NCBI RefSeq assembly: GCF_900128895.1
Contig: NZ_FSQW01000002.1
Coordinates: 1,178,001-1,242,000 of the forward strand
Reading direction: 5' to 3'
Source of the DNA: Parasphingorhabdus marina DSM 22363
GTDB taxonomy: Bacteria; Pseudomonadota; Alphaproteobacteria; Sphingomonadales; Sphingomonadaceae
Length of the DNA stretch: 64,000 nt
Part shown: one piece after another, positions 1 to 64,000 of the stretch
Layout of the letters: each line of letters begins with the position of its first letter
Position numbering within the stretch: position 1 is the first letter of the stretch
Notes under the pieces: generated by a model
Databases searched by the model: none
The model's input: the letters and a program-made list of their open reading frames with translations, nothing else
Told to the model about the DNA's origin: nothing
Made by a program: the position numbers and the translations under genes

Positions 1-1
1 C

Positions 2-1420
2 GTCGAACCGCGCAGCTTTCCGATCCCGGTTGGTGTGCAGACCACGGAGCGGGCCAATAGCCTCGACGTTTTTGGGCGCTCCAACTCCCTCGTCCTCGCC
101 CAGACATTCATCACTGGTGTAGCGCTGATCAAGGGCTCAACCGCCTACAAGCCGCCTGATGTTGAATATCGCCTGACCCTGGCCACCCAGGTCAATCATG
201 TCGATGTTCCCGAACGCCGGGTCTTGTTCGTGGAACCGTCCAGGTCGTCCAATCGTACGGATTTCTTCGTCGGTGTGCAGGAAGCGTTTTTCGACTATCA
301 TATCCGCAACACCTCGGCCCGCTACGACTTTGACAGCTTCCGGATCGGCATCCAGCCGATGCAGGCGGATTTCCGCGGCTTCCTGTTTCAGGACAATCAG
401 CTGGGCTTCCGCCTGTTCGGAACGCGCGACAATAACCGCGTGCAATATAATCTTGGCGCCTTCGTGCAGCTGGAAAAAGATACGAACAGCGGTCTCAACG
501 ACATCTTCCAGACACCGCGCGAAAGCTATATTTTCTTTGCCAATCTCTATCGCCAGGATCTGCCCTTTGTCGGCCTGACCAGCCAGTTCAGCGTGACCTA
601 CAACATGAACCGCGAACGCAGCGATATCGAGATTGACGACAATGGTTTCCCGGTTCGGCCTGCCCTGCTCGGCGATCTGCGCGGCCGGGCCTATGACGTG
701 GTCTATCCCGGCTATGCGGTTGACGGGCGGATCGGGCGCATCAATGTCACCGGGCAGCTTTACGGGGCATTCGGCGAAGACCGGAACAGCTTCTTCACCA
801 GCGAACCAGCCAAGATCCAGGCCTTTTTTGCGGCGGCTGAAGCGAGCTATGATGTCGATTTCTGGCGCTTCCGTGCATCCGGGCTATTCGCCAGCGGGGA
901 TGGCAATCCCTATAACAATACCGAAGCCGGATTTGATGCGATTTTTGAAAACCCGATTTTCGCAGGCGCCGATACCAGCTACTGGATCCGCCAGACCATC
1001 CCGTTCGCAGGCGGCGGTCGCGTGATCAGCATCAACGGTCGCAATGGCATCCTGAATTCCCTGCGTTCCTCCAAGGAACAGGGCCAGAGCAATTTCAACA
1101 ATCCGGGTACGATCCTGGCGGGTGTCGGCGTCGATGCGGATCTGACGCCGGACTTCCGGCTGTCCGCCAACGCCAATCATCTCTGGTTCCACAAAACCGA
1201 GAGTCTGGAAGCGCTTCGAGTGGAAGGGTCGATACCGAAAGATATTGGCTGGGATCTTTCCATGGCCGGGATCTACCGCCCCAATGCCAACCAGAATCTC
1301 GTGTTCCGGCTGTCGGGCGCCGCATTGCTGCCGGGCAAGGGATTCAAGGATCTGTTCGATCAGAGTGACAAACGCGATTTCCACTATTCCATCCTCTTCA
1401 ACGCAATATTGGCTTTCTGA
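2..1420 (+). CDS. Outer-membrane beta-barrel protein, 5'-truncated by window edge
   Basis: The reading frame is open from base 2, so the gene starts outside the window; 472 residues are visible. The GTG at 35 is internal and has no ribosome site. The protein is rich in alternating aromatic/polar strands (for example YDFDSFRIGIQPM, FRLFGTRDNNRVQYNLGAF) and ends in ...FHYSILFNAILAF. A terminal Phe is the usual signature of a BAM-inserted barrel. No TonB box or plug is visible in this part. It ends one base before the decaheme cytochrome gene, so the two are almost certainly cotranscribed. By analogy with MtrB-type conduits it could be the porin sheath of an electron conduit, but sequence similarity to MtrB is not evident by eye. 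Barrel: fairly sure; partner role: inference. Confidence 0.8.
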   Translation, partial: VEPRSFPIPVGVQTTERANSLDVFGRSNSLVLAQTFITGVALIKGSTAYKPPDVEYRLTLATQVNHVDVPERRVLFVEPSRSSNRTDFFVGVQEAFFDYHIRNTSARYDFDSFRIGIQPMQADFRGFLFQDNQLGFRLFGTRDNNRVQYNLGAFVQLEKDTNSGLNDIFQTPRESYIFFANLYRQDLPFVGLTSQFSVTYNMNRERSDIEIDDNGFPVRPALLGDLRGRAYDVVYPGYAVDGRIGRINVTGQLYGAFGEDRNSFFTSEPAKIQAFFAAAEASYDVDFWRFRASGLFASGDGNPYNNTEAGFDAIFENPIFAGADTSYWIRQTIPFAGGGRVISINGRNGILNSLRSSKEQGQSNFNNPGTILAGVGVDADLTPDFRLSANANHLWFHKTESLEALRVEGSIPKDIGWDLSMAGIYRPNANQNLVFRLSGAALLPGKGFKDLFDQSDKRDFHYSILFNAILAF

Positions 1421-1421
1421 T

Positions 1422-4400
1422 ATGCAGCTGATCCAGACCCTTCTTCATCAGAAAAAATGGCTTCTCGCGGGACTGGGAGCTCTGGTACTGACGGCAGCTC
1501 CCGCCTCGCTGCTGATGGCGGCAGGCAAGGAAAAGCCGCAGAAAATCGATTACAGCTTCACTCCGCCCGCGCCGCAGAACCAGACATGGGATGCGGCCGA
1601 AGCAAAGAGTTCGGGCTGTGTGTCCTGTCATACCGACAGCGACCAGAAGACCATGCACGAAACCCCGGCGGTGGTACTGGGGTGTGTGGACTGCCATGGT
1701 GGCGATGCCGCAGTCACCGGAGACAATAGCTGGGGCAAGAACAGCCTCGCCTATATGGATGCGCTCAAGAAAGCGCATGTCCTGCCCAAATATCCGGAAA
1801 GCTGGCACTGGCCTTCCTCGGCCAATCCCAAGCGCAGCTATGCCCTGCTCAACAAGGAATCACCGGAATTTGTGCGGTTTGTGAACCCTTCCGATTACCG
1901 CGTTGCCCGCGAGGCCTGTGGCGCTTGTCATATGGAAATTATCGAGGCGTCGGAGCGGTCGCTGATGGCCACAGGCGCGATGCTGTGGGGCGGTGCTGCC
2001 TATAATAACGGGATCGTGCCGTTCAAAAATTATGTGTTCGGCGAAGCCTATACGCGCAAGGGCGAAGGCGCGACGATCAAGTCCCCGGGCAATCCGCACG
2101 GCACCGTGACCGAGGAACAGAAAAAACGCGGCGCCCTGCCCATTTTATATCCCCTGCCCACCTGGCACACCATCCCGCCGGGCGATATATTCCGTGTGTT
2201 CGAGCGTGGCGGGCGCAATATCAACACGCAGTTCCCCGAGATCGGCCTGCCCAATATCGGCGGCATCATCCAGCGCCTCGAAGAACCCGGACGACCGGAT
2301 CTGAAACAGTCCAATCGCGGTCCGGGAACCGGCCTCCGCGTGGCCATTCCGGCACTGAACATTCACAAGACCCGCCTCAACGACCCGTTCATGTGGTTCA
2401 TGGGCACCAACGACCAGCCCGGCGATTACCGGCAGTCCGGTTGCGCCGGGTGCCATGTCGTCTACGCCAATGACCGCGAACCGCGGCACAGTCTGATCTG
2501 GGCGAAGTACGGCCGTGATGGCCAGACCCAGACGGTGGATCCCACCATCCGCAATCTGAAAGAAGGCGAGCACCGGACCGGCAGCTATGGAACCTATGAC
2601 GCCGCCCATGGCAAAAAAGGCAAATATGGCGGCAAGGATGACCATGCAGGCAAGGCCGCCGGTAATGATGACGGCCACGGCGATGATCATTCCGGCGATA
2701 TCGACCCGGCGAAACGCGAAAAAGGTCATCCGATCAAACACACCTTTACCCGCGCTATTCCCACCGCCCAGTGCATGAACTGTCACATGCACCAGCCGAA
2801 CATCTTCCTGAACAGTTATCTCGGCTACACGATGTGGGACTATGAATCCGACGCGCCCTACATGTGGCCCGGCCCAGACAACAAGACGCCGCGCCCCGAA
2901 GGCATGAGCGACGAGGAATATGCGAAGATCTACAAAACGCAGAAATTTCCGACCGCCGAGGAAGTTCGCAAGGTGCTGGACCGCAACCCGGAAGGTGCAG
3001 CACCCAAGGGGCTGTGGGCGGATATCGATTTCCTGCGCAATGTCTATGATCTCAACAGCGAGCTGAAAGACACGCAATTTGCCGACTATCACGGCCATGG
3101 CTGGAATTTCCGGGCGATCCTGAAACGCGATCGCGAAGGCAATTTGCTCGACGCGGATGGCGATATTATCGACAATGATGATCCCGAAAAATTCCGCCGC
3201 GAAGAGGAAGAGAAATTCGTCAAACCCGGTATCAATCCCGGCAAATCCGTGCACATGATGAGCATCCATGCCGAGGTCGGCATGCAATGCGCGGACTGCC
3301 ACTTCGCCCAGGACAGTCATGGCAATGGCCTGATCTATGGTGAGGTCGCCAATGCGGTGGAAATCAGCTGCAAGGACTGTCACGGCACCGCCGATGCCTA
3401 CCCGACACTGAAGACCTCCAATCTCGCTGCCCGTCCGAAAGGCAAGGACCTGGCACTGCTCCGCAATGCCGATGGACAGCGGCGCTTTGAATGGATGCAG
3501 GATCCCCAAGGCAATCGGGTGCTGATCCAGAGGTCAATTGTCGATCCCGAGCTCAGCTGGCGCGTCAGTCTGGTCAAGGACAGCGTCGATCGTGATCACC
3601 CCGACTTCAACATGAAGGCGGCGCGGTCAAAGCTGATGTCGAAAACCGCCTCGGAAACCGGCAAGTACAGCTTCGGAACCGGTATCGCGGCAGAAGATCG
3701 CGCGCACAAGGATGACAATATGGTGTGTTTCACCTGCCATCTCAGCTGGACGACCAGCTGTGGTGGCTGTCACCTGCCGATTGAGGCCAACTGGCAGGCG
3801 GAAAGTCATCGCTATGAAGGCGGCACCACTCGAAATTATGCGACCTATAATCCCCAGGTTGCACGGGACCAGATGTTCCAGCTCGGGCTCCATCAGACCA
3901 CCAAGGGCAATATCATCGCCCCGGTGCGTTCCACTTCGGCGCTGGTCTTGTCCTCGACGAATATCAACCGCGAACGGATCTATGTGCAACAGCCGCCCAT
4001 ATCGGCCATCGGTTACTCGTCTCAGGCCTTTGCCCCGCATTTCCCGCATACCGTTCGCAAAACGGAAACCAAGCAATGTTCGGACTGTCACCTGAGCGAA
4101 GCGAATGACAATAATGCGATCATGTCCCAGCTGCTGCTGCAAGGCACGAATTTCGTCAATTTTGTCGGACTCCACGCCTGGGTGGGACTGGAAAAAGGCT
4201 TTGAGGCCGTGCGCGTCACCGAGTGGGATGAACCGCAGGCGGTGATCGGGTCCTATCTCCAGAAATATGCCTATCCCGATTACTGGCGCATGCATGTCGA
4301 GGACAATGATCGCGAGCTGATCAACTGGGTGCGCGGAAAGACGCTGGATGGTGACCTCTCGGGTGAGACCAAGGCGCTCGAGGAATTTGCCAATGTCGTG

Positions 4401-5591
4401 CAGGGCACAGGTGATGCGGTGCGCTGTCTACAGCTGCGCGGCGAATACATGTTTGTCGCCGAGGGCAAGGGCGGCTTCCGCGCCTACGATGTGGCCTCGA
4501 TCGGCAACAAGGGCTTTTCCGAACGGATCGTAAAGGCGCCCTTCTCATCTCTGGGGCACGACACGCATGTCGACACCAAGAATGCGACCTGCATGGCGCT
4601 GGCCACCAACCAGCCGATCGCACCCACCCGCAACACCAAGGAACTGCGGGAGATAAATGAAGAACAGCCATTCCACCCGATCTACAATTATGCCGTGATC
4701 ACCGATAGCGAAGAGGGTCTCGTGCTGGTGGATGTCAATACACTGGCCGATGGCGAGTTCCGGAACAATTTCTTCAAGCGCGCCGCCACATGGAATGAGG
4801 GCAATGTTCTTGCCGGAGCCCGGCATATCACGCTGGCCGGCCACTATGCTTACATCGCAGCGGCATCGGGCCTGGTTGTGATCGATCTCGACGACCCGCT
4901 GAAACCCCGTCATGTCACGACTGTGCCGATGACCGATGCGCGGGCTTCCGCAATCCAGTTCCGTTATCTCTGGGTCACTGACACAGATGGCGTGAAGCTG
5001 TTTGACGTCACCGATATGGAAAACCCGGTTGCGGTTGAATCGGGGACCATCCCGCTCGCCAACGCCCAGCGACTCTATCTCGCCAGGACCTATGCCTATA
5101 TCGCCGCAAAAAACGAAGGTCTGGTGATCGCCAACATTACCAGGCCCGAAGCGCCGGTTATCTATCGCAAGGAAACATTTGGCGGACAGATGAATGATGC
5201 CGAAGACGTGATTGTCGGATCAACCAATGCGACACTGTTCGCCTATGTTGCGGATGGTCGCAACGGGTTGAAGGTCATTCAGCTGACCTCGCCGGACAGC
5301 CAGCCCAATTATTACGGCTTTTCACCGCCGCCGGTGCCAGAACTGATCGCTTTCGCGCGCACGCCCAAGCCGGCGCTGGCACTGTCCAAAGGGCTGGACC
5401 GCGATCGCGCGGTCGACGAAACCGGCGGGCAAATGGCGATATTTGGCCGTATCGGTTCGCGTCCGTTCAACCGCAGCGAGATGCAGCGCTTCTATCTCAA
5501 CAAGCAGGGCAAGCCCTATTTCGTGAAGGATGCGGTGGACATGGCGGACTGGGTCGGCGCCAAGGCCCCGCCAAAAATCGCCCGACGATAA
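1422..5591 (+). CDS. Secreted decaheme c-type cytochrome with C-terminal LVIVD beta-propeller
   Basis: Start ATG at 1422, one base after the barrel gene stop; 1389 residues. A signal peptide covers about residues 1-34 (KKWLLAGLGALVLTAAPASL). Ten CXXCH heme motifs begin at about residues 66, 88, 166, 341, 451, 623, 650, 769, 780 and 886. An Asp/His/Gly/Lys-rich insert lies at about 390-435. Residues about 1000-1290 hold repeated blades (AYIAAASGLVVIDLDDP, YLWVTDTDGVKLFDV, AYIAAKNEGLVIANI) typical of the LVIVD repeat, a predicted beta-propeller. The protein must be exported and heme-loaded in the periplasm, and may sit at or outside the outer membrane. Inferred role: electron transfer across or at the outer membrane with the upstream barrel. 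An enzyme of the multiheme reductase/oxidase type is an alternative. No cytochrome maturation genes are in the window. Confidence 0.9.
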   Translation: MQLIQTLLHQKKWLLAGLGALVLTAAPASLLMAAGKEKPQKIDYSFTPPAPQNQTWDAAEAKSSGCVSCHTDSDQKTMHETPAVVLGCVDCHGGDAAVTGDNSWGKNSLAYMDALKKAHVLPKYPESWHWPSSANPKRSYALLNKESPEFVRFVNPSDYRVAREACGACHMEIIEASERSLMATGAMLWGGAAYNNGIVPFKNYVFGEAYTRKGEGATIKSPGNPHGTVTEEQKKRGALPILYPLPTWHTIPPGDIFRVFERGGRNINTQFPEIGLPNIGGIIQRLEEPGRPDLKQSNRGPGTGLRVAIPALNIHKTRLNDPFMWFMGTNDQPGDYRQSGCAGCHVVYANDREPRHSLIWAKYGRDGQTQTVDPTIRNLKEGEHRTGSYGTYDAAHGKKGKYGGKDDHAGKAAGNDDGHGDDHSGDIDPAKREKGHPIKHTFTRAIPTAQCMNCHMHQPNIFLNSYLGYTMWDYESDAPYMWPGPDNKTPRPEGMSDEEYAKIYKTQKFPTAEEVRKVLDRNPEGAAPKGLWADIDFLRNVYDLNSELKDTQFADYHGHGWNFRAILKRDREGNLLDADGDIIDNDDPEKFRREEEEKFVKPGINPGKSVHMMSIHAEVGMQCADCHFAQDSHGNGLIYGEVANAVEISCKDCHGTADAYPTLKTSNLAARPKGKDLALLRNADGQRRFEWMQDPQGNRVLIQRSIVDPELSWRVSLVKDSVDRDHPDFNMKAARSKLMSKTASETGKYSFGTGIAAEDRAHKDDNMVCFTCHLSWTTSCGGCHLPIEANWQAESHRYEGGTTRNYATYNPQVARDQMFQLGLHQTTKGNIIAPVRSTSALVLSSTNINRERIYVQQPPISAIGYSSQAFAPHFPHTVRKTETKQCSDCHLSEANDNNAIMSQLLLQGTNFVNFVGLHAWVGLEKGFEAVRVTEWDEPQAVIGSYLQKYAYPDYWRMHVEDNDRELINWVRGKTLDGDLSGETKALEEFANVVQGTGDAVRCLQLRGEYMFVAEGKGGFRAYDVASIGNKGFSERIVKAPFSSLGHDTHVDTKNATCMALATNQPIAPTRNTKELREINEEQPFHPIYNYAVITDSEEGLVLVDVNTLADGEFRNNFFKRAATWNEGNVLAGARHITLAGHYAYIAAASGLVVIDLDDPLKPRHVTTVPMTDARASAIQFRYLWVTDTDGVKLFDVTDMENPVAVESGTIPLANAQRLYLARTYAYIAAKNEGLVIANITRPEAPVIYRKETFGGQMNDAEDVIVGSTNATLFAYVADGRNGLKVIQLTSPDSQPNYYGFSPPPVPELIAFARTPKPALALSKGLDRDRAVDETGGQMAIFGRIGSRPFNRSEMQRFYLNKQGKPYFVKDAVDMADWVGAKAPPKIARR

Positions 5592-5718
5592 GCGAAAAAA
5601 AGGGGACCGGGTCTGAAACAGACGCCGATCCCCGTTCCCCGAAACGCAACTCGGGGAAACCTCTTTCCCGTTCCGGTTAAAGGGGAAGTCCGGAAACGGG
5701 ACGGGTTCTGGAATTTTG

Positions 5719-6126
5719 TCAGCAGTTGCCGTCGATGGCGCGTCCTGCCAGGGCACCTACGGCGCCGCCGATAATGGTACCTTCGGTCTTGTCGCCGCGG
5801 CGGGCGATCTCGTTGCCCAGCAGTCCACCTGCAATGGCACCGATTATCGTACCGCCGGTTCCGCGATCACAGCCTCTGTAACGGCGGCGATCATTGCGAT
5901 AGCGGCGTTTTTCACGATAGTAGCGACGGTCCCGGCGATCATAATAGCGATCACCACGATAATAGTCGCCGCGCCGATAATAGCGGCGATCATCGCCCAC
6001 CCGTTCGAAATAGGCGTCACCATAACCCTGGTAATAGCCACTCCGTGCTTCCGCAGGTGTTGCGAAACTCATGGCCGCTACAGCAGCAGCGGTAATCGAA
6101 ACTGTACCCAAAATCTTGTTCAACAT
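5719..6126 (-). CDS. Tyr/Arg-rich glycine-zipper secreted protein
   Basis: 135 residues. Signal peptide at about 1-27 (ITAAAVAAMSFATPAEA). The middle (about 30-82) is extremely rich in Tyr, Arg and Asp (RRYYRRGDYYRGDRYYDRR). The C-terminus is a glycine-zipper 2TM-like segment (GGTIIGAIAGGLLGNEIARR ... EGTIIGGAVGALAGRAID). Such proteins are envelope components, often linked to the 17-kDa surface antigen superfamily; the function is not known. It is convergent with the decaheme gene. A second glycine-zipper protein with the same architecture lies at 8867-9253, so they are likely paralogues. Confidence 0.85.
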   Translation of the reverse strand: MLNKILGTVSITAAAVAAMSFATPAEARSGYYQGYGDAYFERVGDDRRYYRRGDYYRGDRYYDRRDRRYYREKRRYRNDRRRYRGCDRGTGGTIIGAIAGGLLGNEIARRGDKTEGTIIGGAVGALAGRAIDGNC

Positions 6127-6399
6127 TGTCTTACTCCAATGAGCCTCACTTGCGATGTAGCGGGACCCGACTCAATTAATGCCCGACGAGAATGTTTCTA
6201 GACGACCAGCATTGACCCGATGCTGAATGCGGGTTTTATCTGAGGTTCATATTTAGGGGTAGTTTTATGAACACTTTGAAAGTTTCGCTTTGAGCACAGG
6301 CGCTTGCTAGCAAAAATCAGTACCCCTAATCTTTTCAATCATTGTCGCCAGCAGCTGCGCCCGATAGCTGCCAGACAAATAGAAAATGGAGAGACAGGC

Positions 6400-7176
6400 A
6401 TGCAATTGAAGGGCAAGACAGCCGCAATCACGGGTGGTACCGCGGGCATTGGCAGAGGCATTGCCGAGCTATTTCTTGCGGAGGGCGCCAATGTCGCGTT
6501 GATGGCCCGCAACCCGAACAAAGGGGCGAAAGTCCTGGAAGAAATCGACGCCGGTGATCGCGCCATGTTCGTTGCCGGGGATGTTATGGACCAACAGTCG
6601 GTCGAAGGCTTTATCGATCAGACAGTAGATCAGTTCGGGACGGTCGACATTCTGGTCAACAATGCCGGTGGAGCCGGAGATCTCGCACCTCTGGCAGATC
6701 TCAGTGACGAGTCGTTTGATCAGGCGATGAAATGGAATATCTACGCCACATTCTGGGCGACACGACGCGCACTGAAACCGATGCTCGAGCAGCAATCCGG
6801 CCGCGTGATCAATATCAGCTCCACCGAAGGCAAGATGGGCAAGCCGACCTTCGCACCCTACACAATCGCCAAACATGGCATTAACGGGATGACCAAGTCC
6901 GTGGCACAAGAAGTCGGCACCCAGGGGATTACCGTCAATGCCATCTGTCCGGGACTTGTGCTGACCGACCTCATCATGGATAGCGGCCCGGCGACAGCGG
7001 CCGGCATGGGGATGACGTTCGACGAGATGATCGACATGTTTTCCCAGGAAAGTGCCCTGAAACGTCCCAACACGGTTGAAGAAGTGGCCGCCATGGCCCT
7101 GCTGCTTGCATCGGATGCCGGAGCCGGCATCACCGGCGCGCTGCTCAGCGTTGACGGCGGAACCGCGCAATATTAG
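6400..7176 (+). CDS. Short-chain dehydrogenase/reductase (SDR)
   Basis: 258 residues from ATG 6400, preceded by GGAGAG at suitable distance; the in-frame upstream start at 6304 has no support. Classical SDR landmarks are all present: TGGTAGIG cofactor loop near the N-terminus, NNAGG, catalytic Ser in NISSTEG and Tyr/Lys in PYTIAKHG, and a C-terminal VDGGTAQY. NAD(P)(H)-dependent oxidoreductase, cytosolic; the substrate cannot be read from sequence. It is followed 25 bases later by a small membrane-anchored protein on the same strand. Confidence 0.9.
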   Translation: MQLKGKTAAITGGTAGIGRGIAELFLAEGANVALMARNPNKGAKVLEEIDAGDRAMFVAGDVMDQQSVEGFIDQTVDQFGTVDILVNNAGGAGDLAPLADLSDESFDQAMKWNIYATFWATRRALKPMLEQQSGRVINISSTEGKMGKPTFAPYTIAKHGINGMTKSVAQEVGTQGITVNAICPGLVLTDLIMDSGPATAAGMGMTFDEMIDMFSQESALKRPNTVEEVAAMALLLASDAGAGITGALLSVDGGTAQY

Positions 7177-7201
7177 CAGCAGATCCGGAAGGATGTGATG
7201 C

Positions 7202-7594
7202 ATGTCGATAGGCCTGGTTGAACTGCTCATTGCGGCACTTGTTGTCGCCTTGTTGCTGATCTGGCGGCTTTGGCCCAAACAGCAGCGCGGGGACCTGACC
7301 GCCCCGCCCCCAGGTCTGCAGTCCGATGTTCAGATGGCCAGGCCTGACGAGCGACCACGAATGTCGCAACCGGACACAGCCGGTTTGTCCACCGATGATC
7401 TGTCTCGGGGTGCAAGGCGCGGCACGGTCAAACATGAAAGCGACTACAGTGAAGAAGACCTGATGATGCGGGACGTCCGCGCCGCGCTCCATCGGGGATC
7501 GGTATCGGAAGCAGTTGAAAGAGTCCGACGGACCCGAAACATCGGCGAAGAAGAAGCTCTGGATTTTCTCGAGACGATTGGCCTGCCAAAGTAA
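7202..7594 (+). CDS. Membrane-anchored small protein with L7/L12-CTD-like tail
   Basis: 130 residues. One N-terminal membrane segment (about 5-22, ELLIAALVVALLLIW), then a polar Pro-rich linker (about 28-80). The C-terminal 45 residues (DVRAALHRGSVSEAVERVRR ... EEALDFLETIGLP) have the helix-Gly-helix pattern of the ribosomal protein L7/L12 C-terminal fold (compare the family pattern of GKKIEAIKxVRExTGLGLKEAKxxV). That resemblance is by eye only. It probably faces the cytoplasm. Function unknown. Confidence 0.75.
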   Translation: MSIGLVELLIAALVVALLLIWRLWPKQQRGDLTAPPPGLQSDVQMARPDERPRMSQPDTAGLSTDDLSRGARRGTVKHESDYSEEDLMMRDVRAALHRGSVSEAVERVRRTRNIGEEEALDFLETIGLPK

Positions 7595-7843
7595 AAGCTG
7601 CGGATCAAGCATATCGGAGCCATTGCCGCTGACATTGCCAATGAAGCCCGTGCGCTCAAACCGAGAAGCCAAATATTAGGATATTTCACCATATTTCGGT
7701 TCAGGGTAAAATCCTGTAAATCAAAATTTCTCCTTAAATTATTGTATTATATGCTTTTTTTAAAACTGGCACGCCCTGTGCAGAGCATTGGGCATCTTCG
7801 CAACAAGCTTTGTGAAGCCAGATTTAAACGAAAGGAACTCCAA

Positions 7844-7966
7844 ATGTTGAATGCAAATATCCAGAACCAGATCGCCGCCGCTTTTGCCGCTATCGTATCC
7901 GCCGCCGTTTTCGTTGGTGCCAGCATCGGCCCCGCAGCTCAGAACGTGTCGTCGTTCATCGCCTGA
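7844..7966 (+). CDS. 40-residue hydrophobic peptide, copy 1 of a tandem pair
   Basis: Start ATG 7844 behind AAAGGAACTCCAA. Product of 40 residues, with a hydrophobic core AAAFAAIVSAAVFVGASIGP and ending SSFIA. It is paralogous to the next ORF (shared pattern of IAA-A-SAA-FVGAS-GPA and a terminal IA). A longer in-frame start at 7742 lies in an AT-rich tract without a ribosome site and is not preferred. Single membrane segment or cleaved signal peptide; function unknown. The 250 bases before it are AT-rich and carry no gene. Confidence 0.7.
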   Translation: MLNANIQNQIAAAFAAIVSAAVFVGASIGPAAQNVSSFIA

Positions 7967-7998
7967 TACCGAAACCCCAGACCAAAAGGAAAAACATC

Positions 7999-8118
7999 AT
8001 GTTCTCCCCCAAATTCCAGAGCCACGCCATTGCCGCTATTGCAGCTCTCTTCTCCGCCGCCATCTTTGTCGGTGCCAGTGTTGGCCCCGCCGTTAGCAAC
8101 AGCGGTCTGATCGCCTGA
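7999..8118 (+). CDS. 39-residue hydrophobic peptide, copy 2 of a tandem pair
   Basis: ATG 7999 preceded by AAAAGGAAAAACATC; 39 residues, core AIAALFSAAIFVGASVGPA, ending GLIA. It starts 32 bases after copy 1 stops and shares about half of its residues, with the SAAxFVGASxGPA block nearly identical. Conservation of reading frame, ribosome site and length between the two copies supports both being translated. No known family is recognised. Confidence 0.7.
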   Translation: MFSPKFQSHAIAAIAALFSAAIFVGASVGPAVSNSGLIA

Positions 8119-8146
8119 TCGCTCTGACCGGCAACTGGTCCGGGAT

Positions 8147-8521
8147 CTATCCCTGACCCCTGCCCTCAGAGCGCATCAGCCACCAGGCCAGAATGAACAG
8201 AAGCAGGAACAGGCCGTCGATCATGGCGCCGACAAACGGACCCCCGACAGCCAGTCGACCCTGCGACCACAAGACAAGAGACGGCACAAAAAAGGACGCC
8301 TTTTCCAGGATGGCAATCGGGATCAGTGATCGGTACCGCACCGGATCCCTCGCGATCATGATGAAGATAATCTGGAAAACCAGTGCCAGACCGTGAAAGC
8401 CATAATAGAATTCCGGGTGAGACAAGGCCGGCTGAATCTGGCTTTCACCGAAAAAACCTGGTACCAGCACGACAATTCCAAATATGGCGGCAACCCAGAA
8501 AATCGTTTTGGTTGCTTTCAT
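8147..8521 (-). CDS. Four-helix integral membrane protein
   Basis: 124 residues from ATG 8521 (MKATKTIFW), chosen because GGGAGGGACAAGCG lies just upstream; the frame extends further but without a ribosome site. Four predicted membrane segments (about 7-25, 40-58, 72-90, 98-117). No catalytic motif seen. It follows the 36-residue membrane peptide at 8637-8747 on the same strand, so the two may be coexpressed. Function unknown. Confidence 0.75.
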   Translation of the reverse strand: MKATKTIFWVAAIFGIVVLVPGFFGESQIQPALSHPEFYYGFHGLALVFQIIFIMIARDPVRYRSLIPIAILEKASFFVPSLVLWSQGRLAVGGPFVGAMIDGLFLLLFILAWWLMRSEGRGQG

Positions 8522-8636
8522 CGCTTGTCCCTCCCCTGAAACTGTTCCCTCGCCATATCGAGCACCGAAGATCAGCCGTAACATGATCGGCTGAAACAGG
8601 ACAGAGGTCCGGGACGCAAATCGCACCGGACTCTGG

Positions 8637-8747
8637 TCAGTCGTCGCTAAACTGCTCCATGATGGTGCAATAGATCAGGCCGATCCCGAAGACGGCCATC
8701 ATTCCGATAAACAGCAATACCGGACCTTGCATCAGATGTTCGGACAT
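8637..8747 (-). CDS. 36-residue single-span membrane peptide
   Basis: Found by reading the minus strand. ATG 8747 is preceded by AAAGGAGAGGAAAT, one of the best ribosome sites in this region. The product of 36 residues has one membrane helix (GPVLLFIGMMAVFGIGLIY) and an acidic tail (EQFSDD). It is upstream of the four-helix protein on the same strand, about 115 bases apart. Function unknown. Confidence 0.65.
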   Translation of the reverse strand: MSEHLMQGPVLLFIGMMAVFGIGLIYCTIMEQFSDD

Positions 8748-8866
8748 ATTTCCTCTCCTTTGCTGAACGGAGAAAGAATATGTCGCGTCCAACGGACGCA
8801 TCATTGATCTGGGTCAATCCTGACCGGAACCCGGGAACATCGTGCCCAAGTGCCAGAATTCCCCGA

Positions 8867-9253
8867 TTATCGGCACTTCAGGTCGCCGCGATCAATTTCC
8901 CGGCCGAGCAAGGCACCGCCGGCTGCGCCAAGAATTGTTCCCAGGGTCCGGTCGCGACCCCCGTCAATTTCGCGCCCCAGGAGAGCGCCTACTGCCCCGC
9001 CAATAATCAAGCCGGTCGTGCCATTGTCCCGCTTGCAGTAATAACGGCCGTCCCGGCCTTTCCAGACCCGGTCATCGCGACGAAGTGCCCGCGGCTCGAT
9101 ATAGCGTCCACGATCATCATAAATGCGATCGCCGCGCCGGTCACCGACCTGGGTGAAATGCGCCTCCGCGATCTGGTCTGTTCCGGTAGCCAGGGCAGGA
9201 GCAGCCGGCAGCATCAAGGTTGCTGCAGACAGGGAAAGGAAGAATTTGGTCAT
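8867..9253 (-). CDS. Glycine-zipper secreted protein (paralogue of 5719-6126)
   Basis: 128 residues from ATG 9253, chosen because GGAGACTGAC lies before it. Signal peptide at about 1-22 ending ALA. Central basic/Tyr-containing region with DDRVWKGRDGRYYCKRDNG, then two glycine-zipper repeats (GLIIGGAVGALLGREIDGG and GTILGAAGGALLGREIDRG). Same layout as the protein at 5719-6126: signal, charged region, then TxxG(T/L)IIGG repeats. Likely an envelope protein of the surface-antigen superfamily; role unknown. Confidence 0.85.
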   Translation of the reverse strand: MTKFFLSLSAATLMLPAAPALATGTDQIAEAHFTQVGDRRGDRIYDDRGRYIEPRALRRDDRVWKGRDGRYYCKRDNGTTGLIIGGAVGALLGREIDGGRDRTLGTILGAAGGALLGREIDRGDLKCR

Positions 9254-9391
9254 GTCAGTCTCCTGCAATCAGTGGGAATCAACTTGTCGCTCCAGAATGC
9301 CACCCGAGACTGAATGGCACATGACACCTTCTGACAATTTCGCGCGGACCCGACAAAACGTTTTCTGCGGACGACAAGCTGCCTGGTCGGG

Positions 9392-10315
9392 TCAGGTTTC
9401 CCGGGTCAGACTGCGCACCAGATCAGCTTCCAGCGCAGCGAAATCGGCATGGCCGGTCACCGGCGTGATCCGCTTTCGCCATTCGGCATCAAGACGTGAC
9501 GCAATTTCGGGTGGCAGGGATCTACGAGGCGCATCGCTGGACCGGATTTTGGCGGAGTCGCTGCCAGGCGGTAACCCGCCCCGCTCTTCAGAGACCTTCC
9601 GCATCATCGCATCATCAAAGCGATCCTTGTGCGCTAGCATCCAGGACCGGCTGGTTCGCTCCTCGACCAGATCCAGCAGCGCATCATCGCATGAGATTCC
9701 GCAGAATGACGAGAATTTCCTGATCACCAGCCGCTTTTCGGCAACCACATGATCATAGGACAGCAATAACGTGTCCGGCTCGTCCCGCCGGTCCCACCAG
9801 CTCAGCAAATGATCCCAGTAGTCTGCATCGACAGGCCCACGCAAGCGTGACCAAAAGCCGTAAAACTCCTCCAGCGACACCGATCCCGGTTCCAGAAACC
9901 AGCCTTCGAAAAAGTGAAAGGCGGACAGAAAGACGGGGCCAGCAGCCCTCAGCGGAATGACATAACGCATGCCCGATGGCGCGGCCCCGTAGTGGAGGTG
10001 GCTTTTGAAACCGCGGGGCTTGGCGCGCTGGTCCGCATTGATGTCGAGACCAAGAACCGGTGCAGTCTCGATCCATGGCACGACTCTGCTGATATCGTCA
10101 AAATCCATGTCTCCGCCGGTGCGCAGCTGGTGAAACATCTGCTGCATCATTGTCGTGCCCGACTTGCCATAGGGCGAAATCATCACATCGCCGGACTGTG
10201 GCCTTGGCGGCTTCAACGCGGGGTCTTCCGGGGGCGTGAAAATCCGCGCCATCAGCGGTCCCAGTTCTTCGAGTGACCGGGCCCGGCCCTTATCTGTTTT
10301 CATTGTCCGTCCCAT
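9392..10315 (-). CDS. Sulfotransferase family protein
   Basis: 307 residues. The PAPS 5'-phosphosulfate loop is SPYGKSGTTMMQQM at about residues 47-60. The 3'-phosphate-binding stretch follows the strand MRYVIPLRAAGPVFLSAFHFF, where the usual Arg-Asn-Pro is changed to Arg-Ala-Ala. A C-terminal conserved-type Leu/Trp-rich region follows (DYWDHLLSWWDRRDEPDTLL). It would transfer sulfate from PAPS to a hydroxyl or amine; the acceptor is unknown. ATG 10315 is used; ATG 10303 is equally possible. Cytosolic. Confidence 0.85.
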   Translation of the reverse strand: MGRTMKTDKGRARSLEELGPLMARIFTPPEDPALKPPRPQSGDVMISPYGKSGTTMMQQMFHQLRTGGDMDFDDISRVVPWIETAPVLGLDINADQRAKPRGFKSHLHYGAAPSGMRYVIPLRAAGPVFLSAFHFFEGWFLEPGSVSLEEFYGFWSRLRGPVDADYWDHLLSWWDRRDEPDTLLLSYDHVVAEKRLVIRKFSSFCGISCDDALLDLVEERTSRSWMLAHKDRFDDAMMRKVSEERGGLPPGSDSAKIRSSDAPRRSLPPEIASRLDAEWRKRITPVTGHADFAALEADLVRSLTRET

Positions 10316-10412
10316 GCGTCCAGATGTTTGTTGTTCCGCCGATTATGACAGGCTGGTTGCAGAACGGCAAAGCCTTTGGCCCGCGCCGAACTTTGATGCT
10401 ATTCGTCATTCC

Positions 10413-10820
10413 ATGAACAAGACTCTGGTCACCGGCCTTTTAGCTGGCCTGACGATATTCGCAGCCGGTTTTGTACTCGGTATCATCCGGACCCTGTGGC
10501 TGGTGCCGCAAATGCCTGCGTGGCAGGCGGTGCTGATCGAAGGCCCCGTCATCCTGACACTGACCTGGTTCGTTCTGAGATTCTGGGTCCGGCGCGGCGC
10601 TATTTCCGCAGCCACTTCCACACGGCTGATGTTCGGCGGAATGGCGCTCATTACATTGTGGCTGTGCGAATGGATAATGACCATCGCTCTGATGACCGAG
10701 GATCCCGGTTTCTTCTTCCGTAGTCTGGCCACATTGCCGGGAGCGATGGGACTGGCAGGCCAGCTGCTGATTATATTCATGCCGTTGTGGATGAAGCCGG
10801 GTCAGGACCCTATACGATAA
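10413..10820 (+). CDS. Four-helix membrane protein
   Basis: 135 residues from ATG 10413 (MNKTLVTGLLAG); the longer frame from 10236 runs into the opposite-strand sulfotransferase gene and is discarded. Four membrane segments (about 5-25, 36-55, 68-90, 106-124). The pattern of short loops and an Arg-rich loop after helix 2 (FWVRRG) is common in small uncharacterised alphaproteobacterial membrane proteins. No family is confidently recognised. Confidence 0.75.
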   Translation: MNKTLVTGLLAGLTIFAAGFVLGIIRTLWLVPQMPAWQAVLIEGPVILTLTWFVLRFWVRRGAISAATSTRLMFGGMALITLWLCEWIMTIALMTEDPGFFFRSLATLPGAMGLAGQLLIIFMPLWMKPGQDPIR

Positions 10821-10842
10821 AGTTCTGCCTTATTTGCGATCC

Positions 10843-11358
10843 CTATCGCCAACGCAGGAATGTCCGCCATTCGCCAAAGGGCTCCCAGATTGCCTGCAAG
10901 TCCGCCGCAATAGTCGCTTCATCCTCACCCAGAACGTCCCGGCGATAACGATAGACGAAGGCGGAAACGCGCATGTTGGCTGCACAGTGGATCCAGATCG
11001 GTTTGTCCCCCTGCTTTGCCAACACTGCGGAAAACCGGGCAAAATCTTCTTCGGCAGGATGTTTGAAATGCACGGGGATGTGGATGTAATCGATGCCCAG
11101 CCGCTCCAATATGGCTGCTTCATCCGGCAAAGCATTCTCCGCTCCCGCCGGAGCAAGATTGACCACGCGATCAAAACCCGCCGCATGGATAGCCACAAAC
11201 TGACCTTCGGTGGGCTGACCGGAAGTATGGAGCTGTTCGTTGATCTGGCGATAGTTATAGACTGCTTCCGGGCGGTTTCCGCGCAGGCTTAGCCCTGTGA
11301 ACTTGCGGATCATGGTAGCACAAAAGCCGAATATGGTGCGGAGCGTATTGCGGTTCAT
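10843..11358 (-). CDS. Protein tyrosine phosphatase-like (DUF442/BLH-type) protein
   Basis: 171 residues from ATG 11358. The fold signature is the phosphatase loop HCAANMRVSAF, with a Cys-x4-Arg spacing as in the DUF442/beta-lactamase-hydrolase-like phosphatase group. An upstream NYRQINEQLHTSGQPTEGQF matches the group's SGQP entry motif. A basic N-terminus precedes it. Likely a phosphatase; the substrate is unknown. A related but shorter domain is at 48961-49512. It is convergent with the membrane protein at 10413. Confidence 0.8.
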   Translation of the reverse strand: MNRNTLRTIFGFCATMIRKFTGLSLRGNRPEAVYNYRQINEQLHTSGQPTEGQFVAIHAAGFDRVVNLAPAGAENALPDEAAILERLGIDYIHIPVHFKHPAEEDFARFSAVLAKQGDKPIWIHCAANMRVSAFVYRYRRDVLGEDEATIAADLQAIWEPFGEWRTFLRWR

Positions 11359-11619
11359 GACCAAAAACTAGCGGCTCGCCGCCCGGATGAAAAGGCGTGT
11401 CCCGCAAACCTGCCCATTCCGTTTGCACGGCGATTTGCAAATTTCGCAGTCAAGAGTAGACTGGCTAGTGGGAGGAAACCGTGCGGGTCGCGCCTTTGAC
11501 CATGGTTTTCGAGGGGGAGGACCAGTGCGCGACTCTGCAAATATTGTCGTTTGTCCCGTGTCCCCGCACCTGTGCGGCGGGATACTCCTGTCGCCATTCA
11601 CCATGAACAGGAGAAGAAG

Positions 11620-12123
11620 ATGCGGAAAATTGGTATGATATCAGCGGCGGCATTTGGCGCCTTGATCCTTTCGGGAACGGCGCAAGCCGACAATCATTCC
11701 GGCGGAGGCGGTGAAGGGCCGTCCATTTACAGCTCTACCGGAACGATCAAGGCCGATCTGATTGGCGGCGTTGGCCCCAAAAAGAACCTTTATGTCGGCG
11801 CAACCTGGTCCGAAGAGCTGAAGATCAAGACTGCCAATGGCAATATGGTCTCGGTCAAGGCCCAGTGCGTGGGGATGAGCCAGCCGGAGCGCCGGCCCTT
11901 CGAACGTCATGTCACTTGCGACATGGACGACGGTGATGGCGGCAAGGGCAGCGTGATCATGGGATGCAATCCCGACATTGATCCGGCAACCATGCGCTGC
12001 ATGGGCATGTTCGAAGGCAAAGGTGGCAGCGTGGATGGTCATGCCAGCCTGGTTACCGCGTTCTACAAGTTCAACGAGGACGGAAGCGGAACGGTACAGG
12101 GCAGCGGCCACTGGATTCGCTAA
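11620..12123 (+). CDS. Secreted protein of unknown function
   Basis: 167 residues; ATG 11620 with ACAGGAGAAGAAG before it. Signal peptide at about 1-22 (AAAFGALILSGTAQA). The mature part starts DNHSGGGGEG and contains four Cys (QCVGM, VTCDM, MGCNP, MRCMG) that could form two disulfides in the periplasm. The C-terminal GHWIR is preceded by Gly-rich strands, suggesting a small beta fold. No known family recognised. It shares a bidirectional terminator with the next, convergent gene. Confidence 0.75.
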   Translation: MRKIGMISAAAFGALILSGTAQADNHSGGGGEGPSIYSSTGTIKADLIGGVGPKKNLYVGATWSEELKIKTANGNMVSVKAQCVGMSQPERRPFERHVTCDMDDGDGGKGSVIMGCNPDIDPATMRCMGMFEGKGGSVDGHASLVTAFYKFNEDGSGTVQGSGHWIR

Positions 12124-12161
12124 AGCCAAAAACGATCCGAGCTGTCGCAGGACGCAAAAAC

Positions 12162-12193
12162 AAAGCCCCGCCAGATCGCTCTGACGGGGCTTT
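12162..12193. terminator. Bidirectional terminator between convergent genes
   Basis: AAAGCCCCG at 12162-12170 pairs with CGGGGCTTT at 12185-12193, extended by CAG/CTG around one mismatch. A/T tracts on both sides let it serve both the secreted protein (plus strand) and the PEPxxWA gene (minus strand). Confidence 0.75.
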
Positions 12194-12214
12194 GCTGTTT
12201 CCTGTTACCGCTTC

Positions 12215-12835
12215 TCAGGCGTAGCTGACTTTCACATTGGCCTTGCGCTGACGCCGCATCGCCCCACCGATGGCACCAAAGCCAAGGATCATGAACGCCC
12301 ATGTCGCCGGCTCGGGAACCGCAGCAATCCCGACATTATCAAATTCGAACGAGTTGGACGAACTTGCGAACTCCAGGGACTGCAGAAAAGTCGGAGCATC
12401 AAAGGTTGCCGTGAAACGGAAGTTCGTTCCCTGATCAATACGGTTCCCGTTTGCCGGTGGCAGATCATTGCCGGTGACGGTGAAATTGCCCGAAGTGGTG
12501 AAGATATTCAGCGTATTGTAGGTATCGACGCTACCCCAGTCGAAGGACACAGCGGACACCAGACGGTTTACCAGCAGGGTGGCACTGTCGCCGCCGAGCA
12601 CGGCAATCTGGGACGAGCTGTTTCCGGGCAAGGCCGCGGCATTGCCCTGGGTGGAAGAGAAATTGATATAATCGCCGGTCAGAGCGCCGCCACAATCGGA
12701 CACGCCGTCACAAACGACGATTTCGCCGGGATCGAGAACGCCAATATCAGACTGGCTGAGCACGATCGCAGCATTGGCTGGAGCGACGCTTGTCGCCAGA
12801 ACAGCTGCGCCAAGCAGCATTTTTTTGGTAAGCAT
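12215..12835 (-). CDS. PEPxxWA-CTERM sorting-domain protein 1
   Basis: 206 residues. Signal peptide at about 1-22 (LLGAAVLATSVAPANA). The extracellular beta-rich, Ser/Asn-rich middle has one Cys pair (VVCDGVSDCGG). The C-terminal sorting signal is VPEPATWAFMILGFGAIGG followed by a basic tail (MRRQRKANVKVSYA). In PEP-CTERM systems this tripartite tail is recognised by an exosortase, with release or anchoring at the surface; PEPxxWA is the sphingomonad variety. No exosortase gene is in the window. ATG 12835 follows AGGGGTTTTTC. Confidence 0.9.
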   Translation of the reverse strand: MLTKKMLLGAAVLATSVAPANAAIVLSQSDIGVLDPGEIVVCDGVSDCGGALTGDYINFSSTQGNAAALPGNSSSQIAVLGGDSATLLVNRLVSAVSFDWGSVDTYNTLNIFTTSGNFTVTGNDLPPANGNRIDQGTNFRFTATFDAPTFLQSLEFASSSNSFEFDNVGIAAVPEPATWAFMILGFGAIGGAMRRQRKANVKVSYA

Positions 12836-13166
12836 GAAAAACCCCTGTTTTTAGCTCCGATGCGAATCATTGCGCGCCGAAGTACAGACCCTTTAGACTT
12901 TATAAACCATCAAAGCTTTTGGCATCAATGTTTCGTCCGGTAAATTCTGTTCCAAATCGGGACATGGGCCGGTTGCAGATCCTGGCGATTCTGAATTGCC
13001 GGGCCTGTGATGCTCCAGACAAAACTGGATGAACTGGACGGTTGTTTGAGCCTGCGCATAACGCGCTATCCCTTATTGGAGGCGGGTCAGCGGGATTTGC
13101 GCTTGGATTGACATTTTCGGCCACCTCCCATGAGCACGGACAGGAACCGGCCGGATCTTCACAGGT
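12836..13166. other. Intergenic region, no gene seen
   Basis: 331 bases between the start of PEPxxWA gene 1 and the end of the GNAT gene. Short frames on both strands have no ribosome site or family resemblance. The part nearest 12836-12900 is AT-richer and presumably holds the promoter of the PEPxxWA gene. Confidence 0.5.
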
Positions 13167-13652
13167 TTATGGCCGGACCTCCATTGGCAATATCCAGCCC
13201 CAGGGTGTATCCTGCGGCGGACCTGATTCGCTGAACCCCGCCTTGCGATAGGCGGCAATGGCCCGGCTATTGTCCGGGTGGGGATCCGTTGCCACGACTG
13301 GTGCGCCGTCTTCAAAAAGCGCCTTCAGACGCTGGGCGATGAAACCGGAGCCATGCCCCTTGGCGAGCAGGTCCGGCTCGCCAATAAACTGGTCAATCCC
13401 CCGCGTCCCTTCCGGCAGGGCGAGGAAATGGTGATTGTCCCAGCCATGCACCCGATAATCCTGCATATAGGCAAAGGGCCGTCCGGCAAGCGAAACGATC
13501 CGGCAGTCAACCCGCGGATCATTCAGATCCCGGGCATCGGCAGGCTCCACCGTATCCCACCACTCGCTGACATGCGGCGGCGCCTGCCATTCGAGCAGCA
13601 GCTCCAGATCTGCGGTCGTCGCCTTGCCAAATTCATAGAGGGGCGTCACCAT
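13167..13652 (-). CDS. GNAT acetyltransferase, AAC(6')-like
   Basis: 161 residues from ATG 13652 (a GTG one codon earlier is possible). The acetyl-CoA region contains RGIDQFIGEPDLLAKGHGSG, where the Q/R-x-x-G-x-G/A loop is KGHGSG, followed by VVATDPHPDNSRAIAAYRKA. This layout matches the aminoglycoside 6'-N-acetyltransferase/RimI-like branch of GNAT. The Trp-rich N-terminal part (VSEWWDTVEP) fits that branch. The substrate is not determinable; resistance should not be assumed. Confidence 0.8.
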   Translation of the reverse strand: MVTPLYEFGKATTADLELLLEWQAPPHVSEWWDTVEPADARDLNDPRVDCRIVSLAGRPFAYMQDYRVHGWDNHHFLALPEGTRGIDQFIGEPDLLAKGHGSGFIAQRLKALFEDGAPVVATDPHPDNSRAIAAYRKAGFSESGPPQDTPWGWILPMEVRP

Positions 13653-13723
13653 CACCGGAGCAGATTATCACATCCGGATGCTCCGGCAACGGGACAGGCC
13701 GATAATCTGGCGGGAACCGGGTG

Positions 13724-14575
13724 TCACCCCGACGGATCCAGCCGCAGCCGGGGCCATAGCCAGATCAGCACCATCGCCGCCGGGATCAGCAGCGCGCTTT
13801 CGAACGGGGCCCATTCCAGCGGCTGCGGGAGGTTGCCGAACGCATGACTGACCAGCGCAGGAATGAGTGACCTTGTGGCGTAGACCGACCAGGCACAAAC
13901 GCCGCCGACCAGAAAAACCGTAGCCAGGTTGAACAGGGCAAAGCCATCTGGCCGCACATATTGCGTGTGAACAATCGCGAAAATCAGTGCGGAGAGGACA
14001 ATCGCCCAGACCGGGGAAAAACGCTGGCCAAGGCTGCCCAGAACATAGCCACGAAAAAACAGTTCCTCGACGACAGGAACAACGACAAAACTGCTGATCG
14101 CCATGAAGATCCAGAATTCCGCTGTCCATTCCGATCCGTAGATCAGGTTCCAGATCGCAGGCGTGTCCCCGAGCGGAGCGATGGTAAAGTGATACCAGCG
14201 GGGCAGGATGCTGAGCAGATGCAACGGGATGGCAATGGCGAGCCCGAACAACAGCAATTGCCAGAAAGGGAGCGGCGATGCCCGCTTCCCCAATGGCCGG
14301 GTCACGCGAAAGCCGCGTGCCCGCGCGAGTAGCCCGGCGGCGAGAAGCAACAGCCCCCATTTGACCAGATGGGACCGGCCCTCGAGGAACGCCAGCGCAG
14401 CCCAGTCCGGCGGAGGTTGCGCCAGCGCCCGATCCGCCGCACCGGGATCGCCGCTGACAAGTGCCACAATCTCACGCGCCAGAAGCCCGAACACCAGCAG
14501 CAGAATGATCGGCTCGATCACAATCCAGGCTCGCGATTTCCAGATGGATGTCACTGCCGGCCGCTCCCTCGGCAT
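13724..14575 (-). CDS. CPBP-family intramembrane metalloprotease
   Basis: 283 residues, about eight membrane segments. The CPBP/CAAX-protease motifs are present in order: EELFFRGYVLG (about 168), an HTQY motif (FAIVHTQYVRP) and a C-terminal SHAFGN. Glu/Glu/Arg and the His residues would bind the catalytic metal in the membrane. Family members cleave prenylated or other membrane proteins or peptides; the bacterial substrate is unknown. A second, shorter CPBP protein is at 62668-63171. Confidence 0.88.
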   Translation of the reverse strand: MPRERPAVTSIWKSRAWIVIEPIILLLVFGLLAREIVALVSGDPGAADRALAQPPPDWAALAFLEGRSHLVKWGLLLLAAGLLARARGFRVTRPLGKRASPLPFWQLLLFGLAIAIPLHLLSILPRWYHFTIAPLGDTPAIWNLIYGSEWTAEFWIFMAISSFVVVPVVEELFFRGYVLGSLGQRFSPVWAIVLSALIFAIVHTQYVRPDGFALFNLATVFLVGGVCAWSVYATRSLIPALVSHAFGNLPQPLEWAPFESALLIPAAMVLIWLWPRLRLDPSG

Positions 14576-14599
14576 TTGGTTGCAAATGGTGGGTGCATC

Positions 14600-15241
14600 T
14601 CAGGCCGTGGCCATCTGTGCCGGCTCCGCACTGTTGAAACGCAACAGGGCAACCGGCAGGAATAACGCGACGCTGATGAGCAAAAGCACACCCGCCTGAT
14701 CCAGCTGGCTTTCACTCCCGCCGAGGCGCAGCATGACGGCACTTGCACACCAGGCCAGAAACAGCACCGCCAGCAACACCCGGTTCGTGCGCGTCAGCGG
14801 TGGCCGCTCGTCCGGTGCCCGGTGCCAGACTAGCACGGACAGCGCGATCAGCCACAACAGGCCGGTATGACCGATGATCAGACTGCCCAGAGGAATCTCG
14901 ACACCCAGTGTATCACCATGCATTACCAGCGGTTCCTCCGATCCCGTCACCATCAGGATGGCCGACAGGAAGAACAGCCCGAAATAGAGACAGCCCCACC
15001 AGCCGAACTGGCGCGCGGTGCCGCGAACCAGAAACCATAGTGTGGCCAGCGCCAGCAGCGTGAACAGCAACACCACCAGCCAGTCGAAATTGATCGACCG
15101 CCCCGACAGATCCATGCCGAGAAGCGGCAGCCCCCAGGCATAGGATTCGCCGTCCATTGGCACCCGGTTGCTTGGCAGCCAGGTCAGAACGAGGAGCGGC
15201 AGCATCAGGACAATGGTCAGCACCCGCACGATTTTCCACAT
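14600..15241 (-). CDS. Multi-pass membrane protein
   Basis: 213 residues; ATG 15241 has a strong GGGAGGGAAAATC before it. About six membrane helices (1-21, 52-72, 82-98, 122-140, 154-171, 184-203). The first loop carries Pro/Ser and a GMDLSG motif. No known family recognised. It lies 24 bases upstream of the CPBP protease on the same strand, so the two may form an operon. A perfect 14-bp palindrome 48 bases upstream may control it. Confidence 0.8.
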   Translation of the reverse strand: MWKIVRVLTIVLMLPLLVLTWLPSNRVPMDGESYAWGLPLLGMDLSGRSINFDWLVVLLFTLLALATLWFLVRGTARQFGWWGCLYFGLFFLSAILMVTGSEEPLVMHGDTLGVEIPLGSLIIGHTGLLWLIALSVLVWHRAPDERPPLTRTNRVLLAVLFLAWCASAVMLRLGGSESQLDQAGVLLLISVALFLPVALLRFNSAEPAQMATA

Positions 15242-15288
15242 GATTTTCCCTCCCGTATATGTTGCGCAGCTTCCGCATATCCGACTCG

Positions 15289-15302
15289 GTGTATTAATAC
15301 AC
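15289..15302. promoter_or_regulatory. Perfect 14-bp palindrome, operator candidate
   Basis: GTGTATTAATACAC is fully self-complementary and lies about 48 bases before the start of the membrane-protein gene at 15241 (minus strand) and 217 bases before PEPxxWA gene 2. The size and symmetry fit a dimeric repressor site. No regulator gene is adjacent. Confidence 0.4.
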
Positions 15303-15519
15303 TAAATCAATGGAATGCCAAACAGAAGATGCTGGAGGCTGGCCTGGCTCAGCCACGTTCAGCGAGATCGTCCCAATACGGGATCCGTCATTCTGCGGTA
15401 CCCGGGAAATGGCTATGTTTTGTCGATAGAAGATGTTATCAGTTTGTTAATACTGACCATTCCGGCGCCAGTGATTTACAATCCAAGTACTGTCGCGATA
15501 TGTAAAGAGGGGATATCAT

Positions 15520-16146
15520 ATGAAAAAACTGTCACTGGCATTGCTTGCAACATCGGCGTCTCTGGCCTTCGCAACGCCTGCATCTGCCGCCGCGATCATT
15601 TATACGATTTCAGGCAATGGATCCGGAGTTCTGGACGGCACCACTTTCACCGATGCCAACTTCTCCTTCACACTGGCCGGAGACACAGACGATCTCGTCG
15701 ATATCGGAGGAGGCGTGAACATCGATCCGCTGGCATCCGCTTCCTATAATATTGACGGTCTCGGTTCCGGAACATTTTCGATCGCCACGCGGCTGGGTCA
15801 GAATACCGGCAATAATGTCGTGTTCTTTGGTTTCGCCGGCGGCGGAATTGATCTGTTCGATTTCGATATCGGATTCAACCAGGATCTTGCGGTGAGTTTC
15901 GGTCCCCTGTCCAATACAGGCGGTGTATTTGCGCTTAGCCAGTTTGACGACATTGCCACGTCCGGCGGTGCCTTGAGCTTTGATGCAGCAGGCGACGTCC
16001 TGTTTTCAGGCCGGCTGGTCAACGGCGCGGTTCCCGAGCCAGCCACATGGGCCTTCATGATCCTGGGCTTTGGCGCGATTGGCGGGGCCATGCGGCGCCA
16101 GAAGAACACGGCGCGGAAAGCCAATATGAAAGTCAGCTACGCCTGA
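15520..16146 (+). CDS. PEPxxWA-CTERM sorting-domain protein 2
   Basis: 208 residues from ATG 15520, behind AGAGGGG. Signal peptide at about 1-23 (LLATSASLAFATPASA). Gly/Asp/Ser-rich beta-type middle without Cys (GFAGGGIDLFDFDIGFNQD). The sorting tail is VPEPATWAFMILGFGAIGG plus RRQKNTARKANMKVSYA. The last ~40 codons match those of gene 3 (17232) almost base for base, unlike the unrelated middles. A terminator follows 27 bases after the stop. Likely surface-exported through an exosortase pathway encoded elsewhere. Confidence 0.9.
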   Translation: MKKLSLALLATSASLAFATPASAAAIIYTISGNGSGVLDGTTFTDANFSFTLAGDTDDLVDIGGGVNIDPLASASYNIDGLGSGTFSIATRLGQNTGNNVVFFGFAGGGIDLFDFDIGFNQDLAVSFGPLSNTGGVFALSQFDDIATSGGALSFDAAGDVLFSGRLVNGAVPEPATWAFMILGFGAIGGAMRRQKNTARKANMKVSYA

Positions 16147-16172
16147 GCCTTTGCCTGACAGAATATTTCGAG

Positions 16173-16205
16173 AGCCCCGCCCGAGCGATCCGGCGGGGCT
16201 TTTTG
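16173..16205 (+). terminator. Terminator of PEPxxWA gene 2
   Basis: AGCCCCGCC (16173-16181) pairs perfectly with GGCGGGGCT (16192-16200), followed by TTTT. The same hairpin, loop and flanks recur after PEPxxWA gene 3. Confidence 0.85.
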
Positions 16206-16251
16206 ATTCTGGCGGCGGCGATGGTCCGGGCACCCGGCGCACGTGCACATG

Positions 16252-16755
16252 CTATTCATCGAGCTCCTGAATGGTGTTGATAGTATCAGCGGTAACCGCC
16301 ACCGCGAGGACGGCTCCCGCAACCACAAGACCGCCAATGACCCATAATGCCGTGTTTCCGCCTCCTCCTTCATCCTCCGCCTGGTCAGCCTGCAAGGTCG
16401 GGCCAAATTTCGCCAGCTGCTTTCCATTCAGCAGCATCCTGGGGGCTGGTTCGAGCGTGAAAGACAGGCTGGTTTGATGCTGCAGACTGGTCTGCTCATC
16501 CCAATTTGCCCGGAATCGAAGCGCTGGATCAGATTTAACTGGCTGAAACCGGTGCGTTTGCACGGCAAAGTCCAGCCTTGGCGTATTGTCTGCAGAACTG
16601 CGCTGCCCGCCAAGCGGGATCGTGACCTTCGCGACGGCGCGGGTCTCGCTTTGGCCCTGCAGTTCAAAACTGCGCAAAGTCTGTGCGGAAGCAGCCTGAC
16701 CCAACAGCGCGATCGAAAACGCGCCTGTCCATATGTGCAATCTCTTCACGTCCAT
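16252..16755 (-). CDS. Secreted protein with C-terminal membrane helix
   Basis: 167 residues from ATG 16755. A GTG at 16749 (MKRLHIW) with GGGGGA seven bases away may be the true start. Signal peptide at about 1-24 (ALLGQAASAQ). The mature domain is beta-rich without Cys. A Gly/Glu-rich hinge (DEGGGG) precedes one membrane helix (NTALWVIGGLVVAGAVLAVA) and a short acidic tail (TIQELDE). It probably sits in the inner membrane with its domain in the periplasm. No family recognised. Confidence 0.75.
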   Translation of the reverse strand: MDVKRLHIWTGAFSIALLGQAASAQTLRSFELQGQSETRAVAKVTIPLGGQRSSADNTPRLDFAVQTHRFQPVKSDPALRFRANWDEQTSLQHQTSLSFTLEPAPRMLLNGKQLAKFGPTLQADQAEDEGGGGNTALWVIGGLVVAGAVLAVAVTADTINTIQELDE

Positions 16756-17231
16756 TCCCCCGTAGCGACATTTCTGGCTTAAGCAGACATCGTAAATTGA
16801 ATTCCGGTGATGCTACAGGATTATGTCCGGTTCTCCGGCGGGTGGCGTCGGGCCGACAGGGCCGTCTGTTTCCGGGTGCGCCGCCGACAACACGCGTTGG
16901 CGGAGCGGAAAGAAGACACCATGAGCGTGAATATCCGGTCCATTACTGTCAATCCAGAGCGAAGAATGCGATGGAATGGATAAGTGTTGAGGCCCCTCCC
17001 CTACTCCAGCCACCATTGCACCACGCCGGCGATCAGGGGGAGCCAGGTCAGCGCGGACAGGGTGAAGACCAGCATGAGCGGAAAATCTGCCCCTGGGCCG
17101 CCGAAAACAGCCAGAAAACTATTGGATCACATGACCGTTTATGTTAACCATTTTCGCAGGGTTCGTATCATCTTGAGCAAAATTGGGCCCGGCCCTTTTG
17201 TTCGACATATCGAAATGGGGTTTTCATAAAC
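16756..17231. other. Intergenic region holding repeat copy A
   Basis: 476 bases between two divergent genes. It contains repeat copy A at 17001-17075 and, at about 17140, a GTTAACCAT motif resembling a CtrA half-site upstream of PEPxxWA gene 3. No convincing gene. Confidence 0.5.
17001..17075 (-). repeat. Small membrane-peptide repeat, copy A
   Basis: On the minus strand this reads ATG to TAG as a 24-residue peptide LVFTLSALTWLPLIAGVVQW-WLE. It matches the C-terminal part of the 59-residue peptide at 18557-18736 (copy C) and a shorter copy B at 17931-17988. The upstream half of copy C is missing here, so this is probably a decayed or partial duplicate. Confidence 0.6.
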
Positions 17232-17852
17232 ATGCGTATTTTATCGTCCGCGATAGCCTTTTCGGCTGCCGCCTTCGCACTTTCGAGCGCTGCCAATGCA
17301 GCGATCATCATCAACATCCAGGAAAGTGGATCGGACGTCGTGGGAACTGCGACCGGCACGCTGGACCTGACTGGACTGACGGACCTGGGAACAATTCCGA
17401 TCCGTTTGGCCGTGCGCGGGACGCCCGGCTATTTCGGGGGCGGTTCGAATGGAGCTGTTCAGGCTTATACCGGCATCACTGGTCCGGCAAACTGGGGCCC
17501 CGGTTCACTGACCGACGCGACCTCATCGTCCGGAGACATGTTCGCCTTCAACCCCAGATTCAGCGGTTCGCCACGGGTATTCGTGCCGATCGGATATACC
17601 AGCAACTCGGCAATCTCGTCGTCGTCCACCTTTGCCGGTGAGACTCTGGCGAGCCTCGGCCTGACCGAAGGCACCTATCTCTACAATGCTCCGAATGACA
17701 CGATCACGGTCATTATCGGAAACGTGCGCGGCGCGGTGCCCGAACCGGCGACATGGGCGTTCATGATCCTCGGCTTTGGCGCCATTGGCGGTGCGATGCG
17801 GCGCCAGAAAAACACGGCGCGCAAAGCCAATGTGAAAGTCAGCTACGCCTGA
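17232..17852 (+). CDS. PEPxxWA-CTERM sorting-domain protein 3
   Basis: 206 residues. Signal peptide at about 1-23 (FSAAAFALSSAANA). Ser/Gly/Thr-rich beta-type middle without Cys. The sorting tail GAVPEPATWAFMILGFGAIG plus RRQKNTARKANVKVSYA is the same as in gene 2 except for Met/Val near the end. The ribosome site is weak (GGGG 12 bases upstream). It ends in the same terminator as gene 2. It is probably exported and processed by exosortase; the middle domains of the three proteins do not resemble each other. Confidence 0.9.
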   Translation: MRILSSAIAFSAAAFALSSAANAAIIINIQESGSDVVGTATGTLDLTGLTDLGTIPIRLAVRGTPGYFGGGSNGAVQAYTGITGPANWGPGSLTDATSSSGDMFAFNPRFSGSPRVFVPIGYTSNSAISSSSTFAGETLASLGLTEGTYLYNAPNDTITVIIGNVRGAVPEPATWAFMILGFGAIGGAMRRQKNTARKANVKVSYA

Positions 17853-17878
17853 ATTTTCACATAGCAGAAAATTTCGAG

Positions 17879-17911
17879 AGCCCCGCCCGAGCGATCCGGC
17901 GGGGCTTTTGT
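17879..17911 (+). terminator. Terminator of PEPxxWA gene 3
   Basis: AGCCCCGCC (17879-17887) pairs with GGCGGGGCT (17898-17906), followed by TTTTG. Stem, loop and the flanking ATTTCGAG are identical to those after gene 2. Confidence 0.85.
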
Positions 17912-17930
17912 TTTGGGGAGCCGGCCCCCT

Positions 17931-17988
17931 CTCCTCATTCCAGCCACCATTGCACCACGCCCGTGATCAGGGTGGACAGGGTGAAGAA
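17931..17988 (-). repeat. Small membrane-peptide repeat, copy B (internally deleted)
   Basis: The minus strand encodes FTLSTLITGVVQWWLE followed by a stop. Compared with copies A and C, the stretch encoding about seven residues of the helix is missing. It lies directly behind the terminator of PEPxxWA gene 3. No start codon of its own. Confidence 0.6.
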
Positions 17989-18012
17989 TCGATACGTTAG
18001 TATCTGCACCGA

Positions 18013-18417
18013 TCATCCGAACAGGAGCAACAGGACAAACAGCAAGGCGGACCAAAACATGAATCCTGCGGCGATAGCGACAGCGGCCTGTCGTGCCTTT
18101 TTGTGATACCCGGAGAAAAGCAAAATCACTACAAAAGGTATGGAAACGATCATGATGTTCCCGAAGAAAAAGAAGCCCGCCCACGCGATATCGCTTAGTG
18201 GCTCCTCTTTTTCGTTTCCCAGATAGCTGTTTTCCTGTTCCGCCTGATCAATCACGGTCTCCACGTCCGTTTGCGAAACATCCCTGTTGGCGAGCTCCTG
18301 CCTTGCCGCCGAAATCATCTCGGGAACGAACCCTTCTTCGTCTTTGGAAAACGCGATCCTCACCAGATCCTCATCCGGCATGCGCTCCACTCTTGCGGCA
18401 AAATCCGTGTCGTTCAT
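18013..18417 (-). CDS. Membrane protein with N-terminal acidic cytosolic domain
   Basis: 134 residues. The first ~75 residues are hydrophilic and helical (RMPDEDLVRIAFSKDEEGFV, SAARQELANRDVS), followed by two membrane helices (about 79-101 and 113-133). The N-terminal motif of alternating acidic residues before a helix pair resembles small 'DUF' membrane proteins in which the head counts repeats of (D/E)LxxI. No confident family. It ends 25 bases from repeat copy B, in opposite context to the PEPxxWA gene. Confidence 0.7.
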   Translation of the reverse strand: MNDTDFAARVERMPDEDLVRIAFSKDEEGFVPEMISAARQELANRDVSQTDVETVIDQAEQENSYLGNEKEEPLSDIAWAGFFFFGNIMIVSIPFVVILLFSGYHKKARQAAVAIAAGFMFWSALLFVLLLLFG

Positions 18418-18556
18418 TCATGCCCCCTGTCTGTATCGCGACATTGTTAAGGCGATGCGGGACCAAACGCACCCATATTCTGATTTCGCCAGCGTCGAAC
18501 GAATTCCCCCCTTCGAAACAAAGCATGAGAAAATCCCCTTTTTCCAGCTTTCGGCA

Positions 18557-18736
18557 TTAACTGCCCGCCTGCTCCAGCCACCATTGCACCACGCCGGCGA
18601 TCAGGAGGAACCAGATCAGGGCGGACAGGGTGAAGACGAGCAGGCGGAGGAGTCGTTCGCGGACGGAGGGCGGACCCGGCGGGGGACGGTTGCGCGGGTG
18701 GTGCCGGACCGGGCGGTATTTGTGGCGGCGGGTCAT
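18557..18736 (-). CDS. 59-residue basic single-span membrane peptide (repeat copy C)
   Basis: ATG 18736 overlaps the stop of the upstream 32-residue ORF as ATGA, suggesting translational coupling. The first half is Arg/Pro/His-rich (RRHKYRPVRHHPRNRPPPGP) and would stay cytosolic; the second half is one membrane helix (LLRLLVFTLSALIWFLLIAG) ending VVQWWLEQAGS. Only this copy has the full basic head; copies A and B keep the helix end only. Function unknown. Confidence 0.6.
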   Translation of the reverse strand: MTRRHKYRPVRHHPRNRPPPGPPSVRERLLRLLVFTLSALIWFLLIAGVVQWWLEQAGS

Positions 18737-18831
18737 CTGTGGCTTTCCAGCCACCACCAGAGCAGCGCACCGGCCAGCACCATCGCGGCGCAGGCGATGC
18801 GAATGAGTTTTTCGTACGTCCGAGAGTCCAT
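18733..18831 (-). CDS. 32-residue single-span membrane peptide
   Basis: Read from the minus strand: ATG 18831 with GGGGAGGGAGCCG before it. The product starts MDSRTYEKLIRIA, crosses the membrane once (CAAMVLAGALLWWWL) and ends ESHR. Its stop overlaps the start of the 59-residue peptide by four bases, so the two form a mini-operon. The WWWLE end recalls the WWLE end of the partner. Function unknown. Confidence 0.55.
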   Translation of the reverse strand: MDSRTYEKLIRIACAAMVLAGALLWWWLESHR

Positions 18832-18928
18832 CGGCTCCCTCCCCTGATCTCTATCCAGAGGCAGCCCGGCTTTTGGAGCAAATGCGCGCGATCAAGGGTC
18901 GGATCCGAAACGGTCGCAAAGCCGGGTG

Positions 18929-19045
18929 TTTAGAACCCTGTACGTTCGTCCAGAGCGCCGCCACCTTTAGGCGGACCCTGGACATGCGTGACGGCCACCC
19001 GGCCGCTATAACAACGACCGGCGAACGTAATTTTGAGGTTCTAAA
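18929..19045. ncRNA. Candidate structured RNA or folded DNA element
   Basis: TTTAGAACC (18929-18937) pairs with GGTTCTAAA (19037-19045). Just inside, TACGTTCG (18941-18948) pairs with CGAACGTA (19022-19029). The enclosed part has two further hairpins: CCAG/CTGG with CCGCC/GGCGG (18950-18981) and CGGCC/GGCCG with a four-base loop (18992-19005). All are perfect pairings read from the sequence. No known RNA family is recognised. It lies in a 378-base stretch without a convincing gene. Confidence 0.4.
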
Positions 19046-19159
19046 GCCCCACGGCAGGAATTGGCCTACCGCAGGGAGAAGTCTAGCGGATTGGCTGGAT
19101 GGTGGGAAGAGGCGATGCAGGGTGGCCGGAGATGTCAGGTGGTAAGCACAGCCTCCAAT

Positions 19160-19204
19160 TACCATTTCGTCATCCGGTAACACTATGGAGATGACGAAAT
19201 GGTA
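19160..19204. repeat. Perfect 15-bp inverted repeat
   Basis: TACCATTTCGTCATC (19160-19174) and its exact complement (19190-19204) are separated by 15 bases. It lies just downstream of the Cys-rich gene (minus strand) but has no T-tract, so it is not a standard terminator. It could be a recombination or insertion-element end, or part of an RNA with the adjacent structured element. Confidence 0.6.
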
Positions 19205-19209
19205 CTGGG

Positions 19210-19422
19210 CTAGCCTGTATGGCAAGCGTTAGCGCAATAGTAACAGCCATTTGATTGAGGATACGTTTTTTTGGCTTCTGCGACGGCTCCGTAACAACTA
19301 GTGTGATAACCTAGATCCTTCTGATTGGATGCCAATGGCATATTATTACATCCGGCAGTCTTGTTATGGACTTCATGATCGCCGTTCGATTGCGCATTCT
19401 TATTCACAATAAAGTGAGGCAT
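19210..19422 (-). CDS. 70-residue Cys/His-rich small protein
   Basis: ATG 19422 is preceded by GGGAGAAGAACT, a good ribosome site. Contains five Cys and four His, with TAGCNNMP, YHTSCYGAV and the C-terminal GCYYCANACHTG. The spacing suggests a zinc site. No signal peptide or membrane segment, so cytosolic. I have the impression that small proteins of this pattern (MPHFIVNKNAQSNGDHEVHN at the start) recur in accessory regions of many bacteria, but I cannot name a family. AT-richer than the neighbouring core genes. Confidence 0.65.
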   Translation of the reverse strand: MPHFIVNKNAQSNGDHEVHNKTAGCNNMPLASNQKDLGYHTSCYGAVAEAKKTYPQSNGCYYCANACHTG

Positions 19423-19692
19423 AGTTCTTCTCCCTAGCGCTTGCTGTCAGGTGTTCGGCGAACTTGCGTCCATCCGCGGCCCGATTCTGTTGTCGGAGGC
19501 ATCCGTTCATTGTCGCGCACCGTTGCATAGTTATCATACCGGGCTCCGCGTGGACCCGTTTCTTGGAAAATTCCGCCGTTTCGGCCCGAATTGCTCCCTG
19601 GTTTTTTCATTTACTTACCTTTCATATTGCTGCCGAATCGGCCGACCTCTTTCTGCAACAGCTGGCCGCAAATGTCAATTTGCAAAATGTAC

Positions 19693-19707
19693 GTTTGTCT
19701 GACAAAC
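19693..19707. promoter_or_regulatory. Palindrome upstream of XRE repressor gene, likely operator
   Basis: GTTTGTC-T-GACAAAC is a perfect 7-1-7 inverted repeat. It overlaps a possible -35 (TTGTCT) with TATTGT 18 bases later, just before the XRE gene. This fits autoregulation, common for XRE/ImmA pairs. Confidence 0.45.
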
Positions 19708-19713
19708 TTTTGA

Positions 19714-20136
19714 TTGTTTATTGTAGGTTACAGAGGCTCGCTTGACAAAGCTCAGTTTTCGGGGCATTTGGCCCCTGTGCAGGGTGATGAGATATACGAG
19801 CTGCTTGGTCAGCGTATTGCCAATGCGCGAGAATTGCGTGGCGTGAAGCAGGCAGATCTCTCTGAAGCGATCGGAATTTCCCGCGCATCTCTGGCAAACA
19901 TCGAAGCCGGAAGGCAAAGAGCCTATTTGCATCATGTGCTCGAAATTGCTCGAGCGTTGTCGATTGATTCGTTGGACAAGCTCGTGCCGGTAAGCATCGT
20001 GGCCGAGAGCGCACCCACTGGGAAAATAAGCTTCGAGGTTTCAGGCACAAAATTGTCTGTCGAGCAGAGGAAATTATTGGCAGGCGTCGTATCTGCAATT
20101 GGAAAAGAAAGAGATACAATCAAAGATGGCGATTGA
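19714..20136 (+). CDS. XRE-family helix-turn-helix transcriptional regulator
   Basis: Up to 140 residues. The HTH domain is LLGQRIANARELRGVKQADL-SEAIGISRASLANIEAGRQR-AYLHHVLEIARAL, with the recognition helix at ISRASLANIEAG. The C-terminal 40 residues are a helical tail. The outermost in-frame start is TTG 19714; TTG 19768 or GTG 19777 (PVQGDEIY) are more likely if the promoter lies at 19695-19724. It overlaps the next gene by 11 bases. DNA-binding repressor, probably acting on its own palindromic operator, with the ImmA/IrrE peptidase as its regulator or partner. Confidence 0.85.
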   Translation: MFIVGYRGSLDKAQFSGHLAPVQGDEIYELLGQRIANARELRGVKQADLSEAIGISRASLANIEAGRQRAYLHHVLEIARALSIDSLDKLVPVSIVAESAPTGKISFEVSGTKLSVEQRKLLAGVVSAIGKERDTIKDGD

Positions 20137-20641
20137 TGTCAGCGTCGCTTCCAAAAAAGCGCAACAGGTCCTAAAGCATGCTGGGATCAGTGGCCCGCCC
20201 GTTCCAATTAAAGAACTTGCGATCACTAATGGATGCAAGGTCAAATATGCAGCCTTGGACGACGAATTGTCTGGAATGGCTTTGATAGCTGAGGATCAAC
20301 AGGTCATCGTTGTAAACGCCACTCATCATCCGAATAGACAACGATTCACCCTAGCTCATGAATTAGGCCACCATCTCCTTCATGGTGATTTTTTGAGGAA
20401 GGGTGTTCACGTTGACAAAGCGATTCTGAAACGTAGTCCAAGATCATCACGTGGCCTGAATTCTCGTGAAATTGAAGCCAACGCCTTCGCGGCCGAGTTG
20501 TTAATGCCCACGGCCTTGGTCAATCATCATGTGTCAAATGACTTCGACTTACAGGATGAAAAACAACTTCAGTCAATTGCTCGATTGTTCGGGGTGAGTT
20601 CAGCTGCGTTGAGTTATCGGATTATTAAGCTGCGAGGATAA
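20126..20641 (+). CDS. ImmA/IrrE-family metallo-endopeptidase
   Basis: 171 residues from ATG 20126 inside the end of the XRE gene. The zinc motif is AHELGHHLLHG (HExxH), with the second Glu region REIEANAFAAELLMP downstream, as in ImmA/IrrE (COG2856) proteins. In ICEBs1 ImmA cleaves the ImmR repressor; in Deinococcus IrrE cleaves DdrO. Overlap with an XRE gene is the classic arrangement, so cleavage of the upstream repressor is the likely job; a toxin-antitoxin-like role is an alternative. Not a phage remnant by itself. Confidence 0.92.
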   Translation: MAIDVSVASKKAQQVLKHAGISGPPVPIKELAITNGCKVKYAALDDELSGMALIAEDQQVIVVNATHHPNRQRFTLAHELGHHLLHGDFLRKGVHVDKAILKRSPRSSRGLNSREIEANAFAAELLMPTALVNHHVSNDFDLQDEKQLQSIARLFGVSSAALSYRIIKLRG

Positions 20642-20775
20642 CCGTACCAATCCGCAGATGGTTTGTCGGATATTTTGCATAACAATTGTCTTTTTGTTCG
20701 AAAACTGAACTCAGAATTAACATTTTGTGGGCCAGATTCGGCTAACTCTTTCAATTTTCAACCAATATTTAACTC

Positions 20776-20878
20776 TTGCAATGTAGGATTCAGTCTATCA
20801 TATATTGAGAAGGGCTTGGCCCCGGGGTTTGCGTATGCAAGCCGAAATTTAAGGCTCGGTTTAGTCGCCGAGCCTTTT
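20776..20878 (+). ncRNA. Candidate small RNA ending in a strong terminator
   Basis: A promoter-like pair TTGCAA (20776) and CATATA (20799), 17 bases apart, is followed by a possible 68-base transcript. It has one hairpin GGCTTG/CAAGCC (20813-20843) and then the terminator AAGGCTCGG/CCGAGCCTT (20851-20876) with TTTT. No ORF of merit. The same terminator serves the DUF3800 gene on the other strand, so the hairpins may only be that gene's end. Confidence 0.3.
20851..20878. terminator. Terminator at the 3' end of the DUF3800 gene
   Basis: Nine-bp perfect stem AAGGCTCGG/CCGAGCCTT with an eight-base loop and T/A tracts on both sides. It overlaps the stop codon of the minus-strand DUF3800 gene at 20877-20879. 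Confidence 0.75.
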
Positions 20879-21695
20879 ATTTTCTAACTAGCTCAAAACA
20901 ACTGTATTTCACTCCACATGAGGCTACCTGATTCTCTGGAATGATTGCGTCTACAATACGTTTTGCTTCTCTCAAATCACGATAGGGAGGATAATTTATG
21001 TCATATCCGCCCTTGATCAACGGATACAAATATAAATCTGCAAATTGAATCAATGGCGATTTTTTAGTCAAACGCTGTGGATCACCCAGAACAATGTTTG
21101 AAAATTCTTCAGCACTCAAAGACGAGTATGTTGCTGAAGCTCCACGATCAAATGGCATTCCATGTGTTTTTAGCTCTTTATGATACTCCACAAGATTTCG
21201 ATCTTCATGCTTGCCAGCTTGTTCAAAGTAAACTTCTAGTTTCGCATCACGAGAAACCGCGAACTTGGATGCTCTTTCAACCAAAATTGAGTATGCGGTT
21301 TTGCACATCAACCATCGGTCATCACCGTACTTTTCGGAATAGCGTGCATTGTACCCAGGCCGATCAATAGCGCATGCGAATCCAACTAGCGGAACGTTGC
21401 AAAGCAAATGACCTAATTCTTCGTAAAATTTCCGGCCAACTGTTTCATCCTTTCCAATCCAACTAAACTCTCGCCGTCGACCTCGAATTTTGGTGGAGTG
21501 CAGGGGAGTATCAATGTTCCACTTTTGAACAAACTCAGAGTGTAAACTCAAAACAGAATTACTAGCGGATGACTCCATCATCACTCCGCCAAGAGCAAAC
21601 CAATCCATTTTGTCAGCTCTATTTTGAGCTCCATGATCGGGATTTCGGCTTCCACTATCATCAATAAAGAGTTGGAAAGTCTTTGAAATATCAAT
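20877..21695 (-). CDS. DUF3800 protein with atypical or lost start codon
   Basis: The first in-frame ATG is at 21608 (243 residues, MDWFALGGVMM), but the frame stays open upstream to a TGA at 21702. The added residues QLFIDDSGSRNP are the typical DUF3800 acidic entry motif (FIDxSG), which the family needs, so the real protein should begin upstream. The only candidate starts are ATT codons, the outermost at 21695, without a clear ribosome site. Downstream family features include HSTKIRGRRREFSW and SPLIQFADLYLYPL. DUF3800 is a predicted nuclease-like family often in mobile or defence contexts. It stops 22 bases before nrdB begins to lie opposite, at the island edge, so 5' truncation is possible. 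AT-rich codon use, unlike nrdB. Confidence 0.7.
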   Translation of the reverse strand: MDISKTFQLFIDDSGSRNPDHGAQNRADKMDWFALGGVMMESSASNSVLSLHSEFVQKWNIDTPLHSTKIRGRRREFSWIGKDETVGRKFYEELGHLLCNVPLVGFACAIDRPGYNARYSEKYGDDRWLMCKTAYSILVERASKFAVSRDAKLEVYFEQAGKHEDRNLVEYHKELKTHGMPFDRGASATYSSLSAEEFSNIVLGDPQRLTKKSPLIQFADLYLYPLIKGGYDINYPPYRDLREAKRIVDAIIPENQVASCGVKYSCFELVRK

Positions 21696-21743
21696 TCCAC
21701 TTCACTTAGAGCGATTTATCACGCGGCTGAACCAAAGTGCCCC

Positions 21744-22805
21744 CTACTCCGCAGCAACTCCCGCATCTTCAAACATATCCGGATCACCGTCACCTTCATC
21801 GGCAACTTCCTCGCCATCATTCGCAACCTTGCCCTTGCGCTGGTCGAAGCTGTCCCAGACTTCGTTCCAGTTGCCGCGGGTCGCGCCTTTCGAATATTCG
21901 GTGGCGCGGGTCTCGAAGAAATTGGCGTGCTCGACGCCGTTGAGCAGCGGCGCGAGCCAGGGCAGCGGGTGGTCTTCGATCATGTAGATCGGCTGGAAGC
22001 CCAGCTGACCCAGGCGCCAGTCGGCGATATAGCGGATATAGCGCTTGATCTCCTTGGCGGTCATGCCGGTGACCGGGCCGTCGCTGAACGCGAGGTCGAT
22101 GAAGGCATCCTCGAGCCGCACGGTTTTCTGGCAGCAATCGATAATGTCTTCCTTGACCGCCTTGGTCAGGCAGTCGCGTTCCTTGACGAAGGTGTGGAAC
22201 ATTTTGACAATGCCTTCGCAGTGCAGGCTCTCGTCGCGCACCGACCAGCTGACGATCTGCCCCATGCCCTTCATCTTGTTGAAGCGCGGGAAGTTCATCA
22301 GCATGGCGAAGCTGGCGAACAGCTGCAGCCCTTCCGTGAATCCTCCGAACATCGCCAGCGTCTTGGCAATATCCTCGTCCGTGTCGACGCCGAACGTGCC
22401 GAGATAGTCATGCTTGTCTTTCATCTCCTCATATTCGAGGAACATGCTGTACTCGGACTCAGGCATGCCAATGGTGTCGAGCAGGTGCGAGTAAGCGGCA
22501 ATGTGGACGGTTTCCATGTTGGAGAACGCGGTCAGCATCATCTTGACTTCGGTCGGCTTGAACACCCGGCCATATTTGTCGTGATAGCAATCCTGCACCT
22601 CGACATCGGCCTGGGTGAAGAAGCGGAAAATCTGGGTCAGCAGATTGCGCTCGTGATCGGTCAGCTTCTGCGCCCAGTCGCGGCAATCCTCGCCCAGAGG
22701 CACTTCCTCAGGCATCCAGTGGATCTGCTGCTGACGTTTCCAGAAATCATAGGCCCAGGGATATTCAAAGGGCTTGTAGGTTTTCCGGGCTTCCAAAAGT
22801 GACAT
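21744..22805 (-). CDS. nrdB: Class Ia ribonucleotide reductase beta subunit
   Basis: 353 residues. Diiron/radical residues are visible: QADVEVQDCYH in the first ligand helix, then METVHIAAYSHLLD with Glu-x-x-His and the radical Tyr four residues after the His, as in E. coli NrdB (E115, H118, Y122). The C-terminal part NGVEHANFFETRATEYSKG is typical. Partner is NrdA (24450-26501). AGGAG nine bases before ATG. No ATP-cone is present at the N-terminus. Cytosolic; makes dNDPs with NrdA. An acyltransferase and a small membrane protein separate it from nrdA. Confidence 0.97.
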   Translation of the reverse strand: MSLLEARKTYKPFEYPWAYDFWKRQQQIHWMPEEVPLGEDCRDWAQKLTDHERNLLTQIFRFFTQADVEVQDCYHDKYGRVFKPTEVKMMLTAFSNMETVHIAAYSHLLDTIGMPESEYSMFLEYEEMKDKHDYLGTFGVDTDEDIAKTLAMFGGFTEGLQLFASFAMLMNFPRFNKMKGMGQIVSWSVRDESLHCEGIVKMFHTFVKERDCLTKAVKEDIIDCCQKTVRLEDAFIDLAFSDGPVTGMTAKEIKRYIRYIADWRLGQLGFQPIYMIEDHPLPWLAPLLNGVEHANFFETRATEYSKGATRGNWNEVWDSFDQRKGKVANDGEEVADEGDGDPDMFEDAGVAAE

Positions 22806-22829
22806 TTTTACAGACTCCTGACTTGCAGA

Positions 22830-23876
22830 CTAGGTTGACGTTCGGGTGGCTACGGCCGGCGCTGGCGCACGGGGCGTCAGGCGCTTGGCCAGATTTATGA
22901 AACGCTGCTCGAATTGATAGGTGGACAAATGGGCAAGCCCGAAAGTCACCGCTATCAGAAGCGGGCGTTTGACATATTTCTCGAGCAACTCTCCCGACCC
23001 GAGCCATGTGTGATCCAGCATGACATGAAAGACGTAGAGCGCATAGGAAATTTTCGCGATATAGGCGGCCGGCTGCGAGCAGAGCAGATAGCGGGCCCAG
23101 GCCGGTGCATGCCAAAGCGTGACACCGACCAGCATGGCGATGGCATAGGGCCGGGCATAGGCAAAGGGCGTGTAGAGCAGATAGGTGCAGACAATCGCAA
23201 TGATCGCCGCAACATAGAAATTCATTCTGGAAAACAGGCTGGCGATGCGCGGGCCAAAGGCGCCGAGATAAATCAGGGCGACCGTTGCCCCGGCAAGGAT
23301 TTCGTCGATCCGGTGCCAGGTCACGATACTGATCGTCTCACCCGCCGCGATCCGCAAGCCGGTGACGGTCAGCGCCAGCACGGGCAGAATATAAAGACCG
23401 TTCCGGCCGGTCAGCGCGACCAGGACCGCGACCCCGACATAGAATTGCGCCTCGACACACAGGCTCCAGAGATGATTGCCCCCCTCGATCAGCCAGGTCG
23501 GCGGCAGATTGGCATAGAAGGCGAGATTGGCGGCAAGGTCGGCTTCACTGCGCGCAGAGCCCTGGGCCAGATAAAGGATGATCATCGCCAGCCAGGCCAG
23601 CGGGACGATCCGCAGCACGCGGCGGATCAGAAACGGGACCGGCTCCGGCCGCTCGTACAGAAACCGCGTGATCAGAAAGCCGGATAATACAAAGAATATC
23701 GCCATGCCGCCGGCACCCGCCGCCTCATTGGCACCGGGAAGGATGAAATTGAGCGGCAACAAATGTCCCGCCATGACCAGCAGGATGCACAGTGCGCGCC
23801 AGCCATCGAGCACCGCCAGCCGGTTCTCGCCTGCCGAAAGCGTCGGATCGACAGCGCCTGGCGTTTCTCTGGACAT
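22830..23876 (-). CDS. Acyltransferase 3 family membrane protein
   Basis: 348 residues, about ten membrane helices. The catalytic-type His is in LLVMAGHLLP near residue 38; the second conserved stretch is IFFVLSGFLITRFLYERP, then FLIRRVLRIVPLAW. This is the OafA/NodX-like acyltransferase 3 family, which O-acylates surface polysaccharides or lipids from an acyl donor on the cytosolic side. The actual acceptor is unknown. It sits between nrdB and a small membrane gene on the same strand, which interrupts the nrdA-nrdB pair. Confidence 0.9.
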   Translation of the reverse strand: MSRETPGAVDPTLSAGENRLAVLDGWRALCILLVMAGHLLPLNFILPGANEAAGAGGMAIFFVLSGFLITRFLYERPEPVPFLIRRVLRIVPLAWLAMIILYLAQGSARSEADLAANLAFYANLPPTWLIEGGNHLWSLCVEAQFYVGVAVLVALTGRNGLYILPVLALTVTGLRIAAGETISIVTWHRIDEILAGATVALIYLGAFGPRIASLFSRMNFYVAAIIAIVCTYLLYTPFAYARPYAIAMLVGVTLWHAPAWARYLLCSQPAAYIAKISYALYVFHVMLDHTWLGSGELLEKYVKRPLLIAVTFGLAHLSTYQFEQRFINLAKRLTPRAPAPAVATRTST

Positions 23877-23990
23877 GCGTGTGTACTACTCCGTCTTTTC
23901 ACTGTGCCCCGGACAGGCCCCCACGACCTGTCCTGCAATATTTTTCGAAGAAGCCCGTTCCCGCAAATCCGGTATGTGTCCAGCTCCTCC

Positions 23991-24200
23991 CTATTCGCCT
24001 CTCAACACGAAAATCGTCGTGATGGCTGCGGCACAGACAAGCATTCCGGCAAGATTTCGCAGATTGGGCATCACCGTTTCCGGGCCGCTTTCCTGATCCT
24101 GTCTTGACGCGCGTCTGGCGTAGGTAAACTGTTCGATGGGCTGCAATATAAGCCAGGCGCCTGCAAAGGCGACGGCCAGCAGCAGCAGTTCGATAATCAT
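23991..24200 (-). CDS. Small two-helix membrane protein
   Basis: 69 residues. Two membrane segments (about 2-20 IELLLLAVAFAGAWLIL and 49-65 LAGMLVCAAAITTIFVL) joined by a basic/polar loop (RRASRQDQESGPETVMPN). A weak AGAGAAG lies before ATG 24200. It lies between the acyltransferase and nrdA on the same strand. Function unknown. Confidence 0.6.
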   Translation of the reverse strand: MIIELLLLAVAFAGAWLILQPIEQFTYARRASRQDQESGPETVMPNLRNLAGMLVCAAAITTIFVLRGE

Positions 24201-24384
24201 GGTCTGATACTTCTCTTTCCCCGTTATCCTTCGGCATTATCTGATCTCACAAATGCTGAAAAATTCCGGTTATCTTCTGTTTCAAACCCCCGATTTTGCG
24301 TTCACGTGACTCCTTTATCTGTCGTTCTGACGGTAGCGGTCACTGCCGTTCCGTCCCCAGCCCGCTCCTTTGAAAATCCTGAGA

Positions 24385-24418
24385 AAACAGCCCCCTCCCA
24401 AAAGGAGCAAAAGGGAGG
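24385..24418 (-). terminator. Likely terminator of nrdA
   Basis: On the minus strand CCTCCC (24418-24413) pairs with GGGAGG (24399-24394), followed by GGGCTGTTTTC. It lies about 32 bases after the nrdA stop. Confidence 0.5.
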
Positions 24419-24449
24419 AGGCAGTGGGCAAACCCTTGCCCTTATGGCC

Positions 24450-26501
24450 CTACTGACAGGCCAGGCATTCGTCATAATCCGTCGTTTCCGCGGTCATCAG
24501 CTCGACCTGTTTCGGATCGAGCGTGTTGTCCGCCTCGACCCCGCCGGCAAAGCCTGCGCGCTGGACCGATTTGGAGCGCAGATAATAGAGCGACTTGATG
24601 CCCAGCTCCCACGCGCGGAAGTGCAGCATCAGCAGATCCCACTTGTCGACATCCGCCGGAATGAACAGGTTCAGCGACTGCGCCTGGTCAATATAGGGCG
24701 TGCGGTCGGCGGCCAGTTCGAGCAGCCAGCGCTGGTCGATCTCGAAGCTGGTCTTGTACGCATCTTTTTCTTCCTGGGTCAGGAAGTCGAGATGCTGGAC
24801 ACTGCCGCCCTGCTCGAGGATCGAATTCCAGACATTGGTGCTGTCCTTCGATTTTTCCTGCAGCAGTTTTTCGAGATGCGGGTTCTTGACCACGAAGCTG
24901 CCCGAGAGCGTCTTGTGGGTATAGATGTTCGCCGGGATCGGCTCGATGCAGGCCGATGCTCCGCCACAAATGATGCTGATCGACGCGGTTGGCGCGATCG
25001 CCATCTTGCAGCTGAACCGCTCCATGACACCCTGGTCGGCGGCATCGGGACAGGGCCCGCGTTCCTTGGCAAGCATCATGCTGGCCTCGGAGGCTTTCGA
25101 ATGAATATGCTTGAATATCTTCATATTCCACGATTTTGCCAGCGCACTTTCAAAACCCAGCCCGCGCGCCTGGAGGAAGCTGTGGAAACCCATCACGCCG
25201 AGACCGACGCTGCGTTCGCGCATCGCGCTATATTTGGCACGGGCCATTTCTTCCGGTGCGCGGTCGATATAGTCCTGCAGGACATTGTCGAGGAAGCGCA
25301 TGACGTCCTCGATAAAGTCCTTGTCCACCGACCACTCGTCCCACTTCTCGAGGTTAAGCGAGGACAGGCAACACACTGCCGTCCTGTCCTCGCCAAGGTG
25401 ATCACGACCCGTCGGCAGTGTGATCTCTGAACACAAATTGGAGGTGGAGACTTTCAGACCCAGGTCGCGGTGATGCTTCGGCATCATCCGGTTCACCGTG
25501 TCGTTGAAGATGATATAGGGCTCACCCGTGGCCAGCCGCGTCTCGACCAGCTTCTGGAACAGCGAGCGGGCATCGACACTGCCACGCACCGAACCGTCTT
25601 TCGGAGATTTCAGATCCATCTCCTTGCCATCGCGGACCGCTTCCATGAACTCGTCGGTCAGCAGCACACCATGGTGCAGGTTCAGCGCCTTGCGGTTGAA
25701 GTCACCCGACGGCTTGCGGATCTCGAGGAATTCCTCGATCTCGGGATGGTCTATATCAAGATAGCACGCCGCCGATCCGCGCCGCAGCGATCCCTGCGAA
25801 ATGGCCAGCGTCAGGCTGTCCATGACGCGAACGAACGGAATGATGCCACTGGTCTTGCCATTGAGGCCGACCGGCTCGCCAATGCCGCGAACGCTGCCCC
25901 AATAGGTGCCGATGCCGCCGCCCTTGGAGGCGAGCCAGACATTCTCGTTCCAGGTATTCACGATTCCGCCGAGACTGTCGTCGACACTGTTGAGATAACA
26001 GGAGATGGGCAGACCGCGACCGGTACCGCCATTGGACAGGACCGGCGTCGCCGGCATGAACCAGAGCTTCGAAATATAGTCATAGAGCCGCTGGGCATGA
26101 TCCTGGTCATCCGCATAGGCATCCGCCACGCGTGCAAACAGATCCTGAAAGCTCTCGCCCGGCAACAGGTAACGGTCGACAAGGGTTTCCTTGCCGAACT
26201 CGGTCAGCAGGTCATCGCGAGACTCATCCTGCGCGATTTTGAAGCGACGTTCCGCCACGCTGTGACTGTCACGCTCCTCCTTCTTTTCCTGCTCGTCATT
26301 CTTTTTCGCAGCAGCGGCTTCGGCCTCTGCCTTTTTGCTTTTGCCTTTTGGCGCGACCTCCGGCTCCTTTACTGGCCCCGCATTTTGTTCTCCGGCATTT
26401 TCATCCACCGCCTTGTCCAGAACTTCCGCACCCATTTCACTTTCACTCATATCACCGCCATTAAATCCGGTTTCACTGTCCCGGTTTTCTCTGAAATCCA
26501 T
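24450..26501 (-). CDS. nrdA: Class Ia ribonucleotide reductase alpha subunit without ATP-cone
   Basis: 683 residues from ATG 26501, with AGGGGGCG before it. Active-site Cys in GLPISCYLN, the Asn-x-Cys-x-Glu set in NLCSEI, and the C-terminal redox pair CLAC at the last residues. The first ~75 residues are a low-complexity Glu/Lys/Ala stretch instead of the ATP-cone that normally gives overall on/off control, so dATP inhibition through a cone is not expected. The substrate-specificity loops remain (GGIGTYWG). Partner NrdB is 1.6 kb downstream. A DnaA box and a long hairpin are upstream. Confidence 0.97.
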   Translation of the reverse strand: MDFRENRDSETGFNGGDMSESEMGAEVLDKAVDENAGEQNAGPVKEPEVAPKGKSKKAEAEAAAAKKNDEQEKKEERDSHSVAERRFKIAQDESRDDLLTEFGKETLVDRYLLPGESFQDLFARVADAYADDQDHAQRLYDYISKLWFMPATPVLSNGGTGRGLPISCYLNSVDDSLGGIVNTWNENVWLASKGGGIGTYWGSVRGIGEPVGLNGKTSGIIPFVRVMDSLTLAISQGSLRRGSAACYLDIDHPEIEEFLEIRKPSGDFNRKALNLHHGVLLTDEFMEAVRDGKEMDLKSPKDGSVRGSVDARSLFQKLVETRLATGEPYIIFNDTVNRMMPKHHRDLGLKVSTSNLCSEITLPTGRDHLGEDRTAVCCLSSLNLEKWDEWSVDKDFIEDVMRFLDNVLQDYIDRAPEEMARAKYSAMRERSVGLGVMGFHSFLQARGLGFESALAKSWNMKIFKHIHSKASEASMMLAKERGPCPDAADQGVMERFSCKMAIAPTASISIICGGASACIEPIPANIYTHKTLSGSFVVKNPHLEKLLQEKSKDSTNVWNSILEQGGSVQHLDFLTQEEKDAYKTSFEIDQRWLLELAADRTPYIDQAQSLNLFIPADVDKWDLLMLHFRAWELGIKSLYYLRSKSVQRAGFAGGVEADNTLDPKQVELMTAETTDYDECLACQ

Positions 26502-26853
26502 TCTACGCCCCCTAAACACGCAACAAGGTCAACAATTATCCGGTCAGCCAACTGACCAGATTTCGAGCTTGATGCGGGGCATAATGTTCTTGTCTTGTTC
26601 GACTCGGAGTCGAAGCATTGACACTAACATTTTTCCAGTCCCGATGGGCATTTATTTTCACCCTTCAAACCCGATATTTTCTTCGGCTGGTTTGCCAGCA
26701 AATCCGTCGCGATTTGACACAAAGGGACCCGTCCACCGAGTCGGTGTTACAGACGAGTAATACTATCTGTTGGTATGCCCCCTTGGCCGAACCACAACCT
26801 ATAGTGGCTGAACTGAAATTATATGCAAGAGGGTAAATGACATTTTAACGACT

Positions 26854-26919
26854 CCATTCGTCGCATAAATGAATCGGTTCGTCGACGGCCGATTCATGCT
26901 GCAGCGCAGCGACGCATGG
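26854..26919. repeat. Long imperfect hairpin upstream of nrdA
   Basis: CCAT (26854-26857) pairs with ATGG (26916-26919), CGTCGC (26859-26864) with GCGACG (26909-26914), and ATGAATCGG (26869-26877) with CCGATTCAT (26889-26897). The loop is TTCGTCGACGG. Nineteen pairs in all with one mismatch and an internal loop. Confidence 0.55.
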
Positions 26920-26973
26920 ACCTGCTAGGAGTGTGGAATAACGCAAGGGCTTTGGTCAAAATTTACAAAAAAA

Positions 26974-26982
26974 TTATCCACA
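26974..26982 (+). promoter_or_regulatory. Consensus DnaA box upstream of nrdA
   Basis: TTATCCACA matches the DnaA-box consensus at all nine positions and sits in an AT-rich patch. E. coli nrdAB is DnaA-controlled; a single box can arise by chance in this much sequence. Confidence 0.4.
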
Positions 26983-27194
26983 GTTCTTGCACAGGTCGAT
27001 ATGACCAATATGTGACACCAGATATGGTGTCGTCGAAAGCCTTCCGGACCGAAATGTCAGCTGCAAATATTTTCGCCGACTTTGCCAAATGTCCGGATCG
27101 AGTGATGCAAAACACAATATATGGTTCCGCATCGGGCTATGCCGGAGTTGCAGCCATGACGCATTATGGCTAGCAGTCGAACCCGGAGGGCAAC

Positions 27195-28298
27195 ATGACG
27201 GAGATCTACAGGCAAGGCAAATGCTGCCGATCATTTGTGGCGCTAACCATGATGATCGCACTCGTCGCGACCGGCGCGCCTGCCGCTTCACAAGAGAGCC
27301 CGTCCAGCGAGTCCGCAGCGGAAGCTGCAACGGCACCCGAGGCGGATCAGGCATATGTCCCGCCTGCCCAGGATGAACCACCCCTTCCTGCCTTGCCCGC
27401 CACTCCGGTGCTCGACACCAGCAGCTATCCGGATTGCCGCGAGGACCATCAGAAAATCGCCATGCCTTTTGACCGGGCTGAAGATACCAATCGCTGCACC
27501 CTGCTCCTCGACCAATATTATGCCGAGGTTCTGACTCCGTTTCGCGAAAAGATGATCGCACATCAAAATGCGCTGTCCGCGCTCTATACCAACCAGGTCG
27601 GCGGCAAGATGCAATATTCCCAGGCGAGCCAGGACAGCTTTTACAAGAAGATGATGGAAGAGCATGCGCGGTCCGACCCAGATGGCGAAAATCTTGCCGG
27701 CTATCGCGCCGCGGAAAAACGCTATCAGGATGACCGTGCCTATCTGCAGGACCGGTTTTGCTTCAACACCGGCTGCGGCGGATATCCGGTGCCTGCAATC
27801 ATGGTAGCGGAAGCTGCCGAAGATCAATCCGGTGATGCCGACAAGAAAAAACGCAAGAAGAAGAAAACAGCGGCCAAATCGAGCAGGAACCAGAAATGCA
27901 AGAAGTCGAGAAAGCGCGGCGGTTTTCTCGGCGGGGTTCTTGGCGGTGTGGTTGGCGATGCGGCCGGCCTCGGCACGGTCGGCACCATTATTTCCAGCGG
28001 TTTCGGCGCTGTCCTGGTGGGCGAGATTGCCTGCAAGCTGACCGACAAGGAACAGAAGAAGGCGGCAGAGGCCACCGTCGAGGTGACCGAAAAAGAAGAA
28101 GTCGGCGCCACGGCAGAATGGAAGAGCCCGACACGGTCCGGCGTTTCCGGTTCTTCGACCGTCACCGCTCTGAACACCGAACCGAGCGGACGCCGGTGCA
28201 TGAACATCACCGATGTCGCGATTATCGACGGTGAGGAAACTCGCGTCTCGAAGCAGATGTGTCGCGGTCCGGGCGAGTCCCGCTACTCGATAGTCTAG
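27195..28298 (+). CDS. Secreted glycine-zipper / 17-kDa-surface-antigen-like protein
   Basis: 367 residues; GGAGGG before ATG. Signal peptide at about 1-32 (MIALVATGAPAAS). The first half is helical and Pro/Ala-rich at the start, with four Cys. A Lys-rich stretch (KKKRKKKKTAAKSSR) precedes a glycine-zipper membrane-type segment (RGGFLGGVLGGVVGDAAGLG). The C-terminus has the layout of the surface-antigen domain (AEWKSPTRSGVSGSSTVTA, then RRCMNITDVAI and CRGPGESRYSIV). Probably an outer-membrane or periplasmic structural protein. Divergent from nrdA across the 693-base gap. Confidence 0.75.
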   Translation: MTEIYRQGKCCRSFVALTMMIALVATGAPAASQESPSSESAAEAATAPEADQAYVPPAQDEPPLPALPATPVLDTSSYPDCREDHQKIAMPFDRAEDTNRCTLLLDQYYAEVLTPFREKMIAHQNALSALYTNQVGGKMQYSQASQDSFYKKMMEEHARSDPDGENLAGYRAAEKRYQDDRAYLQDRFCFNTGCGGYPVPAIMVAEAAEDQSGDADKKKRKKKKTAAKSSRNQKCKKSRKRGGFLGGVLGGVVGDAAGLGTVGTIISSGFGAVLVGEIACKLTDKEQKKAAEATVEVTEKEEVGATAEWKSPTRSGVSGSSTVTALNTEPSGRRCMNITDVAIIDGEETRVSKQMCRGPGESRYSIV

Positions 28299-28417
28299 AC
28301 GGCTGTCGGTCACACAAGATTCCGGTCATCCGGCGGTGAAATGCGCTGCATCCGCTTTCCGGTTGTGCTAGACGAAGACCGGGGCATTCATCCGCCAAAT
28401 GGCAGGAGACATGACCA

Positions 28418-29395
28418 ATGCCCGACAATCTAGCAGCCATTATGTCCGGGGGCGGCGCCAAGGGTGCCTTCCAGGTTGGCGTCCTCGACGAACTGATCAC
28501 CAACCGCAACGTCCGGTTCGACATATTTTCCGGCGTATCGACCGGCGCCATCCAGGCGCTGGGCGGGGCAATGAATGACATGCCGGGACTGCTCGACCAG
28601 TGGCTGTCGATCAAGGGCAATAGCGACATCTATCGCAAACGTCCCTTTGGTGCTGTGGGCGCGGTATTCGGTGCCGACTCCCTCTATGATGCCGGCAAAC
28701 TCAAACAGCGGCTGATCGATTACGCCGACCCGGCGCGGCTGAAGCGGTCGCGGCGGAAATTGCGCGTCGGCACGGTCAGCCTCGCCACCGGAAGATATGT
28801 CGAACTGGATGAGAAAAATCCGGATATCGGTCAGTGGGTCTACGCCTCGAGTGCGCAACCGCCATTCTTTCAACCGCTCAAGACCCGGGATGAAAACGGC
28901 GTGACCGAGCAATGGGTCGATGGCGGCGTGCGCAATGTCACGCCGCTGCGCTCGACCATGCATCTGAAGCCCCGGGCACTGCTCGTCATTCTCGCCTCGC
29001 CACCAGCCCCGGAACGGGTCCCCGGCAAGACCTATGATAATCTGATAGAGATTGGCCTGCGTTCGGTCGGGATCCAGGGTAGTGAAGTGGCGACCAATGA
29101 CGTTGGCAATGCGATGCTGATCAACGATCTGCTCGCCGCCCGGGAAGCCCAGTGCCGCAGGCTGATGGACATCGGCCTGACCCCTGCCCAGATCGCCGAC
29201 GCCCTCGCCCCGCTGGACCTGCAACTGTCCCGCTACAGTTTCGCCCCGATCCGCATCATCGCGCCAAATCCGGGTTTTGATGCCCCTGAGACGCTGGAAT
29301 TCAAGCCGGTGAAAATCCGGGCCGCGATTGATGCTGGCCGGCAGGCAGTGGACGAGCAGTGGGATTCGCTGAAGCTGTTTCTGGGTGTGAGCTGA
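28418..29395 (+). CDS. Patatin-like phospholipase
   Basis: 325 residues. The oxyanion loop is SGGGAKGAF at about 9-17, the catalytic Ser lies in the motif SGVSTGAI (GxSxG), and the Asp of the catalytic dyad is in WVDGGVRN. Cytosolic or membrane-associated lipid acyl hydrolase; the physiological lipid is unknown. A second patatin of a different type is at 61027-61851. Monocistronic as far as seen, preceded by CAGGAGACATGACCA. Confidence 0.92.
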   Translation: MPDNLAAIMSGGGAKGAFQVGVLDELITNRNVRFDIFSGVSTGAIQALGGAMNDMPGLLDQWLSIKGNSDIYRKRPFGAVGAVFGADSLYDAGKLKQRLIDYADPARLKRSRRKLRVGTVSLATGRYVELDEKNPDIGQWVYASSAQPPFFQPLKTRDENGVTEQWVDGGVRNVTPLRSTMHLKPRALLVILASPPAPERVPGKTYDNLIEIGLRSVGIQGSEVATNDVGNAMLINDLLAAREAQCRRLMDIGLTPAQIADALAPLDLQLSRYSFAPIRIIAPNPGFDAPETLEFKPVKIRAAIDAGRQAVDEQWDSLKLFLGVS

Positions 29396-29513
29396 GAGGC
29401 CCGAATATATTGGCAGGTAGTGAAAACCGGACGGTTTCCTGCCAATCCGGCCAGCCGCACTTTTTCGAATTTTCGCTTTCCGTGCACCAGCGAGATATTT
29501 TATAGATGGCCTG

Positions 29514-30521
29514 ATGAGCCAGATTACGTCACTCTATGTGTACAAGGTTGTCGGGCAGGCCAGCGACGGGGTCGAGACACAGGATCTGGTCAAAGGCCTG
29601 GGGCTGGCGCCGGATGGTCCGATTGATCCGGGACAGATGGTGTCCTCTGCTGAATATTATAAATTTTTCGCCGCCCTGGCCGACCGGGACCCGGGCGGTG
29701 TGCAATTGCCCCTGCGCATCGGCGCGGCCATGCGCAGCGACGAATATGGCGCGTTCGGACTGGCCTGGAAATCCGCACCGAATTTGCAGGGATCCTATGC
29801 CAGGTCGGAACGGTATGGCCGGGTGCTGGGCAACGCCGAGACTTATGCCCTCGAGGAGAGCGGGGAAGGCAAGTTGTTCAGTCTGGATAAAGATGGCGAT
29901 GGCAGTCCTGGCATGCTGCTGTCGAATGAAGCGAGCCTTTCGGCCGTTGTCGCCATCAGTCAGGAAGTCAGCACCGCTCCATTTGTTCCGGAAGCGATTT
30001 ATTTCAAACACGCACCACGCGGCGACCCCTCTGTTTACGAAAATCATTTCCGATGTCCGGTACATTTTGAGTCCGGCCGCGACGCGCTGCTGGTCAACGA
30101 GGAGAGTTTGACGGCACCAAATCGGCTGGGCGATGAAACCATCGCGAACTTCTTCGACCATCATCTGGAGCAAGAGCTTGCCGCACTGGACGATGCAAAC
30201 AGCCTGGAGAAACGTGTGCAGCTCGCGGTAGCGCAATTGCTCAGCGAAGGTGTGCCCACGCTCTCACTGATAGCGTCAAAACTGGGCATGAGCGCGCGAA
30301 CGCTGCAGCGGCGACTGTCAGATCAGGAGCAATCTTTTCAGAAGCTGGTGGATCTGGCCCGGCAGGAACTGGCGCAGCAGCTGTTGCGCGATACGGATTA
30401 CAGTCTTGCGGAAATCGCCTTTTTGACCGGCTTCGCCGAGCAGAGCGGATTCACCAGAGCCTTCAAGCGCTGGGCCGGACAAACGCCGCGTTCCTATCGG
30501 CTGGGGATGACGACCAGCTGA
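29514..30521 (+). CDS. AraC-family transcriptional regulator
   Basis: 335 residues. The long N-terminal domain has the arabinose-binding-domain-type pattern of the OruR/ArgR-like group. The C-terminal double HTH is LSLIASKLGMSARTLQRRLS and LAEIAFLTGFAEQSGFTRAF. It sits 101 bases upstream of a four-gene cluster on the same strand (NmrA-like, DUF4345, DUF1772, serine hydrolase), so it probably controls that cluster. Ligand unknown. Confidence 0.92.
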   Translation: MSQITSLYVYKVVGQASDGVETQDLVKGLGLAPDGPIDPGQMVSSAEYYKFFAALADRDPGGVQLPLRIGAAMRSDEYGAFGLAWKSAPNLQGSYARSERYGRVLGNAETYALEESGEGKLFSLDKDGDGSPGMLLSNEASLSAVVAISQEVSTAPFVPEAIYFKHAPRGDPSVYENHFRCPVHFESGRDALLVNEESLTAPNRLGDETIANFFDHHLEQELAALDDANSLEKRVQLAVAQLLSEGVPTLSLIASKLGMSARTLQRRLSDQEQSFQKLVDLARQELAQQLLRDTDYSLAEIAFLTGFAEQSGFTRAFKRWAGQTPRSYRLGMTTS

Positions 30522-30622
30522 CATTTTGGCGCGAAGTGCCAAAACACTGTCATGATCTGGCAAGAGTTGAAGCCCGCAGTTCCTTATTCATTGACGGCAC
30601 AAACCAGCCATGGAGCACGTCA

Positions 30623-31465
30623 ATGCCAATACAGCACAACGAAAATCCCATCACCCTTGTTCTTGGCGGAACGGGGAAAACCGGTCGACGCATAGCGGAC
30701 CGCCTGCAACAGAAAGGTCACGCCGTCCGGATCGGATCCCGTTCGGCTGTTCCTCCCTTTGACTGGAACAGCGAAAAATCCTGGGAGACCGCTATTGATG
30801 GCGTCAACAGCATATACATCAGCTATACGCCGGACCTCGCCATGCCCGGCGCGACAGATGCCATCCGCACGCTGGCACGACTGGCCAAAACCGCCGGTGT
30901 GAAACAGCTGGTGCTGCTTTCCGGACGGGGCGAAGACGAAGCACAGGCATGTGAAAACATCGTTCGGGAAAGCGGTCTGGACTGGACCATTGTCCGGGCA
31001 AGCTGGTTCAATCAGAATTTTTCCGAAGGCGCGTTCATTGATATGGTGCGCAGTGGCACCATAACCTTGCCTGCCGGCAGCACAGCCGAGCCATTTGTCG
31101 ATGCCGATGATATCGCCGACGTGGCCGTTGCTGCACTGACCGAAGACGGTCATGCCGGGCAGATCTATGAAGTCACCGGCCCCCGTTTGATGACATTTGC
31201 CGATGTCGCGGCAACGCTCTCCGAAGCCACGGGAAGCGAGATCAGCTATGTCGATGTTCCGCATGACACATTTGTAGAAGGGATTCGCCAATCGGGGGCG
31301 CCCGATGACGTGGTCTGGATGCTCGACTATCTGTTTGCGACGGTACTTGACGGTCGCAACGCGCATGTCACCGACGGCGTCGAGCGCGCACTCGGTCGTC
31401 CTGCGAGGGATTTTGCCGATTATGCGCGTGACGCCGCCGCTTCCGGATGTTGGGAGGCGGCATGA
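30623..31465 (+). CDS. NAD(P)-binding NmrA-like protein
   Basis: 280 residues from ATG 30623 with GGAG eight bases ahead. Rossmann entry motif LVLGGTGKTGRRIADRL, then LVLLSGRGEDEA and SWFNQNFSEGAF as in atypical SDRs of the NmrA/quinone-oxidoreductase-like group. The catalytic Tyr-x-x-x-Lys is not evident, so it may be a redox sensor or isomerase-type rather than a dehydrogenase. Its stop overlaps the next gene's start by four bases. Confidence 0.88.
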   Translation: MPIQHNENPITLVLGGTGKTGRRIADRLQQKGHAVRIGSRSAVPPFDWNSEKSWETAIDGVNSIYISYTPDLAMPGATDAIRTLARLAKTAGVKQLVLLSGRGEDEAQACENIVRESGLDWTIVRASWFNQNFSEGAFIDMVRSGTITLPAGSTAEPFVDADDIADVAVAALTEDGHAGQIYEVTGPRLMTFADVAATLSEATGSEISYVDVPHDTFVEGIRQSGAPDDVVWMLDYLFATVLDGRNAHVTDGVERALGRPARDFADYARDAAASGCWEAA

Positions 31466-31863
31466 TGGCACAGCTTCTTCCCCGCACCTTTGCCGGTGTT
31501 GCTGGCGGATTGTTGATGGTGATTGGCGCCGGATTGCTGTTCCAGCCGCATAACTTTTCCGCAGCCAATGGCATCATCCTGGGCGACAACCCCAGCCTGA
31601 TCTCAGAAATACGTGCACCGGGAGCCGTCCTGATGGTGAGTGCAATATTCATGATATTGGGCGTCGGCAGAGAGAGATTTCTGCGGCCGGCTTTGGCATT
31701 GATCATGGCCATTTACGGATCCTACGGACTGGCCAGGTTGCTGAGCATCATGCTTGACGGGCCACCGTCCCCATCGCTGGTTCAGGCGATGATACTGGAG
31801 CTGATCATTGCCAGCTTCGCGCTCATTTTCTGGCTGCGATCCGGTCCAATATCCCTCCGCTAA
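31462..31863 (+). CDS. DUF4345-like membrane protein
   Basis: 133 residues, four membrane helices (about 7-25, 44-63, 75-90, 102-120). ATG 31462 overlaps the NmrA-like stop as ATGA; GGGAGGCGGC is just before it. The spacing of helices and the RAPGAVLM motif after helix 1 fit the DUF4345 family of small four-helix proteins. Function unknown. Cluster member under the AraC-type regulator. Confidence 0.75.
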   Translation: MMAQLLPRTFAGVAGGLLMVIGAGLLFQPHNFSAANGIILGDNPSLISEIRAPGAVLMVSAIFMILGVGRERFLRPALALIMAIYGSYGLARLLSIMLDGPPSPSLVQAMILELIIASFALIFWLRSGPISLR

Positions 31864-31906
31864 ATCCCTGCCGATAAAAGCAAATTCCAACAGAAAGGAT
31901 TTTCTT

Positions 31907-32410
31907 ATGTCTTATTTATGGTCCGTCTATATCTGCCTCGGGCTGGGTCTGTGGTGCGCCTTTGAGGGTGGCGTGTTCAAGGCCTTTTCCGAATTTGTCA
32001 TGGCAGGGTTGCTGCGCGCCGCCCCGGCGAGCGGGATTGAAAGCATGCAGCAGATCAACATCACCGTACTCCGCACAGAATTTGTCGGCGCCCTGTTTGC
32101 GATCACCCTGTTCTCCATCGCTTTTGCCATTTACGGCATGCTCGCAATGGACGGCCCGGCCAGTCTGATCGTTCTTGCCGCGGCTATTTCCTATGTCTGC
32201 TGCGTGTTTCTGATGACCCTGTTTGGCAATGTCCCGATGAACAACCGGCTGGCCGCGCTGAACCATGAGTCGTCGGAGGCACACAGCTACTGGCAGGTCT
32301 ATGGACAGCGCTGGACCCGGCTCAATCATGTCCGCACGTTCGGCTCCTTTTTGGCGGCTGGCCTCTATCTTGTCGCGGCATTGACCCTGATGGTCAATCA
32401 CCCCGCCTGA
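31907..32410 (+). CDS. DUF1772 (anthrone oxygenase-like) membrane protein
   Basis: 167 residues from ATG 31907, with AGAAAGGA nine bases earlier. Four membrane helices. The signature FGNVPMNNRLA, in the loop after helix 3, is the DUF1772 motif (xGxxPxNxxL) shared with fungal anthrone oxygenases. The bacterial members' reaction is unknown. It lies between DUF4345 and the serine hydrolase on the same strand. Confidence 0.85.
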   Translation: MSYLWSVYICLGLGLWCAFEGGVFKAFSEFVMAGLLRAAPASGIESMQQINITVLRTEFVGALFAITLFSIAFAIYGMLAMDGPASLIVLAAAISYVCCVFLMTLFGNVPMNNRLAALNHESSEAHSYWQVYGQRWTRLNHVRTFGSFLAAGLYLVAALTLMVNHPA

Positions 32411-32435
32411 CAAACACCGAAGAAAGGAAACACAC

Positions 32436-33707
32436 ATGAAACGCATATTGGTCATTGCAGCAGGCACGGTCATCACCATGGTGGGCTGGGTCGTTCTGGT
32501 TTTCATCGGCGCCAGCGAAGGGTGGTTGCGCGATCCGGTTACGACCTCCCGGACAGCGGATGCCTATATGGCCGCCGCCGAACAAATTATTGATGAAGAG
32601 TCTGATGGCAACATCGCCATGACCTATATCCGCCAGGGCAAAATGGTGAGCAGTCACTATCAGTCGGCCGGAGAGCCGGTTGGTCCCGACACGGTTTTCC
32701 AGGTCGCATCGCTGAGCAAATGGATCAGTGCCTGGGGCGTGATGGCCCTGGTGGAAGATGGCAAATTGGACCTCGATGCCCCGGTGTCACAATATCTGAC
32801 CCGCTGGCAGCTGCCGCAAGGCGCATTTGACAATGATGGTGTGACCGTGCGGCGATTGCTGAGCCATACCGCCGGGCTCGATGACGGTCTGGGATATGCC
32901 GGTTTTGACCGGGCGGCGGATGTCCAGTCTCTCGAAGATTCCCTGACCCGCGCCAGCGATGCCTCGCCCGGCAAAAACGGTGTGGTTCGGGTCGCCAGCG
33001 AACCGGGTTCTCAATGGGAATATTCCGGTGGCGGCTACACCTTGCTGCAACTTTTGATCGAGGAAGTCAGCGGCCAGTCCTTTGGTACCTTCATGCAGCA
33101 ACGCATATTCGGTCCGCTGGGAATGGAACATAGCGGTTTTGACCATGATGCGGCGATGGCCCTGGGATTGGCGGAAAACTATGATGCCAATGGCCGGACC
33201 GAGCCTCTGAAACGCTTCACGTCACTGGCCGCAACCTCGCTTTATACCACCGCCCATGACCTGACTCTTTTCGTACAGGCCCAATCGCCGCAGACCAGCG
33301 CGGGCCAAACCCGAATATTGTCGGACAAGACTCTGCGAGAGATGCGCAAGCCGCATGGTGCGCAGCTGGGTGCAGACATCTGGGGTCTGGGCACCATGCT
33401 TTATGCCGCGAATAATCAAGGTGACTTCATTATCGGCCATGATGGCAATAACGAGCCGGCAATCAACAGTTCCGTGCGCCTCGATCCCGATACCGGCGAC
33501 GGCATTGTGATCCTGCAAACGGGTAATCCCTTGCTGGCCACCCGCCTCGCCGGAGAATGGGTTTTTTGGAAAACCGGCAATGTCGACTTCCTGATGCTGT
33601 CGATGCAGCTCGACCGCATGATCCAGTGGATGATCTACGGATCACTGGCGATTCTGCTGATCGGACTGGTCTGCGGATGGCGGTACCGTCGCCCCAGACA
33701 GTCTTGA
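32436..33707 (+). CDS. Serine hydrolase, beta-lactamase class C/PBP-like
   Basis: 423 residues. N-terminal signal/anchor (about 1-25), beta-lactamase fold in the middle, and a C-terminal membrane helix (about 393-413, WMIYGSLAILLIGLVCG). The active-site SxxK is VASLSKW; the Tyr of the second motif is in WEYSGGGYT. The fold acts in the periplasm on D-Ala peptides or esters; this subgroup is not a resistance enzyme by default. Last gene of the AraC-led cluster. Confidence 0.9.
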   Translation: MKRILVIAAGTVITMVGWVVLVFIGASEGWLRDPVTTSRTADAYMAAAEQIIDEESDGNIAMTYIRQGKMVSSHYQSAGEPVGPDTVFQVASLSKWISAWGVMALVEDGKLDLDAPVSQYLTRWQLPQGAFDNDGVTVRRLLSHTAGLDDGLGYAGFDRAADVQSLEDSLTRASDASPGKNGVVRVASEPGSQWEYSGGGYTLLQLLIEEVSGQSFGTFMQQRIFGPLGMEHSGFDHDAAMALGLAENYDANGRTEPLKRFTSLAATSLYTTAHDLTLFVQAQSPQTSAGQTRILSDKTLREMRKPHGAQLGADIWGLGTMLYAANNQGDFIIGHDGNNEPAINSSVRLDPDTGDGIVILQTGNPLLATRLAGEWVFWKTGNVDFLMLSMQLDRMIQWMIYGSLAILLIGLVCGWRYRRPRQS

Positions 33708-33876
33708 TGAGGGAGGATCGTCGCCCACCTGTGCCAAGGGGTTCCGAGCGGGATCACGTTTCCGTCCCGGTTCGGCACTAAAGCGGGAATGTAGCTGCCA
33801 CACGCCTCTTGCCCGCTACCTTCATATCCGCCAAAAGGCTTCCGGATCGCATCCTTACGACTATTCCGGAGCCGAC

Positions 33877-35400
33877 ATGACCGTCACCATCAAGACCGCT
33901 GACCTGATCGAAAGCGTGGCCGACGCGCTGCAGTTTATTTCCTATTATCACCCGATGGATTATATCCGGGCGCTGGGTGAGGCTTATGAGGCGGAGAAGT
34001 CTCCGGCGGCCAAGGATGCCATCGCCCAGATCCTGACCAACAGCCGGATGTGCGCCGAGGGCCATCGTCCGATCTGTCAGGACACCGGGATCGTCAATGT
34101 GTTTGTCAAATGGGGCATGGACTGCCGGCTGGATGATACGTCGCAATCGATGCAGGAAATTGTCGATGAAGGTGTGCGGCGTGCCTATCTCCATCCGGAA
34201 AACAAGCTCCGCGCCTCGATCCTGACCGACCCTGCCTTTACCCGGCGGAACACCAAGGACAATACGCCGTCGGTGTTGCATGTCGAGATGGTGCCGGGCG
34301 ACAAGGTGTCTGTCGATGTCGCGGCCAAGGGCGGCGGATCAGAAAATAAATCAAAGTTCAAGATGATGAATCCGAGCGACAATATTGTCGATTGGGTGCT
34401 CGAGATGGTTCCGCAAATGGGCGCCGGCTGGTGCCCGCCGGGCATGCTCGGCATCGGCATTGGCGGCACCGCCGAACGCGCCGTGCTGCTCGCCAAACAG
34501 TCGCTGATGGATCCGATCGACATGGGCCAGCTGAAGGAACGCGGCCCGCGCAGTGACGTGGAGGAACTCCGCATCGAAATCTTCGACAAGGTCAACGCGC
34601 TCGGCATCGGCGCCCAGGGCCTGGGCGGGCTTTCGACCATCCTTGATGTGAAGATCAACGACTTTCCCTGCCACGCCGCAGGCAAGCCGGTGGCGATGAT
34701 CCCCAACTGTGCCGCAACCCGCCATGCCCATTTCACTCTGGACGGCAGCGGCCCCGCCTATCTTGAAGCGCCGAAACTCGACGAATGGCCCGACGTCAAC
34801 TGGACTCCCTCTTCCGAAGCGAAGCGGGTGCAGCTCGATCAGCTCGATGAAGCGGAAGTGCAAAGCTGGAAACATGGTGACCGCCTGTTGCTCAACGGCA
34901 AGATGCTGACCGGCCGCGATGCCGCGCACAAGCGGATCAAGGACATGCTCGACAAGGGGGAAGAGCTTCCGGTCGAATTTCGCGGGCGCGTGATTTACTA
35001 TGTCGGACCGGTTGATCCGGTCGGCGAAGAAGTCGTCGGTCCGGCCGGCCCCACCACCGCCACCCGGATGGACAAGTTCACCAGCATGATGCTCGAACAG
35101 GGCCTGCTGGCGATGGTCGGCAAGGCGGAGCGTGGGCTGGACACGGTCGCGTCGATCAAGAAGCACAAGTCCGCCTATCTGATGGCTGTCGGTGGTAGCG
35201 CCTATCTGGTCAGCCGTGCGATCAAGGGATCAAAAGTCGTGGGATTTGAAGACCTTGGCATGGAAGCCATCTATGAATTCGAGGTCCAGGACATGCCGGT
35301 CACTGTCGCCGTGGATGCCGAGGGCCAGAGCGTCCACCATCTCGCACCGCTGGTCTGGCAGGAGAAGATCAGGAAGGAAAGTCTGTTGGAAGGAGCATAA
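33877..35400 (+). CDS. Class I fumarate hydratase
   Basis: 507 residues, the usual length of the iron-sulfur class I (FumA/FumB-like) enzymes. Fe-S ligand candidates are Cys in PICQDTGIVN, NCAATRHAH and the WCPPGMLGIG region. Converts fumarate to malate in the TCA cycle using a [4Fe-4S] cluster; oxygen-sensitive. Followed two bases later by a small secreted protein gene on the same strand. The start ATG 33877 follows GGAGCCGAC. Confidence 0.95.
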   Translation: MTVTIKTADLIESVADALQFISYYHPMDYIRALGEAYEAEKSPAAKDAIAQILTNSRMCAEGHRPICQDTGIVNVFVKWGMDCRLDDTSQSMQEIVDEGVRRAYLHPENKLRASILTDPAFTRRNTKDNTPSVLHVEMVPGDKVSVDVAAKGGGSENKSKFKMMNPSDNIVDWVLEMVPQMGAGWCPPGMLGIGIGGTAERAVLLAKQSLMDPIDMGQLKERGPRSDVEELRIEIFDKVNALGIGAQGLGGLSTILDVKINDFPCHAAGKPVAMIPNCAATRHAHFTLDGSGPAYLEAPKLDEWPDVNWTPSSEAKRVQLDQLDEAEVQSWKHGDRLLLNGKMLTGRDAAHKRIKDMLDKGEELPVEFRGRVIYYVGPVDPVGEEVVGPAGPTTATRMDKFTSMMLEQGLLAMVGKAERGLDTVASIKKHKSAYLMAVGGSAYLVSRAIKGSKVVGFEDLGMEAIYEFEVQDMPVTVAVDAEGQSVHHLAPLVWQEKIRKESLLEGA

Positions 35401-35401
35401 T

Positions 35402-35836
35402 ATGAAATATTCCATCTCTTTAGTGATTGCGGCTTTTGCCCTCTCCAGCCCAGCTGGCGCGCAGAATAATGATATTGAAAATGTGAAGGCCTTGATGAAA
35501 GAACTGGGTGGTGAGAGCATGAGCGACAAGGAAGCGCAGGCCTATGCCGAGAAACAGAACAGCTCTACCCTTGGACAACCCCAAAACCCGGTACGTGCGG
35601 AAATGCCGCAAGGCCAACGCGCTTATCTAAATCGACTGCGCTGCAGTGACGGCACTCCACCGAAATATTTTCGCGAGGGAAGTATGGGGATCGGCCCCTT
35701 TGGAAACATTGTTGATAGATATGCCGTCGATTGCGGAGATGCAGAACCGGGACAGGTGAAATTGGACATGGATATGTATCATAGCGGCTATGTGGAAAAG
35801 AACCCGGTTCCCGGCTTCTCAATTGTGGCACCCTGA
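35402..35836 (+). CDS. Small secreted protein behind fumarase
   Basis: 144 residues from ATG 35402, one base after the fumarase stop, with GGAAGGAGCA in front. Signal peptide at about 1-20 (LVIAAFALSSPAGA). Two Cys (RLRCSDGT, AVDCGD) could form a disulfide. Its SDKEAQAYAEKQNSS stretch resembles AQDYAKKENSS in the lipoprotein-like leader at 48961. Unknown function. Confidence 0.8.
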   Translation: MKYSISLVIAAFALSSPAGAQNNDIENVKALMKELGGESMSDKEAQAYAEKQNSSTLGQPQNPVRAEMPQGQRAYLNRLRCSDGTPPKYFREGSMGIGPFGNIVDRYAVDCGDAEPGQVKLDMDMYHSGYVEKNPVPGFSIVAP

Positions 35837-35898
35837 TCTTGATCCTGGATCATGAGGCTGCAATTCTTCCATCGCAGACAGTCAGGATCAATCGTTAA

Positions 35899-36405
35899 AT
35901 GGCCCGAAAAATCCGCCTTTACTCGCCCCACGCTCCGATCCCGCTCGCGCGCATTCTGGAGAAGGAGATGGATCGCGAGTGGACGCAAAAGCAGAAGAAC
36001 AAAGGGCGAGTCTTCGGACAAGGGACGGAGCGCAAGATCTTCCTGAAGGTGGAACATTGGGGTCAGCGGGATGACAGTTCGTACAGCCTCGATGGCACCA
36101 TGAAACCGGAACGTGGCGGCACCCTGATCGAGGGAAAAATCGGCCGGATCGGCAAGGCGCGCTTTTTTGTCGTCTTCTGGTTTGCTTTTCTGTCGCTGTT
36201 TGTTGCGGTCGGAATCAGCACCTGGCTGTTCGCCGACGCCCCCTTCCTATTCGCCGCGATGTTCGTCGGGATCCCGGGGTTCATGATGGTCATGGGTGGC
36301 TGGCTGTTCAGTCGCAGCGCCAGACGCGGACCGGAGGATGAGCGGCGCATCCTCGCCTTTCTCGCCGACAAGGTCGATGCGCGGCCCACCGGATTGCCGG
36401 ATTGA
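35899..36405 (+). CDS. Two-helix membrane protein with cytosolic head
   Basis: 168 residues. The first ~85 residues are soluble and basic, followed by two membrane helices (about 89-111 and 116-136) and a short basic tail. The first half contains a beta-type segment (IFLKVEHWGQRDDSSYSLDG). Its stop overlaps the TTG start of the EamA transporter by four bases. No family recognised. Confidence 0.7.
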   Translation: MARKIRLYSPHAPIPLARILEKEMDREWTQKQKNKGRVFGQGTERKIFLKVEHWGQRDDSSYSLDGTMKPERGGTLIEGKIGRIGKARFFVVFWFAFLSLFVAVGISTWLFADAPFLFAAMFVGIPGFMMVMGGWLFSRSARRGPEDERRILAFLADKVDARPTGLPD

Positions 36406-37319
36406 CCTTTCCGATCTGGATTCCCGCGGCGCTGATGGCGGCGCTGTTTCTCGCCTGGCGCATGGCGGTGCAGCAGCGCATCCGTGCCGAGATGTCGGTC
36501 AATGCGGCGGCGCTGTCGCGCTTTTTCTTTGGCTGGCCGATCGCCTGCATGATGCTGGCTGGTTATATGCTGGTCGCAGGCAGGACCGCCCTGCCCGACC
36601 TGTCGCTGTCCTTCTTGATCTTTGCCTGGCTCGCGGCCTTTGCCCAGATGCTGGCAACAAACCTCATCATCATGTCCTTCGGCTTTCGCAATCTGGTCAG
36701 TGGCACCGCCTATATGAAGACCGAGACGCTGATCGTCGCGCTGCTCGGCTGGCTGATCCTGGGCGAATTTCTGGCGCCACTGGCCTGGCTGGGTATTGGC
36801 GTGGCATTTCTGGGCATCCTTTTTGTCTCGATCGAAGGCGGCGCCCAAGGCCTGATCCAGTGGCTCCGCGGTCTGAAGCAACCGTCGGCGCTGACCGGAC
36901 TGAGCGCCGGATTTCTGTTCGCGCTGACTGCGATTTTCATCAAGCAGTCGGCCAATGCCGTTGCCGATGTTGAACGGACTTATGCCGGCCTCATCGTGCT
37001 CACCGCCGTGCTCGGTTTTCAGGCACTGATGCAGGGCGTCTATGTCTTGCTGCGCGAGCCGGACCAGTTCCGGGCGATGCTGACGCGGTGGCGCGTGACA
37101 GCGCAGGTGGGCGTGCTGGCGGCGACTGCATCGGCGGGCTGGTTCATCGCCTATGCGCACGGCCCGGTGGCTTTGGTCGGCATCCTGGGACAGACGCAAA
37201 TCCTCTATACGCTCGGTTTCGGGCGGTTTTATCTGAAGGAGCCGCTCAGCCAGAGCGAACTGACCGGCATCATGCTGGTCGGCGCCGGTGTTGTCTTGGC
37301 CCTGGCATCGAGCCTTTGA
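36402..37319 (+). CDS. EamA-family (DMT) transporter
   Basis: 305 residues, ten membrane helices in two repeats of five, the standard EamA/DMT layout. TTG 36402 overlaps the upstream stop as TTGA; ATG 36435 is an alternative start. Conserved pieces: Pro/Glu in AYMKTETLIVALLGWLILGE (first repeat) and VALVGILGQTQILYTLGFGR (second repeat). Exports or imports small metabolites; substrate unknown. Confidence 0.9.
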   Translation: MTFPIWIPAALMAALFLAWRMAVQQRIRAEMSVNAAALSRFFFGWPIACMMLAGYMLVAGRTALPDLSLSFLIFAWLAAFAQMLATNLIIMSFGFRNLVSGTAYMKTETLIVALLGWLILGEFLAPLAWLGIGVAFLGILFVSIEGGAQGLIQWLRGLKQPSALTGLSAGFLFALTAIFIKQSANAVADVERTYAGLIVLTAVLGFQALMQGVYVLLREPDQFRAMLTRWRVTAQVGVLAATASAGWFIAYAHGPVALVGILGQTQILYTLGFGRFYLKEPLSQSELTGIMLVGAGVVLALASSL

Positions 37320-37326
37320 CCAGCTT

Positions 37327-38151
37327 TTATATCTGCCCAGACTCCCGCATTCGCTGTACGGCCAGCTGGACGTCAGAGCAGTCGTCTCCTTCATGCCGCG
37401 GCGCATATTGGGCGAAGGCCTGCTCCAGCTCGTCATAGCGCTCTCTGAAGCGCACCATGTTGTAGCTGTGGCTCACGCAATAATAGGCGCCTGCCTGCAT
37501 TTGCCCCACAATGATTTTCGCAAATTCATCCGTGTCCATGGCATCGGGTGCGGTCGCGTTAAATTCGGAAATCTCCGATTTGACCCACCCGGGAATGATC
37601 ACTCCGGTGGTCAGCCACTCCGGCGCTTCGCGGCGCAGAACATCCATCAGTCCGAAAATGGCATGTTTGCTCGCGACATATCCGCCGCCGCCAAAGGGAA
37701 AAGCATTGAACAACGAGTTTTCCGAAGCGACCGAGTAAATCGCCGCGGGTTTTTCCTCCGCCATGAAGCGTTTGCCGAACACCGAAATCCCGGTCCACAT
37801 GCCCCAGAAATTGACCTCGAAAATCCGGCGGGCATCTGCCGGATCGGTCTTGATCACCGACTTCATCGCCCCGCCAATGCCGGCATTGTTGATCAGCAGG
37901 TCACAGCGACCGTTTTCTGCCCAGGCGAAGTCGGCAAGCGCCTCGACATCGTCCACCTTCGTGACATCCCCGCACAGATATTTGGCGTCAATCCCCTCCC
38001 CGGCCAGGCTTTGAGTGGCTTCCGCCAGCCGATCTTCACGCGGTTCAAAGAGGATGATCCAGGCGCCCAAATTGCCGAGTTGGCGCGCGAGCGCAAAACC
38101 GATGCCTGTTGCGCCTCCGGTAATGACCACCGTCTTTTCGTGGAAATCCAT
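37327..38151 (-). CDS. Short-chain dehydrogenase/reductase
   Basis: 274 residues. TGGATGIGFA cofactor loop, INNAGIGG, catalytic Ser in YSVASENS and Tyr/Lys in GGGGYVASKHA. NAD(P)-dependent; the substrate is unknown. Convergent with the EamA transporter (7 bases). Distinct from the SDR at 6400 in its longer C-terminus. Confidence 0.93.
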   Translation of the reverse strand: MDFHEKTVVITGGATGIGFALARQLGNLGAWIILFEPREDRLAEATQSLAGEGIDAKYLCGDVTKVDDVEALADFAWAENGRCDLLINNAGIGGAMKSVIKTDPADARRIFEVNFWGMWTGISVFGKRFMAEEKPAAIYSVASENSLFNAFPFGGGGYVASKHAIFGLMDVLRREAPEWLTTGVIIPGWVKSEISEFNATAPDAMDTDEFAKIIVGQMQAGAYYCVSHSYNMVRFRERYDELEQAFAQYAPRHEGDDCSDVQLAVQRMRESGQI

Positions 38152-38250
38152 GTCCCTCCCCTTCCTGTTTTCAACGGTTTCGTTTGCCGCGCAGGACTTT
38201 TATCTCCTTCGCTGCCTGACAATGCAACCGAAACAGACTATGATGAGGAT

Positions 38251-38520
38251 ATGTACATTTTCATCATCTTTCTGTGCGGCATCGGCAATTTCGCGATGCA
38301 CAAGGCGATGATGGAGAGCGATCATCCGATGATCACCGATGCCCGGAAAAGTTTCTGGAAATATCTCGGACCCTATGGATCCTATATTCTGGAGTTTTTC
38401 ATGCTCACAGCCGCGCTGGTCTTCGCCAATATGGGCATGCTGAGTTCCGTCATCTTTTATGGCATCTACACGCTGGCCAACGGCGCCGGTGCACTGGTGC
38501 TGCTTTCAAACAAGCATTGA
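38251..38520 (+). CDS. Small three-helix membrane protein
   Basis: 89 residues from ATG 38251. Three membrane-type segments (about 2-15, 45-62, 66-85); the 1st is short. The long frame upstream overlaps the opposite-strand SDR and is discarded. The AMMESDHPMITDARKSFWKY loop is cytosolic. Function unknown. Confidence 0.65.
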   Translation: MYIFIIFLCGIGNFAMHKAMMESDHPMITDARKSFWKYLGPYGSYILEFFMLTAALVFANMGMLSSVIFYGIYTLANGAGALVLLSNKH

Positions 38521-38665
38521 ATCTGAGGGACTTGCCTTCTCGGATACCGCCCGGTCCGTTCATCCGACTACGGATGTAGTTTGTCGAAAGGCGGTTTCGG
38601 ATGCAACCGCTTGCCCGTACCAGCAGCGCGCGCAGCAAGGGCGTGCGCAGGAACAGGGGAACAGG

Positions 38666-40840
38666 GTGCAAAAGTCTGGGGAGACACGGCTGGCTAGCGG
38701 CGCGTCGGCAATGTTGGTGATGGTCGCCGGCATCTCGCCAGCTGCCGCACAACCGGTCCAAATTGCGGCTGATCAGATCGAGTCGACTCGTGCGATACCG
38801 GACGGAGACCTCCCGGCGACCCTGCAGCCGCGAACCGAAAACGGCCGGCAGATTTTCCCGGCCCCGCTTTTTGACCGATTCAATCCTCGTACGGCACTCG
38901 ACATGGTTCGGCAGGTCCCTGGCTTTACAATTGACACGGGAGATGACGACGAGCGCGGGCTTGGTCAGGCGGATGAAAATGTCCTGATCAACGGCGCGCG
39001 GATCGCCGGAAAGACTGTCGATGCATTTACCGTTCTCCGCCGGATTTCTGCCGACAATGTTATCCGTCTCGAAATTGTTGATGGCGCGACGCTGAGCATT
39101 TCCGGTCTGTCCGGGCAAGTGCTGAATCTTGTGACCAGTACCGACACCGGTGGCGGAGTCAGCGGCAATTTTCGCTGGGCGCCGCGATGGCGACGGTCGG
39201 GAAACAACTGGCTGGAAGGCGAAGCTTCAATCAGCAAGCGGATCGGCAAAACCGATGTGACCTTTTCGATCGAGAACGACTCGTTCCGCAATGGCGCGCA
39301 GGGACTGGAGGATGTTCTCGACGGTACCGGTGCCCTGCTGTTCCAGCGGGACGAGGTGGCAAGGTTCCAGGGCGACCGCCCGGTACTCAGTGCCACTGTC
39401 GCCCGGACCAGTGCGGCCGGAGCGATATTCAATGCCAGCCTGACTGGCGGATTGAATCATTTCGATGAAAGCGTAACCAGCCTGCGCACCGAAGCCGGTC
39501 AGGCAGATATCATCGAACTGTTCACCGGACGGGAACGGGAATGGAACGCCGAACTGACGGCGGACTACGAGTTTGACCTGTCCGGCGGGCGTCTGAAACT
39601 GATCGGCCTGCAACGACTTGAACACAGCCCGTTCCGGAACTTTTTCGGCCGGACGTTTACCGACGGGATCACTCCGGCCTCCGGAAGCCAGTTCAACCGG
39701 ACCATTGATGAGGGTGAATCCGTTTTGCGGTCCGAATATAGCTGGCGGACCGAGGGCGGGACCGACTGGGGCATCAACCTGGAGGGCGCCTATAATTTCC
39801 TCGAAAGCGAAGCCGCGCTTGATGGTACGCCGGTTCCCAATGCCAATACAAAGGTGACCGAATATCGCGGTGAACTGATCGGCTCCTTTGGCCGCACCAT
39901 CGGCGAAGGCCTCACCCTGCAGGCCACACTCGGCGGGGAATATAGCGAGATCAGTCAAAGCGGCGCGCGCGGACAGACCCGCTCCTTTGTCCGGCCCAAG
40001 GGGTCCCTGTCTCTCGCATGGCGACCGGAACCTGATCTGGATATCAGTCTCAGTCTCGAACGCTCGGTCGGCCAGCTCGATTTCGGGGATTTCGTCGCGT
40101 CTGTTGATCTCGCCAACAATGCCAACAGTGCCGGCAACCCGGGGCTGGTTCCGCCCCAGACCTGGCGCGGTGAACTGGAGGCCAACAAGAACCTGGGTCC
40201 CTGGGGCGCGCTGACCGTCAATATCTATGGCGAGAAAATCACCGATATCGTCGACTCCATTCCCATCACCGCAACAACCGAAGCGCAGGGCAATCTGGAC
40301 AGCGCCACGCGCTATGGGGTGGAGCTGACTTCCTCGATCCTGCTCGATCCCCTTGGCTGGCAGGGGGCCCGGCTGGATTTCGAAGGGGAGGTCCGGAAAA
40401 GTGCGCTGGATGACCCGCTTACGGGGATTTCGCGGCGCATCAATGATGACCGGATCTTTTTCTGGGAAGTGGATTTCCGGCACGATGTACCAAACAGCAA
40501 CTGGGCCTGGGGATTTGGCGCGGAGGATTTTCGCTCTTCGGACTTTCTCCGGCTTGACCAGTTTACCAGTTTCGAAACCCGCGCGCCCTTCGCCTGGATA
40601 TTTGTCGAACATAAAGACCTATTTGGGCTCACCGTTAACGCCCGGCTCAACAATATCCTGGATCGCGGCGAACGTTTTACCCGAACGGCCTTCGGGCGCT
40701 TCGACACGCCTTCCGGCACATATGCGGGACCGGATACCGGATTTGTGCGTGGTCGTCGCGACGGGCCGCTGGGTTTTGTCGAAGACCGCGTGCGTACGTT
40801 CGGACTTGTCTACCGGCTAACGGTCAGCGGCAGCTTCTGA
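38666..40840 (+). CDS. TonB-dependent outer-membrane receptor
   Basis: 724 residues from GTG 38666 (no strong ATG; GTG follows CAGGGGAACAG). Signal peptide ending SPAAA about residue 31. Plug domain at about 70-165 with VRQVPGFTID and the QADENVLINGARI stretch, then a 22-strand-type barrel to a terminal Phe (LTVSGSF). A plug with VLINGxR is the form common in sphingomonad TonB receptors for carbohydrates or unknown ligands. Outer membrane; needs TonB-ExbBD elsewhere. Ligand unknown; the next gene is an exporter. Confidence 0.9.
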   Translation: MQKSGETRLASGASAMLVMVAGISPAAAQPVQIAADQIESTRAIPDGDLPATLQPRTENGRQIFPAPLFDRFNPRTALDMVRQVPGFTIDTGDDDERGLGQADENVLINGARIAGKTVDAFTVLRRISADNVIRLEIVDGATLSISGLSGQVLNLVTSTDTGGGVSGNFRWAPRWRRSGNNWLEGEASISKRIGKTDVTFSIENDSFRNGAQGLEDVLDGTGALLFQRDEVARFQGDRPVLSATVARTSAAGAIFNASLTGGLNHFDESVTSLRTEAGQADIIELFTGREREWNAELTADYEFDLSGGRLKLIGLQRLEHSPFRNFFGRTFTDGITPASGSQFNRTIDEGESVLRSEYSWRTEGGTDWGINLEGAYNFLESEAALDGTPVPNANTKVTEYRGELIGSFGRTIGEGLTLQATLGGEYSEISQSGARGQTRSFVRPKGSLSLAWRPEPDLDISLSLERSVGQLDFGDFVASVDLANNANSAGNPGLVPPQTWRGELEANKNLGPWGALTVNIYGEKITDIVDSIPITATTEAQGNLDSATRYGVELTSSILLDPLGWQGARLDFEGEVRKSALDDPLTGISRRINDDRIFFWEVDFRHDVPNSNWAWGFGAEDFRSSDFLRLDQFTSFETRAPFAWIFVEHKDLFGLTVNARLNNILDRGERFTRTAFGRFDTPSGTYAGPDTGFVRGRRDGPLGFVEDRVRTFGLVYRLTVSGSF

Positions 40841-40888
40841 TCCTCCGCCATTCTGGACAAGTTCCCGGCGCAGGCCTACATCCGGGAC

Positions 40889-42697
40889 ATGCCTCCTGAT
40901 CACAGTACCAAGGGTCAGATCGACCCGCCGATGATTCCCACTCTCAAGCGGTTTCTGCCCTATCTCTGGCCAAAAGACGCACCGGCTCTCAGGGCACGCA
41001 TTGTCGTCGCCGGTCTGCTGGTGCTCTGTGCCAAGGCGGCCGTGCTGTCGATGCCGTTCGCCTACAAGGCCGTGGTCGACGGCATGACCGAAGGGACGGA
41101 AGTCGCCCTTACCGTCCTGCTGGCGCTGGTCGCAGCCTACGGACTGGCCCGCTTTGGTCAGGTGTTGTTCGACAATCTGCGCAACATCGTTTTCGAAAAA
41201 GTTGGTCAGGAAGCGGCCCGCCGGCTGGCCACCAATGTCTTCAGTCACCTGCATCGCCTGTCGCTGCGATTCCACCTGAACAGGCGGACCGGCGAGGTGA
41301 CAAAGGTTATCGAACGTGGAACGAAAAGCATTGATATCATGCTGTATTTTCTGCTGTTCAATATAGCACCAACGCTCATCGAGCTGATCGCCGTGCTGAT
41401 CATTTTCCAGGTGAAATTCGGGTTCGGCCTCGTCGCGGCGACGATTGTGATGGTCACGATCTATATCGTCATGACCCGCAAGATTACCGACTGGCGCAAT
41501 GCGCTCCGGGCCGAAATGAATGACATGGACACCCGCGCCATAGGCCGGTCTGTTGATGCGCTGCTCAACTATGAAACGGTCAAATATTTTACCGCAGAGC
41601 GCCGCGAGGGAGACCGCTATAATCGCGCGATGCAGGACTGGGCGGATGCCGCAGTCAAGTCGGAAAACTCGCTGGGCCTGCTCAACATGGCTCAGTCGCT
41701 GATCACCAACGGCACCATGATCGGCGCGATGATGTTCACCGTTTATGGCTGGCAGCAGGGCAATCTGACCGTTGGTGATCTGGTACTGGTCAATGCCTTG
41801 CTGATGCAGTTGTTCCGGCCGCTTGACCTGCTTGGCATGGTCTACCGGACGATCCGCCAGGGACTGGTGGACATGGATGCGATGTTCCAGCTGATCGATA
41901 CAGATCCGGAGATCAAGGACAGGCCCGGTGCCACGTCGCTCGCGGTTTCTGACGGAACCGTCCGTTTCGAAAATGTGGTTTTTGCCTATGACGAGGATCG
42001 CGATATTCTGCACGGCCTGGATTTCGAGGTCCCTGCGGATGGAACGCTGGCCATTGTCGGTCCCTCCGGCGCAGGCAAGTCCACCCTCGCCCGGCTGTTG
42101 TTTCGTTTCTACGATCCGAAAGCCGGCCGCATCCTGATTGACGGTCAGGATATTGCCGCAGTGACCCAGGAAAGCCTGCGCGGTGCGATTGGAATCGTGC
42201 CGCAGGACAGTGTCCTGTTCAACGACACCATCGGTTACAATATCGGATATGGCCGCGAAGGTGCTTCGCCAGCAGAGATACAGGAAGCCGCGCGCGGGGC
42301 GGCTCTGGACGAGTTTATTGCCAAGCTTCCGGATGGCTATGACACCCAGGTGGGAGAACGCGGGCTGAAGCTGTCTGGTGGCGAGAAACAGCGCGTGGCC
42401 ATCGCCCGGACGCTTCTGAAAAATCCGCCGATCTTGATTCTCGATGAAGCGACATCCGCGCTGGACAGTCGCACGGAGGACGAGATCCAGGCCACGCTCG
42501 CGCGGATCTCGGAGCGGCGCACCACGCTGATCATTGCCCACCGGCTCTCCACAATCACTCATGCCGACGAGATCATCGTGCTGAATGACGGCAGAATTGC
42601 CGAGCGTGGCAATCACGCATCCCTGCTCGCACAAAATGGTCTTTATGCGGAAATGTGGAAACGTCAGGCCGAGGATCGCCAGCTGGAACAGGTCTGA
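40889..42697 (+). CDS. ATM1-type ABC exporter (permease-ATPase fusion)
   Basis: 602 residues. Six membrane helices in the first ~330, then the nucleotide-binding domain with Walker A GPSGAGKST, signature LSGGEKQRVAIA and Walker B ILILDEATSALD. The membrane half carries the ATM1/HMT1 landmarks FHLNRRTGEVTKVIERGTKS and LNYETVKYFTAE. In bacteria and mitochondria this clade exports glutathione-linked compounds or heavy-metal conjugates. Forms a homodimer in the inner membrane. Spaced 48 bases after the TonB receptor. Confidence 0.93.
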   Translation: MPPDHSTKGQIDPPMIPTLKRFLPYLWPKDAPALRARIVVAGLLVLCAKAAVLSMPFAYKAVVDGMTEGTEVALTVLLALVAAYGLARFGQVLFDNLRNIVFEKVGQEAARRLATNVFSHLHRLSLRFHLNRRTGEVTKVIERGTKSIDIMLYFLLFNIAPTLIELIAVLIIFQVKFGFGLVAATIVMVTIYIVMTRKITDWRNALRAEMNDMDTRAIGRSVDALLNYETVKYFTAERREGDRYNRAMQDWADAAVKSENSLGLLNMAQSLITNGTMIGAMMFTVYGWQQGNLTVGDLVLVNALLMQLFRPLDLLGMVYRTIRQGLVDMDAMFQLIDTDPEIKDRPGATSLAVSDGTVRFENVVFAYDEDRDILHGLDFEVPADGTLAIVGPSGAGKSTLARLLFRFYDPKAGRILIDGQDIAAVTQESLRGAIGIVPQDSVLFNDTIGYNIGYGREGASPAEIQEAARGAALDEFIAKLPDGYDTQVGERGLKLSGGEKQRVAIARTLLKNPPILILDEATSALDSRTEDEIQATLARISERRTTLIIAHRLSTITHADEIIVLNDGRIAERGNHASLLAQNGLYAEMWKRQAEDRQLEQV

Positions 42698-42818
42698 ACT
42701 CCGGCCATGAAAAAGCGGAATTAGACTGCTGACATGTCGCCCTGTTTTCGCTAGCCTGCCTCTGGGAGGATGGTTGCAGCACTGGCAAAAGGGGTGAGCC
42801 ATCAGGTTTTTTGACGAA

Positions 42819-44216
42819 ATGCTGGGGGATAAGGAATCCGTTCGGGATCCCTATCACGACTATGATCAGTGGTTCGCGGACGAGGACCCGGCCCGGATTG
42901 AACGGAAAGCCCGACAGGCCGAAGCCTTCTTCCGCAAGACAGGCATCACATTCAACGTTTATGGATCCGATGAAGCTGACGAGCGGCTGATCCCTTTCGA
43001 TGTTGTCCCGCGAATCATTTCCGCGCGCGAGTGGCGCAAATTGTCACGCGGCATCGAACAGCGCGTCCGCGCCCTCAATGCCTTCCTGCATGACATTTAC
43101 CACCGCCAGGAAATCCTTCGTGCCGGCCGCGTGCCGTTTGAACTGATCGCGAATAACGAAGCCTTTTTGCCGCAAATGGTCGGTGTCAATCCGCCGGGTG
43201 AAATCTACACCCATATCGTCGGCACTGATATTGTCCGGACTGGACCGGATGACTTTTTCGTGCTCGAAGACAATGCGCGAACACCGTCCGGCGTCTCCTA
43301 TATGCTCGAAAACCGGGAAACCATGCTGCAGATGTTCCCCGAACTTTTCTCGCGCATTCCGGTCCAGCCGGTTAGCAAATATCCGACGAGTCTGCGCCGG
43401 TCGCTCGGAGCCTGCGCGCCGGTGCAGTGCGAAGGACGGCCCGTCGTCGCAGTACTGACGCCGGGCATCCACAACTCCGCCTATTTCGAGCACAGTTTTC
43501 TCGCCGACCAGATGGGCGTCGAACTGGTCGAAGGCCATGACCTGCGGGTTGTCGACGGGCGTATCGCGATGCGGACCACCGAAGGCCACACCAACATCGA
43601 TGTGCTCTACCGGCGGGTGGATGATGATTTTCTCGATCCGCTCAATTTCAATCCGGAATCGATGCTGGGCGTGCCCGGTATCATGGACGTATACCGGTCC
43701 GGCGGCATCACCATCGCCAACGCGCCGGGCACCGGCATAGCCGATGACAAGGCGCTTTATTCCTACATGCCGGAAATTGTCGAATTCTACACGGGCGAGA
43801 AACCGCTGTTACAGAATGTCGAAACCTACCGCTGTTCCGATTCCGGGCATCTCGCCTATGTGCTCGACAATCTGGCCGATCTGGTGGTCAAGGAAGTTCA
43901 CGGATCCGGCGGCTACGGAATGCTGGTCGGACCAGCGGCCAGCAAGAAGGAGATCGAGGCGTTTCGCAAGAAACTGAAGGCCCGGCCGGACAATTACATC
44001 GCGCAGCCCACGCTCGCGCTTTCGACTGTCCCGGTATTCACGAAAAAGGGTCTCGCGCCGCGTCATGTAGATCTGCGGCCCTTTGTGCTGGTCGCTCCCG
44101 ATCGCATTGACATCACCCCCGGCGGACTGACCCGGGTGGCGATGACCGAGGGATCGCTGGTCGTCAATTCGAGTCAGGGCGGCGGCACCAAGGACACCTG
44201 GGTGCTGGAGGAATGA
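42819..44216 (+). CDS. Circularly permuted ATP-grasp protein (Anbu cluster)
   Basis: 465 residues from ATG 42819. The family usually begins with FDEM; here IRFFDEM is encoded from 42801, starting at an ATC, with AAGGGG six bases ahead, so translation may start 18 bases earlier at a noncanonical ATC. The ATP-grasp core contains RTPSGVSYMLENRETM and VKEVHGSGGYGMLVGP. It ligates an amine and carboxylate using ATP. Part of the Anbu cluster with alpha-E, transglutaminase and Anbu genes, which follow with 4- and 2-base gaps. Confidence 0.93.
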   Translation: MLGDKESVRDPYHDYDQWFADEDPARIERKARQAEAFFRKTGITFNVYGSDEADERLIPFDVVPRIISAREWRKLSRGIEQRVRALNAFLHDIYHRQEILRAGRVPFELIANNEAFLPQMVGVNPPGEIYTHIVGTDIVRTGPDDFFVLEDNARTPSGVSYMLENRETMLQMFPELFSRIPVQPVSKYPTSLRRSLGACAPVQCEGRPVVAVLTPGIHNSAYFEHSFLADQMGVELVEGHDLRVVDGRIAMRTTEGHTNIDVLYRRVDDDFLDPLNFNPESMLGVPGIMDVYRSGGITIANAPGTGIADDKALYSYMPEIVEFYTGEKPLLQNVETYRCSDSGHLAYVLDNLADLVVKEVHGSGGYGMLVGPAASKKEIEAFRKKLKARPDNYIAQPTLALSTVPVFTKKGLAPRHVDLRPFVLVAPDRIDITPGGLTRVAMTEGSLVVNSSQGGGTKDTWVLEE

Positions 44217-44220
44217 GCTG

Positions 44221-45162
44221 ATGCTGGGAAAAACCGCAGGTGGCCTGTTCTGGATGTTCCGCTATCTCGAGCGCAGCGAGAATAATGCCCGACTGCTAGA
44301 TGCCGGGTTTCGCATTGCCCTGACCCGGTCAGCGAGCGCATCGGAGGAATGGAAATCTGTCCTCAAGACCACCGGTGCGGTGACCGAATATGATGCCCAG
44401 CACAATGTCTATGAGTCGCGGAAGGTCATCGATTTCCTGCTGCGCGATCCCGCCAATCCGTCGAGCGTGATATCGATCATGAAGGTCGCCCGGGACAATG
44501 CCCGCCTGGTCCGGACCGCTCTGACCCGGGAAGTCTGGGAGGCCACGAATGAAGCGTGGATGACACTGAAGGATCTGCTGGACCGGCCGATTGTGGAACA
44601 GGATCTTCCCGATGCGCTGGGTACGATCCGGAAGCAGAATGCACTCGTCCGCGGTGCCACCCATGGCACAATGATGCGCAACGACGGCTATTGCTTCACG
44701 CAGCTCGGAACCTATCTCGAGCGGGCGGACAACACCGCGCGGATTCTGGACGTGAAATATTACATGTTGCTCCCGTCCATCGCGCAGATCGGATCGTCGC
44801 TGGACAATGTGCAATGGGAAACCATCCTGCGTTCGGTTTCGGCCCAGCGCGCCTATCACTGGATGAACGGACCGCAGGTTACCGCAGCCAATATCGCCGA
44901 CTTCCTTATCCTGCAGCGGCAGATGCCGCGTTCACTCGCCTATTGCGCACAACAATCGCACGAGAGCCTTCGCTTTCTGCAGGAAGAATATGATGCAGAG
45001 CACGAGTCCTGTCGGCTCGCCCGCTCTTTGCACCAGCGCCTGAAAACCGGCGACATCAACGCCATATTCGAGGAAGGTTTGCACGAGTTTATCGAGGATT
45101 TTCTGATCCGGAACAGCACCCTGGCCGCCCGGATCGAGCAAGATTACAGGTTTCGGGAATAG
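44221..45162 (+). CDS. Alpha-E domain protein
   Basis: 313 residues, all-helical, rich in Arg/Glu. It begins MLGKTAGGLFWMFRYLERSE, the typical opening of the alpha-E family, and contains NARLVRTALTREVW and TYLERADNTARILDVKY. Function unknown; always next to the permuted ATP-grasp gene in this type of cluster, with a 4-base gap here. Cytosolic. Confidence 0.93.
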   Translation: MLGKTAGGLFWMFRYLERSENNARLLDAGFRIALTRSASASEEWKSVLKTTGAVTEYDAQHNVYESRKVIDFLLRDPANPSSVISIMKVARDNARLVRTALTREVWEATNEAWMTLKDLLDRPIVEQDLPDALGTIRKQNALVRGATHGTMMRNDGYCFTQLGTYLERADNTARILDVKYYMLLPSIAQIGSSLDNVQWETILRSVSAQRAYHWMNGPQVTAANIADFLILQRQMPRSLAYCAQQSHESLRFLQEEYDAEHESCRLARSLHQRLKTGDINAIFEEGLHEFIEDFLIRNSTLAARIEQDYRFRE

Positions 45163-45164
45163 TC

Positions 45165-45965
45165 ATGCAACTGCGCGTTCGGCATCTGACCACCTATAAT
45201 TATGATGCTCCGGTGGGATACGGCCTCCAGCAAGTGCGCCTGACGCCGAAATCCCGTCCGGGCCAGCAAATTCTGGAATGGGACATGTCGGTCGAGGGCG
45301 GCAAGAAAGAGCTGCAGTTTTCCGACCAGCACGCCAATCAGGTCGATCTGATCAGCATCGTGCCCGACGGACATGAAGTGGTGATCCGCTGCGAAGGCCT
45401 GGTCGATGTCGACGCCACGGACGGAATTGTCGGACAACATCGCGGCTTCATGCCGCTGTGGAGTTTTCGCCGTCCGACCACCCTGACAGAAGGTGGCCGG
45501 GAAACGCAGAAACTGCTCGACCAGCTGGGAGACGGGTTTTCGGGCGATATTGAACGCGCCCATGCCCTCTCCGCTATGATCCTGGAAAAAGTGCCCTATG
45601 CCATTGGCCAGACCCATGCCGGGACCACCGCCGAGGAGGCCATCGCCGGCGGTGGCGGGGTTTGCCAGGATCATGCCCATATCTTCATCACGGCCATGCG
45701 CAAGCTCGGCCACCCAGCGCGTTATGTGTCCGGATATCTGATGATGAATGACCGGGAAGAGCAGGATGCCACCCATGCCTGGGCAGAGGCGCATTTTGAC
45801 GGGGTTGGCTGGATCGGATTCGACATATCCAACGGATATTCGCCCGATGAACGCTATATCCGGGTGGCCACCGGGCTCGACTATCGCGAGGCTGCACCGG
45901 TGTCCGGCATGCGCTATGGCGGGACCACCGAAAATATGGTTGTCCAGCTCCAGGTTCAGCAGTAG
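45165..45965 (+). CDS. Transglutaminase-like cysteine protease (Anbu cluster)
   Basis: 266 residues. The N-terminal bacterial transglutaminase-like domain (LTTYNYDAPVGYGLQQVRLT) is followed by the catalytic triad: Cys in GGGVCQDHAHIF, His in ATHAWAEAHF, and Asp in GWIGFDISN. Predicted to cleave or transfer on an amide or isopeptide bond, working with the ATP-grasp and Anbu. Third gene of the cluster, two bases after alpha-E. Confidence 0.95.
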   Translation: MQLRVRHLTTYNYDAPVGYGLQQVRLTPKSRPGQQILEWDMSVEGGKKELQFSDQHANQVDLISIVPDGHEVVIRCEGLVDVDATDGIVGQHRGFMPLWSFRRPTTLTEGGRETQKLLDQLGDGFSGDIERAHALSAMILEKVPYAIGQTHAGTTAEEAIAGGGGVCQDHAHIFITAMRKLGHPARYVSGYLMMNDREEQDATHAWAEAHFDGVGWIGFDISNGYSPDERYIRVATGLDYREAAPVSGMRYGGTTENMVVQLQVQQ

Positions 45966-46009
45966 ACGTTCGCGTCACGACAGTTTGTGCGTTCGGGGGT
46001 CGCTTCATC

Positions 46010-46741
46010 ATGACATATTGCGTGGGACTTCGGCTCGACAAAGGCCTGGTGTTCATGTCGGACACCCGGACCAATGCGGGTGTCGACGACATTTCCCAGG
46101 TCAAAAAAATGCACAGCTGGGAAGTTGCCGACGAGCGGGTGATCACGCTGATGACGGCGGGCAATCTGGCGACCACCCAGGCGGTGGTGAGTCAGCTGGA
46201 CGAACGCACCAAGGCACCGGAAGACCGCAATCCTTCGATACTGACTGCACCGACCATGTTCCAGGTCGCGACCATCATCGGAGACACCTTGCACGAGATT
46301 GTCGAAGCCCACGAAGCCGCGGGACCCGCGTCGGAGTCGGTCTTCGGCGCGACCCTGATCGTCGGCGGTCAGATCAAGGGCATGGAACCGCGTCTGTTCA
46401 TGGTCTACCCCGAGGGCAACTTTATCGAGGCCAGCGATGACAATCCGTTTTTCCAGATCGGAGAAGCCAAATATGGCCGCCCGATCCTGGTCCGCGCGCT
46501 GAAACCGGACATGAGCTTTGAACAGGCGACCAAGCTGCTTTGCGTCTCGTTCGATTCCACGATCCGCGCCAATGCAGGAGTCGACCTGCCCATCGACCTG
46601 CAGGCATATACCGCCGACAGTTTTCGCATCACCGACCAGCGCCGGTTTGAGCGTGACGATCCCTATTTTCGCGAGGTTTCGCAAGGCTGGAGTGAGGCGC
46701 TGGACGTTGCATTCGGAACATTGCCGGACTTCCGGTTCTGA
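46010..46741 (+). CDS. Anbu proteasome-like peptidase
   Basis: 243 residues. Begins MTYCVGLRLDKGLVFMSDTR, so the new N-terminus after Met removal is Thr, the nucleophile of Ntn hydrolases. Asp/Lys partners appear as SDTRTNAG and VKKMHSW. This matches Anbu, the ancestral beta-type subunit, which forms large rings in vitro. It completes the cluster with the ATP-grasp, alpha-E and transglutaminase genes. The substrate is unknown; earlier genomic work has suggested peptide tagging/untagging. Confidence 0.93.
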   Translation: MTYCVGLRLDKGLVFMSDTRTNAGVDDISQVKKMHSWEVADERVITLMTAGNLATTQAVVSQLDERTKAPEDRNPSILTAPTMFQVATIIGDTLHEIVEAHEAAGPASESVFGATLIVGGQIKGMEPRLFMVYPEGNFIEASDDNPFFQIGEAKYGRPILVRALKPDMSFEQATKLLCVSFDSTIRANAGVDLPIDLQAYTADSFRITDQRRFERDDPYFREVSQGWSEALDVAFGTLPDFRF

Positions 46742-46805
46742 GCCAAAGCGGCCAATCGCCGGATTAGCTGTTTCGCTTCCCATTTCACCCGGCTAGACAC
46801 AGGTC

Positions 46806-48596
46806 ATGATCAACGATCTTCTCCCGCTGCTCAAATCAACATTTGGATTCAGCGCTTTTCGGGGCGTGCAGGAGCAGGTTCTGGAGCGGGTCATGGCGCG
46901 GCAGAACACGCTGGCCGTGATGCCAACCGGGGCCGGAAAATCGCTCTGTTATCAGCTGCCGGCAGCCGCCCGCAGCGGTACGGTTGTGGTGATTTCTCCG
47001 CTCATCGCCCTGATGCATGACCAGTTGCGCAGCGCCGAGGCGGTCGGGATTCGGGCCGCGACCCTGACATCCGCGGATGACAACCGGGCCGAGACCATGC
47101 GCCGCCTGCGCGCGGGTGAGCTGGACCTGCTCTATGCGGCGCCGGAACGGGCTTCCGGGCAGCATTTCCGCGAGCTTATCGAACAGACGCCGATATCGCT
47201 TTTCGCGATTGACGAGGCCCATTGTGTTTCCGAATGGGGACATGATTTCCGGCCGGACTATCGCCTGCTCCGTCCGCTCCTCGACCATTTTCCCGATGTC
47301 CCGCGCCTCGCCCTGACCGCCACCGCCGATGCCCATACGCGCGAAGACATCCTGATTCAGCTGGGCATCGAGAATGACGGCCTGATCATCGCCGGATTTG
47401 ACCGGCCGAACATCCGCTATGCGATTTCCCCGCGCAAGGGTCTGACCCGCCAGATCACCGATCTGATCGACCGCGTGCCCGGGCCAGGGATCATCTATGC
47501 GCCCACCCGCAATGCCACGGAGAAGCTGGCCGACAAGATTGCCCGGACCGGCCGGAGCGCCCGCGCCTATCATGCCGGCCTGCCGCCAGACGTCCGGCAG
47601 CGCAATCAGGCGGAATTTGTCGCATCGGAAGACATGGTGATGGTCGCGACCATCGCCTTTGGCATGGGGATCGACAAGCCGGACGTGCGCTTTGTCGCTC
47701 ATGCTGGTCTGCCCAAATCGATTGAAGCCTATTATCAGGAAACCGGCCGCGCCGGACGCGATGGCGACCCGGCTGAAGCGCATATGTTCTGGGGTGCAGA
47801 AGATTTTGTCCGTGCGCGGCAACGGCTGGCCGAAGTTGACGACAAGCGTCTCGATGGCGAGCGCACGCGCCTGGCCGCACTGGGCGGACTGGTCGAAGCC
47901 GCCGGATGCCGCCGGGCGATCCTGCTCCGGCATTTCGGCGAAGATCCGCCGCAGACCTGCGGAAATTGCGACAATTGCCTGAACGCACCGGCCACCTTGA
48001 ACGTGACCGAGCTGGCGCAGAAATTCCTGTCCGCCGTCTACCGAACGGGCCAGAGTTTCGGCGTGGCGCATCTCGAAGCTGTACTGACCGGGCGGGAAGA
48101 GGAAAAAATCCTCTCGCGCGGTCATCACAAGCTGTCCGTCTTTGACATTGTGAGCGCAGAGGAAGCACCGCTGATCAAGCCGCTGTCCCGTTCATTGCTG
48201 CTCCGCGACGCCTTGCGCAACACCGAATATGGCGGGCTGATGTTCGGTCCCGAGGCCAAGGCCATTCTCAAGGGACAGGAAGACGTCGCGATCGTCGAGC
48301 CGCCGAAACGCGAGCGGCGCAAACGGCGTGGCAGCAATGCGTCGCCCAACCCGGTCGGTGATCCGCTGTTCGACGCGCTGCGCGCGAAACGGACAGCGCT
48401 GGCAAAGGACCAGGGGGTCCCGCCCTATGTGATTTTCCACGACAGCGTGCTTCGCGACATGACCGGATTCAAGCCGACTACATTGAGCGCACTCAGCGAG
48501 TTGCCCGGTATTGGTGCAGCCAAGCTGGAGAAATATGGCGCAGAATTTCTTGAGGTGATTCAGGAAGTTACCGAAGCTCTGGAGCAAAGCGCGTGA
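46806..48596 (+). CDS. recQ: ATP-dependent DNA helicase RecQ
   Basis: 596 residues. Helicase motif [15 protein letters not shown], motif [19 protein letters not shown] (DEAH plus the RecQ-specific loop), motif [12 protein letters not shown]. RecQ zinc site in CGNCDNCL, then a winged helix, and a C-terminal HRDC region ([20 protein letters not shown]). 3'-5' DNA unwinding in recombination and repair. First gene of a four-gene chain: the lipoprotein after it starts inside its stop (GTGA). Confidence 0.97.
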
Positions 48597-48964
48597 AGTG
48601 GGCTCCGATCACAATTCTATCCCCCTTGTTCCTGACCTCGTGCACAACGGCCGCTAGTTCGAAACCTTGGCTGGATAACTACAATCAGCCCCGAAGTGCC
48701 GAGATTCCAAATGAGGTAAGGACCTTCATTATTCAGCGTCAGGGCTGCGATCATTTTCGTGGTGAAATTGGCTATGATATGAAACGAAAGAAATTTCTCG
48801 ATAAACAGATCGAAAAATTATGCACTGGCACAGATGCGCGATTGTCACGCTTACAGGTAAAATATGCTACTATTCCTGCTGCCAGCAAAGCATTGTCTGA
48901 ATTCGAGCAATGCATCGAGCCGTTTGAGGGCCGCGACTGCAATGAAGTAATCTGGGTAGAATGA
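48593..48964 (+). CDS. Small lipoprotein
   Basis: 123 residues from GTG 48593, overlapping the recQ stop by four bases. Signal peptide with lipobox LTSC near residue 17. The mature part has three more Cys (GCDHF, KLCTG, QCIEP, RDCNE). AT-richer than recQ. No family recognised. Its stop overlaps the next gene start by four bases. Confidence 0.75.
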
Positions 48965-49512
48965 TAATGAAGAATCCTGCTTTGATCATCGCCATATCTT
49001 CCGGGCTTGCCTTAAGCGCTTGTGGCGAGCAAAATTCCCGTTCCAGCGCTCAAGATTACGCAAAAAAGGAAAATTCGTCCATGTTCCGAACGATCAATGA
49101 AAGCATCAGCGTCTCGCCACAGATTTCGCTGGAAGATGTCGCTGCGGCCAAGGCCGAGGGCGTCACCCTGATCGTCAACAACCGGCCGGATGGCGAAGAC
49201 CCGTCGGCACCCCAGAGCGCCGACATTGAAGCGGCGGCAAAGGCGGCGGGAATCGACTATCTCGCCATCCCGATCACTCATAGCGGGTTTTCCGCACCAC
49301 AGGTCGAAGCGATGATCGGCGCGCTCGAAGGCGCCGCCGGCAAGACACTCGCCTATTGCCGTTCCGGCACACGATCAACTCTGCTCTGGTCGCTCGCCCA
49401 GGCCAAACAGGGTGTGGATCCGGATGAGATTGCGCGGCTCGCTGGCAATGCCGGCTATGACATCACGCCGATCCGCGCGATGGTCGATGCACTGTCTGCC
49501 GGAGCCCAATGA
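48961..49512 (+). CDS. DUF442 phosphatase-like protein with lipoprotein-like leader
   Basis: 183 residues from ATG 48961. The first 40 residues look like a lipoprotein leader (IAISSGLALSACGEQ, lipobox LSAC). The DUF442 domain then starts at an internal Met (MFRTINESISVSPQISLEDV), which is where ordinary DUF442 proteins begin, and AAGGAAA precedes that ATG (49081). The domain motif is AYCRSGTRSTLLW, a Cys-x4-Arg phosphatase loop. Either an exported fusion or two products from one frame. Stop overlaps the next start by four bases. Confidence 0.85.
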   Translation: MIMKNPALIIAISSGLALSACGEQNSRSSAQDYAKKENSSMFRTINESISVSPQISLEDVAAAKAEGVTLIVNNRPDGEDPSAPQSADIEAAAKAAGIDYLAIPITHSGFSAPQVEAMIGALEGAAGKTLAYCRSGTRSTLLWSLAQAKQGVDPDEIARLAGNAGYDITPIRAMVDALSAGAQ

Positions 49513-50006
49513 CGCAAACCGAAACCGAAATCCTGCCTTTCGATCGGACTACGCATCTCGACGATCTGCTCAAGCTGACGGTCCGGGCATGGGAACCGGT
49601 CTTTCCAAAAATGGAACGGGCTATCCCGGGATATGTTTATGATTCCTTCTACCCGAAGGGGTGGAAGACCCGGCAGCTCGATGATGTCCGCACCATGTGC
49701 AAGGATCCGGACGTCCACCTGTTCATCACCCGGACGGACGGGAAAATGTCGGGTTATCTGGGCGTGAAATCCCATGAAGAAGACAATATGGGCGAGATTT
49801 ACATTATCGCTGTCGACCCGGATTTCCAGCGACATGGCATTGGCCGCACCCTGATGGATTTTGCCTTTGACTGGATGCGCGATGAGGGTCTCGCGATGGT
49901 CATGGTCGAAACCGGCGGAGATCCGGGACATGCACCCGCTCGCGCCGTCTATGAGGACGCCGGATTTGAACGATATCCGGTCGCCCGCTATTTTCGGAAG
50001 CTGTAA
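49509..50006 (+). CDS. GNAT-family N-acetyltransferase
   Basis: 165 residues. ATG 49509 overlaps the preceding stop. Acetyl-CoA loop FQRHGIGRTLMDF (Q/R-x-x-G-I-G), then AVYEDAGFERYPVAR. N-terminal GNAT strand VRAWEPVFPKME. Ribosomal or small-molecule acetylation; substrate unknown. Last gene of the recQ chain. Confidence 0.9.
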   Translation: MTQTETEILPFDRTTHLDDLLKLTVRAWEPVFPKMERAIPGYVYDSFYPKGWKTRQLDDVRTMCKDPDVHLFITRTDGKMSGYLGVKSHEEDNMGEIYIIAVDPDFQRHGIGRTLMDFAFDWMRDEGLAMVMVETGGDPGHAPARAVYEDAGFERYPVARYFRKL

Positions 50007-50043
50007 GGCTGGACAGTTGCTGACAGGCTTGTAAATAGAATAC

Positions 50044-50940
50044 ATGGAGAGCCTGCCCGATCCCACTTTGTACGCGATTCCGTTTTTCGTGCTGACGGTT
50101 GCCATCGGCTTCATCACCAGCATGCGGCACAAGGACGGCAGATATGATGTGCGCGACATGGTCACGTCGCTCACTCTCGGCACCGGCAGCGTTTTCGCAG
50201 GGATACTGACCGGCGGGCTGGCCTTAGCGGTCATCTACTGGGTATATCAGTTCCGCCTGTTTGACGTGCCCTTCACATGGTGGGCCTGGATCCTCGCCTT
50301 TTTTGTCGATGACTTTTTCTATTATGTCTTTCACCGGGCCGCGCACCGGATCCGCTGGGTCTGGGCGGCGCATGTCAATCATCACAGCAGTCAATATTAC
50401 AATCTCTCGACAGCTCTGCGGCAACCTTGGACCAGCACCTTTGCGCTCACCTGGATTTTCTCGCTGCCGATGTTCCTGATCGGCTTTCATCCGGCGATGA
50501 TCGCCTTTGTCGGCGGTATCAACCTGCTGTATCAATACTGGATCCACACCGAGGCGATTGACCGGATGCCGCGCTGGTTCGAGGCCGTGATGAACACGCC
50601 GTCCCACCACCGCGTCCATCACGCCACCAATCCGCGATATCTCGACAAGAATTATGCCGGTATCCTGATCATCTGGGACAAGATGTTCGGCACGTTCGAG
50701 GCGGAACGGGACGATGAGCAGATCAAATATGGCATCATCAAAAACCTGGAAAACAACAATATAATCTGGGCGGCCTTTCACGAATGGGTGGGCATGGCAA
50801 AAGACCTTTGGGCCGCTCCGTGGCGGTACAAGCTGAATTATCTGATCAAGCCGCCGGGATGGAGCCATGATGGCAGCCGCGACAGCAGCGAAACCATCCG
50901 CGCAAGGTGGCAGGAAGAACAGAACAAGGCGTCATCCTGA
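50044..50940 (+). CDS. Sterol desaturase/fatty acid hydroxylase-family protein
   Basis: 298 residues with four or five membrane helices. The three diiron His clusters are present: FHRAAHRI, HVNHHSSQ and HHRVHH, in the spacing of the fatty-acid-hydroxylase superfamily (ERG3/ERG25-type and bacterial members). In sphingomonads such proteins can act on carotenoids or lipids; the exact substrate is not readable. Inner membrane. Confidence 0.93.
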   Translation: MESLPDPTLYAIPFFVLTVAIGFITSMRHKDGRYDVRDMVTSLTLGTGSVFAGILTGGLALAVIYWVYQFRLFDVPFTWWAWILAFFVDDFFYYVFHRAAHRIRWVWAAHVNHHSSQYYNLSTALRQPWTSTFALTWIFSLPMFLIGFHPAMIAFVGGINLLYQYWIHTEAIDRMPRWFEAVMNTPSHHRVHHATNPRYLDKNYAGILIIWDKMFGTFEAERDDEQIKYGIIKNLENNNIIWAAFHEWVGMAKDLWAAPWRYKLNYLIKPPGWSHDGSRDSSETIRARWQEEQNKASS

Positions 50941-50976
50941 ATTCGGATTCCGGGTGACGAAACGAGAGGAAAACTG

Positions 50977-52566
50977 ATGGCAGAATTTGATATCATCGTC
51001 ATAGGTGGCGGGTCCGCCGGCAGCGCCGTCGCCGGCCGGCTCAGCGAGGATGGCAAACGCAGCGTCTGCCTGATCGAGGCCGGCGGCAACAACAACAATT
51101 TCCTCGTCAAGACGCCGGGCATGATGCCGTTCCTGCTGAAAAACGCCAACTGGCGGTTCGACACCGTGCCGCAAAAAGGACTGAACGGCCGTATTGGCTA
51201 TCAGCCGCGCGGGCGCGGTCTGGGTGGTTCCAGCGCGATCAACGCGATGGTCTATATCCGTGGCAACAAGTGGGATTATGACAACTGGGCCGCAATGGGC
51301 TGCGATGGCTGGAGCTATGACGAGGTTCTGCCCTGGTTCAAGAAATCCGAAGGCAATGAACGGGGTGGCGACGCCTGGCATGGCGGAGAGGGCCCGCTGT
51401 CGGTGTCCGACCAAAAATGGCTCAATCCGGGCAGCATCGCCTTTGTTGAGGCGGCGCGCAACCTGCAAATGCCGATCCTCGATGATTTCAATGGTGAGAA
51501 ACAGGAAGGCATTGGCATATACCAGGTCACCCAGAAGGGCGGCGAACGCTGGTCAGCCGCGCGCGCCTATGTCGAACCGGGTCGCGGCCGCGCCAATCTC
51601 GAGATCCGGACCAGGTCCCTGGTGGAACGTCTGATCGTCGAAAACGGCCGGGTCACCGGTGTGCAGATCAAGCGTGGTTTCAGCCGCGAGACTTTGAAGG
51701 CACGCGGTGCTGTCGTGCTCTCTGCCGGCGCCTTCGGATCCCCGCATATCCTGCAGCTGTCGGGGATCGGGCCGGGCGACCATCTTCGGGAGAAAGGTGC
51801 GGAGGTTGTGCTCGACAAGCCGGACGTCGGATCCCATCTCAAGGACCATATCGATTTTGTCTCGGGTTATCTGACTGAATCGAAGGAACTGATTGGTGAC
51901 TCGCTGGAAGGCACGGTCCGGATGGGCAAGGCCATAATCGAGCACCGGATGAGGCGAACCGGGATCATGACCACACCCTATGCCGAGGCCGGCGGCTTCT
52001 GGAGCAGCGATCCCGACGTCCCGGCGCCGGACATTCAATATCATTTCGTTCCGGCGGTGCTCGAAGATCACGGTCGCGAAAAGGTCAAGGGCCACGGGTT
52101 CAGCTGCCACGCCTGTGTGTTGCGGCCGCACAGCAAGGGTACAGTGCGGCTCAATGATACCGACCCGTCGGCACCGCCGCGGATCGATCCGAATTTCCTC
52201 GATGATGATCGCGATATTGCCACCTTGCGCAAGGGCGTCCGCAACATGCAGCGGATCATGGAAGCGCCGCCGCTCACCGATTTCAAGCCGACCAACCGCC
52301 ATCCGATCGATATGGCGGATGACGACGCGCTGGACGCGCTGATCCGTGCCCGGGCGGATACGGTCTACCATCCGGTTGGAACCTGCCGGATGGGGGCGGA
52401 TGAAGATGCAGTCGTTGACAGCCGGCTGAAATTCCGTGGACTTGACGGTCTTTACATTGCCGATGCGTCCATCATGCCGGAGATTGTCAGCGGTAACACC
52501 AACGCGCCCAGCATCATGATCGGGGAACGGGCGGCCGACTTCATCAAGGCCGACCTCGCCGCCTAA
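50977..52566 (+). CDS. GMC oxidoreductase (choline/alcohol dehydrogenase-like)
   Basis: 529 residues. FAD-binding GGGSAGSAVAGRLSE near the N-terminus; second signature LGGSSAINAMVYIRG; catalytic His region VYHPVGTCRMG. Oxidises an alcohol group with FAD; choline dehydrogenase is one possibility but the family is broad. Convergent with nhaA, the stops overlapping by four bases. Confidence 0.93.
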   Translation: MAEFDIIVIGGGSAGSAVAGRLSEDGKRSVCLIEAGGNNNNFLVKTPGMMPFLLKNANWRFDTVPQKGLNGRIGYQPRGRGLGGSSAINAMVYIRGNKWDYDNWAAMGCDGWSYDEVLPWFKKSEGNERGGDAWHGGEGPLSVSDQKWLNPGSIAFVEAARNLQMPILDDFNGEKQEGIGIYQVTQKGGERWSAARAYVEPGRGRANLEIRTRSLVERLIVENGRVTGVQIKRGFSRETLKARGAVVLSAGAFGSPHILQLSGIGPGDHLREKGAEVVLDKPDVGSHLKDHIDFVSGYLTESKELIGDSLEGTVRMGKAIIEHRMRRTGIMTTPYAEAGGFWSSDPDVPAPDIQYHFVPAVLEDHGREKVKGHGFSCHACVLRPHSKGTVRLNDTDPSAPPRIDPNFLDDDRDIATLRKGVRNMQRIMEAPPLTDFKPTNRHPIDMADDDALDALIRARADTVYHPVGTCRMGADEDAVVDSRLKFRGLDGLYIADASIMPEIVSGNTNAPSIMIGERAADFIKADLAA

Positions 52567-53792
52567 CCGGCGCTGGGCACTGGTTGCTGACCACCTTCAG
52601 TTGAGGTTTCCACCTCCGCTGTCGAGCCCGGCCTGGGGGATGCCATTTTTAACAGGGCAATCCCCACCAGAGCCGCGATAGTCGAACCGGACAGCACACC
52701 GATCTTGACGAGGGCCATTTGCTCGGCACTGTCAAACGCCAGGTTGCCGATGAACAGGCTCATCGTAAAGCCCACGCCGGCGATACTGGCGAGACCCGAT
52801 ATCTGCAGCCAGTTGACATTGGCCGGCAGGCTGGCGAACCCGGCTTTCACCGCGACCCAGGCAAAGCCCAATATGCCTATCTGCTTGCCGAGTACAAGCC
52901 CCATGGCGATACCCAGCGGGACCGGGTTCAACAGGTCACCAAAGCTCATCCCGGAGAAGGAGACACCGGCATTGGCGAGCGCGAAGACCGGGATCACAAA
53001 GAAGGCGGCCCAGGGGTGCAGCGCATGTTCCATCCGCTCGAGCGGGCGTTCTCCGCCCGCTGCAATGGGAATGGTCAGCGCCGCAGCCACACCGGCCAGC
53101 GTTGCGTGAACGCCGGATTTCAGCACGCACAACCACAGGATGCTGGTCAGCAGGACATAGGGGAGTGTCCGGACCACACCAAAACGGTTGCACAGGATCA
53201 GGCCGACAAGGGCGACCAGTCCGACAGCCAGTGGGATGAGCTGAATTTCCGCGGTGTAGAACAGCGCGATGATCATGATCGCGCCAATGTCATCGATAAT
53301 CGCAATGGCGAGCAACAGCGCCTTCAGGGCGAAGGGAACGCGATTGCCCAGCAGCGCCAGGATACCGAGCGCAAAGGCGATGTCGGTTGCCGCCGGAATG
53401 GCCCAGCCATTGATATTTTCGGGGCTGCCGCTGTTGATGCCGATATAGATCAGGGCCGGGATAACCATGCCGCCAATCGCAGCAAAAACCGGGAGAGAAG
53501 ATTTCTCCCAGCTGGCCAGCTGTCCGGTCAGCACTTCGCGTTTGACTTCCAGTCCGATGAGGAAAAAGAAGACCGCCATCAGGCCGTCATTGATCCATAG
53601 CAAAAGGGGTTTGTCGACACCAAAACCACCGACAGTGGCCGTCACCTGGGTTGCGAGAATGGCTGTATAGGCCGAACCCAGCGGACTGTTCGCTATGATC
53701 AGCGCCAGCAAGGCGGAAATCATCAGAATGATTCCGCCCGCACTTTCCTTCTTCAGGAAATCCTGAAGCAAATTCATGGCCTTCGTAGGCAT
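52563..53792 (-). CDS. nhaA: Na+/H+ antiporter NhaA
   Basis: 409 residues from ATG 53792, with GGGGAG eight bases ahead. Eleven or twelve membrane helices. The two conserved Asp of the ion site are in LAIAIIDDIGAIM (E. coli D163, D164); the N-terminal SAGGIILM matches the E. coli start region. Expels Na+ using the proton gradient under salt or alkaline stress. 108 bases downstream of the glycerate kinase gene, with two direct repeats in between. Confidence 0.97.
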   Translation of the reverse strand: MPTKAMNLLQDFLKKESAGGIILMISALLALIIANSPLGSAYTAILATQVTATVGGFGVDKPLLLWINDGLMAVFFFLIGLEVKREVLTGQLASWEKSSLPVFAAIGGMVIPALIYIGINSGSPENINGWAIPAATDIAFALGILALLGNRVPFALKALLLAIAIIDDIGAIMIIALFYTAEIQLIPLAVGLVALVGLILCNRFGVVRTLPYVLLTSILWLCVLKSGVHATLAGVAAALTIPIAAGGERPLERMEHALHPWAAFFVIPVFALANAGVSFSGMSFGDLLNPVPLGIAMGLVLGKQIGILGFAWVAVKAGFASLPANVNWLQISGLASIAGVGFTMSLFIGNLAFDSAEQMALVKIGVLSGSTIAALVGIALLKMASPRPGSTAEVETSTEGGQQPVPSAG

Positions 53793-53845
53793 GGTCTCAA
53801 CTCCCCAGCTCAGTTTATTCGTTGCACACGACATAGGTTGTCGAG

Positions 53846-53888
53846 ATCAATAGATAAAATAGTTTGTATGACTTAATATCAATAGATA
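53846..53888. promoter_or_regulatory. Direct repeats ATCAATAGATA upstream of nhaA
   Basis: ATCAATAGATA occurs at 53846-53856 and again at 53878-53888, 32 bases apart, in the gap before nhaA. The second copy is inside the palindrome AATATC-AATA-GATATT (53875-53890). Spacing of three helical turns suggests cooperative binding of a regulator; NhaR-type control is a guess. Confidence 0.4.
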
Positions 53889-53899
53889 TTATCTATGTT

Positions 53900-55174
53900 C
53901 TAATCGATCAACAATACCCGCAAGTCATTGACATTGGTGCCCGACGGACCAGTCATCAGCAACGCATCGGCCCGCGCGAAGGCGGAATAGCTGTCGTCGC
54001 TTTCAAGCCAGGTCTGGGCCGCCATTTTACCGTCCAGCCTGTCCAGCAGACCCGGCCACAGAAAGGCCCCGGCATTGTCCTCAGACCCGTCAATGCCGTC
54101 GGTATCGGCAGCAAAGCCGGATATGCCCGGCGCCCCCTCCAGCGCCAGCGCGCAGGACAACAGAAAGGCGGTATTCCGTCCCCCGCGGCCGTGCGAATTC
54201 GACACGGTTACTGTCGCCTCTCCGCCAGAGATGATCGCGGTCCGGCGACCCTCCTCCTTCAGGCGCAGGGCCAGCCGCGCATGATCCCGGCCGAGCTCCG
54301 CCGCCTCGCCTTCCAGGTCATCGCCGAGCACATGCGGTTCATAGCCGCGTTCAGAAACAGCATCGGCGGCCGCCTGCACCAGGTCGGCCGGACGCGCGCA
54401 GCAGGCATAGCTGGTGGCCGACAGTCTCTCATCCTCCGGGTCCGGCGTTTCATTCTCTGCATCCCGCAACGCTTGCGCAGCGGCATCGGACAGCTCGAGC
54501 CCGTATTTCGCCACGACAGAGCGGGCATCAGCCAGTGTAGACCGGTCTCCAACGGTCGGGCCGGATCCGATGGTTGCCGGATCATCGCCGGGCACATCCG
54601 ATATCGCGACGGTCATTGTCTGCGCCGGCCAGGCTGCTGCCGCCAGCCGCCCGCCCTTGATCGCCGACAAATGCTTGCGGACAATATTGATCTCGGAAAT
54701 CGGCGTCCCGCAATGCAGCAATTGCCGGGTCAGCCGCTGTTTCTCGCCAAGGGTCACGCCCCGGACCGGCAAGGGCAGCAAGGATGAAGCGCCACCGGAT
54801 ATCAGCGCCAGCATCAGGTCACCCGCGACCAGCGCATTTGCCGCCCTGACCGCGCGTTCAGCGGCATCGAGACCGACACTGTCGGGAACAGGGTGCGCCG
54901 CTTCGATGATCTCGAGACCGGGCGGAGAAAAACCCGGTGTCCCATATCCCTGCCGGGTGACAACCAGCCCGCACACCGGCTCCGGCAGTTTCGGCAGAAC
55001 CGCTGCCGCCATCCCGGTCGCCGCCTTGCCAGCCGCAAACAGCCAGACCCTTCCGGAGACCGGCGGCATGACAAAGTCCTGCAGCGCGATTTCGGGCCGG
55101 GCCGGTTGCAATGCGGCATCGTAGATAGATTGCAGAAACTGCTTGTCTGGCGCCGAATTTGTGGTTTGATGCAT
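53900..55174 (-). CDS. Glycerate 2-kinase (MOFRL type)
   Basis: 424 residues from ATG 55174; the frame extends to 55252 without a good start. Typical MOFRL/GckA landmarks: VWLFAAGKAATGMA, ALISGGASSLLPLPVRGVTL, and the C-terminal MOFRL domain with SDVPGDDPATIGSGPT and ISGGEATVTV. Phosphorylates D-glycerate to 2-phosphoglycerate. It is divergent from the GH13 phosphorylase, 65 bases apart, and so would salvage the glycerate released by glucosylglycerate breakdown. Confidence 0.92.
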   Translation of the reverse strand: MHQTTNSAPDKQFLQSIYDAALQPARPEIALQDFVMPPVSGRVWLFAAGKAATGMAAAVLPKLPEPVCGLVVTRQGYGTPGFSPPGLEIIEAAHPVPDSVGLDAAERAVRAANALVAGDLMLALISGGASSLLPLPVRGVTLGEKQRLTRQLLHCGTPISEINIVRKHLSAIKGGRLAAAAWPAQTMTVAISDVPGDDPATIGSGPTVGDRSTLADARSVVAKYGLELSDAAAQALRDAENETPDPEDERLSATSYACCARPADLVQAAADAVSERGYEPHVLGDDLEGEAAELGRDHARLALRLKEEGRRTAIISGGEATVTVSNSHGRGGRNTAFLLSCALALEGAPGISGFAADTDGIDGSEDNAGAFLWPGLLDRLDGKMAAQTWLESDDSYSAFARADALLMTGPSGTNVNDLRVLLID

Positions 55175-55239
55175 TGCAACAAAAGGCCTGATCCGGTGCC
55201 GGGCGTCAAGCCCTGCCGGACAACAGACACAAGAAAGTG

Positions 55240-57006
55240 ATGTGCATGACAAATGGCGGCGAAAGGGAACATCTGGAACAGCGTGTCGCCGCGCATCTGG
55301 CCGTGCTTTATCCGGACCGTGATGGAAGGGAATTAGCCGCTGACATTATCGGCGCGTTTTGGCCGGATGGTGGCCGGATCATCGGTTCTGACGAAATCCG
55401 CGAGAAACATCTCTGGGACGAAAGCAATGTCGTACTCATCACCTATGGCGGAACAATCCGGGCACCGGATGAGAAGCCGCTCAGGACGCTGCACCGCTTT
55501 TTGAACACCCATATCACCGACACCGTATCCGCGGTGCACATCCTGCCGTTCTTCCCCTACAGTTCCGATGACGGTTTTTCCGTCATCGATTACCGGGCCG
55601 TAGATGACCGTCTGGGAGACTGGTCTGACATTTCCGCCATTGCTTCTGATTACCGCCTGATGGCCGACCTGGTAATCAATCACGGCAGCTCGCAATCCCT
55701 CTGGTTTCAGCAATTTCTCTCCGATCAGGCACCCGGCAAGGACTATTTTGTCACGGCGGACCCTGCCAGTGATCTCGGCGATGTTGTCCGGCCGCGATCG
55801 CATCCGCTGCTGACGCCCTTTGAAACCAGCGCCGGCACCCGCCACGTCTGGACGACCTTCAGCCAGGACCAGGTCGATTTTGATTTTGCCAATCCCGATC
55901 TCCTGCTGGAATTTGTCCGCATCATCGCTTTCTACATTGCCAACGGTGTGCGCATTTTCCGGATCGATGCCATTGCCTTTCTGTGGAAACAGGTTGGCAC
56001 CAGCTGCATCAATCTGGATGAGACCCATGAAGTGGTCCGGCTGCTCCGGACATTGATGGATCATCATGAGGAAACGCTGATTATTCTGACCGAAACGAAC
56101 ATCCCCAATCACGAGAATCTGACCTATTTCGGCAATCAGAACGAAGCGCATATCATCTATAATTTTTCATTGCCGCCGCTGCTGATCCACGCGCTGCTGA
56201 CCGGCGAGTCCCTCTATCTCAAGCGCCTGACCCGCAGCAATCCGCCAGCCTTGCAAGGCTGCGCCTATCTCAACTTCACCGCCAGCCATGACGGCATCGG
56301 CCTCCGCCCCACCGAAGGTGTCTTGCCCGAAGCGGAAGTCGGGCAGATGCTGCAGACGCTGCAGAATTTTGGCGGACGCATATCGATGCGGCGCGGGCCG
56401 GGTGGTGTGGAGAAGCCTTACGAAGTGAATATCAGCTATTTTGAAGCGTTGCAGGGGACGACAAGTGGTCCGGACGATCTGCAAATACCGCGCTTCATGG
56501 CCGCCATGGCCATCATGCTGGCGCTGGAAGGAATACCCGCCTTTTACATCCACAGTCTGATCGCCACACCCAATGGTTACGAGGAAGTCAATCGGACCGG
56601 ACGCAACCGGTCGATCAACCGCCGCGAGCTGGATCTGGAAATGCTGAAATCGCGTCTGGCCGATCCGGACGCCGTGGAGGCACAAGTCTTCTGCCAATGC
56701 AAGGAACTGATCGCCAAGCGCAAGGCCCAGCCCGCCTTTCACCCCAATGCGGTGCAGTTCACCCTGGCGCTGCCGGAAGGGCTGTTTGGAATCTGGCGGC
56801 AAAGCCTCGACAGGACACAAAGCATCTTCGCAGTCACCAATGTAACGAACCGGCCTTTGCCCCTTGCCCTTGCCGATATCAATCTGATTGCAAACAATAG
56901 CTGGCGAGATCTGGTCTCCGGTCAGAATATCCCCGATATTGAAGGAATGATGGAACTCGCCGCCTATCAGACTGTGTGGATCACAAACGCTCCGGATGCC
57001 GGTTAA
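55240..57006 (+). CDS. GH13 sugar phosphorylase, glucosylglycerate phosphorylase candidate
   Basis: 588 residues; start chosen at ATG 55240 (GTG 55237 and ATG 55246 also possible). It has the sucrose-phosphorylase-like (GH13_18) fold: LPFFPYSSDDGFSVIDY, LMADLVINHGSSQSLWFQ, catalytic Asp in VRIFRIDAIAFLWK, Glu in IILTETNIP and the late His/Asp pair in NFTASHDGIGLRPTEG. Length and GLRPTEG fit the glucosylglycerate phosphorylase branch better than sucrose phosphorylase. Next to glycerate kinase and the synthase/phosphatase pair, it would release glucose-1-phosphate and glycerate. Confidence 0.85.
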   Translation: MCMTNGGEREHLEQRVAAHLAVLYPDRDGRELAADIIGAFWPDGGRIIGSDEIREKHLWDESNVVLITYGGTIRAPDEKPLRTLHRFLNTHITDTVSAVHILPFFPYSSDDGFSVIDYRAVDDRLGDWSDISAIASDYRLMADLVINHGSSQSLWFQQFLSDQAPGKDYFVTADPASDLGDVVRPRSHPLLTPFETSAGTRHVWTTFSQDQVDFDFANPDLLLEFVRIIAFYIANGVRIFRIDAIAFLWKQVGTSCINLDETHEVVRLLRTLMDHHEETLIILTETNIPNHENLTYFGNQNEAHIIYNFSLPPLLIHALLTGESLYLKRLTRSNPPALQGCAYLNFTASHDGIGLRPTEGVLPEAEVGQMLQTLQNFGGRISMRRGPGGVEKPYEVNISYFEALQGTTSGPDDLQIPRFMAAMAIMLALEGIPAFYIHSLIATPNGYEEVNRTGRNRSINRRELDLEMLKSRLADPDAVEAQVFCQCKELIAKRKAQPAFHPNAVQFTLALPEGLFGIWRQSLDRTQSIFAVTNVTNRPLPLALADINLIANNSWRDLVSGQNIPDIEGMMELAAYQTVWITNAPDAG

Positions 57007-58229
57007 AGCGGCAGACCGTCATCTTCATTGTCGAGCCGGACCGCCTCTACAAATCGCTTTGAGAAATCGGGTATGGCGGAATTGATCCGGTCCCAGTTAG
57101 CCATGAAAGACCGCTCGTTCGGCGCTTCGAGAAAAGCCTCGCCTGCCAGCATGATATTGGAGGCAAACAGTTCCACCGTCGCTTCTTCGCTGTGCCGGTC
57201 GAGCTTCAGCCCGTTGATCACTGCATCATTATAATAGGTCTCAATCCGGTCGAGCGCGATCCGCAAATAGGTCGCCTTGATAGTGCGGAAAGTCCCGGGC
57301 GAGAAAATCTGACCCTGGGTTGCCAGCTTGCGAAAAATCGACTTGGTAATGTCCGTGCTCATCCGGGAAAGTCCTGTGGAAGGATTGTCCTCCGATACCG
57401 GCTGATGCTTGTGGTCATAATTGTCGGCAATCTCGACCTGGCAAATGGCCCGCACCGAATTGTTGCGCCAGATTTCCGACAAGACTCCGATTTCCAGTCC
57501 CCAGTCAGACGGGATGCGGATGTTCTTTACCGTATCGCGACGCATCGCAAACTCGCCGGCCAGTGCATATCGGAAACTGTTGAGGTAGACGAGATACTCG
57601 CTCGGCTGACAAACTTTCTTGAGCGCCGCCAGCAGCGGAGAAATCAGAAGGCGCACGACGCGGCCATTCAATTTTTCCTCCGTCACCCGCGCATAATAGC
57701 CCTTGGAGAAAACATAGGGAAAACTCGGGTTGGCCACAGGATACATCAACCTTGCAAGCAGATCGCGGCGATAGGTCAGGATATCGCAATCATGCAAACC
57801 CACAACGTCCGCCTTGGTGCCAGCAAGGAAATAGCCAAAACAAAACCAGACATTCCGCCCTTTTCCGGGTTCGGCGGGCGACAGTTCGTGGTCCTGCAAT
57901 TCCTTGTCCAGCGCCATCAGTCGCGGGCCGCTGTTCCACAGGATCTGATGCTTTTGCGGTAACCGCGAAAAATAGGATTTGGCATATTCAAACTGGTCCT
58001 TGTCCGCCCGGTCCAGTCCGATGATGATATTGTCCAGATAGGGCACCTGCGACAATTCGTCGATGATATTGCCCAAAGCAGGCCCCTCCAGCTCCGAGAA
58101 AAGCGAGGGCAGAACAAGCGACATGGGCCTTGATTGCGCGAAACCCAGCAGCTCCCGTTCCAGTTCTTCCACTGGTCGGTCGGTCAGATTGTGAAGGGTG
58201 GATATGCTGCCATTCTGGTGAAAATCCAT
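57003..58229 (-). CDS. gpgS: Glucosyl-3-phosphoglycerate synthase-like glycosyltransferase (GT81)
   Basis: 408 residues. A GT-A fold; the metal-binding DxD is in VVGLHDCDILTYRRD, and GRNVWFCFGYFLAG precedes it as in GpgS. PSDWGLEIGVLSEIW is the typical acceptor-side motif. Would transfer glucose from a nucleotide-glucose to 3-phosphoglycerate, making glucosyl-3-phosphoglycerate. Six bases after the phosphatase gene and convergent with the phosphorylase (4-base overlap). Confidence 0.82.
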   Translation of the reverse strand: MDFHQNGSISTLHNLTDRPVEELERELLGFAQSRPMSLVLPSLFSELEGPALGNIIDELSQVPYLDNIIIGLDRADKDQFEYAKSYFSRLPQKHQILWNSGPRLMALDKELQDHELSPAEPGKGRNVWFCFGYFLAGTKADVVGLHDCDILTYRRDLLARLMYPVANPSFPYVFSKGYYARVTEEKLNGRVVRLLISPLLAALKKVCQPSEYLVYLNSFRYALAGEFAMRRDTVKNIRIPSDWGLEIGVLSEIWRNNSVRAICQVEIADNYDHKHQPVSEDNPSTGLSRMSTDITKSIFRKLATQGQIFSPGTFRTIKATYLRIALDRIETYYNDAVINGLKLDRHSEEATVELFASNIMLAGEAFLEAPNERSFMANWDRINSAIPDFSKRFVEAVRLDNEDDGLPL

Positions 58230-58234
58230 GGTGC

Positions 58235-59068
58235 TCAGTGCTTCCTGTCGTTGGCGGAATCGGGTTTGTCCAAAATCTGCTGCATGACCTCTACCCAGCC
58301 TTCCGGACCGGCTTTTGCTGCCGTGATGACGGAAGACCGGTCAGATCGGATGGCGGCGCCACCGGGATTGGGAATGATGACCCCGCGATCTGCAGATTCG
58401 ATCATGTCGAGATCATTCGGTCCGTCTCCCAGGGCGACGGTCATGATCCGGCGGTCTGGGCGGGATGATTTATAGTGACTGACGATCCAGTCCATCGCAT
58501 CGGCCTTCCCGCATGGACCGGTGAGATGGCAGAATCGGCCGCCGCGCTGAATTTTCAGTCCCTGCGCTCCCATCACATCCCGGAACCGGTCCAGATTTGC
58601 TGCGCTCCCGGTCCAGAGAAATGGCTCGCTGGCTTCCCTTGCCTTGGCCTTGTAAGCCCTTTGCAGGTCGAGACCGGTTTCCGCAGCAATCTGTTTCGCA
58701 GTCATGTCGGAAAACCCGCGAAAATGACTACGTAGTTGCGGTTCCGCGGACTCCAGGCGGGAGAGGATCTGTTCGTGGGTCATGCCCGGAAAATGGATCT
58801 GCGACTCTGAATCCGCTGCCCAGGGGAATCCATCCGGTGCATGAATGGCGGATCCGTTTTCAGTGACATAAACTTTTAGCGGCGCAATGTCCCAGAGCAG
58901 CGCAGCGACTTCTGCGCGAGTCTTGCTCGTCACGGGTATCACCGTCGCTCGCTCTGGATCCAGTTCAGCGATAAACCGGTCGGCCGGCGTCGGTGAGTAG
59001 CTGTCATGGTCCAGCACCGTTCCGTCGAGGTCCGTAAATATCAGGACATGGTCTGGTTCAAAGGTCAT
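58235..59068 (-). CDS. HAD phosphatase, mannosyl/glucosyl-3-phosphoglycerate phosphatase family
   Basis: 277 residues from ATG 59068. HAD motif I FTDLDGTVLD, motif II VTSKT, motif IV LGDGPNDLDMIE. The cap with GKADAMDWIV matches the mannosyl-3-phosphoglycerate phosphatase (MPGP) group, also used for glucosyl-3-phosphoglycerate. Removes the phosphate to give glucosylglycerate. Directly upstream of the synthase gene. Confidence 0.85.
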   Translation of the reverse strand: MTFEPDHVLIFTDLDGTVLDHDSYSPTPADRFIAELDPERATVIPVTSKTRAEVAALLWDIAPLKVYVTENGSAIHAPDGFPWAADSESQIHFPGMTHEQILSRLESAEPQLRSHFRGFSDMTAKQIAAETGLDLQRAYKAKAREASEPFLWTGSAANLDRFRDVMGAQGLKIQRGGRFCHLTGPCGKADAMDWIVSHYKSSRPDRRIMTVALGDGPNDLDMIESADRGVIIPNPGGAAIRSDRSSVITAAKAGPEGWVEVMQQILDKPDSANDRKH

Positions 59069-59121
59069 CAAAGGCAATCATATATCACGTACGGAAACCT
59101 GCGCATAAAGGGTTCACTCCC

Positions 59122-59154
59122 AAAAAAATGGCCGGGGCGTTTCCACCACCGGCC
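59122..59154 (-). terminator. Terminator of the glnK-amtB operon
   Basis: On the minus strand GGCCGG (59154-59149) pairs with CCGGCC (59135-59130), followed by ATTTTTTT. It lies about 80 bases after the amtB stop. Confidence 0.85.
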
Positions 59155-59233
59155 GTAAAGTTGTTTGTTCGCAGGAGGAACAAGGTGAGGTGCCGACCTC
59201 AGTGTTGGGAGGATAAAGCCGGCACCAAACTGG

Positions 59234-60538
59234 TTAGCCCTTGGCAAATTCAGGATAGGCTTCGACACCGACTTCCGAGATGTCCATGCCTGCCCGCTCG
59301 TCCTCTTCTGCCGGACGAACGCCAAGGGTATATTTCAGAGCGAGCCAGACGACCGCGCTGCAGATGAAAGTGAACGCTCCGATCGAGACGATGCCCAGCG
59401 CCTGAACGCCGTAGGTTGCATCGCTGTTCGAGAACGGAACGATGATGGTGCCCCAGATACCGGCCAGCAGGTGAACCGGGATCGCGCCAACCACATCATC
59501 GATTTTCAACTTGTCGAGCATCGGAACTGCGAAGACCACAATCGCGCCGCCGATACCGCCGATGATGACGGACTGCAGTACTGACGGAGCCAGCGGCTCG
59601 GCAGTAATCGAGACCAGACCGGCCAGGGCGCCGTTGAGTGCCATGGTTACGTCAATCTTCTTGTATAGCAACTGGGTCAGCACAATCGCCGTGATCACGC
59701 CACCGGCCGCAGCCATGTTGGTATTCACGAAAATCTTGGACACATCGCTGACGTCGCCGATCGTGCCCATGGCGAGCTGGGACGCGCCGTTGAAGCCGAA
59801 CCAGCCGAGCCAAAGGATGAACGTCCCGAGAGTGGCGAGCGGAATGCTCGAACCCGGCATGACATTCATCTTGCCATCGACATAGCGTCCCAGCCGCGGT
59901 CCGATGATCAGGGCGCCGGCAAGAGCAGCCCAGCCACCGACCGAGTGCACGAGGGTCGAACCGGCAAAGTCACTGAAACCACGCTGATCCAGCCAGCCTG
60001 TACCCCATTCCCAGCTGCCCGTAATCGGGTAGAGGAATCCGGTCAGAATGATGACAAAGATCATGAAGGGCCAGAATTTGACGCGTTCCGCGATCGTACC
60101 GGACACGATGGATGCCGTGGTCGCACAGAAGACCATCTGGAAGAACCAGTCAGATGCCACCGAATATCCGGTGTCGACATCGGCTTCGCCAACCGCCTGC
60201 ATGGCATAGGGGCCGAAACTGCCGATCCAGCTGGTCACATCCGTATACATCAGATTGTAGCCGGTGACCCAGAACATGATGCCGGCCATCGAGTAGAGGC
60301 CGATATTCTTCAGGCACTGCATCGAAACATTTTTCGAGCGGACCAGACCGGCTTCGAGCATGGCAAAACCGGCAGCCATCCACATCACGAGGAAGCCACC
60401 AATCAGGAACAGCAATGTGTTGAAGATATAAGCCACATTGGCACTTGGATCAGCCACTTCGGCTGCTTCCTGTGCAAGAGCCGGAGAGGCGGCCATCGCC
60501 GCCGCCAGTCCTGCAGAAATAGTCAGTATTTTTTTCAT
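59234..60538 (-). CDS. amtB: Ammonium transporter
   Basis: 434 residues from ATG 60538 (GTG 60544 possible). Signal peptide at about 1-23 (GLAAAMAASPALA), then eleven membrane helices. Ammonium-pore pieces: DFAGSTLVHSVGGWAALAGA, with the first pore His, and VVGAIPVHLLAGIWGTI, with the second. Carries ammonium across the inner membrane and is gated by GlnK. Cotranscribed after glnK (15-base gap). Confidence 0.95.
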   Translation of the reverse strand: MKKILTISAGLAAAMAASPALAQEAAEVADPSANVAYIFNTLLFLIGGFLVMWMAAGFAMLEAGLVRSKNVSMQCLKNIGLYSMAGIMFWVTGYNLMYTDVTSWIGSFGPYAMQAVGEADVDTGYSVASDWFFQMVFCATTASIVSGTIAERVKFWPFMIFVIILTGFLYPITGSWEWGTGWLDQRGFSDFAGSTLVHSVGGWAALAGALIIGPRLGRYVDGKMNVMPGSSIPLATLGTFILWLGWFGFNGASQLAMGTIGDVSDVSKIFVNTNMAAAGGVITAIVLTQLLYKKIDVTMALNGALAGLVSITAEPLAPSVLQSVIIGGIGGAIVVFAVPMLDKLKIDDVVGAIPVHLLAGIWGTIIVPFSNSDATYGVQALGIVSIGAFTFICSAVVWLALKYTLGVRPAEEDERAGMDISEVGVEAYPEFAKG

Positions 60539-60553
60539 TATCACGCTTCCCCG

Positions 60554-60892
60554 TTAAATCGCTGTGTCGCCGGCTTCGCCCGTGCGGATCCGCACGGCAT
60601 TATCGAGGCCCATGACAAATATTTTTCCGTCGCCGATGGACTCGGTTCCGGCTGCATTCTGAATCGCCTCGACGGCCTGATCAGCCAGGTCGGCCGTACA
60701 TGCGATTTCCAGTTTCAGCTTTGGCACCATGTTGGTGGTATATTCCGCGCCCCGATACACTTCGGTTTGCCCCTTCTGGCGTCCGAACCCCTTCACTTCG
60801 GAAACCGTCATGCCGGCCACACCCACTTCGGTGAGTGCATCACGCACATCATCGAGTTTGAATGGTTTGATTATGGCTATGATAAACTTCAT
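60554..60892 (-). CDS. glnK: P-II nitrogen regulator GlnK
   Basis: 112 residues, the standard P-II length. T-loop Tyr 51 in EVYRGAEYTTNMVPK (uridylylation site), and the C-terminal signature VFVMGLDNAVRIRTGEAGD. Senses ATP/ADP and 2-oxoglutarate and blocks AmtB when nitrogen is plentiful. Strong GGGGGCGTA site before ATG. A sigma54-type promoter is 33 bases upstream. Confidence 0.96.
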   Translation of the reverse strand: MKFIIAIIKPFKLDDVRDALTEVGVAGMTVSEVKGFGRQKGQTEVYRGAEYTTNMVPKLKLEIACTADLADQAVEAIQNAAGTESIGDGKIFVMGLDNAVRIRTGEAGDTAI

Positions 60893-60925
60893 TACGCCCC
60901 CTTTTTTATGTTCGGGGTCAACTTC

Positions 60926-60940
60926 GCAAAGCTTGTGCCA
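60926..60940 (-). promoter_or_regulatory. Sigma54 (RpoN) promoter of glnK-amtB
   Basis: On the minus strand CTGGCAC-AAGCT-TTGC matches the -24/-12 consensus (TGGCAC-N5-TTGC) exactly, with the -12 GC at 60927-60926. A start about 60914 gives a leader of ~22 bases to ATG 60892. This is the classical nitrogen-regulated promoter type. Confidence 0.85.
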
Positions 60941-61004
60941 GAATCACAAGTAACTGGATTCAATAAGAAAACCTGAATCCCGGCGCGTAAAGAAAGTGTA
61001 AATT

Positions 61005-61022
61005 TTGTGCAACGCAGCACAA
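61005..61022. promoter_or_regulatory. 18-bp perfect dyad upstream of the sigma54 promoter
   Basis: TTGTGC-AACGCA-GCACAA is a perfect 6-6-6 inverted repeat about 65 bases upstream of the -24 box, in the distance range of bEBP enhancers. The half-sites have the inverse orientation of the usual NtrC GCAC-N7-GTGC, so the binding protein is uncertain. It lies just before the patatin stop. Confidence 0.4.
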
Positions 61023-61026
61023 TTGC

Positions 61027-61851
61027 CTAATTTTTGGGCAAGTCTTTTTCCGCCTGCTCGAGAATAGCAGGGATGATCGCCTCGGTTTCCCTGCGACCGA
61101 TATCGATCAGTTCTTCAGCACGGGTGAAATTCTGCATATCGATATGTCCGACCGGCGGCGACATGGCGAAATCGGGGGGGTCCAGTGCCAGGGAGTAACG
61201 CCCCAGATTGCGTAGCGACAAACCCACAGATGCCTTAACTATGGCAATGCTGTTGGGCTCCTTGCCGTCCGTGCGTGCGATCCCTGCCATTTCGGCACGG
61301 TTTACAAAATCGTCCTGCAGGTTGACCGACAGGCAAATCGCATCAGGTGCCAGCTCGCGGGCGGGCGATACCGGAACGGGAAGCGCCGCACCGCCATCGA
61401 CCAGCAACCGGCCTTCATATTCCACCGGCTTGAATATCCCTGGCAAGGACATGGAAGCCCGGATTGCCGGAACCAGTCGCCCGGTTTTCATCACAATCGT
61501 GTCGCCTGTCCGCAAATCCGCGGCCACGGCTGCGACCGGCAAATCAAGATCCTCAAAGGTGAGTGAACCAAGTTGCGCATCCAGCTCCTTCTCAATCGTG
61601 CGCGCGCCCATTACGGCACCGCGTTTGAAATGCGGGTCCATGAATCGCAGCAGCGTCCGGAAATTCGCCGTTCGTGCAGTTTCTTCGAGATAGTCGAGCT
61701 TGCCCGCGGCAAAACTGGCTCCGGTTATGGCACCGATGGACGTCCCCGAAATCGCTGCGATTTCCAGGGGCGACTGCTCCAGCGCCCGTAAGACTCCAAT
61801 ATGGGTCCATCCAAGGCCCGCGCCGCCGCCCAGGGCAAGGGAGATCTTCAT
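61027..61851 (-). CDS. Patatin-like phospholipase (RssA type)
   Basis: 274 residues from ATG 61851. LALGGGAGLGWTHIGVL oxyanion loop, nucleophile in GTSIGAI, Asp in LVDGGAALPVP. This is the short NTE/RssA-like patatin form, different from the one at 28418. Cytosolic or membrane-peripheral esterase. Last gene of the leftward lepB operon; 4 bases after DUF2007. Confidence 0.92.
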   Translation of the reverse strand: MKISLALGGGAGLGWTHIGVLRALEQSPLEIAAISGTSIGAITGASFAAGKLDYLEETARTANFRTLLRFMDPHFKRGAVMGARTIEKELDAQLGSLTFEDLDLPVAAVAADLRTGDTIVMKTGRLVPAIRASMSLPGIFKPVEYEGRLLVDGGAALPVPVSPARELAPDAICLSVNLQDDFVNRAEMAGIARTDGKEPNSIAIVKASVGLSLRNLGRYSLALDPPDFAMSPPVGHIDMQNFTRAEELIDIGRRETEAIIPAILEQAEKDLPKN

Positions 61852-61855
61852 CCTG

Positions 61856-62074
61856 TCACTCCTTGAGGGCCACATCTTCAGCGAGAACCGCCCTCGCCTC
61901 GGCAAGATCTTCCTCGAGCACCATCACGCGTGCGGGCAAGGCAATTCCCGCACCTTCCACAATATTGACGCCGCTGTCGAAACATACTGCACCGATACCG
62001 GCCGCTTCCAGTCGTCCGCGCACGATCTCCGCTTCGACGCCGTGCATGTGCCGGGAGAGTTCGACCAGACTCAC
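61856..62074 (-). CDS. DUF2007 small protein
   Basis: 72 residues from GTG 62074, overlapping the previous stop as GTGA. Pattern AEIVRGRLEAAGIGAVCFDSG followed by ALPARVMVLEEDLAEARAVL is the DUF2007 (putative signal-transducing) family, a ferredoxin-like fold. Function unknown. Cytosolic. Confidence 0.85.
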   Translation of the reverse strand: MSLVELSRHMHGVEAEIVRGRLEAAGIGAVCFDSGVNIVEGAGIALPARVMVLEEDLAEARAVLAEDVALKE

Positions 62075-62652
62075 TGTTCCTCGCCTGTCGCGTTCAGAAA
62101 TTTTTCGGTCTGACGAACCGGCAGCCCGTCAATGCTGCTATCATTGGCCCGCACTTTGCGAAACCACTCGTCTTCTTCGGTTTGCGCATGATATTTAACC
62201 AGCGTTTCGCGCTCCCGTTCCAGCTTCATATGCGGCACGCCATAGCCGCAGCTGTTCTGGACAGATTCGACCCGGATATCGAAAATCTGCCGGGTGCCGG
62301 GCAAAATCTCAAAATGCGAAGCCAGCTCGTCCCAGCCATCATCCTGTGGGAGCACGGGAACACCCTTGCCGTAGATCCGCAGGATATTGGCCGGATTGCC
62401 GAAATTGTTGAACATGATGGTTATCCGCCCGGCATCTTCCTGCTCGGCGACCAGGTGGGCGTGGGTTTCGTTCCCCGATCCGCGCAGATCAAGATAGGCC
62501 ACTCTATCAGGGCCGAGCACGCGAAAGACGTCATATCCCTTGGGCGACAGGTTGATCCGGCCATCGGCCGCAGCGGTGGCAACAAAAAACACCGGCTGGT
62601 CCGCCACGAAAGCGCGGTGGTCATCATTCAGTGCATCAAAAAATTCCGCCAT
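62071..62652 (-). CDS. Pyridoxamine 5'-phosphate oxidase-fold protein
   Basis: 193 residues. FMN-binding split-barrel pattern: FFVATAAADGRINLSPKGYD, then YLDLRGSGNETHAHLVAEQ. The fold is that of PNPOx-like flavin or heme-binding proteins; a true pyridoxamine oxidase is not implied. The stop overlaps DUF2007 by four bases. Confidence 0.88.
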   Translation of the reverse strand: MAEFFDALNDDHRAFVADQPVFFVATAAADGRINLSPKGYDVFRVLGPDRVAYLDLRGSGNETHAHLVAEQEDAGRITIMFNNFGNPANILRIYGKGVPVLPQDDGWDELASHFEILPGTRQIFDIRVESVQNSCGYGVPHMKLERERETLVKYHAQTEEDEWFRKVRANDSSIDGLPVRQTEKFLNATGEEQ

Positions 62653-62667
62653 TGTGAGGTCCTCGGA

Positions 62668-63171
62668 TCAGTAAAAGGGGCCGCCCAGAAACAGTTTCCA
62701 TATCACGACTGCCAGCCAATGTATCAGGATAACCGGCCAAAGCGAGCCGGATACGATGCGAATATGGGTAAATATGATCCCGATGAGGAAAGTCGCGATC
62801 CAGAAGGACGGCTGCAGGAACATCGCGGCCCAGGGCGGCCCGATCGTCAGCGCCAGCAACGGATGCCAGGCGACAAACAGCAATGTTGACAGCCAGCCGG
62901 ACCAGCGCGGAGACCAGCGGGTCAGCCAGGCAAGCAGCACGCCGCGGAACAGCAACTCCTCGACAAGCGCAGGCACCAAAAAGATGAGCAGCAAGACTTT
63001 GCCGATCAACACAGGGTCCGTGACCAGCGCTGGTGCCACCCAGCCGGAAAGATATCCGATTCCCGCAATGACCAGAAAAGTCGGCACGGCCAGAGCAAAG
63101 GCGGAACGCCAGTGCTTTCCTTCCGGCCACACGGTCAGCGCCTGCCAGGTCTGTTTCAGCGCCGACAGCAT
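62668..63171 (-). CDS. CPBP-family membrane protease, short form
   Basis: 167 residues, about four or five membrane helices. CPBP motif EELLFRGVLLAWL, then LLFVAWHPLL with the second His, and LIHWLAVV with the third. Shorter than the CPBP protein at 13724. Directly after DUF924 (no gap) and 15 bases before the PNPOx-like gene. Confidence 0.85.
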   Translation of the reverse strand: MLSALKQTWQALTVWPEGKHWRSAFALAVPTFLVIAGIGYLSGWVAPALVTDPVLIGKVLLLIFLVPALVEELLFRGVLLAWLTRWSPRWSGWLSTLLFVAWHPLLALTIGPPWAAMFLQPSFWIATFLIGIIFTHIRIVSGSLWPVILIHWLAVVIWKLFLGGPFY

Positions 63172-63705
63172 CTACCAGCCTGCCCCGCCATCTATGGCTT
63201 CCTGCTCACCCGGCCGCATGGCCCGACCCAACACTTCGTTCCGGTGGGGAAAACGGCCGAATTTGGCAATCACATCGCGATGGGAATTGGCAAATTTTTC
63301 ATTGCTGCCCAATTTGGTGAACAGCATCACTGAACGGTTTTGGTCCTGCAGGTCTTCACTGTGCATGAATGGCATATAGAGAAAGGATCGCTGATCCTCG
63401 CTCAGTTTGTCATCCAGTTCCTGGTCCACCGCCTTGTCTGCAATCTGCACCGCCAGATGATCGGTCGAATAGGCGTCCGCACTGCCGCGAAAAATATTGC
63501 GTGGAATTTGATCAAACAGGATCACAGCAGCCAGTGCGTCGTCCGCGCTGGTCAGAAAATCGTCAGCCACCCGGGACTTCTGCTCCTGCCACAATTCGAA
63601 AAACCGTTCCTTGCACAGGTTATCGACCGACTCGTTTTTATTCCACCAGTCTTTCGGCGCGAGTTCGGAAAACCAGAAACGCAGAATATCCGGTTGCCAG
63701 GTCAT
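63172..63705 (-). CDS. DUF924 family protein
   Basis: 177 residues. Family landmarks: ILRFWFSELAPKDWW, ILFDQIPRNIFRGSADAY, FLYMPFMHSEDLQDQ and KFGRFPHRNEVLGR. A helical, TPR-like soluble protein of unknown function, widespread in alphaproteobacteria. Overlaps the lepB stop by four bases. Confidence 0.92.
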   Translation of the reverse strand: MTWQPDILRFWFSELAPKDWWNKNESVDNLCKERFFELWQEQKSRVADDFLTSADDALAAVILFDQIPRNIFRGSADAYSTDHLAVQIADKAVDQELDDKLSEDQRSFLYMPFMHSEDLQDQNRSVMLFTKLGSNEKFANSHRDVIAKFGRFPHRNEVLGRAMRPGEQEAIDGGAGW

Positions 63706-64000
63706 CTCGGCAGGTCCCCGTTCAGCTTTTTGCCGCGCTTCTCGCCGTTATCACTCCAATGGATGAAAAGCGGTTTTCCGACAATATCTGTCCGGCGAAC
63801 CATTCCCAGGCCCAAGGGTGGAGCCATTCTACTATCTGCTGATCGATCTCGATTATCGCCCATCATAAAGTAGTGGCCATTCGGCACCTGGACTTCCGCG
63901 AATTCATCGCCGACAGAGTGATCACAATTCACAACGGGATAAGATGGGCCGTTGTCGGGCAGACTCTCGGAATAAATCACGGCCTGACCAGATCGTGGCG
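63702..64000 (-). CDS. lepB: Signal peptidase I, C-terminal part cut by window edge
   Basis: The frame is open to the right edge (reading PRSGQAVIYSESLP inwards from base 64000), so only the C-terminal ~98 residues are present; the GTG at 63980 is internal. The signature GHYFMMGDNRDRSADSR is signal peptidase I box E, and SGQAVIYSE lies in its usual place before it. The catalytic Ser and Lys are off the window. Cleaves signal peptides of exported proteins. First gene seen of a six-gene leftward operon. Confidence 0.92.
   Translation of the reverse strand, partial: PRSGQAVIYSESLPDNGPSYPVVNCDHSVGDEFAEVQVPNGHYFMMGDNRDRSADSRMAPPLGLGMVRRTDIVGKPLFIHWSDNGEKRGKKLNGDLPR

What the first reader, a model, noticed from the sequence alone, without database searches (positions are those of the whole stretch)
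2..5591. Barrel plus decaheme-propeller pair: candidate new porin-cytochrome conduit in a sphingomonad
Seen: a C-terminal-Phe beta-barrel gene ends one base before a gene for a secreted protein with ten CXXCH motifs and an LVIVD-type propeller in one chain. Known: porin-decaheme pairs (MtrAB type) carry electrons across the outer membrane in iron reducers, but the decaheme partner is usually only about 300 residues and has no propeller. Inference: this could be an electron conduit, or a multiheme redox enzyme docked to a barrel, of a type not described in sphingomonads. The gene upstream is cut, so the rest of the operon is unknown.
Basis: partly seen in the sequence, partly recalled or inferred. 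Interest (0 to 1): 0.8.

Follow-up and report, generated by a model that had tools for sequence, protein, structure and literature searches.

The report
Trans-envelope multiheme electron conduit of sphingomonads
These genes look like the outer half of a wire that carries electrons between the inside of a sphingomonad cell and its surface; the other half sits elsewhere in the same genome, and the two halves are found together across many bacteria.

Summary
Upstream of the window lie a pentaheme c554-type cytochrome and a HbpS-domain lipoprotein, then the complete 697-aa barrel and the decaheme-propeller (1389 aa, ten CXXCH, LVIVD repeats). In 114 loci examined the barrel precedes the decaheme in all 110 that keep more than 49 upstream bases; ten CXXCH are kept in 111 of 114. 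A second operon in the same genome encodes a FAD/cNMP/4x[4Fe-4S] oxidoreductase, a four-His b-type cytochrome and an FHA-like, membrane-anchored decaheme. That decaheme is present in 29 of 29 propeller-decaheme genomes of a 385-genome class sample and in 8 of the other 356. In 17 of 20 distant loci parts or all of it lie directly upstream on the same strand. Best reading: a cytoplasm-to-surface electron conduit of about 25 c hemes that works like Mtr/Pcc conduits. It is not Mtr: 18 predicted barrel strands instead of 26, MtrA-type model and NapC/CymA not met. Strand and heme numbers fall in the published Pcc range. Direction, surface exposure and substrate are not shown; the heme region could not be modelled, and the barrel fold also resembles AlgE/OprD porins. 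New variant of a known kind.

The parts
1..1420 (+). 3' two thirds of the outer-membrane beta-barrel gene (697 aa in full; its ATG lies 674 bases left of the window, L002:13327-15420). Upstream of it, outside the window: HbpS-domain lipoprotein L002:11321-13321 and pentaheme c554-type cytochrome L002:9903-11324.
   Evidence: 18-strand model of an 86% identical homologue
1422..5591 (+). decaheme c-type cytochrome fused to an LVIVD beta-propeller, 1389 aa, exported, not lipidated by motif
1422..1523 (+). signal peptide of the decaheme-propeller (residues 1-34, by eye; hydrophobic core 14-32)
1617..4091 (+). ten-heme region, residues 66-890; ten conserved proximal His and 14 further His conserved in at least 95% of the aligned sequences as candidate second ligands
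2538..2726 (+). His/Asp/Gly-rich insert (about residues 373-435), present in 5 of the 19 rows of alignment A1
4425..5315 (+). LVIVD propeller, about residues 1002-1298 (limits by eye)
5316..5468 (+). conserved C-terminal segment after the propeller (residues 1299-1349)

Best explanation
The window holds the outer half of a two-operon electron conduit that spans the whole cell envelope. Proposed path: NAD(P)H or another cytoplasmic donor reduces a flavin/[4Fe-4S] protein that carries two cyclic-nucleotide-binding domains; electrons cross the inner membrane through a diheme b-type cytochrome to a membrane-anchored decaheme cytochrome with a cytoplasmic FHA-like domain; from there to the periplasmic pentaheme cytochrome; across the outer membrane through the 18-strand barrel (with the HbpS lipoprotein as accessory); and out to the decaheme-propeller, whose propeller docks it to the barrel, the surface or a substrate. 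Shown: the genes, heme motifs, conserved synteny, co-occurrence. Inferred: the order of electron steps, outward direction, surface location of the decaheme-propeller, gating by cyclic nucleotide and phosphopeptide. Substrate unknown; an extracellular acceptor (metal oxide, quinone, oxygen) is a guess.
For: Four-gene operon with a 4-base overlap and 5-base and 1-base gaps. In 114 loci, 80 have cytA-hbps-barrel-deca in that order and strand; the barrel is the next of the four genes upstream of deca in 110, and the 4 without it have 49 bases or fewer upstream. Heme counts fixed: deca 10 CXXCH in 111 of 114; cytA 4 CXXCH plus 1 CX4CH in 87 of 88. The own genome has a second operon (G000:C2, L181): reductase (FAD/NAD(P), 2 cNMP domains, 16 cluster Cys conserved in 46 or 47 of 47 rows, the rest gaps), cytochrome b with H98/H112/H271/H285 conserved in 55 to 57 of 57 rows, the rest gaps, and an FHA-like decaheme (10 CXXCH in 61 of 64 homologues). 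Co-occurrence of the two decahemes: class sample 385 genomes, both 29, deca only 0, FHA only 8; near relatives 98 genomes, both 40, deca only 2 (82% and 67% complete), FHA only 1. The FHA decaheme lies in the fetched flank in 64 of 114 loci; in 17 of the 20 distant loci it precedes hbps-barrel-deca on the same strand (10 with red and cyb, 5 with cyb only, 2 alone). Sphingobium herbicidovorans pMSHV carries the seven genes within about 16 kb, barrel by position. PF14522 at E<=0.1 finds these three multihemes and no other in the own genome. 18 strands and a pentaheme fit the Pcc range of 18-22 motifs and 5-14 hemes (PMC4245776, passages). The FHA decaheme passes the MtrC/MtrF domain II/IV model (35.9 against 30 bits). 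T2SS-type gspE lies near 6, gspF and gspG near 5, of the 20 distant loci, and GspC is in the own genome.
Confidence: 0.66

Rival explanations
1. Periplasmic respiratory enzyme with its own porin: the decaheme-propeller is a periplasmic reductase or oxidase fed by the FHA decaheme and pentaheme, and the AlgE-like barrel lets its (probably anionic) substrate in. No electrons cross the outer membrane.
For: No lipobox on the decaheme; barrel closest to AlgE and OprD-type porins; weak similarity of the decaheme to ExtM, ExtN and ExtO models of selenite/tellurite operons, far below cut-off (70 against 800, 29 against 200 and 29 against 200 bits).
Against: 14 conserved extra His would allow all ten hemes to be bis-His ligated, with no obvious open catalytic heme (inference); no catalytic multiheme model above cut-off; T2SS-type genes next to several distant clusters; barrel strand number lies in the Pcc range.
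Confidence: 0.2
2. The same conduit run inwards: an external donor (reduced metal, electrode, humics) is oxidised at the surface and electrons are delivered to NAD(P)+ or the respiratory chain.
For: PioAB of Rhodopseudomonas, an alphaproteobacterium, runs inwards (PMC8805035, passages); no NapC-type quinol dehydrogenase found.
Against: Reduction of NAD(P)+ from such donors needs energy input (general knowledge), and no coupling subunit is seen in either operon; the flavin/ferredoxin module looks like an NAD(P)H-oxidising entry (inference).
Confidence: 0.1
3. Ordinary porin that happens to lie next to a cytochrome gene; no functional link.
For: Barrel has no Pfam or NCBIfam hit up to E 1.
Against: Barrel and decaheme stay together in 110 of 110 examined loci with upstream sequence, from the own family, 13 other families of the class and one family of another class.
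Confidence: 0.03

Closest known systems
Pcc porin-cytochrome conduits of Geobacter (OmbB-OmaB-OmcB, ExtABCD)
   Same: One cluster with periplasmic multiheme (5-14 hemes), porin of 18-22 predicted strands (ExtB 18) and an outer multiheme (PMC4245776 and PMC6148476, passages).
   Different: Outer cytochrome is not a lipoprotein by motif and is fused to an LVIVD propeller; a HbpS-domain lipoprotein is in the operon; inner-membrane part is FAD/cNMP/FeS plus cytochrome b plus FHA-like decaheme.
MtrCAB / MtoAB / PioAB
   Same: Porin plus periplasmic and outer multiheme logic. The FHA decaheme passes PF22113 (MtrC/MtrF domains II/IV, 35.9 against 30) and the decaheme-propeller misses it narrowly (28.0).
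   Different: MtrB has 26 strands (PMC7198977, passages), here 18 in the model; MtrA/DmsE model far below cut-off for both operon cytochromes (10 and 17 bits against 192); no NapC/CymA-type protein found; MtrCAB reported as a single hit in the Alphaproteobacteria (PMC8805035, passages).
ExtM of selenite/tellurite reduction operons
   Same: Best NCBIfam model for the decaheme (E 1e-19).
   Different: 70 bits against a cut-off of 800; best stretch about 50 residues around one heme pair.
DFE_0448-0451/0461-0465 clusters of Desulfovibrio ferrophilus (recalled; paper not held)
   Same: Multiheme cytochrome and a propeller protein in one cluster (recalled).
   Different: There separate proteins (recalled), here one chain; not compared by sequence.
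AlgE / OprD 18-strand porins
   Same: Nearest solved folds of the barrel.
   Different: About 12% identity; different gene context; about 200-residue N-terminal extension before the barrel.

Membership tests
MtrCAB-type conduit | 26-strand MtrB-like barrel | tested here: not met
   AlphaFold2 model of the 86% identical homologue L137 has 18 strands; no Pfam family up to E 1; A2 profile finds no PDB sequence at E<=1. Strand number is model-based.
MtrCAB-type conduit | MtrA/DmsE-family periplasmic decaheme | tested here: not met
   TIGR03508: 10.1 bits (decaheme) and 17.4 bits (cytA) against 192.2; the FHA decaheme shows no TIGR03508 match at E<=0.001
MtrCAB-type conduit | MtrC/MtrF-type outer cytochrome domains (PF22113) | tested here: inconclusive
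   decaheme-propeller 28.0 against 30 bits; FHA decaheme 35.9, but that one looks inner-membrane anchored by a single span
MtrCAB-type conduit | NapC/NirT (CymA-like) quinol dehydrogenase | tested here: not met
   PF03264: 0 matches in the own genome; control rings in E. coli and Thermotoga. An accessory feature that differs among genera according to PMC8805035.
Pcc-type conduit | porin with 18-22 strands next to multiheme genes | tested here: met
   18 strands in the model; operon
Pcc-type conduit | periplasmic c-type cytochrome with 5-14 hemes | tested here: met
   cytA 4 CXXCH + 1 CX4CH in 87 of 88; location inferred from the signal peptide
Pcc-type conduit | outer-membrane lipoprotein multiheme cytochrome | tested here: not met
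   lipobox pattern in 2 of 114 decaheme ORFs; the lipoprotein motif is on HbpS (60 of 103)
Pcc-type conduit | sequence homology to OmbB/OmaB/OmcB or Ext proteins | tested here: inconclusive
   ExtM, ExtN and ExtO models match the decaheme below cut-off; Geobacter proteins were not aligned directly
LVIVD repeat proteins (PF08309) | LVIVD repeats over the gathering score | tested here: met
   50.5 against 20.2 bits
Cytochrome c554 family (cytA) | PF13435 over the gathering score | tested here: met
   41.1 against 20.8 bits; the equivalog c554 model NF043010 is not met (24.5 against 400)
HbpS-like (second gene) | PF03928 over the gathering score | tested here: met
   87.2 against 25 bits
Octaheme OTR / NrfA reductases | family model over cut-off | tested here: not met
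   TIGR04315 15.7 against 375; TIGR03152 8.6 against 692.5
Electron conduit (function) | electrons shown to cross the outer membrane | not testable with these tools
   needs biochemistry

The most novel reading that the evidence does not exclude
An evolutionarily separate, complete cytoplasm-to-surface electron wire (about 25 c hemes, two b hemes, four Fe-S clusters, one flavin) in sphingomonads and other Alphaproteobacteria, fed by NAD(P)H rather than by a NapC-type quinol dehydrogenase, and gated at the inner membrane by cyclic nucleotides and by phosphopeptide binding; its outer end is a decaheme fused to a propeller, and in some Sphingobium the whole set rides on a large plasmid.
Probability: 0.33. 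Interest if true: 0.87.

Novelty: new variant of a known kind. Interest (0 to 1): 0.72.

Why it matters
Sphingomonads are abundant in soil, water and biofilms and are usually thought of as aerobes without extracellular respiration (recalled). The decaheme is in 31 of 32 genomes of the genus and 11 of 27 others of the family, so surface electron exchange could be a common trait there, with a signal-gated inner-membrane entry that the passages I saw on Mtr and Pcc systems do not mention. It gives a defined gene set for deletion in cultivable strains such as Sphingobium herbicidovorans, and flavin/Fe-S and multiheme modules to search for elsewhere.

Tried and rejected
MtrA as partner: rejected on NCBIfam scores. 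NapC/CymA entry: searched, absent. FNR control: 3 sites with one mismatch in L002 (2.06 expected by chance), none in front of cytA; 6 sites in L181 (1.86 expected, 4 of 200 shuffles reach 6), two of them exact, none between the divergent TPR and reductase genes. AlphaFold of the decaheme: mean pLDDT 46, heme part unusable; only parts of the propeller (about residues 860-1130 of the model) are confident; PDB matches are propellers in general, and the blade number was not determined. PDB sequence searches: nothing for the decaheme, one marginal hit with A1 (SbnI, E 0.0099), cytochrome c554 for cytA (E 0.00085), nothing for the barrel. VIA-align listed no MtrB-type barrel, which excludes nothing. 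Neighbour clusters up383, up318 and up714 are partly or wholly wrong-frame readings (my reading of the letters printed); a small real gene (the C-terminal half of up383) may precede hbps in about 12 distant loci. Two giant neighbour clusters look like single-linkage artefacts and were dropped. Literature, all ten searches: LVIVD+multiheme 0 papers; LVIVD repeat+cytochrome 1, an archaeal DIET paper (listing only); multiheme+Sphingomonadaceae+extracellular electron transfer 0; multi-heme cytochrome+Sphingomonas+porin 0; beta-propeller+outer membrane cytochrome+gene cluster+extracellular electron transfer 2 (PMC10599522 listing only, PMC10654088 two passages); LVIVD+c-type cytochrome the same archaeal paper; decaheme+Sphingomonadales 4 (listing only, save the passages of PMC10654088); FHA domain+multiheme cytochrome 0; multiheme+cyclic nucleotide-binding+extracellular electron transfer 0; multiheme+Novosphingobium 1 (listing only). 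Two passages of PMC5371394 (Tenderia) gave nothing on propellers or porins. Only open-licence PMC papers were searched, and spelling variants were not tried throughout.
Full report
WHAT IS THERE. The window is bases 1178001-1242000 of contig 1 of a two-contig, 3.55 Mb genome. The two genes are as described: a barrel frame ending in Phe with its stop at 1418-1420, and ATG 1422 of a 1389-residue protein with ten CXXCH and LVIVD repeats. Reading leftward gives the rest of the operon, in L002 coordinates (window + 14000): cytA 9903-11324, 473 aa, four CXXCH plus one CX4CH, Pfam Cytochrome_C554; hbps 11321-13321, 666 aa, signal peptide with lipobox (LTSC) and HbpS domains; barrel 13327-15420, 697 aa; deca 15422-19591. 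A 4-base overlap and gaps of 5 and 1 bases argue for one transcript. Before it lie a TPP enzyme and an aldehyde dehydrogenase that look unrelated.

CONSERVATION. The decaheme was found in 42 of 98 near relatives: 31 of 32 of the genus (own included), 11 of 27 others of the family, 0 of 39 others of the order. It is in 29 of 385 genomes of the class sample and 11 of 398 of the phylum sample, one of them outside the class. I examined 114 loci: 80 have cytA-hbps-barrel-deca on one strand, 6 have cytA on the opposite strand after deca, 1 has it on the same strand after deca, and 1 shows two pieces each of barrel and decaheme. The barrel is missing only in 4 loci with 49 bases or fewer upstream. 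hbps is missing in 11 loci: ten have under 2.1 kb upstream, and L121 is an exception with 9.8 kb. cytA is present, on either side, in 87 of 98 loci with 6 kb or more upstream; ten of the 11 without it are distant relatives and the other is L121.

THE OTHER HALF. Around the distant clusters a conserved neighbour set appeared: a protein with an FAD/NAD(P) domain, two cyclic-nucleotide-binding domains and four 4Fe-4S sites; a small membrane protein; and a second decaheme with an FHA-like domain and one membrane span. The own genome has them on contig 2 as one operon (L181: 8579-11074, 11074-11955, 11971-13779), followed by a metallophosphoesterase and with a CcmI/CycH-like TPR gene divergent from it. 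The b-type cytochrome keeps H98, H112, H271 and H285, two pairs 14 apart, in 55 to 57 of 57 rows, the rest gaps; the FHA protein has 10 CXXCH in 61 of 64. The 16 cluster cysteines of the reductase are conserved in 46 or 47 of 47 rows, and both phosphate-binding cassettes keep G-E and R with one exception in all, gaps aside. The FHA domain passes its cut-off in L095 (25.1 against 20.7) but not in the own protein (18.9) or in Sphingobium (17.6), and cytochrome b561 is below cut-off in all three tested. The FHA decaheme passes the MtrC/MtrF domain II/IV model (35.9 against 30), which the decaheme-propeller misses narrowly (28.0).

LINKAGE. Class sample: 29 genomes with deca, 37 with the FHA decaheme, 29 with both (Fisher p 1e-36); near relatives: 42, 41, 40 (p 7e-24); the two deca-only genomes are 82% and 67% complete. 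These p-values ignore shared ancestry. Physical linkage does not depend on them: in 64 of 114 loci the FHA gene lies in the fetched flank. In 46 of these it is convergent after deca and in one it follows on the same strand. In 17, all distant, it precedes hbps-barrel-deca on the same strand: red-cyb-fha in 10 (3 of them with cytA divergent after deca), cyb-fha without red in 5 (3 with cytA divergent), fha alone in 2. Of 73 loci with 6 kb upstream and 5.5 kb downstream, 46 have it; the own genome is one of those that keep it elsewhere. Sphingobium herbicidovorans plasmid pMSHV (typed conjugative) carries the seven genes inside about 16 kb, annotated as cytochrome c family, heme-binding, hypothetical (barrel, by position), multiheme c-type cytochrome, cytochrome c3 family, hypothetical (cytochrome b) and cyclic nucleotide-binding protein; 13 of 72,556 plasmid records hold most of deca. 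With PF14522 at E 0.1 the own genome shows no multiheme besides these three; other kinds could be missed. CcmH and GspC are present. gspE lies near 6, gspF and gspG near 5, of the 20 distant clusters, and near none of the other 94.

HOW IT LIKELY WORKS. Cytoplasmic donor to FAD, four Fe-S clusters, diheme cytochrome b, FHA decaheme, pentaheme cytA, barrel with HbpS, decaheme-propeller. Shown: gene content, motifs, linkage. Inferred from family knowledge: localisation, order, outward direction, gating. MtrC reaches the surface by T2SS (PMC7198977, passage), which is why the nearby gsp genes matter. Whether an 18-strand barrel can sheath a cytochrome is not settled here; Geobacter ExtB has 18 predicted segments and Pcc porins 18-22, with periplasmic partners of 5-14 hemes (PMC6148476, abstract and passages; PMC4245776, passages).

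VERDICT. A real, conserved, probably complete electron conduit that works like Pcc/Mtr systems. It is not a member of Mtr by the tests made; for Pcc it meets the architecture but not the lipoprotein outer cytochrome, and homology was not tested directly. I found no description in the open library by the ten searches listed under Tried and rejected; subscription papers were not covered.

Noticed in passing
G022:C1:289543-293813: In this one-contig genome of the genus the decaheme gene falls into two overlapping open pieces (residues 2-531 and 526-1389), as if frameshifted.
   Followed up: no
L002:1-3930: A very long Gly/Asp/Ser-rich, possibly surface-exposed protein with a TP-repeat tract and an acidic C-terminal part, upstream of the operon; its link to the operon was not tested.
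   Followed up: no
L002:13297-13390: The barrel starts MAALSSSFVPILAVMSGEAEQ with no positive n-region; no other ATG/GTG/TTG is available upstream in frame, although an outer-membrane protein needs a signal peptide.
   Followed up: partly
window 2538-2726: His/Asp/Gly-rich insert in the decaheme, in 5 of 19 rows of A1, all of the near family; a possible metal-binding loop.
   Followed up: no
L121: Barrel and decaheme without detected hbps and cytA although 9.8 kb of upstream sequence is present; possible misassembly or a reduced version.
   Followed up: no
8 of 385 class genomes: G122, G149, G157, G202, G217, G321, G354, G475: FHA-type decaheme without the decaheme-propeller; may use another outer-membrane partner.
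   Followed up: no
L181:13786-14691 and 7368-8381: A metallophosphoesterase follows the inner-membrane operon and a CcmI/CycH-like TPR gene is divergent from it; a metallophosphoesterase and a TPR gene hold the same places in Sphingobium pMSHV, suggesting cyclic-nucleotide turnover and cytochrome maturation roles.
   Followed up: partly
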